The translations under genes were made by a program, and so were the position numbers. Positions 1 through 48,145 of a DNA stretch of 48,145 nucleotides are shown here, one piece after another (positions within the stretch are counted from its first letter, which is position 1; each line of letters opens with the position of its first letter). Under the pieces are notes generated by a model. It searched no databases, was not told the origin of the DNA, and saw nothing but the letters and a program-made list of their open reading frames with translations. The stretch is from positions 1 to 48,145 of the forward strand of contig SYLG01000021.1 in NCBI GenBank assembly GCA_005808665.1. The letters are read 5' to 3'. This DNA is from Planctomycetia bacterium (GTDB lineage Bacteria > Planctomycetota > Planctomycetia > Gemmatales > Gemmataceae).

Positions 1-1
1 C

Positions 2-907
2 ACGGAAACACCGTTTGGAGTGGTGACCTTTAGGGATAGTTCAGGCTCGCCAATTTCGGTGAGTACAAAGGATTGGGATATACTTCATCAGGGAGCCAAA
101 ATAGATGTTATTGGGGATTATGACTTCAGGAACCGAGTATATACCCCGACCTTGGGCAGGTGGTTGTCCAATGATCCAGTTGGTTTTAGTGCGGGGGATG
201 TGAACCAATATCGATTTGTAGGCAATGGTCCGGGAAACTGGCTTGACCCAAGGGGATTGTGGCAAGAGTCCATTGTTCCAAAAGCAAACCCTTGGAATGG
301 TTTGCCATCTTGGTATAACCCATATATTCCGAAACCATTTCCGACCTATGAAACTCCTGCCATAACTATCGTACCGCCCACAGATTGGGTCTACCCGGGT
401 TCAAAAATGATTCAGCTCCCACCGGTACAATTCCGCTGGCCCACAGAAGAAAATCCTGGTTGGTTTAACTTGGTTCCTCCTCGAAAAAATGAAATGCCTG
501 GAGGATATTTTAAGACCCCATTCATTCTTCCTGGTGGAGGTAGTGGGGCATTGAATGGTTTTATAGGTTTTGATGGAAAGTTCGATATTACTGGGAGTTA
601 TAGAAATGGGGTTCCAGGTTCGGACCACGAAAATGGTGGAGAATTTTCGATAATCAATAATGATCCCAAAATATTGAATCCGGTTTATGATGGAAACATG
701 TGGTGGCAATTACCAAATGGCGGATCAATGTATATCGGTGGGGCCTATACTCCTGGGGGACAGATTATTCCAATTGATTATGAATTTAGAATGGGAGTTC
801 AACTGCCAGGTGGACCATTTAGAAATAGAATTCCAGGAAGCAATTTTAATTTTGGAATTATTATCAGTCCAAATATTAATGGAGTAGTCGGGGAATGGGA
901 ATTCTAA
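2..907 (+). CDS. RHS repeat-associated core protein, C-terminal fragment with unrecognised tip
   Basis: The reading frame is open to the left edge, so the gene is 5'-truncated and the GTG at 20 is not a real start. The first ~80 residues carry the RHS core boundary: YDFRNRVYTPTLGRWLSNDP, then a GDVNQYRFVGNGP stretch and a DPRGLW end. In RHS/YD-repeat proteins this core closes the protein shell, and everything after it is a variable C-terminal tip, often a toxin. Here the tip starts near residue 85. It is rich in Pro, Trp and Tyr, then Gly and Asn, and ends GVVGEWEF. I do not recognise a nuclease, deaminase or pore-forming motif in it. The next gene begins one base after the stop, the usual position of an immunity or accessory gene. 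The RHS assignment is firm; a toxin role for the tip is inference. Confidence 0.85.
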   Translation, partial: TETPFGVVTFRDSSGSPISVSTKDWDILHQGAKIDVIGDYDFRNRVYTPTLGRWLSNDPVGFSAGDVNQYRFVGNGPGNWLDPRGLWQESIVPKANPWNGLPSWYNPYIPKPFPTYETPAITIVPPTDWVYPGSKMIQLPPVQFRWPTEENPGWFNLVPPRKNEMPGGYFKTPFILPGGGSGALNGFIGFDGKFDITGSYRNGVPGSDHENGGEFSIINNDPKILNPVYDGNMWWQLPNGGSMYIGGAYTPGGQIIPIDYEFRMGVQLPGGPFRNRIPGSNFNFGIIISPNINGVVGEWEF

Positions 908-908
908 A

Positions 909-1907
909 ATGAGTGCTTTTTATTTTTTACTTTTATTATTGCCAGCACAAGAAGATCAGGTTTTTAGGTGTCTTACCGATGTGTATAAAAATCTAGTTGT
1001 GATTAGAAGCATTGGTAATGTAAGATCATCGCTAAATTATTTGGTTGATTTCAAAAAAAACAACAATACACAAGACCAGTACCTTGTTAATGCTATAATT
1101 AGTGATTTGGATTTAATTTCTAAGGCAAAGCCAGAAACGCAAATGAAAATACTCGGACTTGTTAACGATATTTTTACCGGAACAATGAAAGCAGCTGCCA
1201 ATTTGGATAACAATTTTTACAGGCCGATTGAAAAAAAAATTGAATTACTTGAGTCGACATTAGGAAAAGAATCATTTTATGTGATTTATTACAAAATGAG
1301 AATGCTGGCATATAAATGTGCAACTGCAAAGGATTTGTTTTCATACGAAGAGGTTTACAATGCTAAAGAAAAAATAGTAGAAAAATTTGGAAAAAACAGC
1401 ATATTTTCAGCAGAATTATATATTGCATGTTGTGTACACAATGATAGAAGCAAAAACTGGAGTGAACTTAAAACAAATTCGAAAAAGTCACTGGAAATAA
1501 AAATTGAAAATGGCATAGATGGCTATGGATTACGTTCTCCTGTGAGCTATTTAATCAAATCTAGCGTAATGTTAGGCCAATATAAAGAATCTGTAAAGTA
1601 TCGAGACATTCTTAAGCCTTTTGTTTTGGAGTCACTTGATATAGATACTATTATGCCACAACTCAGAATTTTTTCCTCACTGGCAACCGCTTATGCCAAA
1701 CTGGATAAACTAACCAACGCCATTGCGATGCAGGAAATGGCCGTCGCAGCAGCTTGTGTACAATTCAATAGTGATAGTCCCCTGGCAAAAGAACAGGCTC
1801 AGGTCCTGCGGGATTTGTTGGCAAAAAACAAGGAATTTACTTCCATGAGGAATCTGGAGGACCGGTTCAAACTCCAACCGTTACCCCTTCAAAAAGGTGA
1901 AAAATAG
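909..1907 (+). CDS. AT-rich helical protein linked to the RHS tip, unknown function
   Basis: The product is 332 residues and is not recognised. The first 15 residues (MSAFYFLLLLLPAQE) look like a short signal sequence or membrane anchor. The rest is helical and lysine/asparagine-rich in the manner of degenerate TPR-like repeats. The ATG lies one base past the RHS stop, so the two genes are probably co-transcribed. The first ~750 bases are much richer in A and T than the rest of the window, including runs of eight or nine A. From about 1690 onward the codons become ordinary for this genome, and the encoded LATAYAKLDKLTNAIAMQEM reads like a TPR unit. This suggests a foreign segment joined to a resident gene end. 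It could be an immunity protein for the RHS tip or unrelated cargo. Confidence 0.6.
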   Translation: MSAFYFLLLLLPAQEDQVFRCLTDVYKNLVVIRSIGNVRSSLNYLVDFKKNNNTQDQYLVNAIISDLDLISKAKPETQMKILGLVNDIFTGTMKAAANLDNNFYRPIEKKIELLESTLGKESFYVIYYKMRMLAYKCATAKDLFSYEEVYNAKEKIVEKFGKNSIFSAELYIACCVHNDRSKNWSELKTNSKKSLEIKIENGIDGYGLRSPVSYLIKSSVMLGQYKESVKYRDILKPFVLESLDIDTIMPQLRIFSSLATAYAKLDKLTNAIAMQEMAVAAACVQFNSDSPLAKEQAQVLRDLLAKNKEFTSMRNLEDRFKLQPLPLQKGEK

Positions 1908-2248
1908 TTATTCCAAGTTACGCAGTAGGAGTGTTTTTTTACAATTTATTGGTCAATTATGGGACCAGGATTGCCGTTTTTCCTGGGAATTTGGAGTAAG
2001 TCGAGTTCAAAACGGCTTGTAGTCCTGACCAAGTTACTTGATTTTTACCCCCCACGCCTGCAAAGATAACAAGGGTGTTTGAAATTGTTCGCTGGATCCC
2101 TGGAGGGGATTTGTTTTTTCCGATTTTTGCAAGCTTATTTGAAAAATCCCCGGGGAAAACCATGTTTTCATTTCCCCAATGCGTACCATGGGTTAAATGG
2201 CAATTCGCAAATTTGGCTTGTGGGATTTGGTAATTTAATACCCATGGG
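1908..2248. other. 341-base gap between convergent genes, no supported gene
   Basis: This lies between the end of the AT-rich gene and the end of the cyclodeaminase-family gene. A minus-strand open frame (1957-2322) crosses it, but its protein has no recognisable pattern and runs 74 bases into the cyclodeaminase 3' end, so I do not call it. A short palindrome (TCCCCGGGGA, near 2146) and an ACCCATGGGT palindrome (near 2241) are present, but no hairpin followed by a T tract was found. It may be a decayed gene remnant. Confidence 0.4.
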
Positions 2249-3208
2249 TTAGGCCCAGGGGACTTCATGACCAATCCCCTCGGAAAGGGCTCTTTCCAAA
2301 ACGGCTTGACCAAGGCAAACATCCGAAACCGCCAGTCCTACACCCTTGAATAATGTTATTTGGTCTTCTGAGATTCTGCCTTCATAGCGTCCCACCAGCA
2401 AGGGCCCCAAATCGTGAATGTCCCGCCAATGGAGTTCCCCGGATTCTATCGGTTCCACCAAATCCCCCGCCTCCAGCCTGGCACTTTCCCTATGGTCCAC
2501 CACCACCAAGCCTGTTTTTTTGAATACATTGGGGTGAACTTCCACCTTACCTAAAAAGGTGGCGCCCATGGCATTGATATGGGCTCCGGGAGAAATCCAC
2601 TCGGCCTCGAGGATTGGTTCCCGGGCGGTTGTGGCAAGGAGAATTAAATCCGCTCCTTTTACCGCCTCTTTTGCACTATTTACGGCATGAACTTCAAGCC
2701 CGGTCTCCGCCGCCATCTCCCTTGCAAAGGATTCGCGATTTTCCCGGGTTGGCGAAAAAACCCTCGCCACTTTCAGGTTGCGAACCAAGGCCGCCCCCCG
2801 AAGTTGCATTCGCGCCTGGGTTCCGGAACCCAGTATACCAACCGTTTGGGCATCCATTCTGGCCAGGGTTTTGATCGCCACGGCCCCGGAAGCCCCACCA
2901 CGCATTTGCTCAAGATGTCCGGCCTTCATAAAACTGGTTAGTCCACCCAATTTGGCATCAAACAACGCCAACATGTTTTCGGGGCGGGACTTACGATGGG
3001 TCGTCAGTATTTTTACCCCAAGGGCACCCATACCCTTGGCTCCGCCTAGCATGGCGTAAACATGAACATGATCCGTTTGTCCCCGACTTCTCGGGGTGTT
3101 GGTAGCCTCTTCCAAACCAATTTTTCGAAACGCCTTTTCGACCACCTCCAACGCCAGTCTCCAATCCAATAGCCTTTGGACATGACATTCGTCGACAAAA
3201 AGCGCCAT
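2249..3208 (-). CDS. Ornithine cyclodeaminase / mu-crystallin family protein
   Basis: The product is a 319-residue NAD(P)-binding protein of the OCD/mu-crystallin family, whose members include ornithine cyclodeaminase, ketimine reductases and some alanine or opine-type dehydrogenases. Seen are the substrate-side segment GALGVKILTTH, the Rossmann motif VGILGSGTQARMQL, and the family stretches AVKGADLILLATT and GAHINAMGA. The ATG at 3208 is preferred over an in-frame GTG at 3241 because a TAGGGGG Shine-Dalgarno-like stretch precedes it and MALFVDECHVQRLLDW is a typical family N-terminus. It lies about 40 bases after the aminotransferase, on the same strand, as the last gene of the cluster. Substrate cannot be read from sequence. 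Confidence 0.85.
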   Translation of the reverse strand: MALFVDECHVQRLLDWRLALEVVEKAFRKIGLEEATNTPRSRGQTDHVHVYAMLGGAKGMGALGVKILTTHRKSRPENMLALFDAKLGGLTSFMKAGHLEQMRGGASGAVAIKTLARMDAQTVGILGSGTQARMQLRGAALVRNLKVARVFSPTRENRESFAREMAAETGLEVHAVNSAKEAVKGADLILLATTAREPILEAEWISPGAHINAMGATFLGKVEVHPNVFKKTGLVVVDHRESARLEAGDLVEPIESGELHWRDIHDLGPLLVGRYEGRISEDQITLFKGVGLAVSDVCLGQAVLERALSEGIGHEVPWA

Positions 3209-3248
3209 GGAAATGCCCCCTAGGTTGGGATCAGGAATCACTGGAAAA

Positions 3249-4445
3249 CTAAGGGGTGGTTGCCAACCACCGGGCCAAACGCCTTAGTCCCTCTTCAAGT
3301 TGTGACCGACTTGCCGCAAAACTCAACCGTGCATGGCCCGGGGCACCAAACGCGGAACCTTGGACCAGGCAAACCAAGGCATGGTCCAATGCTGCCTTGC
3401 AAAATTCTGTGTCCGAAAAAAATGGACCTCCGGTAACCGCTTTGCCAAATGTTTCTGAAATATCAAAGAAAGCATAAAAAGCCCCATCAGGAACAAAACA
3501 GCGAATCCCGGGAATTTCATTCAACCCGGAACAAACCAGATCCCGCCTGGCCTCAAATTCTTTTACCATTGGAACCAGAAATCCCTGTTCCCCAGTCAAG
3601 GCGGCTCGTGCCGCTTCCTGACTTATACTGCAAGGATTGCTCGTTTCCTGGCTTTGGATATTTCCCATGGCAGAAACAACATGTTTGGGCCCAATTGCCC
3701 ATCCGATGCGCCACCCTGTCATGGCATAGGTTTTACTCACCCCACTAATGGTAATGACCCGTTCGGCCAAGGCTGGATTCAGGGTGGCAAAACAGGTTGC
3801 CTTTGCGTTGCCAAACACCAATTTCTCATATATTTCATCGGAAATAACTCCGATATTCCGGCCCACAACCACCTCGGCAAAATCGATTAGTTCCGCCCGA
3901 GTATAAACTGCCCCGGTTGGGTTGGAGGGGGAATTGAGCATCAGGAGTTTGGTTTGCGGGGTAATGGCCCTTTCCAGTTGGTCCCGGGTCATTTTGAAAC
4001 CATCATCCAGGGTGGTTTGCACCAACACTGCGGTTGCACCGGTCATCTTTACCAGGTCACCATAGCTAACCCAGTATGGGGTAGGAATGATCACCTCATC
4101 TCCTGGCCCAACCAAAGCCGCCAAAGTGTTGTGAATGGATTGCTTGGCCCCCCCGGAAACAATTACCTGCTCTGGGGTAACCAAAAGTCCGTACTCGGAC
4201 TCATACCAGGAAGCAATGGTTTTACGCAGTTCGATTGTCCCCGACGCAGGGGTATAGCGGGTTTTTCCTTGTGAAATGGCAAGGTTTCCCGCCTCGCAAA
4301 TAAACTTTGGAGTGGGGAAGTCGGGTTCCCCAACACTAAAATCGAGTACATCCTTGCCTTCGGACTTGAGTTGCCTTGCCCTTGCCGCTGCCGCCAAAGT
4401 TGCCGAAGGTTCCACCCCGGCCGCCATCTTTGAAATCCCTAACAT
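3249..4445 (-). CDS. Class I pyridoxal-phosphate aminotransferase (aspartate/aromatic type)
   Basis: The product is a 398-residue fold-type I aminotransferase. Visible signatures are the N-terminal GEPDFPTP substrate-loop motif, SGGAKQ, the NSPSNPTGAVY phosphate-side segment, SDEIYEKLVF, and the PLP-lysine motif SGVSKTYAMTGWR with the Schiff-base lysine at about residue 238. These fit the aspartate aminotransferase Ib subgroup, which transfers amino groups between aspartate or aromatic amino acids and 2-oxoglutarate. The ATG at 4445 is chosen for the GGTGG eight bases upstream; a GTG at 4457 is possible. It lies between pabB and the cyclodeaminase-family gene. It is not a class IV enzyme, so it is not the missing aminodeoxychorismate lyase. 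The exact substrate is open. Confidence 0.88.
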   Translation of the reverse strand: MLGISKMAAGVEPSATLAAAARARQLKSEGKDVLDFSVGEPDFPTPKFICEAGNLAISQGKTRYTPASGTIELRKTIASWYESEYGLLVTPEQVIVSGGAKQSIHNTLAALVGPGDEVIIPTPYWVSYGDLVKMTGATAVLVQTTLDDGFKMTRDQLERAITPQTKLLMLNSPSNPTGAVYTRAELIDFAEVVVGRNIGVISDEIYEKLVFGNAKATCFATLNPALAERVITISGVSKTYAMTGWRIGWAIGPKHVVSAMGNIQSQETSNPCSISQEAARAALTGEQGFLVPMVKEFEARRDLVCSGLNEIPGIRCFVPDGAFYAFFDISETFGKAVTGGPFFSDTEFCKAALDHALVCLVQGSAFGAPGHARLSFAASRSQLEEGLRRLARWLATTP

Positions 4446-4523
4446 TCCGTTTTCCACCTGGTATTCCTGCTCAAATTCCTACCTTGGGATTCTACGATTT
4501 CGGGCCTGTTTCGTCCCCTTGGG

Positions 4524-6008
4524 TCATGGATTGGGATTTACCCCCAATCCACCTATTCGTGGAAGGATTGCCCGTAACAACCCCTCCGCTTTGTGCAAAG
4601 TCTCTTCGTATTCCTGGGCAGGAATGGAGTCTGCGACGATGCCCCCCCCTACCGGAAACTGGACCCACCCACCCTTGGCGGTAAAGGTCCGAATAAGGAT
4701 GTTCGTATCCATTTGTTGGTTGTCCCCCAACCAACCCAACGACCCGCAATAGGGACCCCGGGCAACCGTTTCCAATTCGGTAATGATCTCCATGGCCCGA
4801 ATTTTTGGGGCCCCCGTCACCGAACCGCCGGGAAAAGTGGCCCGAAGCAAATCACCGGGCTTTTTATCCTCTCTCAGGCGACCCCGAATCACACTTACCA
4901 AATGGTGAACTGTCCTGTAACTTTCCAATCGGCAAACCTCATCCACCGAAATGGACCCCGGTCGGCAAACCCGTCCCAAATCATTTCGCATCAAGTCCAC
5001 GATCATCACATTTTCCGCACGATCCTTGACACTCACCAATAACTCCCTCGCCAAAGCATCATCTTCCGCGGGTGTTGTTCCCCGTCTGCGAGTCCCTTTG
5101 ATTGGCCTTGTTTCCACCCAACCTTCCTGCCCAAGGCGCAAAAACCTCTCGGGCGAAGCACTCGCCACAACCGTATCACCCAGGTCCAAATAACCGGCAA
5201 AGGGAGCAGGATTGACGCGTCTTAGGGTCAGGTAGAGTTCCTCCGGGGCAACTTCCAATCTGCTCAGAAGCCTTTGGGCCAAATTGACCTGAAAACAATC
5301 CCCGGCATGAATGAATTCCACCACCCTGGCCACATTTTCCTCAAAAGTGGATCGCCCTATGGGACTATAGACAACAAGGTCAGGATAACGGGGTAACCGG
5401 ACCGAAACCCCATCAAATGGACCAACTTCAACCAAACTTCTCCTGGGAAACCCAGCCGTCCCGTCCGGCCGCACACTCATCATGTCAAGAATCAAGGCAG
5501 AGGCCCTGGCTGGTCGATCCGATTCCGTTTCGGCACTTTTTCCGGAACTAATGACAAAACATTGCCCCTCCTCGTGGTCCCAGGCCACAATGGTATCGTA
5601 GGCACCCGCCCAAAAGTCAGGTGTTTCAAATTCGTCATGCAAGGCCTTGGGGAGCTGCTCAGTGGTTCGACCCAGTTCATAACCCAACGAAAAAATCCAG
5701 CCTCCCTGAAACGGAGGCAGGCTTGAATTCAAATCGGGTTTGGAATGCGGGGATTGTTGGTTTTCCCAAAGTTGCCACGGGTCATCGGAAAAGGAATTGG
5801 TTCCTCCCACTGAAAAACGGCCTACCCGGCCGGAAATGACTTTCCAGGGGTCCTTTGCCATATACGAATATCGACCCAATCCATGGGGATTTGCGGCACT
5901 ATCCAGCCAGGCGACATGCGGTTGCCCAGCCAGGATCCTGAACAATTCCTCAGGTGTAGGCCCATTAACCCATGGGCAAACCCAAACCTCTCCAAACTGC
6001 GAAATCAA
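4524..6008 (-). CDS. pabB: Aminodeoxychorismate synthase component I
   Basis: The product is 494 residues in the chorismate-binding family. It would convert chorismate plus ammonia to 4-amino-4-deoxychorismate, the precursor of p-aminobenzoate. The PIKGT motif near residue 300 carries the PabB-type lysine nucleophile, and the C-terminal FPGGSVTGAPKIRAMEII block is the chorismate-site signature. PIKGT favours PabB over anthranilate synthase, which has PIAGT. The start is a TTG at 6008 overlapping the upstream stop (TTGA), with AGGGA a few bases before; no closer ATG or GTG exists. The glutamine amidotransferase subunit and the aminodeoxychorismate lyase are not in the window. Pairing with the pterin-binding protein immediately upstream points to folate or methanopterin synthesis. 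Confidence 0.9.
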   Translation of the reverse strand: MISQFGEVWVCPWVNGPTPEELFRILAGQPHVAWLDSAANPHGLGRYSYMAKDPWKVISGRVGRFSVGGTNSFSDDPWQLWENQQSPHSKPDLNSSLPPFQGGWIFSLGYELGRTTEQLPKALHDEFETPDFWAGAYDTIVAWDHEEGQCFVISSGKSAETESDRPARASALILDMMSVRPDGTAGFPRRSLVEVGPFDGVSVRLPRYPDLVVYSPIGRSTFEENVARVVEFIHAGDCFQVNLAQRLLSRLEVAPEELYLTLRRVNPAPFAGYLDLGDTVVASASPERFLRLGQEGWVETRPIKGTRRRGTTPAEDDALARELLVSVKDRAENVMIVDLMRNDLGRVCRPGSISVDEVCRLESYRTVHHLVSVIRGRLREDKKPGDLLRATFPGGSVTGAPKIRAMEIITELETVARGPYCGSLGWLGDNQQMDTNILIRTFTAKGGWVQFPVGGGIVADSIPAQEYEETLHKAEGLLRAILPRIGGLGVNPNP

Positions 6009-7390
6009 AGGATTTCCCTACTACTTCGATTTTTAAGATGGTTTTTTTCTGGATTGGTCAGGTATCCCCAATTGAGTGCGGAATCCTGGCGATAATGTTT
6101 GCCAAGAGTCAAAGCGGTAACCGCTTTGGCCATTTCATACCCCAAATAAAACGCATGGGAAGGCGTGATGGTTTCGATTTCCTGAATCTTTTCAAAAAGT
6201 AGGAACGGGTCTACTCCGCCAAAACGAAAATGTCCGTTCATTACTTCGATACTGCCATTTTCGGCAAACATCCGGATGTTTTTGTCCGTCAGACAACCGG
6301 CAATTTCATCCAAGGCACCCGGTTCGGTTATCCGCTTTTTTGACTCACCGGCAACCACCAATCCCTCATCAAGGCGTTTGGGGACAACCCCTTCCTTTAT
6401 ACTGTGAAACACCACTCCCCGGATACGATTACATTCCTGTACAGCGTTGTGGCACCATCCTGCAACCTCAGTGGTTAATATGCTGTTGATGCTCCATTCC
6501 TGGCAAAGTGCCAATAAAAGAAAATTCACCCCAGAGGAATCGACTTGGGTCATCTCGGTGAGATTGCCAATTCCCATCATCATGTCGGCATTGGGAAATC
6601 GCTGCCGGGTTTCCACATAACGCAAAAGTGAGGCACCAAAACCGTGACCAATCGGTTCGAGGATTGGATCAAGCCTGAGGGCAATGCCTTTGGAAAGTAA
6701 AATATCCGCCGTATTCCAAAGAGTGGCCATTTCTGCGGGGTGGTCAGGAATGGCCACCACTTCTACTCCCCAATCTGGGGCTTGTTCCAAATTGGAATGA
6801 TTCACGCTAAGGACAAGTTCCGCCCCTGCGGCCACCGCGTTTTTTACCTCTTTTGAATCAAAACTATCAATCGAAACCCGATTCCCATCATCCATTAGGG
6901 CTTTTACCGCATCACTCACCCCAAGCCATGGCCCCCCGGGATCCAACCCCAAATCGATCATGTCTGCGCCATGACTGCGGAGGATTTGAGCTCTGCTCTG
7001 GATTTCTTTCAGGGAAAGGGTCTGGGCATGGTTGATTTCCGCCAGGATCTGGATGGAGTGGCGGGACAGGTCCGGTGGGTTTGCCGAAAATTTGAAAAAC
7101 TCCGGCAAGTCCCGGTAATCTTCAGGGCCCCTTTCCACCCGGGTGGCCCATTTTTCCCTAAGTGTCTGGAGATTGCCTTGGCAAAGGCCAGGGATAATAA
7201 TGCGAATGGTGCCCTCGCCTGGGGTGTGGTGACGACCAATCCAATCAACCGTTGCCAAAGAAACCACATTGATAGGGAGGACAATTACAACCGGTTCAAA
7301 TTCAACGATTGGGCCCCACTGCCCCACCAGTCGCCACAATGCCTTTTCCGCCAATCTGCCTGTGAGCAGTTCCACACGGGCAATTGTCAT
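6005..7390 (-). CDS. Dihydropteroate synthase-like pterin-binding protein (DUF6513-type N-terminus)
   Basis: The product is 461 residues. Residues 1-110 form an N-terminal domain of the kind I associate with DUF6513. Residues ~115-330 form a pterin-binding TIM barrel with ILAEINHA (115-122), DMIDLG (144-149), SIDSFD (173-178), SVNHSN (195-200) and MMMGIGNLTEMT (270-281). It is longer and more divergent than folate DHPS. Related proteins occur in methanogens and in bacteria using tetrahydromethanopterin for C1 transfer, where p-aminobenzoate is a precursor. That fits the overlap with pabB downstream. Whether the product here is folate or methanopterin cannot be decided from this window. It is the first gene of the minus cluster, divergent from the heme protein gene. 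Confidence 0.8.
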   Translation of the reverse strand: MTIARVELLTGRLAEKALWRLVGQWGPIVEFEPVVIVLPINVVSLATVDWIGRHHTPGEGTIRIIIPGLCQGNLQTLREKWATRVERGPEDYRDLPEFFKFSANPPDLSRHSIQILAEINHAQTLSLKEIQSRAQILRSHGADMIDLGLDPGGPWLGVSDAVKALMDDGNRVSIDSFDSKEVKNAVAAGAELVLSVNHSNLEQAPDWGVEVVAIPDHPAEMATLWNTADILLSKGIALRLDPILEPIGHGFGASLLRYVETRQRFPNADMMMGIGNLTEMTQVDSSGVNFLLLALCQEWSINSILTTEVAGWCHNAVQECNRIRGVVFHSIKEGVVPKRLDEGLVVAGESKKRITEPGALDEIAGCLTDKNIRMFAENGSIEVMNGHFRFGGVDPFLLFEKIQEIETITPSHAFYLGYEMAKAVTALTLGKHYRQDSALNWGYLTNPEKNHLKNRSSREIL

Positions 7391-7568
7391 CGTCTAAGGT
7401 CACCTTGGTCCCTATAGTCAGTTTAGGGCTTGGGGTGGCGGAGTTCACCCCAAAATGAGGCCCAAGGGCAACTGTGGCTGTTTGAAAGCCGGAATGGTCC
7501 TTGCCACCCAATGTTTGCCTCAAACCCCGCCTTTTTCCTTCCATTCCTTGCTGATTTCAAGGCCTAAA
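7391..7568. promoter_or_regulatory. Divergent intergenic region
   Basis: This 178-base region separates the starts of the pterin/pABA cluster (minus) and the PVC heme-protein gene (plus), so it must hold promoters for both. I see no clear -35/-10 pair or operator. An in-frame extension of the heme protein to a start at 7455 is possible but would bury the signal peptide. Confidence 0.4.
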
Positions 7569-10500
7569 ATGCAATACCATACCCTGTTCCGCTGTTTGTT
7601 TCTGTGCATGAGTTGGTTATTGGTCCAGGCAATGGTCGAGGCACAAGATCCCTTGCTGGTGGCAACCACCGAGGCCCTTAGCCCTGCGGAGGAGTTGAAA
7701 GCACTCAAAGTTCCAAAAGGATTCAAAGTTCAACTGGTAGCGGCCGAACCCGACATTCACAAGCCCATGAACCTTGCATGGGATGATCAAGGGAGGCTCT
7801 GGGTAACCTCCACGCTGGAATACCCCTATCCCGCCAAGGATTTGAAAACAGCCCGGGACAAAGTCCATATCCTTTCCGATTTTGACGAACAGGGCAAAGC
7901 CAGAACGATAACCACCTTTGCGGAAGGCCTCAATATTCCCATTGGCCTGCTACCCCTTCCGGGATCAAGTCCCCGCCGGGCCCTTGTTTTTCACATTGGT
8001 GAAATCATGCTTTTGGAAGATACCAACGGCGACGGCCGGGCAGATAAACGGACAACCATTCTCAAAGGCTATGGGTCAAGGGACACCCACGGCATGACCA
8101 ATGCCTTTACCCATTCCCCGGACGGTTGGATTTATGCCACCCATGGCTTTGCCAATGAATCGGAGATTCGGGGAACAGATGGCAGAAGCCTCAAATTGCA
8201 ATCGGGCAACACTTACCGCTTTCGTCCCGATGGCACAGGCCTTGAACAATACACCTTTGGCCAAGTAAATCCGTTCGGTTTGGCGATGGACGAATGGGGC
8301 AATTTATACACAGCCGATTGCCACACCCGACCCGTTTATGGACTCCTTCGGGGCGCCTATTATCCCAGCTTTGGCAAACCCCACGATGGCTTGGGTTTCG
8401 GCCCTGAAATGTGCAAACACGACCACGGTTCCACCGGAATTGCCGGTTGCCTGATCTATGCGGGATCGCAGTTTCCCAAGGAATTTCAAGGCAATATATT
8501 TTTGGGAAATGTGGTTACCAGTCGAATCAACCGCGACCGCATTGATTTCCGGGGCTCGTCTCCTGTCGCGGTGGAACAGCCGGATTTGGTGGTTTCCAAG
8601 GACGCCTGGTTTCGGCCGGTGGATTTGAAAACCGGGCCGGACGGGGGAATCTATGTCGCCGATTTTTACAACCGTATCATTGGCCATTATGAAGTCCCTC
8701 TGACCCACCCTGGCCGAGACCGGTTCCGGGGACGCATTTGGCGCATTGTCGCCGACAAAGAAAACCTTCCCAACCCCTCCCGGATGGGAGATTTAACCAG
8801 ACTATCCACGGACGCCTTACTTGATTTGTTGGGAAATTCCCAAAGGGAACTCGCCATCCGGGCCAGCCATGTTTTGTTAGGGAAGGTCACGGTTCAAAAC
8901 TCTGATGCCTTTCAATCCGTTTGGAATGCCGCCCTGGAATCCCCCACCCCGCAAGCCCAAATCCTGGCCCTTTGGATCGCCAGCAGAGTACCAGGTGTTG
9001 GAGAAAAACGGGATCAATTGATTCGCAAGAGCCTTGAATCCAAATCCCCCCTTGTGAGGGCCCATGCAATCAGGGTGCTTATGGAAAGCTCCAAGCCGAA
9101 CCTGGAATTGCTTGATCAATTGCGAAAAACCGGTTTGACGGACGAGACCCCCATGGTCCGGCGCATTGCATCCGAAGGAATGGGTCGTTTACCTGGAGCG
9201 GGGAACATTGATCCCCTTTTGGAGGCAGCCCATTCCACCCCAAAAACAGACGACCACCTCACCCATGCTTTGAAAATCAGCCTGCGTAACCAGCTACTTC
9301 CGGGATTGGATGCCTGGAAAGAAGTCCAAAAGCCAGGCCGACCCGATTTCCAGCGAAAGCTGATCGCCCTGGCAAGCCTTGGCGTTCCTTCCCGGGAGGC
9401 GGCATCCTACCTTTCCCAACAGATCGACACCCTTGCTTCAAATGACGAATCCCTTACTTTGGCGTTCAAGCATATTGGGAGGTGGGGGGCCACCGAAGAC
9501 CTCCGCATGGCTTCGAACGCATTGTCTGGCCCGACCTTTCAAAGAACAAACCTTGGTCTTCTCAGGGACTTGATTCAGGGACTTCGCGAAAGTGGACGCC
9601 CCAGTCCCGAGTTCGTTCAAAACCAGGCTGTTAAACTAACCCTCCTTGGCCTGGATGGCAGGGATCAGGGTCGAAAGGATAGCGCCATCCTCCTGGCTTC
9701 GGATTTGCAACTCAAACAGGCCGCCCCTACCCTTGAGAAAATCCTCCGAACCAAAGAACAGCCCACCCAAAGGCGGCTTGCCGCAGCCCAGGCGTGGTCG
9801 GCCATCTCCCTCGATTCAGCCTTTAGGGCGATGCTTGAACTCCTCTCTGATGCAACCGATGCTATCAATTTCAGGGAACAAATTGCAATCCAGGTGGGAA
9901 AGGTGCAACAACCGGGACTTTTGGACCAATTGCTCATCATCATGAAACCCCTACCCTATCGACTCCAATTGCCCACCACCCGTGAATTGGCGGCCCACCG
10001 TGGTGGCGCCCAGTTCGTTTTCAATGCCCTTTCCCAATCCCATCTTCCACCCCGGTTGGTACGGGATCGGGTGGTAGCAACCCGGCTTGAAGGGTCCGGA
10101 GTGGACAAAGCCAGGGACCTGGTAAAAAAATACGATTTGGCAGTCCCCCCCGGGGATGGATCTTTTGAAGTGCTGCTTAAAACACGGATGGCGATGTATT
10201 CCAAAGAGTCTCCCTCGACCGACAAAGGGAAGGAGCTTTTCACCAAACATTGCGGTAATTGCCATCAAATTGGCGGAATGGGGGCTAAAGTCGGTCCCCA
10301 GCTCGACGGTGTGGGATTACGAGGCCTGGAACGACTTTGTGAAGATATTCTCGACCCAAGCCGGAATGTGGACCAGGCCTTCAGGCAAAGTGTAATCGCC
10401 CTAAAAACGGGTCAAATCCAAACAGGCCTGGTTACGAAAAACGAAGGCAATTTGGTCATTCTGGTGGATGCAATGGGCAAGGATATTCCGATTGAACGAT

Positions 10501-10637
10501 CCAACATTGAAGAACAAAAAGTAACCAACCTGAGTCCAATGCCGGCCAATTTTGCCGAGGCAATGAATGAGTCGGATTTCCGGAATTTGTTGGGATACCT
10601 GTTGGCCCAACGAATCGCCCCGGTGGTCGGGAAATAA
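7569..10637 (+). CDS. PVC-type membrane-bound dehydrogenase / HEAT-repeat / heme-binding protein
   Basis: The product is 1,022 residues. A signal peptide (MQYHTLFRCLFLCMSWLLVQAMVEA) is followed by a beta-propeller domain of the kind called the PVC membrane-bound dehydrogenase domain, with LKVPKGFKVQLVAAEPDI, WDDQGRLWV and PDGGIYVADFYNR. An alpha-solenoid of HEAT-like repeats comes next (from about residue 420). The end is the Pirellula/Verrucomicrobium-type heme domain with CGNCH, cysteines 895 and 898 and histidine 899. The CxxCH site should bind c-type heme covalently in the periplasm. These proteins are abundant in Planctomycetota and are thought to take part in sugar or polysaccharide oxidation; the substrate here is unknown. 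ATG 7569 is preferred because it gives the signal peptide. Confidence 0.93.
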   Translation: MQYHTLFRCLFLCMSWLLVQAMVEAQDPLLVATTEALSPAEELKALKVPKGFKVQLVAAEPDIHKPMNLAWDDQGRLWVTSTLEYPYPAKDLKTARDKVHILSDFDEQGKARTITTFAEGLNIPIGLLPLPGSSPRRALVFHIGEIMLLEDTNGDGRADKRTTILKGYGSRDTHGMTNAFTHSPDGWIYATHGFANESEIRGTDGRSLKLQSGNTYRFRPDGTGLEQYTFGQVNPFGLAMDEWGNLYTADCHTRPVYGLLRGAYYPSFGKPHDGLGFGPEMCKHDHGSTGIAGCLIYAGSQFPKEFQGNIFLGNVVTSRINRDRIDFRGSSPVAVEQPDLVVSKDAWFRPVDLKTGPDGGIYVADFYNRIIGHYEVPLTHPGRDRFRGRIWRIVADKENLPNPSRMGDLTRLSTDALLDLLGNSQRELAIRASHVLLGKVTVQNSDAFQSVWNAALESPTPQAQILALWIASRVPGVGEKRDQLIRKSLESKSPLVRAHAIRVLMESSKPNLELLDQLRKTGLTDETPMVRRIASEGMGRLPGAGNIDPLLEAAHSTPKTDDHLTHALKISLRNQLLPGLDAWKEVQKPGRPDFQRKLIALASLGVPSREAASYLSQQIDTLASNDESLTLAFKHIGRWGATEDLRMASNALSGPTFQRTNLGLLRDLIQGLRESGRPSPEFVQNQAVKLTLLGLDGRDQGRKDSAILLASDLQLKQAAPTLEKILRTKEQPTQRRLAAAQAWSAISLDSAFRAMLELLSDATDAINFREQIAIQVGKVQQPGLLDQLLIIMKPLPYRLQLPTTRELAAHRGGAQFVFNALSQSHLPPRLVRDRVVATRLEGSGVDKARDLVKKYDLAVPPGDGSFEVLLKTRMAMYSKESPSTDKGKELFTKHCGNCHQIGGMGAKVGPQLDGVGLRGLERLCEDILDPSRNVDQAFRQSVIALKTGQIQTGLVTKNEGNLVILVDAMGKDIPIERSNIEEQKVTNLSPMPANFAEAMNESDFRNLLGYLLAQRIAPVVGK

Positions 10638-10759
10638 CCCCTAAGATTGTGCTTTAACCTGATAATCCGATCCATTCCCAACCCTCACCCAAGAATCCAA
10701 ACCCTTGGGGAGTGTTGGTGACTGGGCCGTCTTGCCATAAAAAACAGGTAGTACCCCAT

Positions 10760-10764
10760 GGAGG
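10760..10764 (+). promoter_or_regulatory. Strong Shine-Dalgarno, GGAGG
   Basis: GGAGG lies seven bases before the ATG at 10772 and fixes that start. Such a full match is uncommon in this window, where many genes have weak sites. Confidence 0.7.
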
Positions 10765-10771
10765 TTGAACC

Positions 10772-12229
10772 ATGAGCCGCATAGCCAATATCGACCACTC
10801 TCAAATCACCGAAAATCCCAAATTGGACACCCACTCAAAAGCCCTCAAAGTCAATCTGGACAAGCGTCGCTATGGTACCTTTGCGGAAATTGGGGCCGGC
10901 CAGGAAGTAGTCCGATGGTTTTTCCGGGTGGGAGGTGCGGCCGGAACCATTGCCAAAAGCATGTCTGCCTATGACATGGCCGTTTCTGATGCCATCTATG
11001 GACCTTGTGATCGCTATGTGAGCCGGGCCCGGCTGGAGTCAATGCTCGATCACGAGTACCGGCTGAATATAGACCGGCTTGGGCCCCTGCGTGGCGAAAG
11101 TACCTCGTTTTTTTGTTTTGCCAACACCGTTTCCGCTCGCAATTTTCAGGGAACCAATGATTGCCACGGGTGGATGGGGGTTCGTTTCCAGATCTACCCA
11201 AGAGATCAGGAAAGCCAAATCATAATTCATGTAAGAATGTTGGATAATGAAAACCTGCTCCAACAGGAAGCCTTGGGCATTGTCGGTGTGAATCTTCTTT
11301 TTGGTGCTTTTTTCCTTCACCATGAACCTGAATTGTTGGTGGAGTCGCTGCTTGACAACCTTTCCACCCAACGCGTCGAAGTCGACATGATCGAATTTTC
11401 GGGCATCGGCTTCCGAACCGTTGATAACCGGCTTATGAGTTTGAAATTGGTACAGATGGGTTTATCCAAAGCTGCCATGTTTGACGCCTCAGGAAAGGTC
11501 CTTCAACCTAGCGAAGTGTTTCACAAGAAACCCATTCTGGTGGAACGCGGATCTTTCCGGCCCGTAACCAACACCAACCTGGATATGCTTCATTGTGCCA
11601 AGGAAAACTTTGCCAAATACCTACCCGCCGAGGATAAAAAAAATGTTGTGGCTGTGACCGAAATCACGATGCGCAACCTGCAAACCACGGATAACTTTTC
11701 CACCCGTGATTTTCTGGCCAGGGCGGATATGCTTGGTGCCTGTGGTATGACCGTACTCATTTCGGACTATTTCGAGTATTATCGTCTTGCCGCCTACCTC
11801 AACAACATGAACAAGGGCAAACGGATTGGTTTGGTGATGGGTGTACCCTCCTTGTTGGACCTTTTTGATCCGGTTTATTACAAAACGCTCGAAGGTGGAA
11901 TCCTGGAATCGTTTGGAAGGCTATTCAAGAACGAACTCAAGCTCCTGGTATACCCCTACAAACCCGAGGGGTTGGACGAAGTTCAAACCGCATCCAACCT
12001 TACTTTTACTCCTGATTTGCAAAAGCTGTTTGGCTACCTTGTGGACAATCAGTGTATTTTTGACTTGGACAATTACGATCCTGCTTGTTTGCCAATATTT
12101 TCACGCGATGTAATCAAGAGGATCAAGGCGGGAGATCCCAGTTGGGAGAAAATGGTTCCTTCACCGGTTGCCAAAATCATCCGTGAGAGAAATCTCCTTG
12201 GTTACCATAGTCCCAATTCATCCCATTAA
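10772..12229 (+). CDS. Conserved protein of unknown function, 485 residues
   Basis: There is no signal peptide or membrane segment, so it is probably cytoplasmic. The N-terminal block KRRYGTFAEIGAGQEVVRWF, then VGGAAGTIAKSMSAYDM and SDAIYGPCDRYVSR, looks strongly conserved. I recall similar proteins in many bacteria under inconsistent database names, including TonB-dependent receptor, which nothing here supports because no beta-barrel, plug or signal is visible. The middle holds an ECxxN-free mixed alpha/beta region, and the end contains GACGMTVLISDYFEYYRL and RIGLVMGVPSLLDLF. Its neighbours are a secreted heme protein and a ThuA-like protein, which gives little hint of role. The gene is real; the function is not assigned. 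Confidence 0.85.
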   Translation: MSRIANIDHSQITENPKLDTHSKALKVNLDKRRYGTFAEIGAGQEVVRWFFRVGGAAGTIAKSMSAYDMAVSDAIYGPCDRYVSRARLESMLDHEYRLNIDRLGPLRGESTSFFCFANTVSARNFQGTNDCHGWMGVRFQIYPRDQESQIIIHVRMLDNENLLQQEALGIVGVNLLFGAFFLHHEPELLVESLLDNLSTQRVEVDMIEFSGIGFRTVDNRLMSLKLVQMGLSKAAMFDASGKVLQPSEVFHKKPILVERGSFRPVTNTNLDMLHCAKENFAKYLPAEDKKNVVAVTEITMRNLQTTDNFSTRDFLARADMLGACGMTVLISDYFEYYRLAAYLNNMNKGKRIGLVMGVPSLLDLFDPVYYKTLEGGILESFGRLFKNELKLLVYPYKPEGLDEVQTASNLTFTPDLQKLFGYLVDNQCIFDLDNYDPACLPIFSRDVIKRIKAGDPSWEKMVPSPVAKIIRERNLLGYHSPNSSH

Positions 12230-12242
12230 AAAGGTATTTTCC

Positions 12243-13097
12243 ATGAAAAAATTACTCTGCCTTGCGGCCTTATTCCTTTGCTTTCAGGCGCGGCCCATCC
12301 AATCGCAGGAAAAACCCCGACCCATCCGGGGGCTTTTGGTTGTTGGTGGCTGTTGCCATGATTACAACACCCAAAAACTCATTTTAACCGAGGGGACTGC
12401 TGCCAGGGCAAGGATTGAATGGACCATTGTCCACCAGGGAGGGATTACGACCAATTCCCGTCTCCCGCTTTACGATGGTAATCCGGATTGGGCCAAGGGT
12501 TATGACATCGTGGTTCATAATGAGTGTTTTTCGGATGTGAAAGACCCCAAATATACCGAAACTATTCTCAAACCCCACCGGGATGGCATTCCTGCCATTA
12601 TCATCCATTGTGCCATGCACTGTTACCGGGATGGAACGGGCGAGTGGTTCAAATTTTGTGGTGTAACCTCACACCGCCATGGTGGCCACTATGCTTTTGA
12701 TGTTTCCAACAAATCCCCGGATCACCCTGTCATGAAGGGTTTCGGACCGGGATGGAAAACGCCCAAGGGAGAACTGTATTGGATTTCCGAGCTCAAGGAC
12801 ACCGCTACTCCCTTGGCGGTTGCAAGAAACACTGAAAAAAATGTGGACGAAGTCTGTATCTGGACAAACCAATTCGGCAAAGGACGCATCCTTGGCACCA
12901 CCATTGGCCACTACAACGAAGAGTTGGCCGATCCAAAATTCCTTGACATGTTGACCCGCGGCATTCTCTGGACAACGGCCAAAAATGAAGCCGACTATTT
13001 GCTAAAGTTCGACCCGACGAAGACGAAATTCCGTTGGGAAACCAAGGTAAAGCCCCCGGAAACCAAAGAGCCTCCCGTGGCCAATCCCGTCAAATAA
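12243..13097 (+). CDS. ThuA-like domain secreted protein
   Basis: The product is 284 residues. A signal peptide (MKKLLCLAALFLCFQARPIQSQ) is followed by one ThuA-like domain of the glutamine-amidotransferase-like fold: RGLLVVGGCCHDY at the start, YDIVVHNECF, the PAIIIHCAMHCYR turn, HPVMKGFG, and the closing RILGTTIGHYNEE. The family is named for a trehalose-utilisation gene, but most planctomycete members are uncharacterised secreted proteins linked to carbohydrate handling. An in-frame start at 12168 exists but would overlap the previous gene and place the signal peptide inside the protein. The stop codon lies in the loop of an 11-base-pair hairpin. Confidence 0.88.
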   Translation: MKKLLCLAALFLCFQARPIQSQEKPRPIRGLLVVGGCCHDYNTQKLILTEGTAARARIEWTIVHQGGITTNSRLPLYDGNPDWAKGYDIVVHNECFSDVKDPKYTETILKPHRDGIPAIIIHCAMHCYRDGTGEWFKFCGVTSHRHGGHYAFDVSNKSPDHPVMKGFGPGWKTPKGELYWISELKDTATPLAVARNTEKNVDEVCIWTNQFGKGRILGTTIGHYNEELADPKFLDMLTRGILWTTAKNEADYLLKFDPTKTKFRWETKVKPPETKEPPVANPVK

Positions 13098-13107
13098 TTG
13101 GCCACGG
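13075..13107. terminator. Perfect 11-bp hairpin spanning the ThuA stop codon
   Basis: CCGTGGCCAAT (13075-13085) pairs perfectly with ATTGGCCACGG (13097-13107) around an 11-base loop. It sits exactly between two convergent genes 15 bases apart, so it can fold from either transcript. No T tract follows on either side, so it may block readthrough or protect 3' ends rather than act as a classic intrinsic terminator. Confidence 0.55.
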
Positions 13108-13112
13108 AAATT

Positions 13113-14357
13113 CTATTTCAACCTGTTGGGCTTTTGGGGATTTTGGAAATATATCCGGGCGTTTTGAGTGGCACGGCCGGATACCACTATGTCTTTTAGT
13201 CCATCGCCATCAAGATCCCCAATGACCAGGTCTTCGACCGCAACCCCACCATCTTCCAGAACAAAAACCATCCATTGGGATGGATCTACCTTGTTGCGTC
13301 GATAGATGCGGACCCCCCGCCTTTTTCCCGGATTTTCGGAAAGATTATCCCGAATTCCAGCGATTACTTCATCCACCCCATCATTATCCAGGTCAGCAAT
13401 ACTAACGGCATGGCCCCATTTGAGTTGTTCATCAAGGACAGTTCTTGTCCATAATTTGTTGGGGTTCTGTTCATAGGCTACAATTTGGTTACCGTGCCAG
13501 GGTTCAACCGTGGCGAACATTTCGTTTCCGCTTGTATTTTTCCCCCTGGCAACCTCGCTGGCCCCCCGATTGGACGAGGGTTTTTCCTGATTGCCCGCAT
13601 GCAGTGGAACGACTTTTCCCTCCAGCCCCTTTTTATTCAAAACCAGGCGACCCAGTCCCTCGTAGGAGGCTGTTATTACAAAAGGATCCTTTCCGGGTTC
13701 TTTGATTGGCAGGAAATTATGAACCACATGAAGGGACTGATCCAACGATTGAACCAACCAAGGGTCCGATTTCGGATTCGCTCCGGGTTTGAGCGATAAT
13801 ACCCGAACCGGCCGCCCATCCATCCAATTCGCTTTGGCAGACGCCTCATAACCCATCAAGGCAACCGCAATCACTTCAGGCTTGCCATCGCCATCCAAAT
13901 CCGCCGTTTTAATCCGATGGATGGTGGGCTCTTCGGTAATGGGGGTTACCGTCCATTTTTCCCCCTCCTTACCCGGTTGCCGGAGCCATTGAATCGTTCC
14001 GCCGGATTTGGTGTTAAAGGGCTTCCAATCAGCGCCTACAACAAGGTCCAACCTTCCATCTCCATCAATATCCAGGGAAGTAATGCAGACCAAATCGGGT
14101 TTGGCGAAATCCCTGGCGATTTCCGTTGGCTTGAAATCCGGCCCATAAAAGGCAACGATTCGACGGCTATCCAGAATCAAAACATCGGCCTTCCCGTCAC
14201 CGTTCAGGTCACAAATGTGGACCGCATAGCCTACCGTTAAATCCGATGCGATCTGCGAAACCCGCCAATCTTGCCTGTTAAATTGGGAAAAAAGGGCGGA
14301 TGGTGCCAACAGCACCAGTAGGCTCAGTCCCAACACTTTGAACTTTAATCCCTTCAT
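13113..14357 (-). CDS. Secreted FG-GAP/VCBS-like repeat protein
   Basis: The product is 414 residues. A signal peptide (MKGLKFKVLGLSLLVLLAPSALFSQ) is followed by at least five FG-GAP type repeats with calcium-loop signatures: DLNGDGKADVLILD, DIDGDGRLDLVVGAD, DLDGDGKPEVIAVA, DLDNDGVDEVIAGI and DLDGDGLKDIVVSG. These build an integrin-like beta-propeller that binds Ca2+ in DxDxDG loops. Planctomycetes secrete many such proteins; ligands are generally unknown. ATG 14357 is chosen over an in-frame ATG at 14456 because of the AGGGGTG site just upstream and the signal peptide. It is transcribed divergently from the EF-hand gene. Confidence 0.85.
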   Translation of the reverse strand: MKGLKFKVLGLSLLVLLAPSALFSQFNRQDWRVSQIASDLTVGYAVHICDLNGDGKADVLILDSRRIVAFYGPDFKPTEIARDFAKPDLVCITSLDIDGDGRLDLVVGADWKPFNTKSGGTIQWLRQPGKEGEKWTVTPITEEPTIHRIKTADLDGDGKPEVIAVALMGYEASAKANWMDGRPVRVLSLKPGANPKSDPWLVQSLDQSLHVVHNFLPIKEPGKDPFVITASYEGLGRLVLNKKGLEGKVVPLHAGNQEKPSSNRGASEVARGKNTSGNEMFATVEPWHGNQIVAYEQNPNKLWTRTVLDEQLKWGHAVSIADLDNDGVDEVIAGIRDNLSENPGKRRGVRIYRRNKVDPSQWMVFVLEDGGVAVEDLVIGDLDGDGLKDIVVSGRATQNARIYFQNPQKPNRLK

Positions 14358-14405
14358 GGTTTTCACCCCTTGCTTATTTTCCGATGGAGGATTGCGTAAT
14401 TGACC

Positions 14406-14419
14406 CGGGCATTTGCCCG
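14406..14419. promoter_or_regulatory. Inverted repeat in divergent promoter region
   Basis: CGGGCATTTGCCCG is a perfect 6+2+6 inverted repeat midway between the divergent starts at 14357 and 14471, the only shared upstream region of two genes for secreted Ca2+-binding proteins. It is a plausible operator; chance occurrence is not excluded. Confidence 0.3.
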
Positions 14420-14470
14420 ACAAGCGGTCTTTCTGGCCAGGATGGCTTTTTCTCATTGAAAGGGATTTTC

Positions 14471-14875
14471 ATGAAAGTTTCGAGATGGTTTGGAAAGTGT
14501 TTCCATTTGTTACGATTTGCTTTCATGGCTTTTCCCATGACTCTTATGGTGTTACCCTCCCTCGCAACAAGGGCAGAGGAAGCAGTTTCGACCAAGGTTG
14601 AACCCAGAAAGGCCGAGGAGGAAGGGTTTCTGAAATTGGATCAGGATAAAGACGGGTCATTGGATCAGGAAGAATTTGTTGTTGCCAAAGAGAAAATTCG
14701 GGAGGAATTAAAAGTCCATGTGATCGGCCTTGCCCGTTTCGACCGCCTTGGAGCCGGCGCCATGCCTAAACTCTTTGCCCGTTTGGATGCGGATAGTAAT
14801 GGAAAACTTAACAAGGTCGAATTCGGTCATTTACGCAATTCATTGGTGGACCTCCTCAAAAACAGGGGTAGGTAA
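14471..14875 (+). CDS. Secreted EF-hand protein
   Basis: The product is 134 residues. An N-terminal hydrophobic signal sequence ends near residue 35 (LMVLPSLATRAEEA). The mature part has two EF-hand loops, DQDKDGSLDQEEF and DADSNGKLNKVEF, each with Asp/Asn/Ser at the coordinating positions and Glu at position 12, so both should bind Ca2+. The linker contains GLARFDRLGAGAMPKLFARL. ATG 14471 is chosen because it follows GAAAGGG and starts a proper signal peptide; an upstream ATG at 14384 lies in the divergent promoter region. The partner is unknown. Confidence 0.8.
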   Translation: MKVSRWFGKCFHLLRFAFMAFPMTLMVLPSLATRAEEAVSTKVEPRKAEEEGFLKLDQDKDGSLDQEEFVVAKEKIREELKVHVIGLARFDRLGAGAMPKLFARLDADSNGKLNKVEFGHLRNSLVDLLKNRGR

Positions 14876-15003
14876 GGTTTTTCCCATCGTTATTTCCTTT
14901 CCCTGGGTTGGAAAAATGGAAAACGGTGCGGTGTGGTGGCAAGGGGAACGAGCCCTGGCATGGGTTTGATGCCAGGGGCTTTTGTGATCGCTACGATATT
15001 TGT

Positions 15004-15468
15004 ATGGCACCAAACACCCAACCAAAACCGGGTTCTACCCTGGAATGGATTGTTCCCGCTGTTTTTTTATTGGTAACTTTGTGTTTTCCATTGAGCGGTG
15101 TCGTTGACTGTTATCCCTTGTCCGGTGCACCCATGTTCAATCAGGCCCCCCGTGTTTATTGCGAGTATAGGGCATTCGATGGCAAGGGGGCGGAACTCCC
15201 GCTCGACCTCCTTGGTCTGCAAAGAAATGATAATGGCAACCCTCCCGGACATGGCCACGGAAGGAAACCCCACTATTCCATTGATCGTCTAGGATCAGTT
15301 CCCAGCCCCGACCAAATTGAGGCAGGGGTTTTGAAACGCTTGAACGAGAATCAAATCAATGTACACGGGATGGTTAAGATCGAGATCAAGGTAATCCGGG
15401 ACCTTGATGGCAACCAAATAGGGGAAGATCCCCTTCGGTCCCGCATCCAGGTGGTTCAAGTTCCATGA
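15004..15468 (+). CDS. Small membrane-anchored protein paired with HTTM-like gene
   Basis: The product is 154 residues with one N-terminal transmembrane segment (about 14-33, WIVPAVFLLVTLCFPLSGVV) followed by an extracytoplasmic domain starting DCYPLSGAPMFNQAPRVY. The YPLSGAPMF motif resembles small proteins encoded beside HTTM membrane proteins, which I know only as conserved hypotheticals. The middle is Gly/His-rich (GNPPGHGHGRKPH). The stop overlaps the next start by four bases (ATGA), implying translational coupling and probably a shared complex. ATG 15004 gives the membrane segment near the N-terminus; a start at 14908 is unlikely. Confidence 0.7.
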   Translation: MAPNTQPKPGSTLEWIVPAVFLLVTLCFPLSGVVDCYPLSGAPMFNQAPRVYCEYRAFDGKGAELPLDLLGLQRNDNGNPPGHGHGRKPHYSIDRLGSVPSPDQIEAGVLKRLNENQINVHGMVKIEIKVIRDLDGNQIGEDPLRSRIQVVQVP

Positions 15469-16376
15469 TTTCCACCATGCAATCATGGCTAACCCAACGG
15501 CACCCGGCCACTTTTGGCAGGGTGTTTGAAGCATTCGTTGTGGTTTGGGCCGCTCTTCTATGTGGATACCTGCCAGCTACCCTGGAAACAGAACGCATTG
15601 TGGGAACGGATCCCAATGTTTTCGCCACGATTTTAAGCCCTTTTCGCGGCCCCATTTTGGCTCATCCCCTGGTAGAAACCGGCTTTGTAATTGGCATGTG
15701 GCTTTTTGGGGCACTTTGGCTTTGCCAACGGTGGGTACCCATTTCTCCATGGCTATGTGCCGTTTTTTTCACATTGGCGTGGGCTGTACGCCTGGAGAAC
15801 ATGGGGAAAACGATTCATGTCAGCCACTTGAGTGCGTTGATGCTTTGGATCCTTGCCTGGTGGCGGCAAACCACACTTTCCGAATATCTTAATGCAAGGA
15901 ACCAACGGACACCATGGTCTGGACTTTATTACCCAGAATGGGTTTTTCAAACCTGCCTTGCAGCGACATGTATCTTTTATGGTTGGGCTGGGTGGAGCAA
16001 ATTAATTGAAAGTGGGCTCGATTGGCCCAACGGCATTTCCATGCAGCTTTGGACGAGGCTCTGGGGCAACCCCCATTTTTTTGCCACCCAATGGATTTTG
16101 GATTCACGACCTTTGGCAACCTTTCTCCAGGCAATGAGTCTGACTTTGGAGGTGTTTGCACCGTTGGCCCTTTTGTCGAAATGTCGAATTTGGATTGGAA
16201 TGGGCTTGGTTGGCATGCACCTTGGAATCGTTAGCGTTTTTGGCTGGGGATTTCATGGCAACATGATCATAATCGCCTTATTGATGTTGCCTTTTCGGAA
16301 TTGGTTTGAAGAAGGCCAATTGAACCTGTTTCCCTTCCTAAACATCACAACAACAAAACCTGGAGCCGTTTCTTGA
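15465..16376 (+). CDS. HTTM-like (vitamin K carboxylase-related) membrane protein
   Basis: The product is 303 residues with about six to eight hydrophobic helices. The segment FQTCLAATCIFYGWAGWSKL, followed by DWPNGISMQLW, matches the pattern of the HTTM domain shared with vitamin K-dependent gamma-carboxylase, where an aromatic-Ala-Gly-x-x-Lys motif precedes a Trp-x-x-Gly turn. Bacterial HTTM proteins are mostly uncharacterised. Coupling to the small anchored protein upstream suggests a two-subunit membrane unit. The start could also be the Met four codons in. The key assignment rests on a short motif, so a DoxX-like protein is the alternative. Confidence 0.65.
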   Translation: MISTMQSWLTQRHPATFGRVFEAFVVVWAALLCGYLPATLETERIVGTDPNVFATILSPFRGPILAHPLVETGFVIGMWLFGALWLCQRWVPISPWLCAVFFTLAWAVRLENMGKTIHVSHLSALMLWILAWWRQTTLSEYLNARNQRTPWSGLYYPEWVFQTCLAATCIFYGWAGWSKLIESGLDWPNGISMQLWTRLWGNPHFFATQWILDSRPLATFLQAMSLTLEVFAPLALLSKCRIWIGMGLVGMHLGIVSVFGWGFHGNMIIIALLMLPFRNWFEEGQLNLFPFLNITTTKPGAVS

Positions 16377-17323
16377 TGAACATTGTCGTAACAGAAGCCC
16401 TGACCATGGGTGAAATTTCCTTCGAACCGCTTAGGGCCTTGGGGAACCTGATCATTCATGATGCCACACCCCAGGCGTTGCTTGTGGATCGATTGCAGGG
16501 GGCTTCCATTGCTATCATTAACAAAGCTAAAATCAACCAGGCAATTCTGGACCAATGTCCGACTTTGAAAATGATTGCCCTTACCGCCACCGGGCATGAT
16601 TGCGTGGACAAGAAAGCCACAAAAGGCGGGGGGGTAATTGTCGCCAATGTACCTGAATATGGAACCCTAACGGTCGCACAATTCACATGGGCACTCATCC
16701 TTGAAATCGCGCACCGGGTAGGGGACCATGGCGCATTAAGTCAAACCGGGGCCTGGAGCAAAAGCCCTGTGTTTTGCCTGTGGAAAACACCCCAGGTGGA
16801 GTTGGCGAACAAGACCCTTGGTTTGGTTGGAGTAGGTAAAATTGGGGCCCAGGTCGCCCGGATCGGGACAGCTTTTGGCTTGAATATCATTGCTTTACCC
16901 GGTCCCTCCGGGCGCCTTCCCCAAGGGATTAGTGCGGTGTCAAGGGACCAACTCTTTGCTCAAGCAGATATCATTAGCCTTCATTGTCCTCTCAATGAAA
17001 GCAACCGACACCTAATCAATCAGGAGACTTTATCGAAAATGAAGCCTGGCTCTTGGTTGATCAACACGGCTCGGGGAGGCCTGGTGGATGACCAAGCCCT
17101 TCGGGAAGCCCTTTTGCAAGGGAGGCCCGCCCAGGCAGCGTTGGATGTCCTGATTACGGAACCTCCCCCCCTGGATCATCCCCTTTTCGGATTACCCAAC
17201 TGCCTTATAACACCCCATATGGCATGGACCACCCAGGAGGCCCGCCAGCGGCTAATGGACGAAACCGTGGAAAACATCAAAGCTTACCTCCAGGGACAAC
17301 CCCGGAATCTTGTAGGTTTGTAA
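16376..17323 (+). CDS. D-isomer 2-hydroxyacid dehydrogenase, glycerate dehydrogenase-like
   Basis: The product is 315 residues. The Rossmann motif [15 protein letters not shown] binds NAD(P). The catalytic triad is visible as Arg in [11 protein letters not shown], Glu in ITEPPP and His in ITPHMAW. The hinge segment [21 protein letters not shown] resembles glycerate dehydrogenase/hydroxypyruvate reductase enzymes, which have FWDxPxxELxGKTLG at this place, rather than phosphoglycerate dehydrogenase; there is no ACT domain. It would reduce hydroxypyruvate to glycerate or act on a related 2-oxoacid. The ATG overlaps the HTTM stop by one base (TGATG). A TTG one codon earlier is possible. Confidence 0.82.
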
Positions 17324-17343
17324 GGCGCCAAGGGACCATCCAA

Positions 17344-17850
17344 ATGACAATACAGATCCTTGTTGGTGTAATCATGGGTTCCCAAAGCGATTGGGACACC
17401 ATGGGTCATGCAAGCACAACCCTTGATGATTTGGGGATCTCCCATGAAACCAGAATTGTCTCGGCCCATCGAACCCCCGATTGGTTGTTTGAATATGCCT
17501 CGGGGGCGGAAGGCCGGGGCCTTGAGGTTATCATTGCGGGAGCAGGAGGAGCAGCCCACCTGCCCGGAATGGCGGCATCCAAGACCATTCTTCCTGTTCT
17601 TGGAGTACCCGTGGAATCCCATGCCCTGCGGGGGCTTGATTCACTTCAATCGATTGTGCAAATGCCTGCCGGAATTCCGGTGGGAACCCTAGCCATCGGT
17701 AAGGCGGGGGCAATCAATGCCGCCCTGCTTGCCGCCGCCATTTTAGGGGGAAAATATCCCCATTTTCGCGAAGCGGTAAGGCGCTTCAGGGAAAACCAAA
17801 CCCGAACTGTCCTGGAGGAAGGAGACCCCAGAAGCAGGTTGACCAAATGA
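17344..17850 (+). CDS. purE: N5-carboxyaminoimidazole ribonucleotide mutase
   Basis: The product is a 168-residue class I PurE, which moves the carboxylate of N5-CAIR to C4 in de novo purine synthesis. Seen are [12 protein letters not shown] at the phosphate site, [14 protein letters not shown] with the catalytic His, [14 protein letters not shown], and [15 protein letters not shown] 17344 is preceded by AAGGGA and lies 20 bases after the dehydrogenase stop. The PurK partner that makes the substrate is not adjacent; the next gene is convergent. The last ~15 residues are a basic/acidic tail. Confidence 0.95.
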
Positions 17851-17854
17851 TTTG

Positions 17855-18757
17855 TTATCGGGTTAAAGGTACCTGGTTGACCTTCGAAGGCCCAAAAAAT
17901 CCTGTTTGCTGGATTTGTCCTTGGGTATTGGTTGGGTTTCCTTGAGAAGGCCTCCCTATTCCGGTTTGCTGGATTTGTCCTTGGGAAGGGGTTGGGTTGC
18001 CCGCCTTGGGTAAAGCGGGTTGCCCTGTTGGAACCAATCCGACAGGTTGAATTTCTCCCATTGGTTTTAAGCTTGAATTTCCCTGGGGTTGTTTGGGAAA
18101 GGGAATGGCCACTACGGGCAGGCCAGAACGAATTTGTGGCGCCGAAACCCCGGTTTTTCCTCCCACTGTGGTAATGGGTTGAGACTTTTCGGTGTTGACC
18201 CCAAGGATTTTGGCCACCGCCGATTCAGGATGGGTCATAGTGATTGGCCCACTATCGGTATAAAGGGCAAATCCGTTGGTTGTTTGATATTTCACCTTGA
18301 GTTGAATGCGATGGTAGGATTCAAGGCAAGTACTCCAAGGCAGGTAAATCGTGTATCCAAAACCAATCGGGTCATTTTTTCCCAATCGATTCAAAGTCTT
18401 CGCATCGATTTGCCACTGTTCCAGGTGAACCGGTTCGGGACTTTGTGAACCGGTCACATCATAAAGGTCTACCACCAACGACCCATTTCCCTTGAGTGGC
18501 TTCCCAATTTCATTTCCAAAGAGATAAAGCCTTCCGCCAATACCTGGAGCACTCATGCCCCCCCTGGCTGGATCCGCACTAAACAGGACCTCCGGTTGCC
18601 AGGTTGTAACCACCTGGCAGGGGGTTTCATGTTTGGACAGAAACGAGGTATCCAGGGTGGGAAGCGTAACGCATCCTACCATTCCAAAGGCCATAACAAG
18701 GCCCAAGGCAGCACCAAGGTTGATCCGGACTTTTTGCCGACATTGGACCGTTTTCAT
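17855..18757 (-). CDS. Planctomycete-type lipoprotein downstream of the giant secretin
   Basis: The product is 300 residues. The signal peptide ends in the lipobox MVGC with the lipidated Cys at residue 29. A conserved domain follows, with PGIGGRLYLFGNEIGKPLKG, LVVDLYDV, DPIGFGYTIYLPW and GFALYTDSGPITM. I recall this pattern only from planctomycete hypothetical lipoproteins. The C-terminal third is Gln/Pro/Gly-rich and contains a repeat with a 20-residue period (GQIQQTG twice). ATG 18757 is supported by AAGGAG eight bases upstream. The gene follows the secretin stop by 66 bases on the same strand. A lipoprotein next to a secretin suggests a pilotin or outer-membrane assembly role, but no pilotin fold is recognised. 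Confidence 0.75.
   Translation of the reverse strand: MKTVQCRQKVRINLGAALGLVMAFGMVGCVTLPTLDTSFLSKHETPCQVVTTWQPEVLFSADPARGGMSAPGIGGRLYLFGNEIGKPLKGNGSLVVDLYDVTGSQSPEPVHLEQWQIDAKTLNRLGKNDPIGFGYTIYLPWSTCLESYHRIQLKVKYQTTNGFALYTDSGPITMTHPESAVAKILGVNTEKSQPITTVGGKTGVSAPQIRSGLPVVAIPFPKQPQGNSSLKPMGEIQPVGLVPTGQPALPKAGNPTPSQGQIQQTGIGRPSQGNPTNTQGQIQQTGFFGPSKVNQVPLTR
17904..17985. repeat. Tandem repeat, 22-nt identical core with 60-base period
   Basis: The 22 bases at 17904-17925 recur identically at 17964-17985, exactly 60 bases apart. They lie inside the lipoprotein gene and keep frame, giving the 20-residue protein repeat near its C-terminus. Copy-number variation between strains would be expected. Confidence 0.8.
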
Positions 18758-18823
18758 GGAGGTGACTCCTTCACCAATTAGGGCCACATCCATGGCCAAA
18801 CCGCAGAAACAAACCTATTGGGC

Positions 18824-21800
18824 CTATTCGCCTTGTCTACGCATATCGGAAACCTGGGGTGCCGGTTGCAACCTTGGCAAGACAACCCCAGGCCTTTGAT
18901 TTCCAGGGACTCCCAAGCTTGGACCATCCACAGTTATCGATCCAACGGTGGGGGTTTCGTTTTGGCGGCCACTGGTTGCCGTGACCGGTTGATTCCACAT
19001 GGAGAATTGGTTCCCTGTCGCCGGAACTAAAGGCCCGGAAGAATAATTCCCTCGGGAAATCTCCCCGGATGCTCCGGTCGGCTTGTTGGGTATGGAGTTG
19101 GGAAGGCTTCTGGGTTGGGGCAATTCCTCTCCACCCAGGCGATGCCTTGGGGGAATTTCTTCACCGGAAGGTCTTCGGCCCTCTTCCGGAGTCCCGGTAC
19201 CTGCCGGCGGAGTTACGGGAGGGGCACCATTGACCCCAGGGGGCCCAAAGAGGTTGGGGAATAATCGCTTCTTGGTGGGTTCTGCCGGAATCGTTCCATC
19301 CACATCCCCAGGAGGTGGAAGAATGGGTTGCATTCCCGAAGGCCCATGGGCCTTGATCACATCCCCAACCAACCAACTCATGCGTGAGGCTTCCATTGCC
19401 AAGACCCGGTCGGCCTCAAGGCGATTGCGCACCACATGGGGGGTTAGGATGACTAGCAATTCCTGGCGTTCCTTGAATTGTTCGCGATACCTGAAAGCGG
19501 TCCCAATCAAAGGTAGATCTCCCAACCATGGGATCTTGCGTTCTGCCTTTTCATCAACCTTGCGAATGAGCCCACCGATGGCAACCGTCTCCCCATCCTG
19601 GGCGATGACGGTGGTTTCGACGGTTTGGGTATCGACCTGAAACAGGTCGATAGCGGGGGAGCCGTTGGACCCGGGGAGTTGTTGGCCGCTCGGAGAAGCC
19701 TTGGAAACCTGGGGAGCAACGCGCATCACCACCTTGCCATCAGGAGATATTTTTGGGGTTACGACCAGCTCCACACCCACGGGAACATAACTGATGCTTT
19801 GCTGGGTAACGCCTACTGTGGCGTTACTGGCACTGATTAGTGGGAAATTGGATCCCACAAACACCCGAGCTTGCTGGTTGTCCATGGTGGTCACCTGGGG
19901 ACGACTGAGGATGTCGATTCGTCCCTGGGTTTTCAAAGCACGAATCAACAGGTTGAATGAATCCGAGGCGGCGGAAAACACCAATCCTCCAGACCCCAAT
20001 CGTTTGCTATTGCGACCCACATTGAGGGAGTTGACCCCCTGGAAGCCGACAATACCAGGTTCATAAGTACTATAAGGGTAAGGTGCGGCCCCGATAAAAT
20101 AGTTCCCTGGGTTGGCAATGGTCCCTGAGGTCTGGTTGACGGTTACACCCGTGGGCAAGGGAATCCCATTGGGTTGGCCTGTCAAACCAACCGTACCTAC
20201 TGACCCAATGGAAGGAAGTATTCCCCGTTGAAAAAGGACCGGGCTTTGGAGGCCGATTTCCACCCCAAACTCTTCGCCACCGGTTAACCGGACCTCGGCC
20301 ATCATCACCTGAATGACAACCTGGGGCTGTTCAGAATCCAATTCGTTGACAAGTTTGGTGATTTCGCCAAACCACCGTGGGGAGGCAGAAACAAGCAACT
20401 TGTTGGAAATTGGCTCGGGAACAATCACCACCTGACGATCCACCTGTTGGTAGTTACTTAGTTGTTGGCCCTGGTCCAAAACATCAAGGGATGTGGTCAA
20501 AAAGGTGTTAAGAGCGGTGGCAACATCCGCTGCGGTTGTGTTTCGCAACATGAAGATTTCGTTTCGCCTTTGCTGGATGTCAAATTCATCCAATCGGGCA
20601 ATAATTGCTTCAATCGCTTCCATATCGGATCGACTGCCTGCGACGATGATGCTGTTGGTCCGTTCATCAACCCCCATGCGAAGGTCAATAATGGGTGCGC
20701 CTGGTTGACTTGACCCTCCCAGGGAAATTTGCAAACCTCGACCAATTGCATTTGTCTGGGAATTGGCACCCTGATTACCGACTCCCAAGCCACCAAAGGC
20801 GGGGTTGGCCCCTTGCTGTTGCCCGGTCCGCCCAGCACCACCCGTGGTGGAACCAGAAGGATTAAACAGGTTCTGGATGGTTGTTGCTAGGGAGGTGGCA
20901 TCGGCCTTCTTTAAGGGAAAAATGTTGATTTCCGCCCGGGCTGCAGGGGGAACATCCAACTCCTTCAACAGCGAAATGATCAGTTCAACGGACTTTTCCG
21001 GAGCGGAGATAATCAAACGGTTGGTCCTGACATCCGCTGTAATATGAATATCCTCAAGGACCCCTGATTCGATGGCCTTACCGTCTTTGTCCCGGTTAAC
21101 AATTCTCAAGGTCTGGGCTTTGGTGCCCGTGCCGCGCACTGCGGTTGTGTTGGTGGTATTTTGTTGTCCCCCACCAAAGAAGGCTGCAAATCCACCCCCG
21201 CCTTGCTGTTGGGTTCCAGTACCTGGTACCGCAATCCCTTGCTGGATCGCCCCATTGATCATTGTGGCAAGCTCTTCCGCAATGGCATACTTAAGGGGAA
21301 ATACCCGTAATTCATTTACCGCTTTGGAGACATTGGAGTCCACTTTTTCGATAAGTGCCTTGATTTCCTCCAAGTCTGCCGCCGAGGCTTGGACAAAGAC
21401 CGTATTGGACCCATCATCTGCGGTCACCCGAACCTGGTTTTGAGCGGTAGCTTCGCCTGGGAACCGATTGGCGTAAAAATTGGTAATAAGGGTGGCAACC
21501 CTTGAGGCAGGGGCCCTTTGCAATTGAAAAGGAATGGCTCGGGACGCTTCGGAATTGGGTTTGTCGAGTTTCTTGAGATCAGCCACGATCTCTTCCATGC
21601 GTCCTTTGGGGGCTGCGACAAAGATCGCATTTTGACGGGGAACGGGAATGAGGATTACACTTCCCAATTGCTGTTGGCCTTGGGCTCCCTGCTGGGGTTG
21701 TTGCCCCCCAAAGATTGCTCCAAAGGGGAAACCACCCCCCTGGGGTTGGGCCTGAGGTTGACCCGGTTGGCCCCCCGGTTGGGCCTGAATGGCACGAGTA

Positions 21801-24800
21801 TTCCCGGTTGCACTAACCACCACAGCCCGGTAAAGCTGCGAGAATGTCGCCGCTATGCTGGTGGGGTCACCATAGAGCATGGGGACCAACAGTATCTGGA
21901 AATCCGAGGCCACGCCGTTTTTACGGATGAACTCAATGATTTTGATGACCGCCTCAATGTCGGCGGCATTGTTCCCGCTTAAAACCAGAACCCCCAACTG
22001 GCTCAAGGATTCCACGGTAACCGATTCTTTTGGACCGGCAACATTGTCCGCCCTGCTCGTGACAGGGGGTTGAAGAGCTACAGGAGCTTGGCCCGGAATG
22101 GTTTGTAACCAGGTAACATTCTGGATACCATTCTCGGCGATTACCCTTGCCGGGGTTGGATCCTGCCTTGGGTCGTAAAGCGGGGATTGCCCAAAACCTT
22201 CTGGTCCGTTGTTGTTTTGTGTCCTTGGGTCATCCATGACCGCTTGGACGAAAAAATCCGGATTCCCTGGATCAGTCAACCTGACTTGGGGACTGGGGGC
22301 TTCTTCCGCCCGTTGAGGAGGCCTGCCGCCCCCACCACCGCCACCACCCCTGCCACCGAATCCGCCCATGCCACCACCGCCGCCGCCCCGGCCACCGAAC
22401 CCACCCATGCCACCACCACCCATGCCACCGCCACCCATGCCACCGCCACGGCCGCCGAAACCACCACCACCCATACCGCCACCGCCCATGCCACCACCAC
22501 GGCCGCCGAAGCCACCACCCATACCGCCAAAGGGTGAACCACCGGCCCCACCCAAGGCTCCAGAAGCCGCAGGTCGGGTGGATGTCCGGCCCTGAATGGC
22601 ATCAATCGCCTGCTGAACAAGAGCGGGATCAATACCGTTTACCTGAACCACCCGGACCACCTTGGAATTGTTCGGTTTGGCAGAGTTTTCCATGTACTCG
22701 ACCAATTTGGAAATGTCCTCGTAAAGGGTTTGGGGGCAATAAAGCAGGAGGCTATTGCTTTTTTCGTCCACCCCAATGCTTAGGGAAACGCGGTTTCCTC
22801 CTTGTTGTCCACCACCCCCGCCGCCAAAAGGGAAACCCATCCCGGGAAAACCACCGGCCGAGCTGGATGCCCCGGATGCTTGGGTCAACCCCCTGAAAAC
22901 ATCCTGAATGGTTCGGGAGGCATCGAGAGCGTTAATGTTTTCGAGTGGACCAAGGACCCAGGTCTTCGGAACCGCAAGAGAATCACTCTCGCCTGAATCG
23001 AGGGCTTTTTCCAAAAGCTTTTTGATGGTAATAATGTCCAGTTTGCTTGCCCGGATCAAAAGCGTGTTACTGGTGCTGTCGGCAACGACCCGGATGCGAT
23101 TGGGAGTTGCATTGGTAGGGGTTGATCCGCCGCCACCAATACCGGCAAAGCGAAGTAATGGGCTGAGCCCACCCAGCATTCCTCCTGCTCCCCCCGCCCC
23201 TTGGGCCTGGGCTGGACCATTGAATGCTTCCTCAAGAACTTTGGCCACCTGAGCCGCACTTGCTGTTTTCAGGCGAACGATTTCGAAATCCCCTTCGTTG
23301 GAGGGGGCCGAGGTCAAAACCCGGACGAGTTCCTGGGCAAGGTTCAGGGTCTCCTCATCATCGCAAGAAAGGAGAACGCGATTTCCCAAGACAGAGATCT
23401 TCAAAGGGGCATCTTTGCGGCCGGGAAGGTCCCTTCCCACCAACCGGGGCTGAACCAGGGGTTGGGTGGGCAAACCCAATTGCGGTTGGGTTGGGACAGC
23501 GGAAGGTTGCTGGGGAACCTCTTGGACCTGGGCATTGACAAAAGCAAAATTCCCCGGGTTGGGAAGCGATACTTCGGGAATCCCGGGGGCATCGGTGTTC
23601 TTTTTCGGGGTCGTCATGGGAATGCGCTGGAAGGGGGGGACAGGATTCACCGGACTTGCGGGCCCACTTATGGTTGGGTTAATCAGCCGAACCGGGTTTG
23701 CCCGCATCTGGGGAAGCATTCGCTCCAAGGATTCGGCAAGGTCCGAAGCACTCCCTTTATCAATATTCAGGATCCTGAGGTTCCCCGATCCCCCAATGCC
23801 ATTCGCCCCATTAAGGGCTTTGATGATCTGTTCGACTTCGAGTACCTGGTCAGCAGGTCCACGAATAATGATCGCATTGCGATCAATGGAGGCCTCAAGG
23901 TAAGGCGCCCCCGACCTTGCATCACCAAGCATTCCTTTAAGCGTTTCCACCACCACGGTGGGGTTCAAAGCACCCACAGGCAATAGTGAAGTTCGGACTC
24001 CCTTTTCGGTGCCGGACCCAAGGATTTGTTTGGCAATTTCCATTTGATCATCAGGCGTTGCGTAGACAATCATGGTGTTCGGATTCGCCGCACTGATGCG
24101 AACGACAGGACTGGTTCTGTAAATTTCGGTAAGGGTCTTGGCCAAAGCATCCGCCGTCCCGGCAGGAACGGTATATTGTTTGATGAAAGGGTTTCCCGAG
24201 ATAAAAGGAAGCTGGCCCGGGGCACCCACATCAATCCTTTTCAGGACATCCCTGGCTTGAGCCACTTTGTCCGCCGGACCGGTAACCAACACCGTATTGG
24301 TGCGATCATCTGTGGTGATGTTATGTGCCCTGGACCTTCCGGTGGTGGTACCCAAAACCCGGCCTGACCTTGGGTCAACCATTTGTTGACCAGGAGGGGC
24401 CGCAGTCATGAGTTTTGGGTCTCCCAGCAAGTCCTTGAGGATTCGTTCTGCCTCGCGGGCCTTGATAAATTTGCATTCATGATTCAGACTTTCCGCCTGA
24501 ACCTGGTTTTCGTTTTGCTCAATATCGCGGACAGTTTTGCGGATGCGCTTGAGGTTGGCAACAGTGTCCTGAAGGATTAGTTGGTTGGCCCGGGTCATGG
24601 GAACCACTTCCCCAAATGGCCCCATCATTTTTTTGATTTCGGGGGCAACATCCTCCGCCACCAGACTGGTTAGGGGTAGGACAATGGAAACCATTTCTGT
24701 GTTCCCCCTGCCATCCAATTCCTCAAGGTTAATCCGCGGGAGAATCGAGGGATCGATTTTTTCGTCTGCGGGAACCAAAGTGAAAGATCGTTCCCGCCGA

Positions 24801-25327
24801 ATCAGGTAAAATTTCTGGGTTTCGCTGTTTGCAAGGAGGGCTTCGTTGATAATGTCAATCACTTCAGGAATGGTATAAAGCTTTCCCGGAGGACCCTGGA
24901 AAGTAAAGGTTCCAGAGGGTTTGTAAGTGGTGATAATGGGAAGGTCGGTTTGATTGGTCATCCATTCAAAAACCCCGGCCCAAGGCTTGCTATCAAAGGC
25001 AAAAGCCACCTTTTTACCCCCAAAAGGCAGCAGGGCGGCTGGCACCTGGGGGGAAGCCGGGGGCGTTGTTCCTGAAAGCGGAATGGGAGCCAGGCGGTTT
25101 TGGGGCACAACCGCAGGTGTTCCCGGAAGGGGCAGAGTGCCTGTTTGATTGGGAACCAATTCAGGAGGTGCAGCTACCGGTTGGGCAACCCCTGCAAAAG
25201 GGGGAAGGGTGATGGTTTGAGCCACCAAACTGGGATGACAATAGGCCAAAGCCCATGCCACCACCCATGCTTTTTTGCTTCCAAGCACCCTACGAATTGG
25301 ACGACCAAATGAATGAGGAAGGCCCAT
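18824..25327 (-). CDS. gspD: Giant type II secretion secretin (GspD-like), 2,167 residues
   Basis: This is the outer-membrane channel of the type II secretion locus. It has an N-terminal signal (ends near LVAQ, residue 37), a Pro-rich linker, and an N0-like domain (~105-185). About thirteen N1-like repeats then run along residues 248-1665, each with Asn-x-hydrophobic strand then helix, such as NTVLVTGPADKVAQARDVLK, NAIFVAAPKGRMEEI and NKLLVSASPRWFGEITKLV. The secretin core lies at ~1666-1970 with VPVGVELVVTPKI, ETVAIGGLI and WLGDLPLIGTAFRY, and a Pro-rich tail closes the protein. Ordinary GspD has about 650-700 residues and three N1-like domains. Gly-rich inserts occur, the longest at 923-1002. 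It lies 250 bases after gspM, so it may have its own promoter. No strong Shine-Dalgarno is seen at 25327. Confidence 0.92.
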   Translation of the reverse strand: MGLPHSFGRPIRRVLGSKKAWVVAWALAYCHPSLVAQTITLPPFAGVAQPVAAPPELVPNQTGTLPLPGTPAVVPQNRLAPIPLSGTTPPASPQVPAALLPFGGKKVAFAFDSKPWAGVFEWMTNQTDLPIITTYKPSGTFTFQGPPGKLYTIPEVIDIINEALLANSETQKFYLIRRERSFTLVPADEKIDPSILPRINLEELDGRGNTEMVSIVLPLTSLVAEDVAPEIKKMMGPFGEVVPMTRANQLILQDTVANLKRIRKTVRDIEQNENQVQAESLNHECKFIKAREAERILKDLLGDPKLMTAAPPGQQMVDPRSGRVLGTTTGRSRAHNITTDDRTNTVLVTGPADKVAQARDVLKRIDVGAPGQLPFISGNPFIKQYTVPAGTADALAKTLTEIYRTSPVVRISAANPNTMIVYATPDDQMEIAKQILGSGTEKGVRTSLLPVGALNPTVVVETLKGMLGDARSGAPYLEASIDRNAIIIRGPADQVLEVEQIIKALNGANGIGGSGNLRILNIDKGSASDLAESLERMLPQMRANPVRLINPTISGPASPVNPVPPFQRIPMTTPKKNTDAPGIPEVSLPNPGNFAFVNAQVQEVPQQPSAVPTQPQLGLPTQPLVQPRLVGRDLPGRKDAPLKISVLGNRVLLSCDDEETLNLAQELVRVLTSAPSNEGDFEIVRLKTASAAQVAKVLEEAFNGPAQAQGAGGAGGMLGGLSPLLRFAGIGGGGSTPTNATPNRIRVVADSTSNTLLIRASKLDIITIKKLLEKALDSGESDSLAVPKTWVLGPLENINALDASRTIQDVFRGLTQASGASSSAGGFPGMGFPFGGGGGGQQGGNRVSLSIGVDEKSNSLLLYCPQTLYEDISKLVEYMENSAKPNNSKVVRVVQVNGIDPALVQQAIDAIQGRTSTRPAASGALGGAGGSPFGGMGGGFGGRGGGMGGGGMGGGGFGGRGGGMGGGGMGGGGMGGFGGRGGGGGGMGGFGGRGGGGGGGGRPPQRAEEAPSPQVRLTDPGNPDFFVQAVMDDPRTQNNNGPEGFGQSPLYDPRQDPTPARVIAENGIQNVTWLQTIPGQAPVALQPPVTSRADNVAGPKESVTVESLSQLGVLVLSGNNAADIEAVIKIIEFIRKNGVASDFQILLVPMLYGDPTSIAATFSQLYRAVVVSATGNTRAIQAQPGGQPGQPQAQPQGGGFPFGAIFGGQQPQQGAQGQQQLGSVILIPVPRQNAIFVAAPKGRMEEIVADLKKLDKPNSEASRAIPFQLQRAPASRVATLITNFYANRFPGEATAQNQVRVTADDGSNTVFVQASAADLEEIKALIEKVDSNVSKAVNELRVFPLKYAIAEELATMINGAIQQGIAVPGTGTQQQGGGGFAAFFGGGQQNTTNTTAVRGTGTKAQTLRIVNRDKDGKAIESGVLEDIHITADVRTNRLIISAPEKSVELIISLLKELDVPPAARAEINIFPLKKADATSLATTIQNLFNPSGSTTGGAGRTGQQQGANPAFGGLGVGNQGANSQTNAIGRGLQISLGGSSQPGAPIIDLRMGVDERTNSIIVAGSRSDMEAIEAIIARLDEFDIQQRRNEIFMLRNTTAADVATALNTFLTTSLDVLDQGQQLSNYQQVDRQVVIVPEPISNKLLVSASPRWFGEITKLVNELDSEQPQVVIQVMMAEVRLTGGEEFGVEIGLQSPVLFQRGILPSIGSVGTVGLTGQPNGIPLPTGVTVNQTSGTIANPGNYFIGAAPYPYSTYEPGIVGFQGVNSLNVGRNSKRLGSGGLVFSAASDSFNLLIRALKTQGRIDILSRPQVTTMDNQQARVFVGSNFPLISASNATVGVTQQSISYVPVGVELVVTPKISPDGKVVMRVAPQVSKASPSGQQLPGSNGSPAIDLFQVDTQTVETTVIAQDGETVAIGGLIRKVDEKAERKIPWLGDLPLIGTAFRYREQFKERQELLVILTPHVVRNRLEADRVLAMEASRMSWLVGDVIKAHGPSGMQPILPPPGDVDGTIPAEPTKKRLFPNLFGPPGVNGAPPVTPPAGTGTPEEGRRPSGEEIPPRHRLGGEELPQPRSLPNSIPNKPTGASGEISRGNYSSGPLVPATGNQFSMWNQPVTATSGRQNETPTVGSITVDGPSLGVPGNQRPGVVLPRLQPAPQVSDMRRQGE
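22321..22560. repeat. Glycine-codon minisatellite inside the secretin gene
   Basis: These ~240 bases are made of imperfect short units encoding GGMGGGG and GFGGRGG blocks (residues ~923-1002). Reading frames on the other strand here are artefacts of the repeat. The segment is likely to vary in length by slippage while staying in frame. Confidence 0.85.
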
Positions 25328-25577
25328 GGTGAACCCGACTTTCTAGCACCGTTTCCCCCGATTTTGTGCCCAAGGAATGCACCCAATCAGAGAGAACCCA
25401 GCATGTTCATAATATCCCTACATTGGTTAAGATCGGCAAAGTTTCACCAGATTCTTATTAGAAATTTCTCAATAATCCGAAAAAACAGACTGGGGGCTTT
25501 GGAGAAGATTGTTGCAAAACCCTGTTTCGTGAAAAGCCCTGCTTTTGAGCTTCTTGGCGGTTCCAAGGTGTCCAAGG
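25328..25577. other. 250-base gap between gspM and gspD
   Basis: This is by far the longest gap inside the secretion locus, which otherwise has gaps under 100 bases. It is AT-richer than its flanks. A TATTAT element on the minus strand (near 25407-25412) with a weak TTGCCG 19 bases upstream could be a promoter for gspD; the match is poor. No gene or hairpin terminator is evident. Confidence 0.3.
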
Positions 25578-26756
25578 TTATTTGGGTGCCACCTTCGGTT
25601 TGGGAGGTACCAATTTTTCTAAACCCAGCTGCTTTAGCTCTTCTTTTTCCATGGGGGTGTTCACCACCGGGAAAAAAGTCTCGCCACAGCGCATTAGGTA
25701 TAGTTCCCCATCTGCTTGAAATACAATGTAGGCCGGATCAATATGCAAAAGCTTTGCTTTTAGCATCGAGTTGTCATACTTATCTTTAATCGTGAAATCT
25801 GCCCAAGCGGCAGATGTACGCAATTTGGTTTCCCGGCCTCCCCGGTTTTGATCATAAACATAGGCTTCCCACCGACGGCCATCGCCCGAAATCGTGGTTA
25901 ACTTGACACCGGATAGGACCTCCTCCCGATCTTCTTCCGGGCCACGAACCACCGAAGGGGGAGGTGGGGGCGGGGAAGGTGGAGCCGGGGGCGGGTCGTC
26001 CGGGGGGAAAAACGGGTTGGCGGAAGCCAAAACAGAGTAATCGCGAGGATTGCTTGCCAAGACCATTTGATCGGATAAAGAACTTTTCGCCTCCTTTGCC
26101 AATTTATCCGGGACCAAAGGATTGTTTTTCAAGGCCCCAGGGACCATCAACCCTTCCACGGTAAGGAGGATTTTGAGGTCGGATTTGGTTTGGGCCTTTT
26201 TGGCGTTTTCAATTTTCATGGAGGGGACATGGTGTAACAGGGGTACCCGGTGCAACATCTCCAAAAATACGCCTAGATCTTCCAACCTGCCCTGGGTGCT
26301 AATCTCAAAGGAGATTGGTTTGTAAGCGTCCTTTTTGCCCTCCTTGAAATCCAATTTGGGTATGGATTGGGTGGTAAAGGACCTTCCGACGGAAACAACC
26401 GTATTATTGGGTTTGAATCCACTATTGGTCAAAAGGTCCCGTAAAAGCGTGGAATAGTCCATCCTCACTGAAGCCAAATGGGCATTTTGGGCATCCGCCC
26501 CTGGCTTTTCCGCCACCGGAAGACTCAGTTTTCGCCAACCCTGCAAGCGGGGATGGAGTTTCAGGATGGAGGCAACCTTGTTGCTCTCTTTTTCCAAATC
26601 CGATTCGAGGCGTCCCACCTCGGTTTCCAGGGACTCCACCTGGGTATGAAGGGAAGAAATGGGGGAATAAAAACCGTAATAAAATCCCCCGCCTCCGACC
26701 CCGAAAACCATGAGGCATCCCAGGATAAGTGCCAGTGTTTTTTCTCTGGGTGTCAT
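25578..26756 (-). CDS. GspM/PilO-like protein with a C-terminal GspC/PilP-like domain
   Basis: The product is 392 residues. It has one N-terminal membrane helix (~8-28), a coiled coil (~33-62), and a PilO/GspM-like ferredoxin-fold region to ~205, including ISFEISTQGRLEDLGVFLEML, the usual PilO pattern. A proline-rich linker (~248-270) is preceded by ANPFFPP. The final domain (~280-365), with LSGVKLTTISGDGRRWEAYV, AKLLHIDPAYIVFQADGELY and LMRCGE, resembles the small beta homology region of GspC or PilP, which contacts the secretin. It would thus be an inner-membrane platform protein that also takes the GspC role. The start overlaps the gspL stop (ATGA). The fusion reading is inference from pattern; the GspM/PilO half is firmer. 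Confidence 0.7.
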   Translation of the reverse strand: MTPREKTLALILGCLMVFGVGGGGFYYGFYSPISSLHTQVESLETEVGRLESDLEKESNKVASILKLHPRLQGWRKLSLPVAEKPGADAQNAHLASVRMDYSTLLRDLLTNSGFKPNNTVVSVGRSFTTQSIPKLDFKEGKKDAYKPISFEISTQGRLEDLGVFLEMLHRVPLLHHVPSMKIENAKKAQTKSDLKILLTVEGLMVPGALKNNPLVPDKLAKEAKSSLSDQMVLASNPRDYSVLASANPFFPPDDPPPAPPSPPPPPPSVVRGPEEDREEVLSGVKLTTISGDGRRWEAYVYDQNRGGRETKLRTSAAWADFTIKDKYDNSMLKAKLLHIDPAYIVFQADGELYLMRCGETFFPVVNTPMEKEELKQLGLEKLVPPKPKVAPK

Positions 26757-28435
26757 GATTTGGCCCCCTTTGGACCTTTGGAGGAATCATTGGTTGGTGC
26801 CTCCTTGGCAGGACCCGATTGGGACGAGTTCTCCTTGCTTTGAATTTCTTTGCCCGAGCCTTCTTTTTCCTTACTTCCTTTTTCCTTACTTTCTTTTTCA
26901 GTCTTGCCTTTGGCCTCGGATGATTGCCGTGGGTCATCTTCCTCTGAAGAATCCTTCGTTTCTTCTGCTTTAGCCTTTTTTTCGGGGGGGAGCTTGGCTG
27001 GAGGCTCCAGTTTGCGGAGGTAATCCCCCGGGGCCCGCCTCCTTACATCAATTTCCAAAGTAAAATCGGAACCTTTTTGCTCCTCTTTTTCTATTTTGTA
27101 GACCCCGTCCTTGCGCAATTCATCCACAAGGGATTTGAGGGCTTCGCGTTTTTCGGCCCCACCGGGAAGAGTTCCCTTGATGGTAAGATGGCTGCGAAAA
27201 TCACTCTCTTTTTCCGGGTTACGGCGAGGGGACGCAGACATTTCGGTCACCAAAAGATCTTTAGTATTGGGTATTCGATGGGAAATGTCATACACCTCAT
27301 CAAGCCAAACGACATCGTCCCATGCTCCCAAGGCCTGTAACCGTTTGGTGTCAATTTTGTTGACCTCAAGGTCCCGTTTCAATTCGTCCCGGCGAACTTT
27401 CAGCCCTGCGACTTCATCCTCAACCCGGTTTTTTACGCCCCAAAAATACCAACCCAAAATGACTAGTGCCAACATTCCCACCAGGGAATATAAAGCGAGC
27501 CGTTGCTGGCCCTCAGGAGAAGGGGGAGGCGGTTGTTTCGGATTCAGAAAATCGGGTTCAATTTTAAGCCCTTTTTCCTCCAGGCGTGCCATCCCTGCCA
27601 AAACGCCAAGGGAAGCCGTGAAATCTTCACAATTTGTCGGAATGGATGGGGCATCCAACACACCATCAAAAGGCATTATTCTTTGGAGAGGCAGGTTGGT
27701 GGCAAGGGCCAACTCGGCATCCTGATTCCACTTGGGTGGGGATATCAAAAACAGGGATTTGGGCACCAATGTGGGGTTTTGGGATCCAAAAAGGGTTAGG
27801 CTCCGGCGAATTTCCGGAATCAGGCTACTTCCAGGATTCAGGGACCGGCTGAAAAGCGGCTTGCCATCCCGAAGAACCACCAATTCCGCCCAACCCCCGC
27901 CCAAAGCAACAAGGCCTACCGTATCCCCCTTGGGTCCCAAATCTGCCATCAATCCCGACAAACCTGCCAACCTTGGACTTAAGCCCGCCAATTTTAGTTG
28001 GGACGAGGTGGCAATGGTTTTCCATGTTTTAAAAAGCTCATTGCGAAGGAGAAGGGCTAAAATCCGCCGCTCTTCCATCCCGGGCAAATCGACCGAGACA
28101 TAGTCCAATTTGACCTCATCGGGCGACTCATTCAGGTCTCGCATTACCTGGTAGCCAACCAAACCGGGTTCTTCCGCGGGTCCCACCTTGGGAAGAGTCA
28201 ACTGCCTTGCAATAAGGCGATCCCTGGGCAACGAAACCACCAACCGGGCACCCGGCACTGCAAAATCCTTGAGAAAGGCTTTGAGTTGATCGGCCTGCTC
28301 TTCCGCCATAACAGGATTGGGACTGCCTTCGGTGGCAATGGTAAGGACTTTGCAACCGCCAAGCCCCTTGCGGGCGGTTAAGCCCAAAATGCTTAACCGG
28401 TCATTATCCCAATCAATATAAACCTTGCGGATCAT
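26753..28435 (-). CDS. gspL: GspL-like protein: PilM-type actin fold fused to PilN-type domain
   Basis: The product is 560 residues. Residues 1-275 form a PilM/GspL actin-like domain (RKVYIDWDNDRLSILGL, LVVSLPRDRLIARQLTLPKV, VGLVALGGGWAELVVLRDG). A Pro-rich linker, one membrane helix (~314-334), a coiled coil (~335-362) and a PilN-like periplasmic domain (~365-475) follow. The last ~80 residues are a Lys/Glu/Ser-rich charged tail, which is not usual. GspL recruits the GspE ATPase to the inner-membrane platform and pairs with GspM, here translationally coupled downstream by a four-base overlap. It is 96 bases after gspK. Confidence 0.85.
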   Translation of the reverse strand: MIRKVYIDWDNDRLSILGLTARKGLGGCKVLTIATEGSPNPVMAEEQADQLKAFLKDFAVPGARLVVSLPRDRLIARQLTLPKVGPAEEPGLVGYQVMRDLNESPDEVKLDYVSVDLPGMEERRILALLLRNELFKTWKTIATSSQLKLAGLSPRLAGLSGLMADLGPKGDTVGLVALGGGWAELVVLRDGKPLFSRSLNPGSSLIPEIRRSLTLFGSQNPTLVPKSLFLISPPKWNQDAELALATNLPLQRIMPFDGVLDAPSIPTNCEDFTASLGVLAGMARLEEKGLKIEPDFLNPKQPPPPSPEGQQRLALYSLVGMLALVILGWYFWGVKNRVEDEVAGLKVRRDELKRDLEVNKIDTKRLQALGAWDDVVWLDEVYDISHRIPNTKDLLVTEMSASPRRNPEKESDFRSHLTIKGTLPGGAEKREALKSLVDELRKDGVYKIEKEEQKGSDFTLEIDVRRRAPGDYLRKLEPPAKLPPEKKAKAEETKDSSEEDDPRQSSEAKGKTEKESKEKGSKEKEGSGKEIQSKENSSQSGPAKEAPTNDSSKGPKGAKS

Positions 28436-28531
28436 GGATTACTCCAAGCCAACCTTCGGTGTACTGTGGTGGGAATCCATTCCCTCTGGTCAAATACCCC
28501 AAGAACCCGGGGAAGGGCTAAACCCCAAAAA

Positions 28532-30034
28532 CTATAAGCCCGCCAATTTTGCCGGGTCAGCTCCAGCATCCCGGGCTTGACGGGCCTTTTCCGAAAGGTC
28601 CCGGAAGTATACCACACGAGGCCTTGGACCGCTGGTATCAACCACGACTTCCATTAGGCTCATTGGGCCGCTTCCATCGAGTTTACCCATTATGCGGACT
28701 CGGTAGGCTGTGGAAAACCCGGTAACATACCTTTCAATGGAGCGAATTTTGGAGGGGTCCATATTGGCTTCCGTGAACAACCAGGTGGGGCTTTGGTAGA
28801 GCGGATCCCCGGAGCTCATCGCCGAGGGCCGATATCCAACAATGTTTTGGAGGTCCGATTCCATCAAAGAGGGCAATCCGGCAAGCAAGGCCGGTTGGGC
28901 GGTTAGCAGGTTGAGTTTGCCAGGCAAATCCAAATCCTGACTGGTGGAAAACCCCTGGTAAAGTAGGGGTAGATATTGCCTGGCGGTTATGGGGTCCTTG
29001 AGTGGGCTGGGAAAGGTCACGGTTGCCTGGGTCTTTCCCTCACCGACTTTGACATCCACATTTTTGGATACAAGATCCATGATGTTGGAGATCTTGTTCA
29101 GTTTGGTCATTCCCGTAGAGGCTTCCTGGATTTTTTTGTTAAGCTCGGTGGTGACTTTGGTGTAGTCCGCATTAGCCATGCCACCTACGCCGGAGCTTGA
29201 GCCTTTTCCCGCAGCAAGGTTGGCAAGGACAGTGACCGTGCTAACGGGTTGTTTGGATGCCCCATAAAGCCTGTAGGCCATTATAAAATTGGTCACCCGC
29301 TCACCCACCATGGTGTTCAAACCTTGTTGCATGGTGGCAAGGTCCGGATTGTTGAAATTGATCTTTGGGGTCCAGGCGTTGGTGGAAGAATTGGATGGCT
29401 GAACCAGGTTTTGCTCCCGGGAATAGACGGTAAAAAAGCTGGCCAAACCCGGGCTTGTCGAGTCACCAAAAAGGATTTCCTGGGAAACCCCTTTCACCAA
29501 AAGCAATTCATCGATGCTGTCCAGGGGACCATTTTTACAGTAATAGGAGGGTTGAAGGAGGTTGTAATATTCGTTTTCCGCCCCGCCTTCTCCAGGGGTA
29601 TCGTTGTTGTCCACCCAGTCGACAATGGAGTCGATGATATTGTCCGCCAGGGTTGGAATCTGAACCTGCATCCGTTTGAGGGTGGATTTCAGGATTTCGC
29701 CGTTTGGATCCACCTGAAGGAGGGCATTGATGTTCCACTTGGCGGATTCATCATCCACCGTGAGAACCTCAAAAGTACCCATCTGCTTCCCGCCGCCAAG
29801 GGAAAGGGATTGGACGGTTCCGGCTTGGGGAATATTGCCTTGAGCCAATTCGGAAAGGACGAAAGCCACACCGGAGTCTGCCAGGGCACGAGCTTGAACA
29901 AGACGAACCGCAGAATCCGTGGCACGGTATTCCGCCACCATGTTGTCATTGAACCGGTAGGCAACCAGGGCCAAAAAAGAGACCACCAAAAGCACCGCAA
30001 ACAACACAACCCCTCTGCGGATTTCTCCGGGCAA
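28532..30034 (-). CDS. gspK: GspK-like minor pseudopilin
   Basis: The product is about 500 residues. The N-terminus has the prepilin cleavage site RRG|VVLFAVLLVVSFLALVAY, lacking the Glu at +5 as is typical of GspK, the tip pseudopilin. The large globular part contains the GspK block DSIVDWVDNND, GAENEYYN, and PLDSIDELLLVKGV. The start is uncertain. A TTG at 30034 has no ribosome site, while AAGGGG (30076-30081) sits eight bases before an in-frame ATT at 30067 that would give MKLNLKPNRLPLPGEIRRG. GspK with GspI and GspJ caps the pseudopilus. It is longer than enterobacterial GspK (about 320). Confidence 0.88.
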   Translation of the reverse strand: MPGEIRRGVVLFAVLLVVSFLALVAYRFNDNMVAEYRATDSAVRLVQARALADSGVAFVLSELAQGNIPQAGTVQSLSLGGGKQMGTFEVLTVDDESAKWNINALLQVDPNGEILKSTLKRMQVQIPTLADNIIDSIVDWVDNNDTPGEGGAENEYYNLLQPSYYCKNGPLDSIDELLLVKGVSQEILFGDSTSPGLASFFTVYSREQNLVQPSNSSTNAWTPKINFNNPDLATMQQGLNTMVGERVTNFIMAYRLYGASKQPVSTVTVLANLAAGKGSSSGVGGMANADYTKVTTELNKKIQEASTGMTKLNKISNIMDLVSKNVDVKVGEGKTQATVTFPSPLKDPITARQYLPLLYQGFSTSQDLDLPGKLNLLTAQPALLAGLPSLMESDLQNIVGYRPSAMSSGDPLYQSPTWLFTEANMDPSKIRSIERYVTGFSTAYRVRIMGKLDGSGPMSLMEVVVDTSGPRPRVVYFRDLSEKARQARDAGADPAKLAGL

Positions 30035-30079
30035 GGGCAGGCGATTCGGTTTCAGATTGAGTTTAATGGTAATTACCCC

Positions 30080-31390
30080 TTATTTTGCCTTGCTGCCACC
30101 GCTGGCCCCTGTCGAGGTCCCTGGGGGTTTGGTTGCGCCTGAACCTTGGCTACCGCCGGACGGTCTGGCACCACCTGTAGATCCGGTGGAGCCCGTTTTG
30201 GCACCACCCGAAGATCCGGAGGAGCCCGTTTTGGCACCAGAAGAGGAAGAGCCCCCGGAGGATGACCCAGTTTTCGCACCGGAGGAGGAAGATCCCCCGG
30301 GGGAGGCTCCACTGGACCCGGCATTGGAACTTTCGGCAGAAGCCGCACCCGTACCCGGGTCATTGGCACCAGGACTTACCACTTTGCCAAGGCCAATGGT
30401 GTTAGCGGTGGGAAGGGCAACAACCTGTGAGTATTTGCGAGTTGTTTTCCCATCCCCGAAATCCATTTCCACCTCGATTTTCACGGCCCGAGGGGGGCCT
30501 TGGGGTGTCGAATGGTCATAACTCAGGGCCCTACTATCCCAAAAATTGGTCCAATACCCCGGGGTGCCATCGTTATAACTGAACTGGATGGAACGAACTT
30601 CAGGAGCAATGATGTACTGGTCCACATCGGTGGGAAGGATTCCTGTACTAACCACTTCGGGGGAGGAGACCTGACTGGACTCCCAACGGGCAAGTCCCAG
30701 CCCTTCCCCCGCAACCCAATAGGTGATTCGCTTGATATCACAGGTTGGCCCCGAATTTACCCCGGTCTGGCCCCCATTGCCTGCCATGGGTTTGACATAG
30801 GGTAAGGTTCCGGCTTGAAAGGCGGTTACTTGACTTTCATAACCCACAATTCCTGGAATGAAAAGGACCCTTGTTAGGGCTGGAGTATCCGTCGAAGAGC
30901 TTGAGGAGGAGCCACTCCCTGACGAGGAGTTGCCACCAGATGAGGTCCCGGAAGAATTGGAGGAGCTTCCGGATCCAGAGGAGGCTCCCGAACTTCCGGA
31001 GGATCCGCTGGAACCTGATGAACCCGTTGACCCGGTGGAACCTGTTGACCCGGAGGATCCTGTGGAACCTGTTGAGGATGAATCTGTGGCCGAGGAATCG
31101 GTGGAACCGCCCTCCTCCACCGGATACGACAACTCTCCACTTCGGAATGGTCCGGGATTATTGACTGTGATGGATCCCACCATGTCCCTTGCAATGCGGT
31201 CCATCAACGCCCGGGCCAAGGTAGATTGGGCGATAGCATCGCGGCTGTTTTGAGTCGTTAAAACTTGAAACTCCACCACTACATAAAGCCCACCCAAGAG
31301 AAAAACACTAATGGCACTGGCCAATAGGGCTTCAAGAAGGGTAAATCCCTGCCTTTTGAAATCCTGTTTGGGACAACCAGTGCTTCTCAT
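30080..31390 (-). CDS. gspJ: GspJ-like minor pseudopilin with Ser/Gly-rich insert and tail
   Basis: The product is 436 residues from the ATG at 31390, which has AAGGA nine bases upstream. An in-frame ATG at 31429 overlaps the gspI stop (ATGA) and would add 13 residues. The prepilin peptide is KRQG|FTLLEALLASAISVFLLGGL with Glu at +5. Family features include STLARALMDRIARDMVGSI and IKRITYWVAGEGLGLARWE. Two low-complexity stretches are present: a Ser/Gly/Thr tract (~96-167) inside the globular domain and a Ser/Gly/Lys tail (~348-436) with repeated SSGAKTGSS. The normal GspJ is about 200 residues, so the extra length is almost all low complexity. Confidence 0.85.
   Translation of the reverse strand: MRSTGCPKQDFKRQGFTLLEALLASAISVFLLGGLYVVVEFQVLTTQNSRDAIAQSTLARALMDRIARDMVGSITVNNPGPFRSGELSYPVEEGGSTDSSATDSSSTGSTGSSGSTGSTGSTGSSGSSGSSGSSGASSGSGSSSNSSGTSSGGNSSSGSGSSSSSSTDTPALTRVLFIPGIVGYESQVTAFQAGTLPYVKPMAGNGGQTGVNSGPTCDIKRITYWVAGEGLGLARWESSQVSSPEVVSTGILPTDVDQYIIAPEVRSIQFSYNDGTPGYWTNFWDSRALSYDHSTPQGPPRAVKIEVEMDFGDGKTTRKYSQVVALPTANTIGLGKVVSPGANDPGTGAASAESSNAGSSGASPGGSSSSGAKTGSSSGGSSSSGAKTGSSGSSGGAKTGSTGSTGGARPSGGSQGSGATKPPGTSTGASGGSKAK
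30890..31105. repeat. Ser/Gly codon repeat inside gspJ
   Basis: About 216 bases encode near-pure Ser, Gly and Thr (GSTGSSGSTGSTGS type). The segment interrupts the GspJ fold between RSGELSYPVEEGG and TPALTRVLFIPG, where a loop must be. A second Ser/Gly-coding tract (about 30083-30349) encodes the tail. Confidence 0.75.
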
Positions 31391-31397
31391 GAAAACC

Positions 31398-31423
31398 AAT
31401 CCTTTGAACGAATCCTTTGAACG
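31398..31423. repeat. Two tandem 13-base units before the gspJ start
   Basis: AATCCTTTGAACG occurs twice in direct succession on the plus strand. On the coding strand each unit carries AAAGGAT, a Shine-Dalgarno-like element. The repeat lies between the two candidate gspJ starts, so copy number changes both the spacing and the frame of the upstream ATG. Confidence 0.75.
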
Positions 31424-31425
31424 AA

Positions 31426-31938
31426 TCATTTGCCCGTAGTACCAGTTGAGCTACTCCCCGTGGAACCTGCGGAACCGGTCGTAGCGGCCCCATTTGTACC
31501 CGTGGTCCCGGTGCCTTGGTCGGTTTCCTCGGGAATAGCATCCATCGTGCTACCCAGGGCCTGGGGATCGGCCAAGTATTGAACCAACTCCACCTTTGAC
31601 CGGGCAAATCCATCCCTTTGGGCTGTAATCGTCACCTGAAAAAGAACGGGTCCAAGCGGCTGGACATCGGCGGTCCAAATGTAACGATCATCCGTTTCCC
31701 AATTGCCGTTGGCATTGGAAAGGGCGGTAAAGCCCGCCTTCATCTCGGCTACCTTGGATTCCGCAACCAAAAGGGCAATGCTGCGCTGGCCAGCCTCCTC
31801 GGCCCGTTCCCTGGCCATGTCCACCAGGTTGCTAATCGCCATGATCGACATGAAAAAAATAGCCAAGGCGATCAACACTTCCAACAGGGTCATTCCCTGG
31901 CGGCGGCCAGACCTTGGGCGTCGTGGAAAAGGCTTCAT
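31426..31938 (-). CDS. gspI: GspI-like minor pseudopilin
   Basis: The product is 170 residues with the prepilin site RRQG|MTLLEVLIALAIFFMSIMAISNL (cleavage after residue 15, Glu at +5). The segment GQRSIALLVAESKVAEM is typical of GspI. The C-terminal 30 residues are a Thr/Gly/Ser tail (GTGTTGTNGAATTGSAGS). AAAGGTG precedes the ATG. It starts four bases after gspH and overlaps the next gene. Role: nucleates the pseudopilus tip with GspJ and GspK. Confidence 0.85.
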   Translation of the reverse strand: MKPFPRRPRSGRRQGMTLLEVLIALAIFFMSIMAISNLVDMARERAEEAGQRSIALLVAESKVAEMKAGFTALSNANGNWETDDRYIWTADVQPLGPVLFQVTITAQRDGFARSKVELVQYLADPQALGSTMDAIPEETDQGTGTTGTNGAATTGSAGSTGSSSTGTTGK

Positions 31939-31942
31939 GTTT

Positions 31943-32485
31943 TCACCTTTCCACCGAAGAGGTTCCTGTCAAAGCCCGAAGGTTGATCAGAATCGACCGG
32001 ACACCCAACCCTTCACACGAAAGGGTCGCATCCACATCCGCCCTTCCATCCGGAAAAAAAACAGCCACCTGCACCCAGGAGTTTGGATTGACCGAACCGA
32101 CCTCCTGGGCCGTTTGCCGATCTCCAAAATCCATGACCTCGCCCTCGGAAACGCCATGATCAAGGGCTACTACCACCCCATCAGGCAGCGAATCTTCATG
32201 TTCTTCGGAATCGTCCCCGGAGCCCCCGGTCCAAAACTCATCGCGATCGGGTGCCGCACGGAGGTTGCCCGCACCATCGACAATGCACAGCCTATAGGGT
32301 TCCCCCTCCTCTATGGCGAGGTGGCGAGCCATGGCAATGACTTCCCGGATGGTATCCGATGCCGATTTAAGGGTTTGCCCTTTGAACCATCCCGTCATGG
32401 TGGGATAGGCCATTGCCGAAAGCATGACGATTACCGCCAAGACCAACACCATCTCCAGAATGGTGAATCCGCCTCGGCGCTTCAT
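31943..32485 (-). CDS. gspH: GspH-like minor pseudopilin
   Basis: The product is 180 residues with a short leader and prepilin site RRGG|FTILEMVLVLAVIVMLSAMAYP. The GspH-type segment TLKSASDTIREVIAMARHLAIEEGEPYRLCI follows, and a central acidic stretch (SGDDSEEHEDSLPDG). GGAGG lies eight bases before the ATG. The position between the major pseudopilin and gspI is the standard order. Confidence 0.85.
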   Translation of the reverse strand: MKRRGGFTILEMVLVLAVIVMLSAMAYPTMTGWFKGQTLKSASDTIREVIAMARHLAIEEGEPYRLCIVDGAGNLRAAPDRDEFWTGGSGDDSEEHEDSLPDGVVVALDHGVSEGEVMDFGDRQTAQEVGSVNPNSWVQVAVFFPDGRADVDATLSCEGLGVRSILINLRALTGTSSVER

Positions 32486-32514
32486 GTGCGTAGCCTCCGG
32501 GAGTTAAAGGGGCG

Positions 32515-32928
32515 TTATTTGGGTGCATTACCCAAGGGTTTGCCCGCCTTGGTGGTGGTCCAAACATAACAGGTTCGATTGTTTTCATCCTCAACAACCT
32601 GAAACTGAAAGGGTTGACCCCAGGGATCAATCAGAGTTTCGGGTTTTTCCAAGTAGGAGGGAACCAATTCCTGAAGAGACCCAGGCCACTCCCCTGTGTT
32701 GGTTTTGTAGGATTTTGCGGCAGTTGAAATGGTGGTGGAGTTGATCGCGGCGGTTTTCTCCTTGGACCGTTCCAGTTCATTCATGAAGGCTACCGATCCA
32801 AGACCCGCCAGCACGACAATGATCGCCATGACGACCAGGATTTCCATCAGGGTAAAGCCACGGCGTGTTAGGTGGCCTGCAACTCTCAAGGGGCGATTTG
32901 TCAATTGGTTTTCAAGGTTGATACGCAT
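32515..32928 (-). CDS. gspG: GspG-like major pseudopilin
   Basis: The product is 137 residues. The leader ends TRRG|FTLMEILVVMAIIVVLAGLGSVAF with Glu at +5. The GspG hallmarks are present: a helical KTAAINSTTISTAAKSYKTNTGEWP region and the DPWGQPFQF motif near the C-terminus. It should polymerise into the periplasmic pseudopilus. The 24-residue leader is longer than usual. GGAG sits nine bases before the ATG. It follows gspF by 83 bases. Confidence 0.92.
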   Translation of the reverse strand: MRINLENQLTNRPLRVAGHLTRRGFTLMEILVVMAIIVVLAGLGSVAFMNELERSKEKTAAINSTTISTAAKSYKTNTGEWPGSLQELVPSYLEKPETLIDPWGQPFQFQVVEDENNRTCYVWTTTKAGKPLGNAPK

Positions 32929-33011
32929 AATTCGCTACTCCGTTCAAAAATCAGCCAAGTCAGGTGGGTATCCTAATTATGAGGATCCCCTGATTAAAGG
33001 GGGATGATAAA

Positions 33012-34217
33012 TCAATCGATGGCACTCGACATTCGGAAGACGGGTAACAAAAGGCCCGCAACAACCATTAATGTGAGTGCCGCCATCACCAACAACATCA
33101 TGGGTTCCAAAAGCCGGACAAAAAGATCCAACTCCCGGGTAGTACGCTTTTCCAAGCTGTTAGCAATGTCAAGCAATACCTTTTCCAAATTGTTGCTTTC
33201 CTCCCCCACCGAGACCATTTCCACCAGGTCCTTGGGGAAATACTTGCTGTTGGCCAAAGGGGTGGCCAAACTATCCCCAGCCTTGATGTTTTCGGCACTT
33301 TTTTCAATAGCTTCGGCAATCATTTTATTGCCCGTGGAATCTTTTGCGATTCTAAGCGATTGAAGGATAGGAATACCATTCTTTAAAAGTGTACCCAATA
33401 TCCGGGCAAATCGGGCGATCGCCAAGCTTAAAAAGATCCGGCCTGCTCCCGGAAGAGCAATCTTGAACGCATCGACGGACTTTCGCCCGGTTTCGGATTC
33501 GGCCCAGCGTTTGAAACAATACCAAAGGCCAACCCCAATCAGGACCAGAAAAATGCCATAGGTCTGAAGGGTGTGGCTTAAGCCAATGAGAGCCTCGGTG
33601 ATCAAAGGCAGCTGGCCTTTTTCCCGGAGCCTGGTGAATATCTGTTCAAACTGGGGTACGAAAAAAATGACCAATATGTTGAGGATGATAAAACCAATAA
33701 CGGCCAGGAAAATCGGGTAGGCCATGGCTCCGGTGACCTTGGCCCGAAGCTCTTCCTGCTGTTCGGTAAAATCGGCGATTCGCCGCAAGACATCCTCCAG
33801 GAACCCACCCTCTTGCCCCGCCAAAACCATACTGACGGCAAGCTCGCCGAAAACTTTGGGATGCATTCCAAAGGCTTGGGCCAATCCGGTTCCTTCGGCA
33901 ACCTTGCTCCGGACTTCCTTGATGACAGCTGAAAAGGCCGGGTTGGACGATTGCCGTTCCAAAATCTCCAACGATCTCAAAAGGGGCACACCGGACTGAA
34001 GCAGGTCCGCAAGCTGGGAAAAAAAACTCGTCAAGACCCGGGTAGAGACCCGAATGGCGGATCCCGTGCGAACTGTTCCCTGAACCACCTCTACCTTGAT
34101 GGGCATCAAACCGCGTGAATCCAACACCGACACGGCTTCCCGTTCGGTATTGGCGGACAATACGCCCTGACTCTTTTGACCTGTTGCCCCCAAGGCGATA
34201 TAGCTGAAATCCGGCAT
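33012..34217 (-). CDS. gspF: Type II secretion inner-membrane platform protein GspF
   Basis: The product is 401 residues, the family length. It starts MPDFSYIALGATGQKSQGVL and has two cytoplasmic GspF domains, the first with FSQLADLLQSGVPLLRSLEIL and the second with FARILGTLLKNGIPILQSLRIA. Three membrane segments are visible, including IFLAVIGFIILNILVIFFVP and the C-terminal MLLVMAALTLMVVAGLLLP. It links the GspE ATPase to pseudopilus assembly. It lies 32 bases after gspE. Confidence 0.95.
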   Translation of the reverse strand: MPDFSYIALGATGQKSQGVLSANTEREAVSVLDSRGLMPIKVEVVQGTVRTGSAIRVSTRVLTSFFSQLADLLQSGVPLLRSLEILERQSSNPAFSAVIKEVRSKVAEGTGLAQAFGMHPKVFGELAVSMVLAGQEGGFLEDVLRRIADFTEQQEELRAKVTGAMAYPIFLAVIGFIILNILVIFFVPQFEQIFTRLREKGQLPLITEALIGLSHTLQTYGIFLVLIGVGLWYCFKRWAESETGRKSVDAFKIALPGAGRIFLSLAIARFARILGTLLKNGIPILQSLRIAKDSTGNKMIAEAIEKSAENIKAGDSLATPLANSKYFPKDLVEMVSVGEESNNLEKVLLDIANSLEKRTTRELDLFVRLLEPMMLLVMAALTLMVVAGLLLPVFRMSSAID

Positions 34218-34249
34218 TTCTAATGTTTTCCTGTGGGAGTGCCGTTGGC

Positions 34250-35950
34250 TCAGCCCAGAATGTCGCCCGCGGTGACCCGGGTAACCTCGTCAATGGTGGT
34301 TTTTCCCTGCAAAACTTTGCGAAACCCGTCTTGCCTGAGGGTGATCATTCCCTCCTTGAGGGCGATATTCCTGATTGCCATGGAGTTAGTGCGTTGAATG
34401 ACCATTTCACGGATATTATCCGATGCAACCAACAATTCATAGAGGCCCACCCTACCCCGGTAACCGCTGTTGCGACAAGACCTGCAACCACTGCCCTTGA
34501 ACAGTTTGAGCGGCCCCTTTGCTTTTGGGAAATCGGTGGGCACATCCGCAAGGTCAGGAGTGTATTCCACTTTGCAATCCGAACAAATGGTACGGACCAA
34601 CCTTTGGGCCATCACCCCTGCCACGGTGCTGGAAACAAGGAACGGTTCGACACCCATGTCGATTAACCTTGTGTAGGCACTTGGGGCATCGTTTGTGTGG
34701 AGTGTTGAAAACACCATATGTCCGGTAAGGGAGGCTTGGATGGCAGCTTCCGCCGTTTCCATGTCACGCATTTCACCAATGAGGACAACATCGGGATCAT
34801 GACGCAAAATGCTCCTTAGCGAGGCGGCAAAGGTTAGCCCGATCTTGTGGTGAACCTGGATCTGGCTGATGCCTGGCTGCTGGTATTCCACCGGGTCTTC
34901 CACGGTAATGATCTTCAGGGTTTCGTCCTTGATTTCATTAAGGGCAGAGTAAAGCGTGGTGGATTTTCCCGACCCTGTCGGGCCCGTCACGAGGATAATT
35001 CCGTGGGGCAGATCAAGGAGCTTTTTGAACAAGGCATGGGTGTCTGGTAACATACCGACGGCGGCAAGGTTAAAGACCATGCGTCCCTTGTCAAGGAGGC
35101 GCATACAGATCCCCTCCCCATGAACCATGGGAATGATGCTCACGCGAACATCGATCTCCCTTCCCTGAACCCGCATCTTGATCCGACCATCCTGGGGCAG
35201 GCGCTTCTCCGCTATGTTCAACCTGGCCATGATTTTCAGGCGGCTGATGATGGCCGGTTGAAACCGGTTGATTTCGGGAGGCAGGTTCTGGAGCTGAAGC
35301 AAGCCATCAATACGATAGCGGATCTTTAATTGACCCTCTTCCGGTTCAATGTGAATGTCACTGGCCCGTTCGTTGGCCGCCTCGATCAGGATTTCATTAA
35401 CCAGTTTGACAACCGATGCCTCTTGGGCCATCTTGGCAGCTTCGCTATCGTCTGCCTCCAGGCCTTCCAAAAGCTCGACATCTTCCTTTTCATCCCGTTC
35501 CGCAAGAAGGGCGGTAACCGTTTCGCCCCCCACGCCATAATTGGCCTTGATCAGTCGGGCAATTTCGCGTGGACTTCCCAATACCGGTTGGACCTGCAGG
35601 CCGGTTACCGTGTGAATCTCATCCAGGGAGTAAAGGTCAAAGGGATCGGTGGTGGCAACCGTAAGAATGCCGTTTTCTTTTTTGATGGGAATCAGAAGTT
35701 TTCTGTGAATCAACCGTAAAGGAATGATCTTGAGAACATCGGGTTCAAGGTGAGCTTCGGAGAGGTCGACCAGATCCAACCCGCATTCCGAGGCTAGCTC
35801 CTCCAGAACGGGAAGTTCCTTGCCATATCCTTTTTCAATGACGATTTCGTGTATTTGCCGGGTTGGGGTCAATCTTTGGGCCTCGTTTAGACGGGGCACA
35901 TCCAAAGGAGAAAGGATTCCCTTCTCAACCAGGCGTTCCAAAAATGCCAT
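34250..35950 (-). CDS. gspE: Type II secretion ATPase GspE
   Basis: The product is 566 residues. The N-terminal MshEN-like region (~1-150) is followed by the RecA-like ATPase: Walker A GPTGSGKST (323-331, Lys 329), the Asp box ITVEDPVEY, Walker B VVLIGEMRD (388-396) and the His box GHMVFSTLHTN (410-420). The zinc site is intact with Cys 456, 459, 489 and 492. It powers pseudopilus growth at the cytoplasmic face. GGAG precedes the ATG by about eight bases. It is the first gene of the secretion locus and lies 129 bases downstream of queG, so a promoter is likely in that gap. Confidence 0.96.
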   Translation of the reverse strand: MAFLERLVEKGILSPLDVPRLNEAQRLTPTRQIHEIVIEKGYGKELPVLEELASECGLDLVDLSEAHLEPDVLKIIPLRLIHRKLLIPIKKENGILTVATTDPFDLYSLDEIHTVTGLQVQPVLGSPREIARLIKANYGVGGETVTALLAERDEKEDVELLEGLEADDSEAAKMAQEASVVKLVNEILIEAANERASDIHIEPEEGQLKIRYRIDGLLQLQNLPPEINRFQPAIISRLKIMARLNIAEKRLPQDGRIKMRVQGREIDVRVSIIPMVHGEGICMRLLDKGRMVFNLAAVGMLPDTHALFKKLLDLPHGIILVTGPTGSGKSTTLYSALNEIKDETLKIITVEDPVEYQQPGISQIQVHHKIGLTFAASLRSILRHDPDVVLIGEMRDMETAEAAIQASLTGHMVFSTLHTNDAPSAYTRLIDMGVEPFLVSSTVAGVMAQRLVRTICSDCKVEYTPDLADVPTDFPKAKGPLKLFKGSGCRSCRNSGYRGRVGLYELLVASDNIREMVIQRTNSMAIRNIALKEGMITLRQDGFRKVLQGKTTIDEVTRVTAGDILG

Positions 35951-36079
35951 GAATCACTCCGGAAAGGAATTCCAACCGAATAGACCCTACCACCACATAA
36001 GGCTTAACGCAAATGGCAAGGTCTTTGGGAAGGCCCCTTTTATAATGCAGGAAGGCAGGTGAAATAATTATGAGAATAG
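35951..36079 (-). promoter_or_regulatory. Probable promoter region of the secretion locus
   Basis: This is the gap before gspE. On the minus strand a TATAAA element (plus coordinates 36039-36044) could be a -10 box. A TTATTT seventeen bases upstream is only a weak -35. No terminator for queG is evident, so readthrough from upstream is also possible. Confidence 0.3.
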
Positions 36080-37210
36080 TCAGGCTTTTACCAAACCACC
36101 CAAACTCCTTAGTTGCTTAATCCCCCACTGAGCCGCCTCAGAAACCGCACAATCGCTATTTTCCAAACAAACCTCCAAGGCTTTTTCTACTTGGCAGGCC
36201 CATTCCCCGTCTGGATCCCTACTCTTTGCCTGTTTGACCAAATGGACCAACACAAAAACTGCATTTCGCCGCAGGCCTGATTCCCCGGCACGGTCCCAAG
36301 CCCTCCCTTCCAAAAGCTCCTGGATTTCATTGGAGGATGCCTTCAAAAGCCATAAAGGATCCACCGACTGAAGGATTGGCTTTTGAAGGGCCGGTTGGGG
36401 TAGGTCAGGGGAGGATAGCGATATTCGTGAGGCCTTTTTGTTCCACGGACAAACATCCTGACAAATATCGCAACCTAAAAGCCAATTTCCCATTAATTGA
36501 CGCACCGAATCGTCCGCTGGGAGTGGGCCTTTTGTTTCAATGGTAAGGTAGCTTATGCACCGCCTTGCATCAAGCAACCTTGGGCCAACCAAAGCCCCAG
36601 TAGGACAGGCATCCAAACAGGCGGTACAGGAACCACAATGATCCGCGGTAAAAGGCTTGTCCTCCTCAAATTCCTCCGAGGTGAGAAAGCCTGCCAGAAG
36701 CAGGTGGCTCCCCTTTTGAGGGTCAATCAGGAGGGTGTTCTTTCCAACCCAGCCCAAACCAGCCCGGCGGGCAAAATCCCGCTCCAAAAGAGGGGCTGTG
36801 TCAACCACCCCGCGGGTGCGCATTTTCGGCCATTGCTCCTGGCACCATGATGCCAAAAGCTTTAGCTGATCCTTCAAAGCAACATGGTAATCCATGCCCC
36901 AGGCATACCGACCAATCCGGCCCTGTTTTGTATCCGCACTCCCCCCGCCTGGGTGGTGGCCAAAGGAACTATCCCATGCCATCATCCAGACGGACCGGAC
37001 GCCATTGAGCAACGATTGAGGATGCTTTCTGGCTTGCCGGTGCCGGGCCATATAACCCATGTCCCCGTGCATTCCAGCATCCAGCCACGATTCCAAAAAT
37101 CCAAAAGTCTCAGCCTCGGTCGCAGGGGTTACCCCAACCCGGACAAAACCCAATTCCAATGCTTTTGCCCGAAGTCGTTCACGATCTGGCGCCGGATGGA
37201 GGGGGGTCAA
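36080..37210 (-). CDS. queG: Epoxyqueuosine reductase
   Basis: The product is 376 residues. QueG reduces epoxyqueuosine to queuosine in tRNA anticodons using cobalamin and two 4Fe-4S clusters. The catalytic Asp (VVDTAPLLERDFARRAGLGWVGKNT, Asp 137) and cluster cysteines CGSCTACLDACP (192-202) plus Cys 218 and CDICQDVCP (247-254) are all present. The C-terminal helical HEAT-like region (~275-370) is as in the family. The start overlaps the TPR gene stop by four bases (ATGA). No other queuosine genes are in the window. Confidence 0.95.
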   Translation of the reverse strand: MTPLHPAPDRERLRAKALELGFVRVGVTPATEAETFGFLESWLDAGMHGDMGYMARHRQARKHPQSLLNGVRSVWMMAWDSSFGHHPGGGSADTKQGRIGRYAWGMDYHVALKDQLKLLASWCQEQWPKMRTRGVVDTAPLLERDFARRAGLGWVGKNTLLIDPQKGSHLLLAGFLTSEEFEEDKPFTADHCGSCTACLDACPTGALVGPRLLDARRCISYLTIETKGPLPADDSVRQLMGNWLLGCDICQDVCPWNKKASRISLSSPDLPQPALQKPILQSVDPLWLLKASSNEIQELLEGRAWDRAGESGLRRNAVFVLVHLVKQAKSRDPDGEWACQVEKALEVCLENSDCAVSEAAQWGIKQLRSLGGLVKA

Positions 37211-37638
37211 ACGGGTTCGTAATCCTTAAGAAGCATCCGGAAACGGGGATCCTGACGAACCGTCGCAAGGTCCTGGTCTTCGCGAAGGTACCGGAAATCG
37301 TTATATCCCAGTTCAAGGGCCCGCCGAAGGGTAAGAATGGCTTGGTCAGATTTTTTCAAAAGGGCATAGGAACAGGCGAGGTTGTAGTAGGCCAGTGGAT
37401 CACCCTTGCGTAATTGAACAAGGCGCTTATCCACCAACAAACCTTCGGCAAACCGGCCTTTTAGGGACAAAAGGTTGCCTACGACCCTCAAAACATCCAC
37501 ATAGTCAGGGACTTTGCGCAAAACCGCCAGGAAAAACTCCAATTCAAAGTCACGACGCCCATATCCACCTTGGGTGGAAACTGGGAAGCCTGGACCTTGA
37601 ATCACGGGTTCAGTCATCGACTGAGAGGCTTTGGACAT
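37207..37638 (-). CDS. Small TPR protein coupled to queG
   Basis: The product is 143 residues, with about two to three tetratricopeptide units, including DVLRVVGNLLSLKGRFAEGLLVDKRL and PLAYYNLACSYALLKKSDQAILTLRRAL. It ends with a DLATVRQDPRFRMLL motif common at the end of such proteins. There is no signal peptide, so it is probably cytoplasmic. GGAG lies eight bases before the ATG. Overlap with queG implies coupled translation; a shared function is not evident. Confidence 0.85.
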   Translation of the reverse strand: MSKASQSMTEPVIQGPGFPVSTQGGYGRRDFELEFFLAVLRKVPDYVDVLRVVGNLLSLKGRFAEGLLVDKRLVQLRKGDPLAYYNLACSYALLKKSDQAILTLRRALELGYNDFRYLREDQDLATVRQDPRFRMLLKDYEPV

Positions 37639-37759
37639 GGATCAACTCCGCTCGCACAACCCTTTAGGGCAGACTTCAAAATAACAGATCCCCTGGCATT
37701 TGGGAAGTTGAGACTTGGAAATGTTTCCAAAACTCCCTGACCTTCCTGAAATAAGGGTG

Positions 37760-39196
37760 TCAGCCCGGTTTGGAATCAGCATTGGACAGGTTTAGCTTCC
37801 TTTCCTTTTGGGTTTGGCAAAGGGAATACACCCCCAAGCCTACCAAAACCACCACAACAACCCAATAACCGGGAAGGACATCTCCATTCCATGGGCCAAG
37901 CGCCGCCCCCCATGCCGCCACCCAAAGTCCAACCCCGATGGACGATACAAAAACGCAGAATTTCCCCCCCCCCCCACAAACCAGGGGAGCTGAAACATAC
38001 CAAAGAGGGATTCCCAAAGGAACAAACCATCGTACCGAACGGCAAAGGCCTGATTGGTTGTTCGAACCCAATGCGTACACCAAAAACCCTAAGGCAAAAG
38101 TAACCCCAGCTGTTACAAACATACCCCTGGGAAGGCTTTTGGATGGGGTATCAACCCATCGAAAGAGAACCAATAATCCAAGCAACCCCACCCCCGTGTG
38201 AAATACAAACCCCTTTTTTCCAAACAACATATCTCCCGAGTAGATGAGGAACTTCCCCAAATGGGAATGTTTGAATCCACCGGTAAGGCTATCCGGATGG
38301 AATGGGCTACCCGGCCATTGGAAAAAAGCAGGGTTTGCATTCATCGGTCCAAAAGTTCCCGCTATGAGGTATCCCAACGAGTGGTGGCCAACCACAAAGG
38401 GAATCGCCCCAAGGGAAAGTCCCCCCCATCGTTGGAGGATTTCCTTGGGGTTTTGTACGGTCCAAACCAGGGTGGCTATCAAAAGTCCAGGGCCAATCCC
38501 GGAATCGGTCGCATAGGCAACACCCAAACAGGTTCCTGCAAATACAAGATTAAAAAAACAGGGCTTTCTCCCATTTCTGGATAAGCCATCCAAAAACAAA
38601 AAGAGCCAAGCCACCGCCGCCCAAACGACAATGTGATTGTTGGCAAAACGGGAATAGGCCAAGGGTAAACCCGAAAAAACCCCGGCGATAAATAGCCAAA
38701 TGGCCTGTTTTGGATTGCTTGCCAACCGCCAAGCCAAAATCCAAACGGCAGCTGCCCCCAGGGCAAAGGGCAATGCCCCGGCAAGAAAGTTCATCACCCT
38801 ACAAAAAAAGGAAGGATTGTTTTGAGGGTCAGGGGCCCCCAATCCCCGGAATATCTTCCATGACCAAGCCAAAACCAGGGTGGGCAAGGGCGATTTATCG
38901 GAGTAAAAATGCCCATCGATTTGCATCAAATCGAGCGTGCCCCGCTTGGCCAATACCTCACTTTTGGGATCGTACGGGTTGGGACCACCGGCCTTTGGAC
39001 CATAGGGAAAGACAAAAAGGGAATCGTCAAGAACAAAGGTCCCTCGTTCCGCCACAGATTCTACCGAAGCCAGTCTGCTCCCATCATTCCAGGATCCGGC
39101 GAAGGGATGGCCAAGGAACACCCCAAGCATTAATAATCCGCCAAACACCCACCAGGCGGAATGTTTTGGGTGAGCCCCTTCGCTGCAATCATTCAT
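37760..39196 (-). CDS. Polytopic membrane protein, GT-C glycosyltransferase-like, with a G12 tract
   Basis: The product is 478 residues with roughly ten membrane segments. The first loop carries SWNDGSRLASVESVAERGTF, DDSLFVFP and DGHFYSDKSPLPTLVLAW, a pattern of lipid-linked sugar (GT-C, ArnT/PMT-like) transferases whose first periplasmic loop holds the catalytic Asp. The donor and acceptor are unknown. ATG 39196 overlaps the phosphodiesterase stop by eight bases; an ATG at 39217 is also open. Codons ~408-411 are four GGG in a row, an uninterrupted G12. Loss or gain of one G would replace the last ~70 residues, including the final helices. Confidence 0.65.
   Translation of the reverse strand: MNDCSEGAHPKHSAWWVFGGLLMLGVFLGHPFAGSWNDGSRLASVESVAERGTFVLDDSLFVFPYGPKAGGPNPYDPKSEVLAKRGTLDLMQIDGHFYSDKSPLPTLVLAWSWKIFRGLGAPDPQNNPSFFCRVMNFLAGALPFALGAAAVWILAWRLASNPKQAIWLFIAGVFSGLPLAYSRFANNHIVVWAAVAWLFLFLDGLSRNGRKPCFFNLVFAGTCLGVAYATDSGIGPGLLIATLVWTVQNPKEILQRWGGLSLGAIPFVVGHHSLGYLIAGTFGPMNANPAFFQWPGSPFHPDSLTGGFKHSHLGKFLIYSGDMLFGKKGFVFHTGVGLLGLLVLFRWVDTPSKSLPRGMFVTAGVTFALGFLVYALGSNNQSGLCRSVRWFVPLGIPLWYVSAPLVCGGGGKFCVFVSSIGVGLWVAAWGAALGPWNGDVLPGYWVVVVVLVGLGVYSLCQTQKERKLNLSNADSKPG
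37964..37975. repeat. Homopolymer C12 (G12 on the coding strand)
   Basis: Twelve consecutive C on the plus strand lie within the membrane-protein gene. Tracts this long in coding sequence slip readily and are known as phase-variation switches in other bacteria. Sequencing or assembly error in length is an alternative. Confidence 0.9.
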
Positions 39197-40589
39197 CCAA
39201 CAAACCCAATCCCGCAAGCAGATGGTTCCGAAATGCCGTCATTGGGGTGTCCGCACAGTCTGCCAGTCCCTTGGAACCAATCCACACGGGCTGATCCAGC
39301 GGATTGGGACAGGCAAGGCCATGGCTGCCCCCCACAAGGGCGGGGTTCAGGGGAATGATGTCAAAGAGGGTACGAAACCCGAGTTTTTTGGCGGCCAGCT
39401 TCCTAAGTATGCGCACCATGGGAAGAATCATTTTGGGGTTAACAAATAATTCACAGGGATCGTAACCGGGCTTCCTGTGAATGTCGATGGTTCGGGCAAA
39501 ATCAGGTGCCCTTTTTTCGTCCAACCAATACGGATAGGCAAACCAGCTGTCAGGCTCCGCTACCAAAACGATTTCCCCGGACCGGGGATGATTTAATCCA
39601 ATGGACTCCCGGTCTTGACCAATCAGGAGCTTGGCCACCCCCGGTAGAACGGCCAATGTGTCCCGAACCAACGGAATGTCTTTGGGATTTTGAACATACA
39701 CATGGGCCAGCTGATGATCCGCTACCACAAAGGCCCGGCTAAGAAAAGTTTCAAGCACTTCGCCAAAAGGTCCATCCCGAACCTCCAAAAGACCAGCCTT
39801 TCGCAAGGCCCGGTTTGGCAGGCAATGATTGGGCGTGTCAAGATGCCCATATTCCGAAACAATCCAGGGGCGGGCATCAATTTTTTCACATGCTTGAAGG
39901 AGTATCCCGACACAACGATCCAGTTCCAACATGAGCCTTGGCATATCCGCCTTGGAAGGGCCAAAGCGCTGTGGGTCGTAATCCAGGTGGGGCAAATAAA
40001 CAAACATCAAATCGGGTCGATCCCGTTCCAAATGCCAGGCGGCCGCACGGGCAATCCAATCGGTCGAAGGCAGTCCTGCCTTGGGACCCCAAAAACTTGG
40101 AAACGGGAAGGGACCGATTGCCCTTTCGACCTCATCGGGAAAGGAAACCGGAAAGCCCGTGATTCCAAATTGCTTGTTTCCATCGGCACCATACCACGGT
40201 TTGGGGGTAAGGGAGAAATCGGTTTTTGCCCCCTGATTAAACCACCAAAAGATCTTGCTTGTGCGAAACTTCCTTCCCCTTTTTTGTGCCCTTTTTTGGG
40301 CGGTTTCATAGACCGGTTCCGATTCCATGAGCCGGTTGGATTGTTGCCAAAATCGAACCTCTGCGGTATCACGAAAGAGCCAGCCGTTTCCGACGATGCC
40401 GTGACCCGATGGCAGCTTACCCGTTAACAGGGTGGCCTGGGCGGTGCAGGTGACCGCGGGCCAAACCTCACCGAGCCTGGTTATTCCCTGTTTCAAAGCC
40501 AATTTTTGCAGGTTCGGCGCATAAGAGAGCCATTGCGAGGTAAGGCCCACCGCATTGATGACCACAATAGGGGAATCCAGCAAACTCAT
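39189..40589 (-). CDS. Type I phosphodiesterase / nucleotide pyrophosphatase family protein
   Basis: The product is 466 residues of the alkaline-phosphatase superfamily. WPAVTCTAQATLLTG contains the nucleophile Thr 47 in the NPP pattern. The metal ligands are visible in YLPHLDYDPQRFG and in SEYGHLDTPNH. Further family segments are LPSGHGIVGNGW and a late HGLACP. No signal peptide is seen, so it may be cytoplasmic, unlike many NPPs. It would hydrolyse a phosphodiester or pyrophosphate bond; the substrate is unknown. The start overlaps the sigma-factor stop (ATGA), and the 3' end overlaps the glycosyltransferase-like gene. Confidence 0.85.
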   Translation of the reverse strand: MSLLDSPIVVINAVGLTSQWLSYAPNLQKLALKQGITRLGEVWPAVTCTAQATLLTGKLPSGHGIVGNGWLFRDTAEVRFWQQSNRLMESEPVYETAQKRAQKRGRKFRTSKIFWWFNQGAKTDFSLTPKPWYGADGNKQFGITGFPVSFPDEVERAIGPFPFPSFWGPKAGLPSTDWIARAAAWHLERDRPDLMFVYLPHLDYDPQRFGPSKADMPRLMLELDRCVGILLQACEKIDARPWIVSEYGHLDTPNHCLPNRALRKAGLLEVRDGPFGEVLETFLSRAFVVADHQLAHVYVQNPKDIPLVRDTLAVLPGVAKLLIGQDRESIGLNHPRSGEIVLVAEPDSWFAYPYWLDEKRAPDFARTIDIHRKPGYDPCELFVNPKMILPMVRILRKLAAKKLGFRTLFDIIPLNPALVGGSHGLACPNPLDQPVWIGSKGLADCADTPMTAFRNHLLAGLGLLDE

Positions 40590-41125
40590 TCCCGGGTCCC
40601 CCTTGCCGATTTTTCGGAAAGGGTTTTGGAAAGGGAATTCAAACCCCTATGGATCAACTTGGGGATGCGATCCGCCGGGATTTTTAACCGCATTGAAATT
40701 TCCAACTGGGACAAGCCATCCACCAGTTTATGGGCCAGCACCTGGGATTGATCGGAGGGAAGGTCCTGCAATAATTCCGGATTCTCCCGGACCCTCCTTC
40801 GGATTGTCTCAAACTCAAAAGGCAACGGTGGTTGTACTCTTTTGCCGGCCAAAGCCCGAATGTAACGGTGGGACAACCCAATTAGCCATACATCCAAACG
40901 GGAGGATCCATCAAAGCGGGAAAAAAGTTGAAAATCCTCACGGGTTAATTCATGGAAAAAGCCTGCCAGGCGATTTACCCCGGCCGCCTCCCCGGATCCT
41001 TCAATCGGATCCAATTGATTGAGAACCTGCATGAGCCATGGTCCAAATCGAATCACAAACGCCTCCCATGCTCCCGGTTCACCATGAATTATTCCGGGAA
41101 TCAGGTCGTTATCGGCGGTTACCAT
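40586..41125 (-). CDS. ECF-like sigma factor
   Basis: The product is 179 residues. The N-terminal part DNDLIPGIIHGEPGAWEAFVIRFGPWLMQVL matches sigma region 2 of planctomycete ECF-type factors. The C-terminal DGLSQLEISMRLKIPADRIPKLIHRGLNSL is a region 4 helix-turn-helix. Region 2 is shortened or degenerate, so promoter melting ability is uncertain. ATG 41125 follows GGTGGG and is preferred over 41227. No anti-sigma gene is adjacent; instead the phosphodiesterase is coupled directly downstream. It is divergent from dapL. Confidence 0.7.
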   Translation of the reverse strand: MVTADNDLIPGIIHGEPGAWEAFVIRFGPWLMQVLNQLDPIEGSGEAAGVNRLAGFFHELTREDFQLFSRFDGSSRLDVWLIGLSHRYIRALAGKRVQPPLPFEFETIRRRVRENPELLQDLPSDQSQVLAHKLVDGLSQLEISMRLKIPADRIPKLIHRGLNSLSKTLSEKSARGTRE

Positions 41126-41268
41126 GGCAACAATTCCCACCTTCCAAATGAAATCAGGGTTGGTTGTCCCTAAAAGGCCCGGACTTGGCTCCCTACAAGT
41201 GATAAGTTTATCCCTTTGGCGGCACAAGTCGGATTTGCCCGGATTGATGCCTTTAGGGAGGATTGAGC
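41126..41268. promoter_or_regulatory. Divergent region between sigma-factor gene and dapL
   Basis: This 143-base region must hold both promoters. AGGGAGG just before the dapL ATG is a strong ribosome site. No convincing -35/-10 pair was found. Confidence 0.35.
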
Positions 41269-42513
41269 ATGAGTTTGGGAAATGCGGGCGACCCTTGGTT
41301 CCAGGACCTATTTGCCGACCGGATAGGGGGCCAAGCCTATGGCAAGGATACCAAAATCTACAAGTTTGAAAAAATCAAACGCGCCAAACGGGCCGCAATT
41401 GCCGCCAACCCCGACCGCAAACTCCTCGATTTCGGGATTGGGGAAAACGATGACATGGCCGCACCTATCGTCCGCCAAGCCCTGAAAACCGAGGTGGACC
41501 GAAATGAAAACCGTGGATATGCAGACAATGGGATAACAGAATTCAAACAGGCCGCGGCAGAGTTCATGGAAAAAACTTTTTCCGTAAACTTGGACCCCAC
41601 CACCGAAATCAACCATGCCATTGGCAGCAAGCCTGCCTTTGCCATGCTCCCTGGTTGTTTCATCAACCCTGGCGATGTAACCCTCATGACCGTGCCCGGG
41701 TATCCGGTGGCAGGAACCCACACCAAATACTTTGGAGGTTCGGTTCATCCCCTTCCCTTGGTAGCGGAAAATGGATTTTTTCCCGACCTTGATGGGATTC
41801 CTGATGAGATAAAAGGCAAAGCTAAGCTCCTGGTGATTAACTATCCAAATAGTCCCACGGGAGCCACCGCCACCCGGGATTTTTACAATCGGGTCATTGA
41901 GTTTGCCCATAAGCATCGGGTCATCGTCGTTCAGGATGCCGCCCACATCATGCTTAGTTTTGATGGCCCGCCGTTGAGTTTTCTTCAAATGGAGGGAGCG
42001 AAAGAAGTCGGTGTCGAGGTTCACTCGATGTCCAAAGGATTCAACATGATCGGGTGGCGGCTTGGTTTTGTCGCCGGCAATGCCAGGATTGTTCAGGCAT
42101 TTGCGGATTTCAAGGACAACTCCGACTCCGGCCAATTCATGGCCATCCAACATGCCTCCGCCGTGGCCCTTCGCCACCCCGGGATTGCCGACAATGTTCG
42201 GGAAAAATACCGCCGTCGCTTGCAAAAATTGGTCGTTGCCCTGAAAGCGGTTGGATTCGATGCCCAAATGCCCAAAGGAACCTATTTCCTCTATTTGAAG
42301 GCACCCAAAGCCTGTTCCACAAGGACCTTTGCCAATGCCGAAGAGGCCTCCCAATTTCTCATTACGGAACAATCGGTATGCTGCGTTCCTTGGGATGATG
42401 CCGGTGCACACCTTCGGTTTTCAGTCACCTACATTGCCAGGGACGAAGCCGCCGAGGACGCCCTAATGGCTGAAACCGTTAACCGTCTTGGTGCCCTCGG
42501 TTTACGATTTTAG
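41269..42513 (+). CDS. dapL: LL-diaminopimelate aminotransferase
   Basis: The product is a 414-residue fold-type I PLP enzyme of the DapL type found in bacteria lacking the acyl branches of lysine synthesis. It would convert tetrahydrodipicolinate plus glutamate to LL-diaminopimelate for peptidoglycan and lysine. Seen are YKFEKIKRAKR, LLDFGIGENDDMA, GYADNGITEFK, VPGYPVAGTHTKYFGG, NYPNSPTGA, and SMSKGFNMIGWRLGF with the PLP lysine. The ATG at 41269 follows AGGGAGG by a proper spacing; a TTG two codons earlier is less likely. The 3' end overlaps the convergent gene by 12 bases. Another aminotransferase in this subgroup cannot be fully excluded. Confidence 0.83.
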   Translation: MSLGNAGDPWFQDLFADRIGGQAYGKDTKIYKFEKIKRAKRAAIAANPDRKLLDFGIGENDDMAAPIVRQALKTEVDRNENRGYADNGITEFKQAAAEFMEKTFSVNLDPTTEINHAIGSKPAFAMLPGCFINPGDVTLMTVPGYPVAGTHTKYFGGSVHPLPLVAENGFFPDLDGIPDEIKGKAKLLVINYPNSPTGATATRDFYNRVIEFAHKHRVIVVQDAAHIMLSFDGPPLSFLQMEGAKEVGVEVHSMSKGFNMIGWRLGFVAGNARIVQAFADFKDNSDSGQFMAIQHASAVALRHPGIADNVREKYRRRLQKLVVALKAVGFDAQMPKGTYFLYLKAPKACSTRTFANAEEASQFLITEQSVCCVPWDDAGAHLRFSVTYIARDEAAEDALMAETVNRLGALGLRF

Positions 42514-44013
42514 GGTTATGGGGTTTCCCATTGCCCCATACAATTGCGGATCCAACAAGGGACATAAAAGGTCACCAAGAGATTCTCCGGAATACCAAAT
42601 CCAGGGCCATTCCCGATAGTTGGCCAAGGCATTACTGGCCTTGGCCAACCTGGCTTTTTCCATTTGTTCTTCCAACATTCCATAGTGTTGATTCGCCTGA
42701 ATATGTAGCCTCCACAAAAGGACTTTGGCCCGTTGCCTTTGCTTCGGCACATTTCGCAGGGATAGCCATTCCTGCAAATCCGCCTCATTCAACCGGCCTG
42801 GTTCCCCCAGCCGTTCAGGATGCCACCAAAGATCCCTCAGTTTGCACCTTAATCCTGGCTCATTACCCTCCTTTTCCTTTGGCAAAGGCAAGCGTAGGGT
42901 AGCACTAACCACGGCAAAAGTCGGTGCCTCACACCCAAACCAACCTCGCCCGATTTCGTCCGTGACAGAATCGTAGATTGCCCCGCCAAGGCCGTGAACA
43001 AACAAATCACATACAAGCCATCTCAAAAACAGTGTATTTGCCAAAGCTTTTGGCCGGATTCCCAATCCATGTTTACCCAAAGCGTCCAACCATCCTTTTG
43101 GATTCCGAACCTCCAATCGGGCCAAACATTTTCCTGGCTCCCCGCCAAGGACAATTTCCCTTGTTTCAAGCTTCACCCACAAGGGCATTCGCGGCCCCAT
43201 TGTGGTGCCAAGCAACCAGAAGGGGGTTTCATACCATTCCCCCTGGTGGCCTAGGTTCGCAACGGGCCAACCAGTATTCCCAACACCTTGCTGATTACGA
43301 AAACCAGCAAGCGCCAGGTTGTGCAACCGGGAAAAGGACTGGATTTCGCACAGGATCGAAGCAAAAAACAATCCAAAGCCAACTGTTCTGGACAATTTCG
43401 ATTGCAAAAGGTCAGAAAGATCCAATCCCAAATCGCCCTGGGCTACCCTTCTTTGGATGGTATTGTTTTCACCCAATAGGTGCTGTTCCGTGCTCTCATA
43501 TTTTTGTCCCATAGGATCCAACCCAAAACAAGTGGCCATTTGCTGCCAAATGGGATTGCCTTTATCCAGCAGGTTGGCTCGCCTCACCTGTTCCCAGGAA
43601 GTCCCAGGCGGACCCTTCCCTACGATCATTGTCCCGCGAACGAGCCTGTTATCCTGGCTAGCCAAAGGAAAAGGCAACCATTTCTGTCGGCAAATATCAG
43701 CATCCGCAACCAGGTTGAACGCAACCGCTCCAGATGCCTTCGACAGGCCTTTGCTGACAAAATATTTTGCCCAGACCCCGGGGTGACAAACCTCCGGTTG
43801 GTGACCACACATGATCCAGGGTTTCGCCACATCCTTTGGGTCAAGCCCTAGCAAATCCACCACATCCAGGCGAGCTATGGCCCGCAATTCCACCCATTTT
43901 TGCGATAATAGACCTAAATTTAGTTGGTTTTTTTTTACAAGCTCAGGAAGTGCCTGAAAGGAGGGAACACACAAAACCTTTCCGTTTTCATCTGGTGGCG
44001 AGACGCCAATCAT
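42502..44013 (-). CDS. 503-residue protein, possibly BshC-like, unknown function
   Basis: The start is coupled to the glycosyltransferase stop by ATGA. No signal or membrane segment is seen. GHQPEVCHPGVWAKYF near residue 70 followed by FNLVADADICRQKWLPFP resembles, in arrangement, the TGQQ...GP and W...ED segments of BshC, the putative cysteine-adding enzyme of bacillithiol synthesis. Near residue 350 is LFLRWLVCDLFVHGLGGAIYDSVTDEIGRGWFG, a distinctive block I recall from planctomycete hypotheticals. A C-terminal helical coiled segment is also BshC-like. No other bacillithiol gene lies here, and the match is by eye, so a thiol role is only a suggestion. A9 occurs near the start (43928-43936). 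Confidence 0.55.
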   Translation of the reverse strand: MIGVSPPDENGKVLCVPSFQALPELVKKNQLNLGLLSQKWVELRAIARLDVVDLLGLDPKDVAKPWIMCGHQPEVCHPGVWAKYFVSKGLSKASGAVAFNLVADADICRQKWLPFPLASQDNRLVRGTMIVGKGPPGTSWEQVRRANLLDKGNPIWQQMATCFGLDPMGQKYESTEQHLLGENNTIQRRVAQGDLGLDLSDLLQSKLSRTVGFGLFFASILCEIQSFSRLHNLALAGFRNQQGVGNTGWPVANLGHQGEWYETPFWLLGTTMGPRMPLWVKLETREIVLGGEPGKCLARLEVRNPKGWLDALGKHGLGIRPKALANTLFLRWLVCDLFVHGLGGAIYDSVTDEIGRGWFGCEAPTFAVVSATLRLPLPKEKEGNEPGLRCKLRDLWWHPERLGEPGRLNEADLQEWLSLRNVPKQRQRAKVLLWRLHIQANQHYGMLEEQMEKARLAKASNALANYREWPWIWYSGESLGDLLCPLLDPQLYGAMGNPITLKS

Positions 44014-44777
44014 TTCCCAACCTCACCGGAGACAGAATGCAATGATGCCCTCGAACCGCAGGCCAAGGGCTGATTTTGGCTACGGGCAAGCTCGCAATCG
44101 ATTACCTGCCGGTAATACGCCAACCTGGCCTCCGCCTGATCCAAATGCGCCCCGAAACTGCGATTGGGATCAAGGTAAATCCTGGGTACAGCCACCTCTT
44201 CGATTCGAAAGTTCAAGCGGGCCGCCTGGACCCAGAGTTGAACGGGCATGGCATATCCGGGTTCGGTAATGTTTAACCGCTTGAGCTTTGCCACCCGGTA
44301 TCCCTTAAAACCGCAAAAAGCGTCCGTAAGGGATAGACCCAGCTTTTCGTTTAATTCCCGGGTAATGATCTGGTTGATCTGCTGCCTATCCCCTGGTACC
44401 GGGGTATCCTGGTCGTGGTGCTTCAGGTATCTGCTGCCGGAGGCAATATCGCAATGGGAAAGAGCCGAAAGGACATTTTTCAGGTGAACCGGATCATGCT
44501 GACCATCGGCATCAATGGTTACAAGGGCATCAAATCCCTCACATATGGCATAATCAAAAGCACTGATTAAGGCAGCTCCATATCCCTGATTTTGTGGATG
44601 CGAAAGGACTTCCATACCCGGGATTAGCCGAAGCTGCTCCTCGGTGTTGTCTGTTGAACCATCATTTATGGCAATAATCCCGGATTGGTTTGGGGACAAA
44701 TAATGCCGAATCCCATCCACAACCCTTCGGACAGAAGCACCCTCATTGTAAACCGGAAGGGCGATCAAAGTTTTCAA
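44010..44777 (-). CDS. Glycosyltransferase family 2 (dolichyl-phosphate mannosyltransferase-like)
   Basis: The product is 255 residues. It has the GT-A fold signatures TLIALPVYNEGASVRRVVDGI, IIAINDGSTDNTEEQL, HPQNQGYGAALISAFDYA, and the metal-binding DADGQHDP. The later DAFCGFKGYRVAKLKRL is typical of polyprenyl-phosphate sugar synthases. It has no C-terminal membrane helices, so it is likely soluble or peripheral. The start is a TTG at 44777, set by AGGAG eight bases upstream; another TTG at 44828 lacks a site and overlaps panC. The product may feed a lipid-linked sugar to a GT-C enzyme such as the one at 37760-39196 (inference). Confidence 0.87.
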   Translation of the reverse strand: MKTLIALPVYNEGASVRRVVDGIRHYLSPNQSGIIAINDGSTDNTEEQLRLIPGMEVLSHPQNQGYGAALISAFDYAICEGFDALVTIDADGQHDPVHLKNVLSALSHCDIASGSRYLKHHDQDTPVPGDRQQINQIITRELNEKLGLSLTDAFCGFKGYRVAKLKRLNITEPGYAMPVQLWVQAARLNFRIEEVAVPRIYLDPNRSFGAHLDQAEARLAYYRQVIDCELARSQNQPLACGSRASLHSVSGEVGK

Positions 44778-44785
44778 AGGGAAAT

Positions 44786-44790
44786 CTCCT
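44786..44790 (-). promoter_or_regulatory. Shine-Dalgarno AGGAG fixing a TTG start
   Basis: AGGAG lies eight bases before the TTG at 44777. The next Met codon is far inside the conserved fold, so the ribosome site decides the start of the glycosyltransferase. Confidence 0.7.
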
Positions 44791-44814
44791 GACACAAGGC
44801 ATCGACGTCCAAAC

Positions 44815-45690
44815 CTATCCCAACCCAACTATTCCCATTCTTGGCTCACCCATGAGGATGTTGTCAATGAGCCTGGTTTTTCCCAACCGGATCGCCCCTA
44901 AAACCACGCAAGGGGTGGCCACCAAAACCTGAGGCTGAAAAGTCACCCGATCGGCAAACCCAAGGTAATCCACCTCCGCTTGTGGGGCAAACTCGTGCAA
45001 TTTGGCCCGCATGACCCTTTCCATTTTCTTCGCATCGGTTTCTCCACGGTTTACCAACAAAGCCCCTTCCTCCAGGGCTCGAAAAAGGCCAATGGCCTGG
45101 CCTCGTTCCCAATCGTTAAGGTACCGATTCCTGGAACTCATTGCCAAACCATCGGATTCTCTCACTGTGGGACAAATCACCATCGTCAGGCCGAAACGAA
45201 GGTCGTTCACCATTTTGCCCAAAAGTACTGCCTGTTGGGCATCCTTTTGGCCAAAATAAGCCGTGACCGGTTCCACAAGCAAAAAAAGTTTGGCTACGAC
45301 CGTGGAGACCCCTCGAAAATGTCCCGGCCGACTTGCCCCACACCAGTGATCCCCCACTCCAAGAACTTCCACCCATGAATCCGACCCGGGGGGATATATA
45401 TCTTTTACCTCCGGAACAAAAACCATCGTAGCCCCATGGGAGTTACTTAGGCCAAGGTCTGCTTCAAGGGTCCTTGGGTACCGTGCCAAGTCTTCACCAG
45501 GACCAAACTGGGTCGGATTCACAAAGATAGAAACCACCGTTTGGGGATGATCAGCGGCAGACCTTGCGATCAATGCCCCGTGCCCTTCATGGAGTGCTCC
45601 CATGGTCGGGACAAAGCCAACCGTTTGACCATTAGCCCGACAACTTTGGCGCCACTTCTTCAAATCCCCAATGTTCCTGATGACTTCCAT
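44815..45690 (-). CDS. panC: Pantothenate synthetase
   Basis: The product is 291 residues. PanC joins pantoate and beta-alanine using ATP to make pantothenate for coenzyme A. The nucleotidyl-transferase motifs are FVPTMGALHEGHGAL (HxGH), VSIFVNPTQFGPGEDL, YFGQKDAQQ, and RESDGLAMSSRNRYL (KMSKS-like). The C-terminal domain ends GAIRLGKTRLIDNI. ATG 45690 is preferred: AAAGG precedes it and MEVIRNIGDLKKWR is the family N-terminus. A TTG at 45717 overlapping the upstream stop is possible. Confidence 0.95.
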   Translation of the reverse strand: MEVIRNIGDLKKWRQSCRANGQTVGFVPTMGALHEGHGALIARSAADHPQTVVSIFVNPTQFGPGEDLARYPRTLEADLGLSNSHGATMVFVPEVKDIYPPGSDSWVEVLGVGDHWCGASRPGHFRGVSTVVAKLFLLVEPVTAYFGQKDAQQAVLLGKMVNDLRFGLTMVICPTVRESDGLAMSSRNRYLNDWERGQAIGLFRALEEGALLVNRGETDAKKMERVMRAKLHEFAPQAEVDYLGFADRVTFQPQVLVATPCVVLGAIRLGKTRLIDNILMGEPRMGIVGLG

Positions 45691-45713
45691 AGTCTGGACC
45701 TTTTTCCTGATTC

Positions 45714-46265
45714 TCAATGATCGGACTTTTCAAGGTGCATCCTCAAGTAGGACCGATCCTCACGATTACCCAATCCCAATGTCGTCGCCAAATCCAATAC
45801 AAAACCTTGGGCCCTTGGAATATCTTCCTTTGGTGCCATCACTTCCAACTCTACAAAATGGCCAAGACCATCCGCATCATCCAGGCAAATCTGACATGTT
45901 AGTTGGGGTAGGTCCAATTTCCACAACTCTCGGGTTTTGTTAATGGTCTTGAAGGAGGTAAAACCCAAAGCCAAAAGGAGCGGTTCGATTTCCGGTCCCG
46001 AAACGATTAGCTCGATTTCCTTCCTGACTTTGGCAGGCCCCGCTTGTCTGGAACCTTTGTAACAAATTATGATTTTCCCATCTTTGCTTCGAACCCTCAA
46101 AGCCTCCCCCGTTTGGGCAAAATCCCGCTTTGGATGTTGAAAATAGGTATCCACCTCGAGGCTGTTTCCACAGGAAATGCCACCCATTGCCTTGAGCTTT
46201 TCGCGAAGGGGGCCAAAATCCCCATGGCTATGCTTGACTTCGACCTCCCAGCAGTTTTCCTTCAA
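45714..46265 (-). CDS. CYTH-domain protein (CyaB/thiamine-triphosphatase family)
   Basis: The product is 183 residues. The N-terminal CYTH signature ExExK is present as EVEVK (residues 8-12). Triphosphate-tunnel residues follow in DTYFQHPK, EALRVRSKDGKIIICYKG and VRKEIELIV, and the late HFVELEVMAPKED supplies acidic metal ligands. Such tunnels bind triphosphate; members act as class IV adenylate cyclases, thiamine triphosphatases or tripolyphosphatases. The start is a TTG with AGGGAGG (46274-46280) eight bases upstream. It is the first gene of a minus-strand unit leading to panC. Confidence 0.85.
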   Translation of the reverse strand: MKENCWEVEVKHSHGDFGPLREKLKAMGGISCGNSLEVDTYFQHPKRDFAQTGEALRVRSKDGKIIICYKGSRQAGPAKVRKEIELIVSGPEIEPLLLALGFTSFKTINKTRELWKLDLPQLTCQICLDDADGLGHFVELEVMAPKEDIPRAQGFVLDLATTLGLGNREDRSYLRMHLEKSDH

Positions 46266-46273
46266 GCAAACTA

Positions 46274-46280
46274 CCTCCCT
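46274..46280 (-). promoter_or_regulatory. Shine-Dalgarno AGGGAGG before a TTG start
   Basis: This strong site sits eight bases before the TTG at 46265 and places it directly ahead of the conserved EVEVK motif, so no upstream start is needed. Confidence 0.7.
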
Positions 46281-46405
46281 AGCGGCCCATTGGAAAATAC
46301 CACCAAAGGGAACCCGCCTGGGTGAAATTCCCTTGGTGGAGTTTTGGTTTCCTATGATGATCCTCGTAGGGTTTTATTCTATCGTGAGTGGTTCGGGGAT
46401 ACAGT

Positions 46406-46717
46406 ATGTCAAATTGGGTAGACCTTTGTTCGGTGGGGGAAATCCCGGAGGGTGAGGCCAAATCTTTTGAAGTAAAAGGAAAAACCATTGGGGTCTTTCA
46501 AACCCAGGGACAAATTCGGGCTATTGATGACCATTGCCCCCATATGGGCGCCCCCCTTTCCTCAGGCCATTCCGAAAATGGGGTGGTAACCTGCCCCTGG
46601 CATGCCTGGCGATTTCGGCTTGAAGACGGGGCTTGGCTGGACAATCCCAAAATCAAAATAGGGTGCTACAAAACACAATTGGCCCAAGGGCGCATCCAGG
46701 TAGAGGAACCCGTTTGA
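46406..46717 (+). CDS. Rieske [2Fe-2S] ferredoxin-like protein
   Basis: The product is 103 residues, a single Rieske domain with cluster ligands CPH (Cys 44, His 46) and CPWH (Cys 63, His 66). The size and SVGEIPEGEAKSFEVKGKTIGVF start fit NirD-like or dioxygenase-type ferredoxins, which carry electrons in the cytoplasm. There is no signal peptide or membrane anchor. No oxygenase or nitrite reductase gene is adjacent. The ATG at 46406 is preferred over a GTG at 46388. It is divergent from the CYTH gene. Confidence 0.92.
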   Translation: MSNWVDLCSVGEIPEGEAKSFEVKGKTIGVFQTQGQIRAIDDHCPHMGAPLSSGHSENGVVTCPWHAWRFRLEDGAWLDNPKIKIGCYKTQLAQGRIQVEEPV

Positions 46718-46769
46718 TTCCCTGTTTGACCCATTTATTTAACCTCCCCTTGAGAAAGATAGGTGGCAT

Positions 46770-47663
46770 ATGGATTGGACATTTGTTGTTTTCAAAAACT
46801 GCTATTATGTAGCTGGTTTTGGTATCCATTGGATCCGAAACATCATTTCCCCACCTCCCAAAGACAAAATCATAATCCGCAGTCACAACGAATCATTTTT
46901 CCTCTGGCCAATGGCCTATTTGGGATTGGCCTTCGCCCTGGTTTCGCTTTTGGATGGGGGCCGGTTGGCAGTGGTTCCCTCCCATACCACGGTTGAAAAG
47001 GTCACTTTCAACGGGAACGAACGGAAGGCTCTGGTTTTGCCCGCAGGGTCAACCGATAACCCGGAAGCCCCCAAACTGCATATCACCCACAGCAAATCTT
47101 TGGGAACCTTTTACCTCATCTTCCTTTTCATTTTCATAAACATTGCCTTTAACAAACTCCGGGGGATTTTTTGGTGGTTCTTTTACAGCCTCTGCCTGTT
47201 AGGGGGAATCATCCTTTGGCAGTTTGGTTGGCTTGATAATATCACCAACTATGTGGCAGGGTTGGACATTCGGCTCTCCGCTGGCTTTTATTTCTTTTTC
47301 TCGCTCTTGCTCCTTTTGAACTTCCTGCTCAGGATTCACCTCCTTGATTACCTGACTTTGGAGTGGGCCGAATTCTCACCCGGTCAAATCCGGATTTGTG
47401 AAAATTTCGGGGAAGGGGTCACGGTGAAAGATGCCGCTGGGCTCCATTTTGAGCGGGATAAATCGGACTGGACCAGGTGGTTGGTTGGCTTTGGCATGGG
47501 CGATCTGATCATCAAAACCGGGGGTGCCATTCCCGAAACCATTCGACTTCGGAATGTCACCAATATCGATCACAAGGTTAGTCAAATTGACAAACTTTTA
47601 CGGGCCCGGGAAATCATTCAAACCGTTGGGGATGTGGAACAGGAAAAAACCAACGCATGGTAA
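46770..47663 (+). CDS. Membrane protein of unknown function, 297 residues
   Basis: About four to five membrane segments are visible: ~44-62, ~110-127, ~133-152 and ~168-188. A loop between the first two contains SHTTVEKVTFNGNERKALVLPAG. The C-terminal ~95 residues are a soluble domain, PGQIRICENFGEGVTVKDA, FGMGDLIIKTGGAIPETIRL and NVTNIDHKVSQIDKLL, which resembles a PH-like (bPH2) fold in pattern: a strand-rich block closing with an amphipathic helix. AGGTGG lies close before the ATG. It ends just before the strong hairpin terminator. I do not recognise the family. Confidence 0.75.
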   Translation: MDWTFVVFKNCYYVAGFGIHWIRNIISPPPKDKIIIRSHNESFFLWPMAYLGLAFALVSLLDGGRLAVVPSHTTVEKVTFNGNERKALVLPAGSTDNPEAPKLHITHSKSLGTFYLIFLFIFINIAFNKLRGIFWWFFYSLCLLGGIILWQFGWLDNITNYVAGLDIRLSAGFYFFFSLLLLLNFLLRIHLLDYLTLEWAEFSPGQIRICENFGEGVTVKDAAGLHFERDKSDWTRWLVGFGMGDLIIKTGGAIPETIRLRNVTNIDHKVSQIDKLLRAREIIQTVGDVEQEKTNAW

Positions 47664-47689
47664 CCGACCCAGTTCCCATAAAGAAACAA

Positions 47690-47729
47690 AAAAGGGGAGG
47701 GTTTTCCTTTCAGAGAACCCTCCCCTTTT
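47690..47729. terminator. Strong bidirectional intrinsic terminator
   Basis: AAAAGGGGAGGGTT (47690-47703) pairs perfectly over 14 bases with AACCCTCCCCTTTT (47716-47729), with a 12-base loop. The arms end in A or T runs so that a U tract follows the GC stem on both strands. It lies between the convergent ends at 47663 and 47762. Confidence 0.9.
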
Positions 47730-47761
47730 CCATTGGGAATCGACCGTTTTATCTAAAAGAC

Positions 47762-48145
47762 CTATTTCTTCCCGGTGGTACCAGGTCGTTTTGCTTCAAC
47801 CTCATCCGAGCTCATCGGTTCCTTCACGGGCTGGACATAAAAGGTAGCCTTTTTCTCGGTTTGCAACAATTTGGCTTTTTCCATCGCATCTTTTTTCTGA
47901 TTGTGGGCATAAACCGCAACCCGTTGATTGGAGTTACTAAAAACACCCCAAACCAATTTGATGGGAACAACCTTGCCAGGTTTTTTCTTGGCCTTGGCAG
48001 GCTTCGGAGCACTCTCTTTTTTGGCTTTTTTACCCTTCTTCTTTTTTGGCCCATCCTCATCATCATCTGAAGAATCATCATCCGCCGAAGCATCCTCCTC
48101 ATCATCGGATTCTTCACCGTCTTCATCGTCCTCATCATCATCATC
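47762..48145 (-). CDS. Acidic/lysine-rich protein, 5'-truncated by the window edge
   Basis: The frame is open to position 48145, giving 127 visible residues. The visible part begins with a run of Asp/Glu (DDDDEDDEDGEESDDEEDAS), then a Lys/Ala/Pro stretch (KKKKGKKAKKES, KPAKAKKKPGK), then a compact domain VVPIKLVWGVFSNSNQRVAVYAH, QKKDAMEKAKLLQTEKKATFYVQPVKEPM. The last domain looks structured and conserved; the preceding part is a charged low-complexity linker. The Met-rich reading in another frame is an artefact of GAT/GAG repeats. Function unknown. Confidence 0.7.
   Translation of the reverse strand, partial: DDDDEDDEDGEESDDEEDASADDDSSDDDEDGPKKKKGKKAKKESAPKPAKAKKKPGKVVPIKLVWGVFSNSNQRVAVYAHNQKKDAMEKAKLLQTEKKATFYVQPVKEPMSSDEVEAKRPGTTGKK

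What the first reader, a model, noticed from the sequence alone, without database searches (positions are those of the whole stretch)
18824..25327. Secretin with about thirteen N1-like domains
Reading the 2,167-residue protein shows the same strand-helix unit (Asn-x-hydrophobic strand, then an E/K-rich helix ending in Leu-Asp) thirteen times between residues 248 and 1665. Standard GspD has three. The secretin core at the C-terminus is intact. If each unit forms a ring, the periplasmic vestibule would be several times longer, which could suit a deep or irregular planctomycete periplasm. It could also be a scaffold for binding substrates.
Basis: partly seen in the sequence, partly recalled or inferred. 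Interest (0 to 1): 0.85.

Follow-up and report, generated by a model that had tools for sequence, protein, structure and literature searches.

The report
Secretion channel with thirteen ring domains
A planctomycete's outer-membrane protein-secretion channel carries thirteen copies of a ring-forming domain where standard channels of its kind have three, and relatives in the same phylum carry up to about forty-six in the same gene cluster, so the machine's reach across the cell envelope may be set by simple domain duplication.

Summary
The 2,167-aa ORF (18824-25327, minus strand) is a GspD-type secretin (TIGR02517, 442 bits, cut-off 351). All 13 units between residues 209 and 1666 match the ring domain Secretin_N: 12 as cut, D8 only with its Gly-rich insert removed; eight pass Pfam's cut-off. 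Low-confidence AlphaFold models show beta-alpha-[insert]-beta-beta-alpha in the best-predicted units, and D10-D12 superpose on solved secretin N domains at about 1-2 A. The 13 units are conserved one-to-one in 15 further genomes of the family and are under purifying selection. The gene ends a gspE-to-M operon. The finding is larger than reported: in the same kind of operon, planctomycete secretins carry 3, 4, 6-8, 13, about 26, 43 and 46 N1 domains, in proteins up to about 5,000 aa. In one giant, nearby units are 69-80% identical, so arrays grow by tandem duplication. That every unit forms a ring, giving a channel of perhaps 50-65 nm, is inferred. The best precedent is Thermus PilQ (six N rings, ~35 nm, ~70 nm periplasm). 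I found no published description.

The parts
18824..25327 (-). gspD-type secretin gene, 2,167 aa
   Evidence: TIGR02517 442 bits vs cut-off 351; Pfam Secretin and Secretin_N
25016..25327 (-). signal-like N-terminus and Pro-rich linker, residues 1-104
   Evidence: read from sequence; weakly constrained, pN/pS 0.37
24704..25015 (-). N0 domain, residues about 105-208
   Evidence: phmmer match of residues 157-273 to XcpQ N0-N1 structures; Pfam N0 model not reached for this slice but weakly hit in L036; pN/pS 0.09
24494..24703 (-). N1 unit D1
   Evidence: PF03958 40.1 bits
24194..24493 (-). N1 unit D2
   Evidence: PF03958 46.9 bits
23999..24193 (-). N1 unit D3
   Evidence: PF03958 18.6 bits, below cut-off; beta-alpha-beta-beta-alpha in the low-confidence model; conserved in 15 orthologs
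23786..23998 (-). N1 unit D4
   Evidence: PF03958 30.4 bits; pLDDT about 70, beta-alpha-beta-beta-alpha; profile hits GspD N1
23297..23785 (-). N1 unit D5 with long Pro-rich insert
   Evidence: PF03958 18.1 bits, below cut-off
22979..23296 (-). N1 unit D6 with Gly-rich insert
   Evidence: PF03958 41.2 bits
22667..22978 (-). N1 unit D7 with Gly/Phe-rich insert
   Evidence: PF03958 24.1 bits, below cut-off
21908..22666 (-). N1 unit D8 with about 150-residue Gly-rich insert
   Evidence: PF03958 17.1 bits only with insert removed; second half found by own HMM; DNA repeats in the insert
21545..21907 (-). N1 unit D9 with Gly/Gln/Phe-rich insert
   Evidence: PF03958 25.2 bits, below cut-off; pLDDT 70-83 outside the insert
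21320..21544 (-). N1 unit D10
   Evidence: PF03958 45.8 bits; profile hits GspD N2; structure match
20936..21319 (-). N1 unit D11 with Gly/Gln/Phe-rich insert
   Evidence: PF03958 62.8 bits; structure match 2.1 A to an InvG N domain
20567..20935 (-). N1 unit D12 with Gly-rich insert
   Evidence: PF03958 45.7 bits; structure match 1.2-1.4 A to InvG and GspD N domains
20330..20566 (-). N1 unit D13, next to the core
   Evidence: PF03958 33.0 bits
19403..20329 (-). secretin core, residues 1667-1975
   Evidence: PF00263 at 1797-1967
18827..19402 (-). Pro-rich C-terminal tail
   Evidence: read from sequence; weakly constrained, pN/pS 0.37
17855..18799 (-). conserved gene directly downstream of gspD, lipobox-like motif in the window copy, possible pilotin or accessory lipoprotein
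   Evidence: synteny; lipobox pattern in about half of the orthologs only
25578..26756 (-). gspM-like (PilO-like) gene
   Evidence: synteny; weak PilO hit, T2SSM weakly in L036 ortholog
26753..28435 (-). gspL-like (PilM/PilN-like) gene
   Evidence: L036 ortholog hits PilM_2 at 1.1e-16; synteny
28532..30034 (-). gspK
   Evidence: T2SSK_1st 62 bits, cut-off 26
30080..31429 (-). gspJ-like minor pseudopilin
   Evidence: N_methyl; position in operon
31426..31938 (-). gspI
   Evidence: TIGR01707 43.0 bits, just under cut-off 44.35
31943..32485 (-). gspH-like
   Evidence: XpsH and GspH models below cut-off, N_methyl
32515..32928 (-). gspG-like major pseudopilin
   Evidence: T2SSG 25.7 bits, cut-off 21
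33012..34217 (-). gspF
   Evidence: T2SSF 1.8e-59
34250..35950 (-). gspE
   Evidence: T2SSE 4.7e-136

Best explanation
The gene encodes the outer-membrane channel (GspD) of a planctomycete type II secretion system. Its periplasmic part was lengthened by duplication of N1 ring-building domains, from the usual 3 to 13. In the assembled oligomer the chains most likely stack N0 and thirteen N1 domains into about fourteen coaxial rings: a long hollow vestibule between the inner-membrane platform (GspF/L/M) and the outer-membrane gate, through which a pseudopilus can push substrates across an unusually wide planctomycete periplasm. Shown: N1 identity of the units, intact core, operon context, fixation of 13 units in the family, purifying selection, and a 3-to-46 series in the same kind of operon. 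Inferred: the oligomer, ring stacking by every unit, the length (roughly 50-65 nm, scaled from Thermus PilQ), and adaptation to periplasm width.
For: All 13 units match Secretin_N; GspD model over cut-off; D10-D12 superpose on solved N domains; one-to-one conservation in 15 genomes with nearly constant length of D3, D4, D10 and D13, variation confined to inserts; pN/pS 0.05-0.25 for most units; E-F-G-H-I-J-K-L-M-D order conserved; series of 3 to about 46 units. Known biology: N1-type units build rings and ring number depends on the machine (PMC10550240); Thermus PilQ with six N rings, ~35 nm long, ~70 nm periplasm; planctomycete periplasm can be greatly enlarged.
Against: No multimer or tomography. 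AlphaFold models are poor (mean pLDDT 41.5 and 44.7), so relative orientation of the units is unknown. Five units score under the Pfam cut-off. GspC, the usual N0 partner, is not found. Forty-six stacked rings would exceed 140 nm, which is hard to picture, so ring stacking of every unit may fail at least in the giants.
Confidence: 0.6

Rival explanations
1. Only the units nearest the core form rings; the rest hang as a flexible beaded skirt or tether that reaches the inner-membrane platform, binds peptidoglycan or gathers substrates.
For: Only the last units correspond clearly between classes (W.10-W.12, i.e. D11-D13); the outer units are more diverged and some score low; very long inserts; in solved secretins the outer N domains are often poorly ordered (PMC10550240).
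Against: Short conserved spacing between units and strong constraint on D1, D3, D4, D9 and D10 fit defined packing better than loose beads.
Confidence: 0.22
2. The operon builds a type IV pilus-like fibre rather than secreting proteins, and the secretin is its exit channel.
For: MshEN-type ATPase, PilM-like L, PilO-like M and no GspC resemble pilus machines. Planctomycete crateriform structures carry pili-like fibres and contact the inner membrane (PMC5394234).
Against: The secretin passes the GspD model but not the PilQ model (442 vs 236 bits, PilQ cut-off 284). GspK is present. No retraction ATPase was seen in the operon; several other PilB/PilT-like ATPases lie elsewhere in the genome.
Confidence: 0.15
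3. The extra units are neutral: tandem duplication adds them and they persist without a function of their own.
For: Unit number is labile across the phylum, and fresh duplicates exist in L036.
Against: Thirteen units fixed and individually conserved across 16 genomes at 25-60% identity, with purifying selection on each; 46 units kept in register in four species of another family.
Confidence: 0.05

Closest known systems
Type II secretion system secretin GspD (PulD, XcpQ/XcpD, EpsD)
   Same: Secretin core, N0, N1-type units, place in a gsp operon; passes TIGR02517; solved GspDs are the best structure matches
   Different: 13 N1-type units instead of 3; 2,167 aa instead of about 550-700; Gly/Phe-rich inserts in many units; no GspC found
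Thermus thermophilus PilQ
   Same: Extra N rings (N0-N5) forming a long channel in a wide periplasm
   Different: Type IV pilus secretin of 757 aa with six N rings; less than half the number here
Deinococcus radiodurans DR_0774 (PDB 8co1)
   Same: Multi-N-domain secretin; its N domains match the D4 profile and the model
   Different: 740 aa, far fewer N domains

Membership tests
T2SS secretin GspD | GspD model above its curated cut-off | tested here: met
   TIGR02517 442.3 bits, cut-off 351.35
T2SS secretin GspD | C-terminal secretin core | tested here: met
   PF00263 153.5 bits over 169/169 positions
T2SS secretin GspD | N0 followed by N1-type ring-building domains | tested here: met
   PF03958 in all 13 units; N0 by phmmer to XcpQ
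T2SS secretin GspD | three N1-type domains (N1-N3) | tested here: not met
   thirteen; this is the variation, not a reason to exclude the family since core and models agree
T2SS secretin GspD | encoded with gspE, F, pseudopilins G-K, L and M | tested here: met
   H, I, J, L and M rest partly on position
T2SS secretin GspD | GspC partner | tested here: not met
   PF11356 not found in the genome; a diverged partner is possible
T2SS secretin GspD | oligomeric channel that secretes folded proteins | not testable with these tools
   needs experiment
Type IV pilus secretin PilQ | PilQ model above its curated cut-off | tested here: not met
   TIGR02515 235.8 bits, cut-off 284.35
Planctomycete crateriform structure | SDS-resistant pore linking outer and inner membranes | not testable with these tools
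   only a literature lead

The most novel reading that the evidence does not exclude
The N1 array is a duplicable molecular ruler: rings are added until the secretin spans the envelope. Long GspD secretins are the unidentified protein of the planctomycete crateriform structures, which link outer to inner membrane like press studs, carry fibres and survive boiling in SDS, as secretin cores do. The Gly/Phe-rich loops carried by many of the rings may fill the lumen as a selective gel.
Probability: 0.2. Interest if true: 0.93.

Novelty: new variant of a known kind. Interest (0 to 1): 0.82.

Why it matters
Structural work on secretins describes few N rings (T2SS N0-N3; the six of Thermus PilQ were called unusual). 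Here one kind of operon shows a natural series of 3, 4, 6-8, 13, about 26, 43 and 46 N1 units. That makes a question directly testable: does the length of a secretion channel scale with its ring count, and does it match periplasm width? It also offers a concrete candidate for the crateriform structures, reported on all planctomycetes and of unnamed composition in the papers read here.

Tried and rejected
AlphaFold on two slices (six rows and two rows, window plus L011): mean pLDDT 41.5 and 44.7, so domain order and ring geometry cannot be read; only single-unit topology is used. Foldseek: all 17 matches with E up to 0.001 are secretins, but rmsd of the multi-domain matches is 10-42 A; VIA-align supports single domains only, and unrelated small alpha-beta folds (KEOPS Pcc1, GlmM) also score Z 6-7. 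The D3 profile did not find secretins significantly in the PDB. Idea that the C-terminus of the GspM-like protein is a GspC/PilP homology-region domain: profile search gave no support. Recent DNA duplication of units in the window gene: none seen; only the D8 glycine run is a DNA repeat, and units are at most 37% identical. Expansion from 3 to 43 units inside one family by descent: G082 (43) and G122 (3) share a family label but the core tree does not join them, so not claimed. The giant-secretin lineages could not be named (one genome-contig scan only). Nine literature searches found no description of such secretins; only open-licence papers are held, and phyla outside Planctomycetota were not surveyed.
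Full report
Identity. The ORF at 18824-25327 (minus strand) encodes 2,167 residues. Pfam finds Secretin (E=5e-45, residues 1797-1967) and Secretin_N (E=5e-102, 11 stretches significant on their own). NCBIfam calls it GspD above the curated cut-off (442 vs 351 bits), while the PilQ, YscC and MshL models stay below theirs. Solved GspD structures are the top phmmer matches. The secretin family averages 555 +/- 151 aa in one survey (PMC4827864).

Counting. I cut the protein at the start of each first strand and scanned each slice. D1-D7 and D9-D13 all match Secretin_N; D8, split by a long Gly-rich insert, matches only after the insert is taken out. Eight units exceed the Pfam cut-off; D3, D5, D7, D8 and D9 do not, so these rest on position, motif, orthology and sub-threshold scores. 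An HMM of the second half of the unit finds 12 (all but D5). It finds none in 200 shuffled copies of the protein, and its only hits among 345 other long ORFs are further secretin reading frames. Profiles of D4 and D10 built from orthologs hit solved GspD at residues 104-166 (N1) and 172-238 (N2) of 5zdh. The count of thirteen stands.

Structure. Only the window and one locus could be used for AlphaFold, so confidence is low (mean pLDDT 41.5 and 44.7). The best-predicted units (D4, D9, D10) reach about 70-83 and show beta-alpha-beta-beta-alpha; the inserts fall between alpha1 and beta2. Single units D10, D11 and D12 superpose on N domains of GspD, InvG and PilQ at 1.2-2.1 A over 58-71 residues. 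The arrangement of the units relative to each other is not determined.

Constraint. Orthologs from 15 further genomes of the same family were aligned over the whole protein. All keep the thirteen units in register; the lengths of D3, D4, D10 and D13 are almost constant and variation lies in the inserts. Two genomes of a sister family in the order lack D2-D3. Between the window and its same-genus relative, synonymous sites are near saturation, yet pN/pS is 0.05-0.25 for most units, against 0.13 for the core and 0.37 for the linker and tail; D5 and D8, with long inserts, are at 0.37 and 0.28. The units are at most 37% identical to each other, so the expansion is old here.

Operon. Upstream lie gspE, F, G, H, I, J-like and K, then genes that I read as gspL-like (its L036 ortholog hits PilM_2) and gspM-like (weak PilO and T2SSM hits); downstream is a conserved gene with a lipobox-like motif in the window copy. 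The order E-F-G-H-I-J-K-L-M-D-downstream gene is kept across the order. GspC is not found in the genome. A second secretin of the genome lies on another contig and has a different, shorter architecture.

The series. All 148 planctomycete genomes sampled over the phylum have a secretin. In fetched loci the number of N1 units in the T2SS-type secretin is 3 (L047, L048), 4 (L041, L042), 5-6 (L045, L066, L067), 6-8 (L027, L031-L033, L043, L044, L068), 11-13 (order of the window), 25-28 (L025, 3,240 aa), 41-43 (L036, 4,213 aa) and 45-47 (L037-L040, 4,605-5,073 aa). Pfam alone counts 28, 43 and 47 stretches in L025, L036 and L038. The giants lie in the same kind of operon: homologs of E to M precede L036; homologs of F, G, H, I, K, L and M precede the L037/L038 genes, with no E seen in the stretch read. 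L037-L040 come from four genomes and keep 46 units in register, so they are not assembly errors. In L036, units 4/6 and 5/7 are 69% and 80% identical and 8/10 and 9/11 50-56%, showing growth by tandem duplication of two-unit blocks; in L037, 7/11 and 8/12 are about 40%. The units next to the core correspond between classes, the outer ones mostly do not, which suggests that arrays grew separately on the side away from the outer membrane.

Mechanism. N1-type units build rings in secretins of known structure, and the number of rings depends on the machine (PMC10550240). Thermus PilQ, with six N rings, is about 35 nm long in a periplasm of about 70 nm; its authors link ring number to the wide periplasm (PMC5745081, PMC4463427). 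The planctomycete periplasm can be greatly enlarged (PMC5394234). The simplest reading is a GspD whose vestibule was lengthened to about fourteen rings, roughly 50-65 nm by scaling; that number is an extrapolation. Ring formation by every unit, length, and fit to periplasm width are inferred.

Loops. In the window's order the inserts are rich in Gly (20-40%) and poor in charge (7-13%), and Phe makes up 15-42% of their hydrophobic residues against 9-14% in the whole protein; FG/GF pairs exceed shuffles in about half of the proteins. The giants lack this character. If the loops face the lumen they could act as a gel-like filter; nothing tests this.

A wider lead. Crateriform structures are large pores on planctomycete surfaces; they connect outer and inner membranes like press studs, carry 12-nm fibres, and survive boiling in 10% SDS (PMC5394234, PMC3954628, PMC6554331, PMC5287468). 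Secretin cores resist SDS and heat (PMC5745081). The passages read do not name the protein. Long GspD is a candidate; nothing here tests it.

Novelty. The protein is a GspD, so not a new family; the unit count and the series up to 46 lie far outside the secretins described in the papers I found, within an open-licence library only. I rate it a new variant of a known kind, of high interest.

Noticed in passing
L036 (G082), L037-L040 (G070, G001, G025, G117): Secretins of 4,213-5,073 aa with about 43 and 46 N1 units in T2SS operons; L036 holds fresh two-unit tandem duplicates. The lineages could not be named with the tools left.
   Followed up: partly
window 20567-23296 (inserts of D6-D9, D11, D12): Gly/Gln/Phe-rich, low-charge, FG-like loops between alpha1 and beta2 of many units, a trait of the window's order and absent in the giants.
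   Followed up: partly
L035 (G159), 7724-18330: The long secretin of this family member is split over several overlapping reading frames: decayed gene or sequencing errors.
   Followed up: no
window 17855-18799: A gene of no known family lies directly behind gspD in nearly all loci, with a lipobox-like motif in about half; candidate pilotin.
   Followed up: partly
L002 (G000 contig C11): The genome's only other secretin, 691 aa, differs in architecture and gives a weaker Secretin match; long orthologous frames occur in most relatives.
   Followed up: no
window 2-1907: First 2 kb is A+T-rich (39% GC against about 52%) with two ORFs of no Pfam family: possibly acquired DNA.
   Followed up: no
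L032, 1-2937: A further ORF with four N1 units lies in the same locus as the T2SS operon of this class relative.
   Followed up: no

What the first reader, a model, noticed from the sequence alone, without database searches (positions are those of the whole stretch)
25578..28435. Platform genes fused: PilM-PilN (GspL) and PilO/GspM with a GspC/PilP-like domain
The locus has no separate gspC. The GspM-position protein has, after a proline linker and an NPFFPP motif, an ~85-residue domain with the strand pattern of the GspC/PilP homology region. With gspL being PilM+PilN-like, two genes would cover the whole MNOP platform. This would be a compact bridge between the inner membrane and the extended secretin.
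Basis: inference. Interest (0 to 1): 0.75.

Follow-up and report, generated by a model that had tools for sequence, protein, structure and literature searches.

The report
GspM–GspC fusion in planctomycete secretion platform
In this planctomycete's type II-like secretion machine, the inner-membrane protein GspM carries the secretin-docking domain that other bacteria put on a separate protein (GspC or PilP), and the same fusion is found across the whole class of bacteria, so the two parts must be made one-to-one.

Summary
In an E-F-G-H-I-J-K-L-M-D operon, the 392-aa GspM-position protein (25578-26756, -) has one transmembrane helix, a coiled coil, a PilO/GspM-like domain, an NPFFPP motif with an invariant Phe, a proline linker and an ~80-residue GspC/PilP/GspB-type homology-region (HR) domain. 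No separate gspC or pilP was detected in the locus or genome. Identification of HR rests on a profile chain. Window-type HR matches class-wide fused HR (98.7%). Fused HR matches stand-alone HR proteins of other planctomycetes (97%; far above shuffles and decoys). Stand-alone HR matches solved GspC structures (4e-8). One relative matches the NCBI GspM and GspC models on its two halves. In other planctomycete classes, and in second systems of some relatives, GspM and HR are separate adjacent genes before gspD. Fused systems form one clade on a GspE tree. 'GspL = PilM+PilN' is ordinary: GspL always has that make-up. PilO-PilP fusions were already noted in type IV pili (PMC3169554), so this is a new, class-wide variant of a known kind. 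It bears on the disputed GspM:GspC stoichiometry.

The parts
25578..26756 (-). gspM-gspC fusion ORF, 392 aa (PilO-PilP equivalent)
   Evidence: ORF; A1 profile hit in 96/148 class genomes
26667..26738 (-). single N-terminal transmembrane helix of M (about residues 7-30)
   Evidence: hydropathy, windows starting at residues 7-9 only
26556..26654 (-). predicted coiled coil of M (about residues 35-67)
   Evidence: sequence pattern; profile matches to coiled-coil chains
26136..26474 (-). PilO/GspM-like periplasmic domain (about residues 95-207)
   Evidence: own sequence weak: PF04350 E 0.2; relatives match GspM NF040576 down to 3.8e-8; profile matches stand-alone M genes of other planctomycetes at about 1e-7 to 1e-8
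26001..26018 (-). NPFFPP motif, first Phe (F249) invariant across the class
   Evidence: the same (N/D/S)PF motif precedes HR in stand-alone C proteins
25920..26000 (-). proline-rich linker
   Evidence: sequence
25659..25919 (-). HR domain of GspC/PilP/GspB type (about residues 280-366), with a ~10-residue insertion typical of Gemmatales
26753..28435 (-). gspL, 560 aa: PilM-like cytoplasmic half, one TM (about 313-335), PilN/GspL-like periplasmic part, K/E-rich tail
   Evidence: family profile to PilM 2ych 2.6e-26; PilM_2 10/23, PilN 4/23, GspL_C 3/23 members; TM
18824..25327 (-). gspD, extended secretin, 2167 aa, 11 Secretin_N stretches plus Secretin domain
   Evidence: PF03958 4.9e-102; PF00263 5.1e-45
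24710..25009 (-). N0-like domain of the secretin (residues 107-206), the presumed dock for HR
   Evidence: hhalign 97.1% to N0 of unfused planctomycete secretins, score 58.7 vs shuffle maximum 21.1
28532..30034 (-). gspK (context)
   Evidence: PF21687 1e-16
30080..32928 (-). gspJ, gspI, gspH, gspG pseudopilins (context)
33012..35950 (-). gspF and gspE (context)
   Evidence: PF00482 1.8e-59; PF00437 4.7e-136

Best explanation
The M gene is a fusion of gspM (pilO) with the HR-bearing part of gspC (pilP). With L (PilM+PilN make-up) and D (PilQ/GspD), two platform genes cover the M-N-O-P functions in the order MN-OP-Q. Shown: gene order, one TM, domain composition, conservation over the class, and stand-alone M + HR gene pairs in other planctomycetes. 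[quoted passage not shown] The fused HR would therefore do the tethering of GspC, with GspM and HR fixed at 1:1. A single fusion of neighbouring genes in an ancestor of the class, with loss of GspC's own membrane anchor, explains the distribution.
For: Profile chain: Gemmatales (window-type) HR vs class-type fused HR 98.7%, score 85.9 (shuffle maximum 22.2). Class-type fused HR vs stand-alone planctomycete HR 97%, score 54.5 (shuffle maximum 13.8). All fused vs stand-alone: 48.9, against 13.5 for 200 shuffles and 20.9 for the best of 77 decoy windows. A6-A8 97.3%. Full-length window-family vs class-family alignment 100%, spanning both halves (the two alignments share the window sequence). Stand-alone HR profile, known GspC left out: the best eight PDB hits are all GspC, GspB or PilP (6hcg OutC 4e-8). 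Stand-alone proteins match Pfam T2SSC (7 of 11), T2SSB (6) and PilP (2). Relative L084 matches GspM on residues 17-163 (5.7e-6) and GspC_delta on 197-317 (1.9e-5) in one chain. Gene pairs M|C before D: L102, L041, L048, L112-L114. Fused systems are one clade on the GspE tree, 96/96. N0 is present in the secretin. HR domains of GspC, GspB and PilP are reported to bind secretin N0 (PMC3169554, PMC9239104).
Against: The window's own HR is too diverged to hit PF11356, PF04351 or any PDB chain directly. The fused-only profile finds GspC in PDB only at E = 1.4, below repeat-protein artefacts. Directly against two proteobacterial GspC sequences the fused profile scores 20.9, no better than the best decoy, so the case rests on the intermediate sequences. 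No structure could be predicted. Secretins of several fused systems lack a detectable N0, so the docking partner may differ there.
Confidence: 0.84

Rival explanations
1. The C-terminal domain is an HR, but it descends from GspB (the assembly/anchoring factor) rather than GspC/PilP, so it works mainly in secretin assembly.
For: Stand-alone relatives match Pfam T2SSB in 6 of 11 cases (4.1e-5 best), and the GspB HR has the same fold and N0 site (PMC9239104).
Against: T2SSC matches are stronger and as frequent (7 of 11; 1.7e-10 best); the fused proteins match the NCBI GspC model; PDB hits rank GspC above GspB; the position between the PilO-like gene and the secretin is that of pilP.
Confidence: 0.1
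2. The C-terminal domain is an unrelated small beta domain (for instance cell-wall or substrate binding) that only resembles HR in strand pattern.
For: No direct significant hit of the window protein to any GspC/PilP model; the best direct Pfam hit on the region is a weak DivIC match (0.0058).
Against: The profile chain with shuffled and decoy controls, the GspC_delta matches, the shared (N/D/S)PF-plus-linker motif and the stand-alone M-HR gene pairs.
Confidence: 0.05
3. Ordinary case: the same thing as the PilO-PilP fusions already noted in type IV pili, reached independently and with no consequence for the machine.
For: PMC3169554 mentions a few PilO-PilP fusions, e.g. Pseudomonas putida Q88CU9; gene order here is that of pilMNOPQ.
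Against: Not exclusive with the main reading. Here the fusion is class-wide, sits in an operon with GspG-K pseudopilins and no pilT, and replaces gspC altogether.
Confidence: 0.35

Closest known systems
PilO-PilP fusion of type IV pili (e.g. Pseudomonas putida, UniProt Q88CU9, cited in PMC3169554)
   Same: Same two domains (PilO/GspM and PilP/GspC-HR) in one chain.
   Different: Described there as a few cases in T4P systems. Here it is a T2SS-like operon with GspG-K pseudopilins and is the standard form in a class. Not compared by sequence here.
Proteobacterial T2SS GspC + GspM (e.g. Klebsiella PulC/PulM, E. coli GspC)
   Same: HR domain tethers secretin to platform; M is a bitopic protein with coiled coil and ferredoxin-like periplasmic domain.
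   Different: Two genes, gspC usually at the other end of the operon with its own TM and a PDZ/coiled-coil second domain; measured PulC:PulM is about 2:1 (PMC6882859), impossible for a fusion without a second HR source.
T4aP PilMNOPQ
   Same: Gene order MN-OP-Q; L is nearer to PilM structures than to GspL; NPF-type motif before HR.
   Different: PilM/PilN and PilO/PilP are fused here; no pilT in the operon; PilP is a separate lipoprotein in T4aP (own knowledge).
GspB/OutB HR (PMC9239104)
   Same: HR fold, binds secretin N0.
   Different: Separate assembly factor with peptidoglycan anchoring; weaker match.
Unfused planctomycete systems (L102, L103, L112-L114)
   Same: Same gene order M-C-D, same (N/D/S)PF-linker-HR arrangement.
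   Different: M about 175-202 aa and C about 176-218 aa as separate genes; C has its own signal/TM segment.

Membership tests
GspM / PilO | N-terminal TM, coiled coil, ferredoxin-like periplasmic domain | tested here: met
   one TM; relatives match GspM NF040576 to 3.8e-8 and T2SSM/PilO weakly; profile matches stand-alone M. The fold itself was not modelled.
GspC | HR domain | tested here: met
   profile chain and GspC_delta matches in relatives; no direct hit from the window protein
GspC | own N-terminal TM/anchor and separate gene | tested here: not met
   HR is the C-terminus of M; no separate gene found
GspC | second periplasmic region (PDZ or helix) after HR | tested here: not met
   only ~26 residues follow HR; no PDZ match
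PilP | position between pilO and pilQ, xPF motif, HR-like beta domain | tested here: met
   gene order L-M-D; NPFFPP and HR. The xPF motif as a PilP feature is own knowledge.
PilP | lipoprotein | tested here: not met
   domain is tethered through M; no own signal sequence
GspL | actin-like cytoplasmic domain + TM + ferredoxin-like periplasmic domain in one chain | tested here: met
   PilM structures 2ych/3jc8/5eou hit residues 1-220; TM at about 313; PilN/GspL_C in some members
Type II secretion system | E, F, G-K pseudopilins, L, M, D in one cluster | tested here: met
Type II secretion system | separate gspC (mandatory in the detection model of PMC6668835) | tested here: not met
   model rule
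Type IV pilus | retraction ATPase pilT in the system | tested here: not met
   no pilT in the window cluster; pilT lies elsewhere (C86, C28) beside other pilB genes, without secretin or M/L homologues in those stretches
HR-secretin pair | HR binds secretin N0 | not testable with these tools
   N0 present in the window secretin; structure prediction off

The most novel reading that the evidence does not exclude
The class-wide GspM-HR fusion without any separate GspC fixes GspM:HR at 1:1. With a hexameric ATPase/GspL hub, only six (or another multiple of the GspM number) HR tethers would then hold a very long, up to ~2,200-residue secretin. This would be a natural counter-example to the 2:1 GspC:GspM ratio measured in Klebsiella and would show that a T2SS-type machine works with one tether per platform subunit.
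Probability: 0.4. Interest if true: 0.65.

Novelty: new variant of a known kind. Interest (0 to 1): 0.52.

Why it matters
How many GspC molecules tether a T2SS secretin is unsettled. Klebsiella gives PulC:PulM about 2:1 (PMC6882859). The XpsCLM work prefers 1:1:1 complexes and says GspC dimers are unconfirmed (PMC11981180). In 2011 PilO-PilP fusions were used to argue, indirectly, for 1:1 (PMC3169554). A T2SS-type system in which GspM and HR are one chain across a bacterial class gives a direct place to test this. It may also explain why planctomycete systems escape standard annotation: a published detection model makes gspC mandatory (PMC6668835), and few T2SS were found outside Proteobacteria (PMC4793230). 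Stand-alone M + C genes in other planctomycetes, and in second systems of the same genomes, supply a matched comparison.

Tried and rejected
Direct searches of the window protein and its close family against Pfam, NCBIfam and PDB gave nothing significant for the C-terminal domain. The fused-only HR profile against PDB gave artefacts: summed repeats of designed 'Pizza' propellers at about 9 bits each, with GspC at E = 1.4; not counted as support. Direct fused-vs-two-GspC hhalign equals the best decoy; not counted. The possible extra HR in the own genome (C10, E 7.5e-4) is an acetolactate synthase small subunit. The A5 profile misses the window's own HR, so by itself it cannot exclude another diverged HR. 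The A2 profile finds the window's HR at 2e-38 and nothing else in the genome. Assembly artefact rejected: the same fusion occurs in closed genomes. GspC/PilP controls from Gammaproteobacteria could not be drawn as a panel. A plasmid search found no relatives.

Full report
What is there. The window is one contig (C100) of a planctomycete genome of 4.48 Mb in 186 contigs, rated 100% complete. Genus mates are MAGs labelled Gemmataceae (Lake Baikal) and Singulisphaera sp.. On the - strand lies an operon in the order E, F, G, H, I, J, K, L, M, D. L and M overlap by four bases. M, the 392-residue protein of the finding, has one hydrophobic segment at its N-terminus, a coiled coil, a region weakly matching PilO, NPFFPP, a proline run, and a C-terminal beta-patterned domain followed by about 26 residues.

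The C-terminal domain is an HR domain. The window protein alone gives no significant match, so I built the case through relatives. A first search found homologues in 37 of 59 related genomes, aligned over the whole length; the Phe of the NPF motif is invariant. A profile of these found 96 of 148 genomes of the class, with both halves scored in one open frame in 68. In the other 28 genomes nearly all of the frames are long (over 500 residues), but the HR half was not scored with this profile; for one of them (G233) a second profile does find it, at 7.6e-20.

Phylum-wide searches with the Pfam GspC and PilP models turned up, in other planctomycete classes, small stand-alone proteins with a signal or TM segment, an (N/D/S)PF motif, a linker and an HR domain. 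In several of them this gene lies directly after an M-like gene and before gspD. Three class members (L112-L114) have, beside their fused system, a second system with a 202-residue M, a 216-218-residue HR protein and a secretin.

Profile-profile comparison links all steps. Window-type HR to class-type fused HR: 98.7%, score 85.9, shuffle maximum 22.2. Class-type fused HR to stand-alone HR: 97%, score 54.5, shuffle maximum 13.8. All fused to stand-alone: 48.9, against 13.5 for 200 column shuffles and 20.9 for the best of 77 decoy windows from the same operons. A profile of the stand-alone HR alone, with known GspC left out, has as its best eight PDB hits only GspC, GspB and PilP (OutC 6hcg 4e-8). 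Stand-alone proteins also match Pfam T2SSC, T2SSB and PilP. One class member, L084, matches the NCBI GspM model with its first half (5.7e-6) and the GspC_delta model with its second (1.9e-5). The weak points are stated in Tried and rejected: the direct comparison of fused HR with two proteobacterial GspC sequences is no better than the best decoy, and the fused-only PDB search is not significant.

L. The family profile of L hits PilM crystal structures (2ych 2.6e-26) over its first ~220 residues, with PilN or GspL_C matches in some members and a TM at about residue 313. That is the composition of any GspL. So the first half of the finding's title is ordinary; the notable part is M.

No separate gspC. 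Four searches of the own genome found none: PF11356 and PF04351, the window-type HR profile, which finds only the window's own copy at 2e-38, and the general HR profile, whose sole hit is an acetolactate synthase subunit. The PilP control rang in none of the 14 control genomes, so that one negative is weak. Another pilB/pilT/pilC/prepilin cluster (C86) and a pilT/pilB pair (C28) contain no M, L or HR homologue in the stretches read.

Evolution. On a GspE tree the fused systems form one side of a single branch with support 96/96, consistent with one fusion of neighbouring M and C genes and loss of C's own anchor. Several stand-alone systems sit on long branches, so their order outside is unsure.

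Mechanism. Shown: domain content, order, single TM, co-occurrence with a secretin that carries an N0-like domain at residues 107-206 (97.1% to N0 of unfused secretins). Established for other systems: HR of GspC, GspB and PilP binds secretin N0 (PMC3169554, PMC9239104, PMC6882859). Inferred: M pairs with L in the inner membrane and its HR holds the secretin base, with the linker giving reach. A fusion without other HR sources fixes GspM:HR at 1:1. This matters because Klebsiella PulC:PulM is about 2:1 (PMC6882859), while the Xanthomonas study models 1:1:1 and notes that GspC dimers are unconfirmed (PMC11981180).

Comparison with what is known. PilO-PilP fusions in type IV pili were noted in 2011 and used to argue for a 1:1 GspM:GspC ratio (PMC3169554). 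I found no paper describing a GspM-GspC fusion or a planctomycete version in the searched open library; subscription papers are mostly not held. The finding is therefore a new, class-wide variant of a known kind. Gene order (MN-OP-Q) and PilM-like L make the platform look T4P-like, while the pseudopilins and extended GspD look T2SS-like; whether the HR should be called GspC or PilP is partly a matter of naming.

Open point. Several fused systems (L080, L085, L088, L090, L091) have secretins with no N0 detectable by two profiles, yet keep HR. Either N0 has diverged or HR docks elsewhere.

Noticed in passing
L093:9386-10579, L095:9164-10342, L099:9096-10991, L022:1489-3441: In some families Ig/cadherin-like domains (He_PIG, best 7e-16) are inserted between the GspM-like part and the HR, lengthening the tether; M proteins reach 632 aa.
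   Followed up: partly
L080, L085, L088, L090, L091 (secretin N-termini): Secretins of several fused systems lack a detectable N0 domain and start with KH-like N repeats, although HR is kept in M.
   Followed up: partly
L112:9152-12910, L113:9917-13688, L114:9420-13262: Genomes with the fused system also carry a second cluster with separate M, HR protein (NPF motif) and a ~800-aa secretin with an N-terminal extension before N0.
   Followed up: partly
window 18824-25327: Secretin of 2167 aa with 11 Secretin_N stretches and glycine-rich inserts; fused systems read here have secretins of 995-2192 aa, while all but one of the unfused ones (L101, 1340 aa) are 533-858 aa. One clade, so not independent evidence.
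   Followed up: partly
L125:5780-11008 (own genome, C11): A second secretin ORF (1743 aa, PF00263 7e-23) with no platform genes recognised in the 20 kb read.
   Followed up: partly
L123:793-12361 (own genome, C86): Cluster of two PilB-like ATPases, PilT, PilC and several prepilins without secretin or L/M homologues.
   Followed up: no
window 27500-27550 (L residues ~297-308): A DFLNPKQPPPP motif (P299 invariant in 23 L proteins) just before the TM recalls the N-terminal motif by which PilN binds PilM; from own knowledge, not tested.
   Followed up: no
window 26753-27025 (end of L): About 90-residue K/E/S-rich tail at the C-terminus of L.
   Followed up: no
window 25659-25919: Gemmatales HR domains carry a ~10-residue insertion relative to the rest of the class, which may be why standard HR models miss them.
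   Followed up: partly
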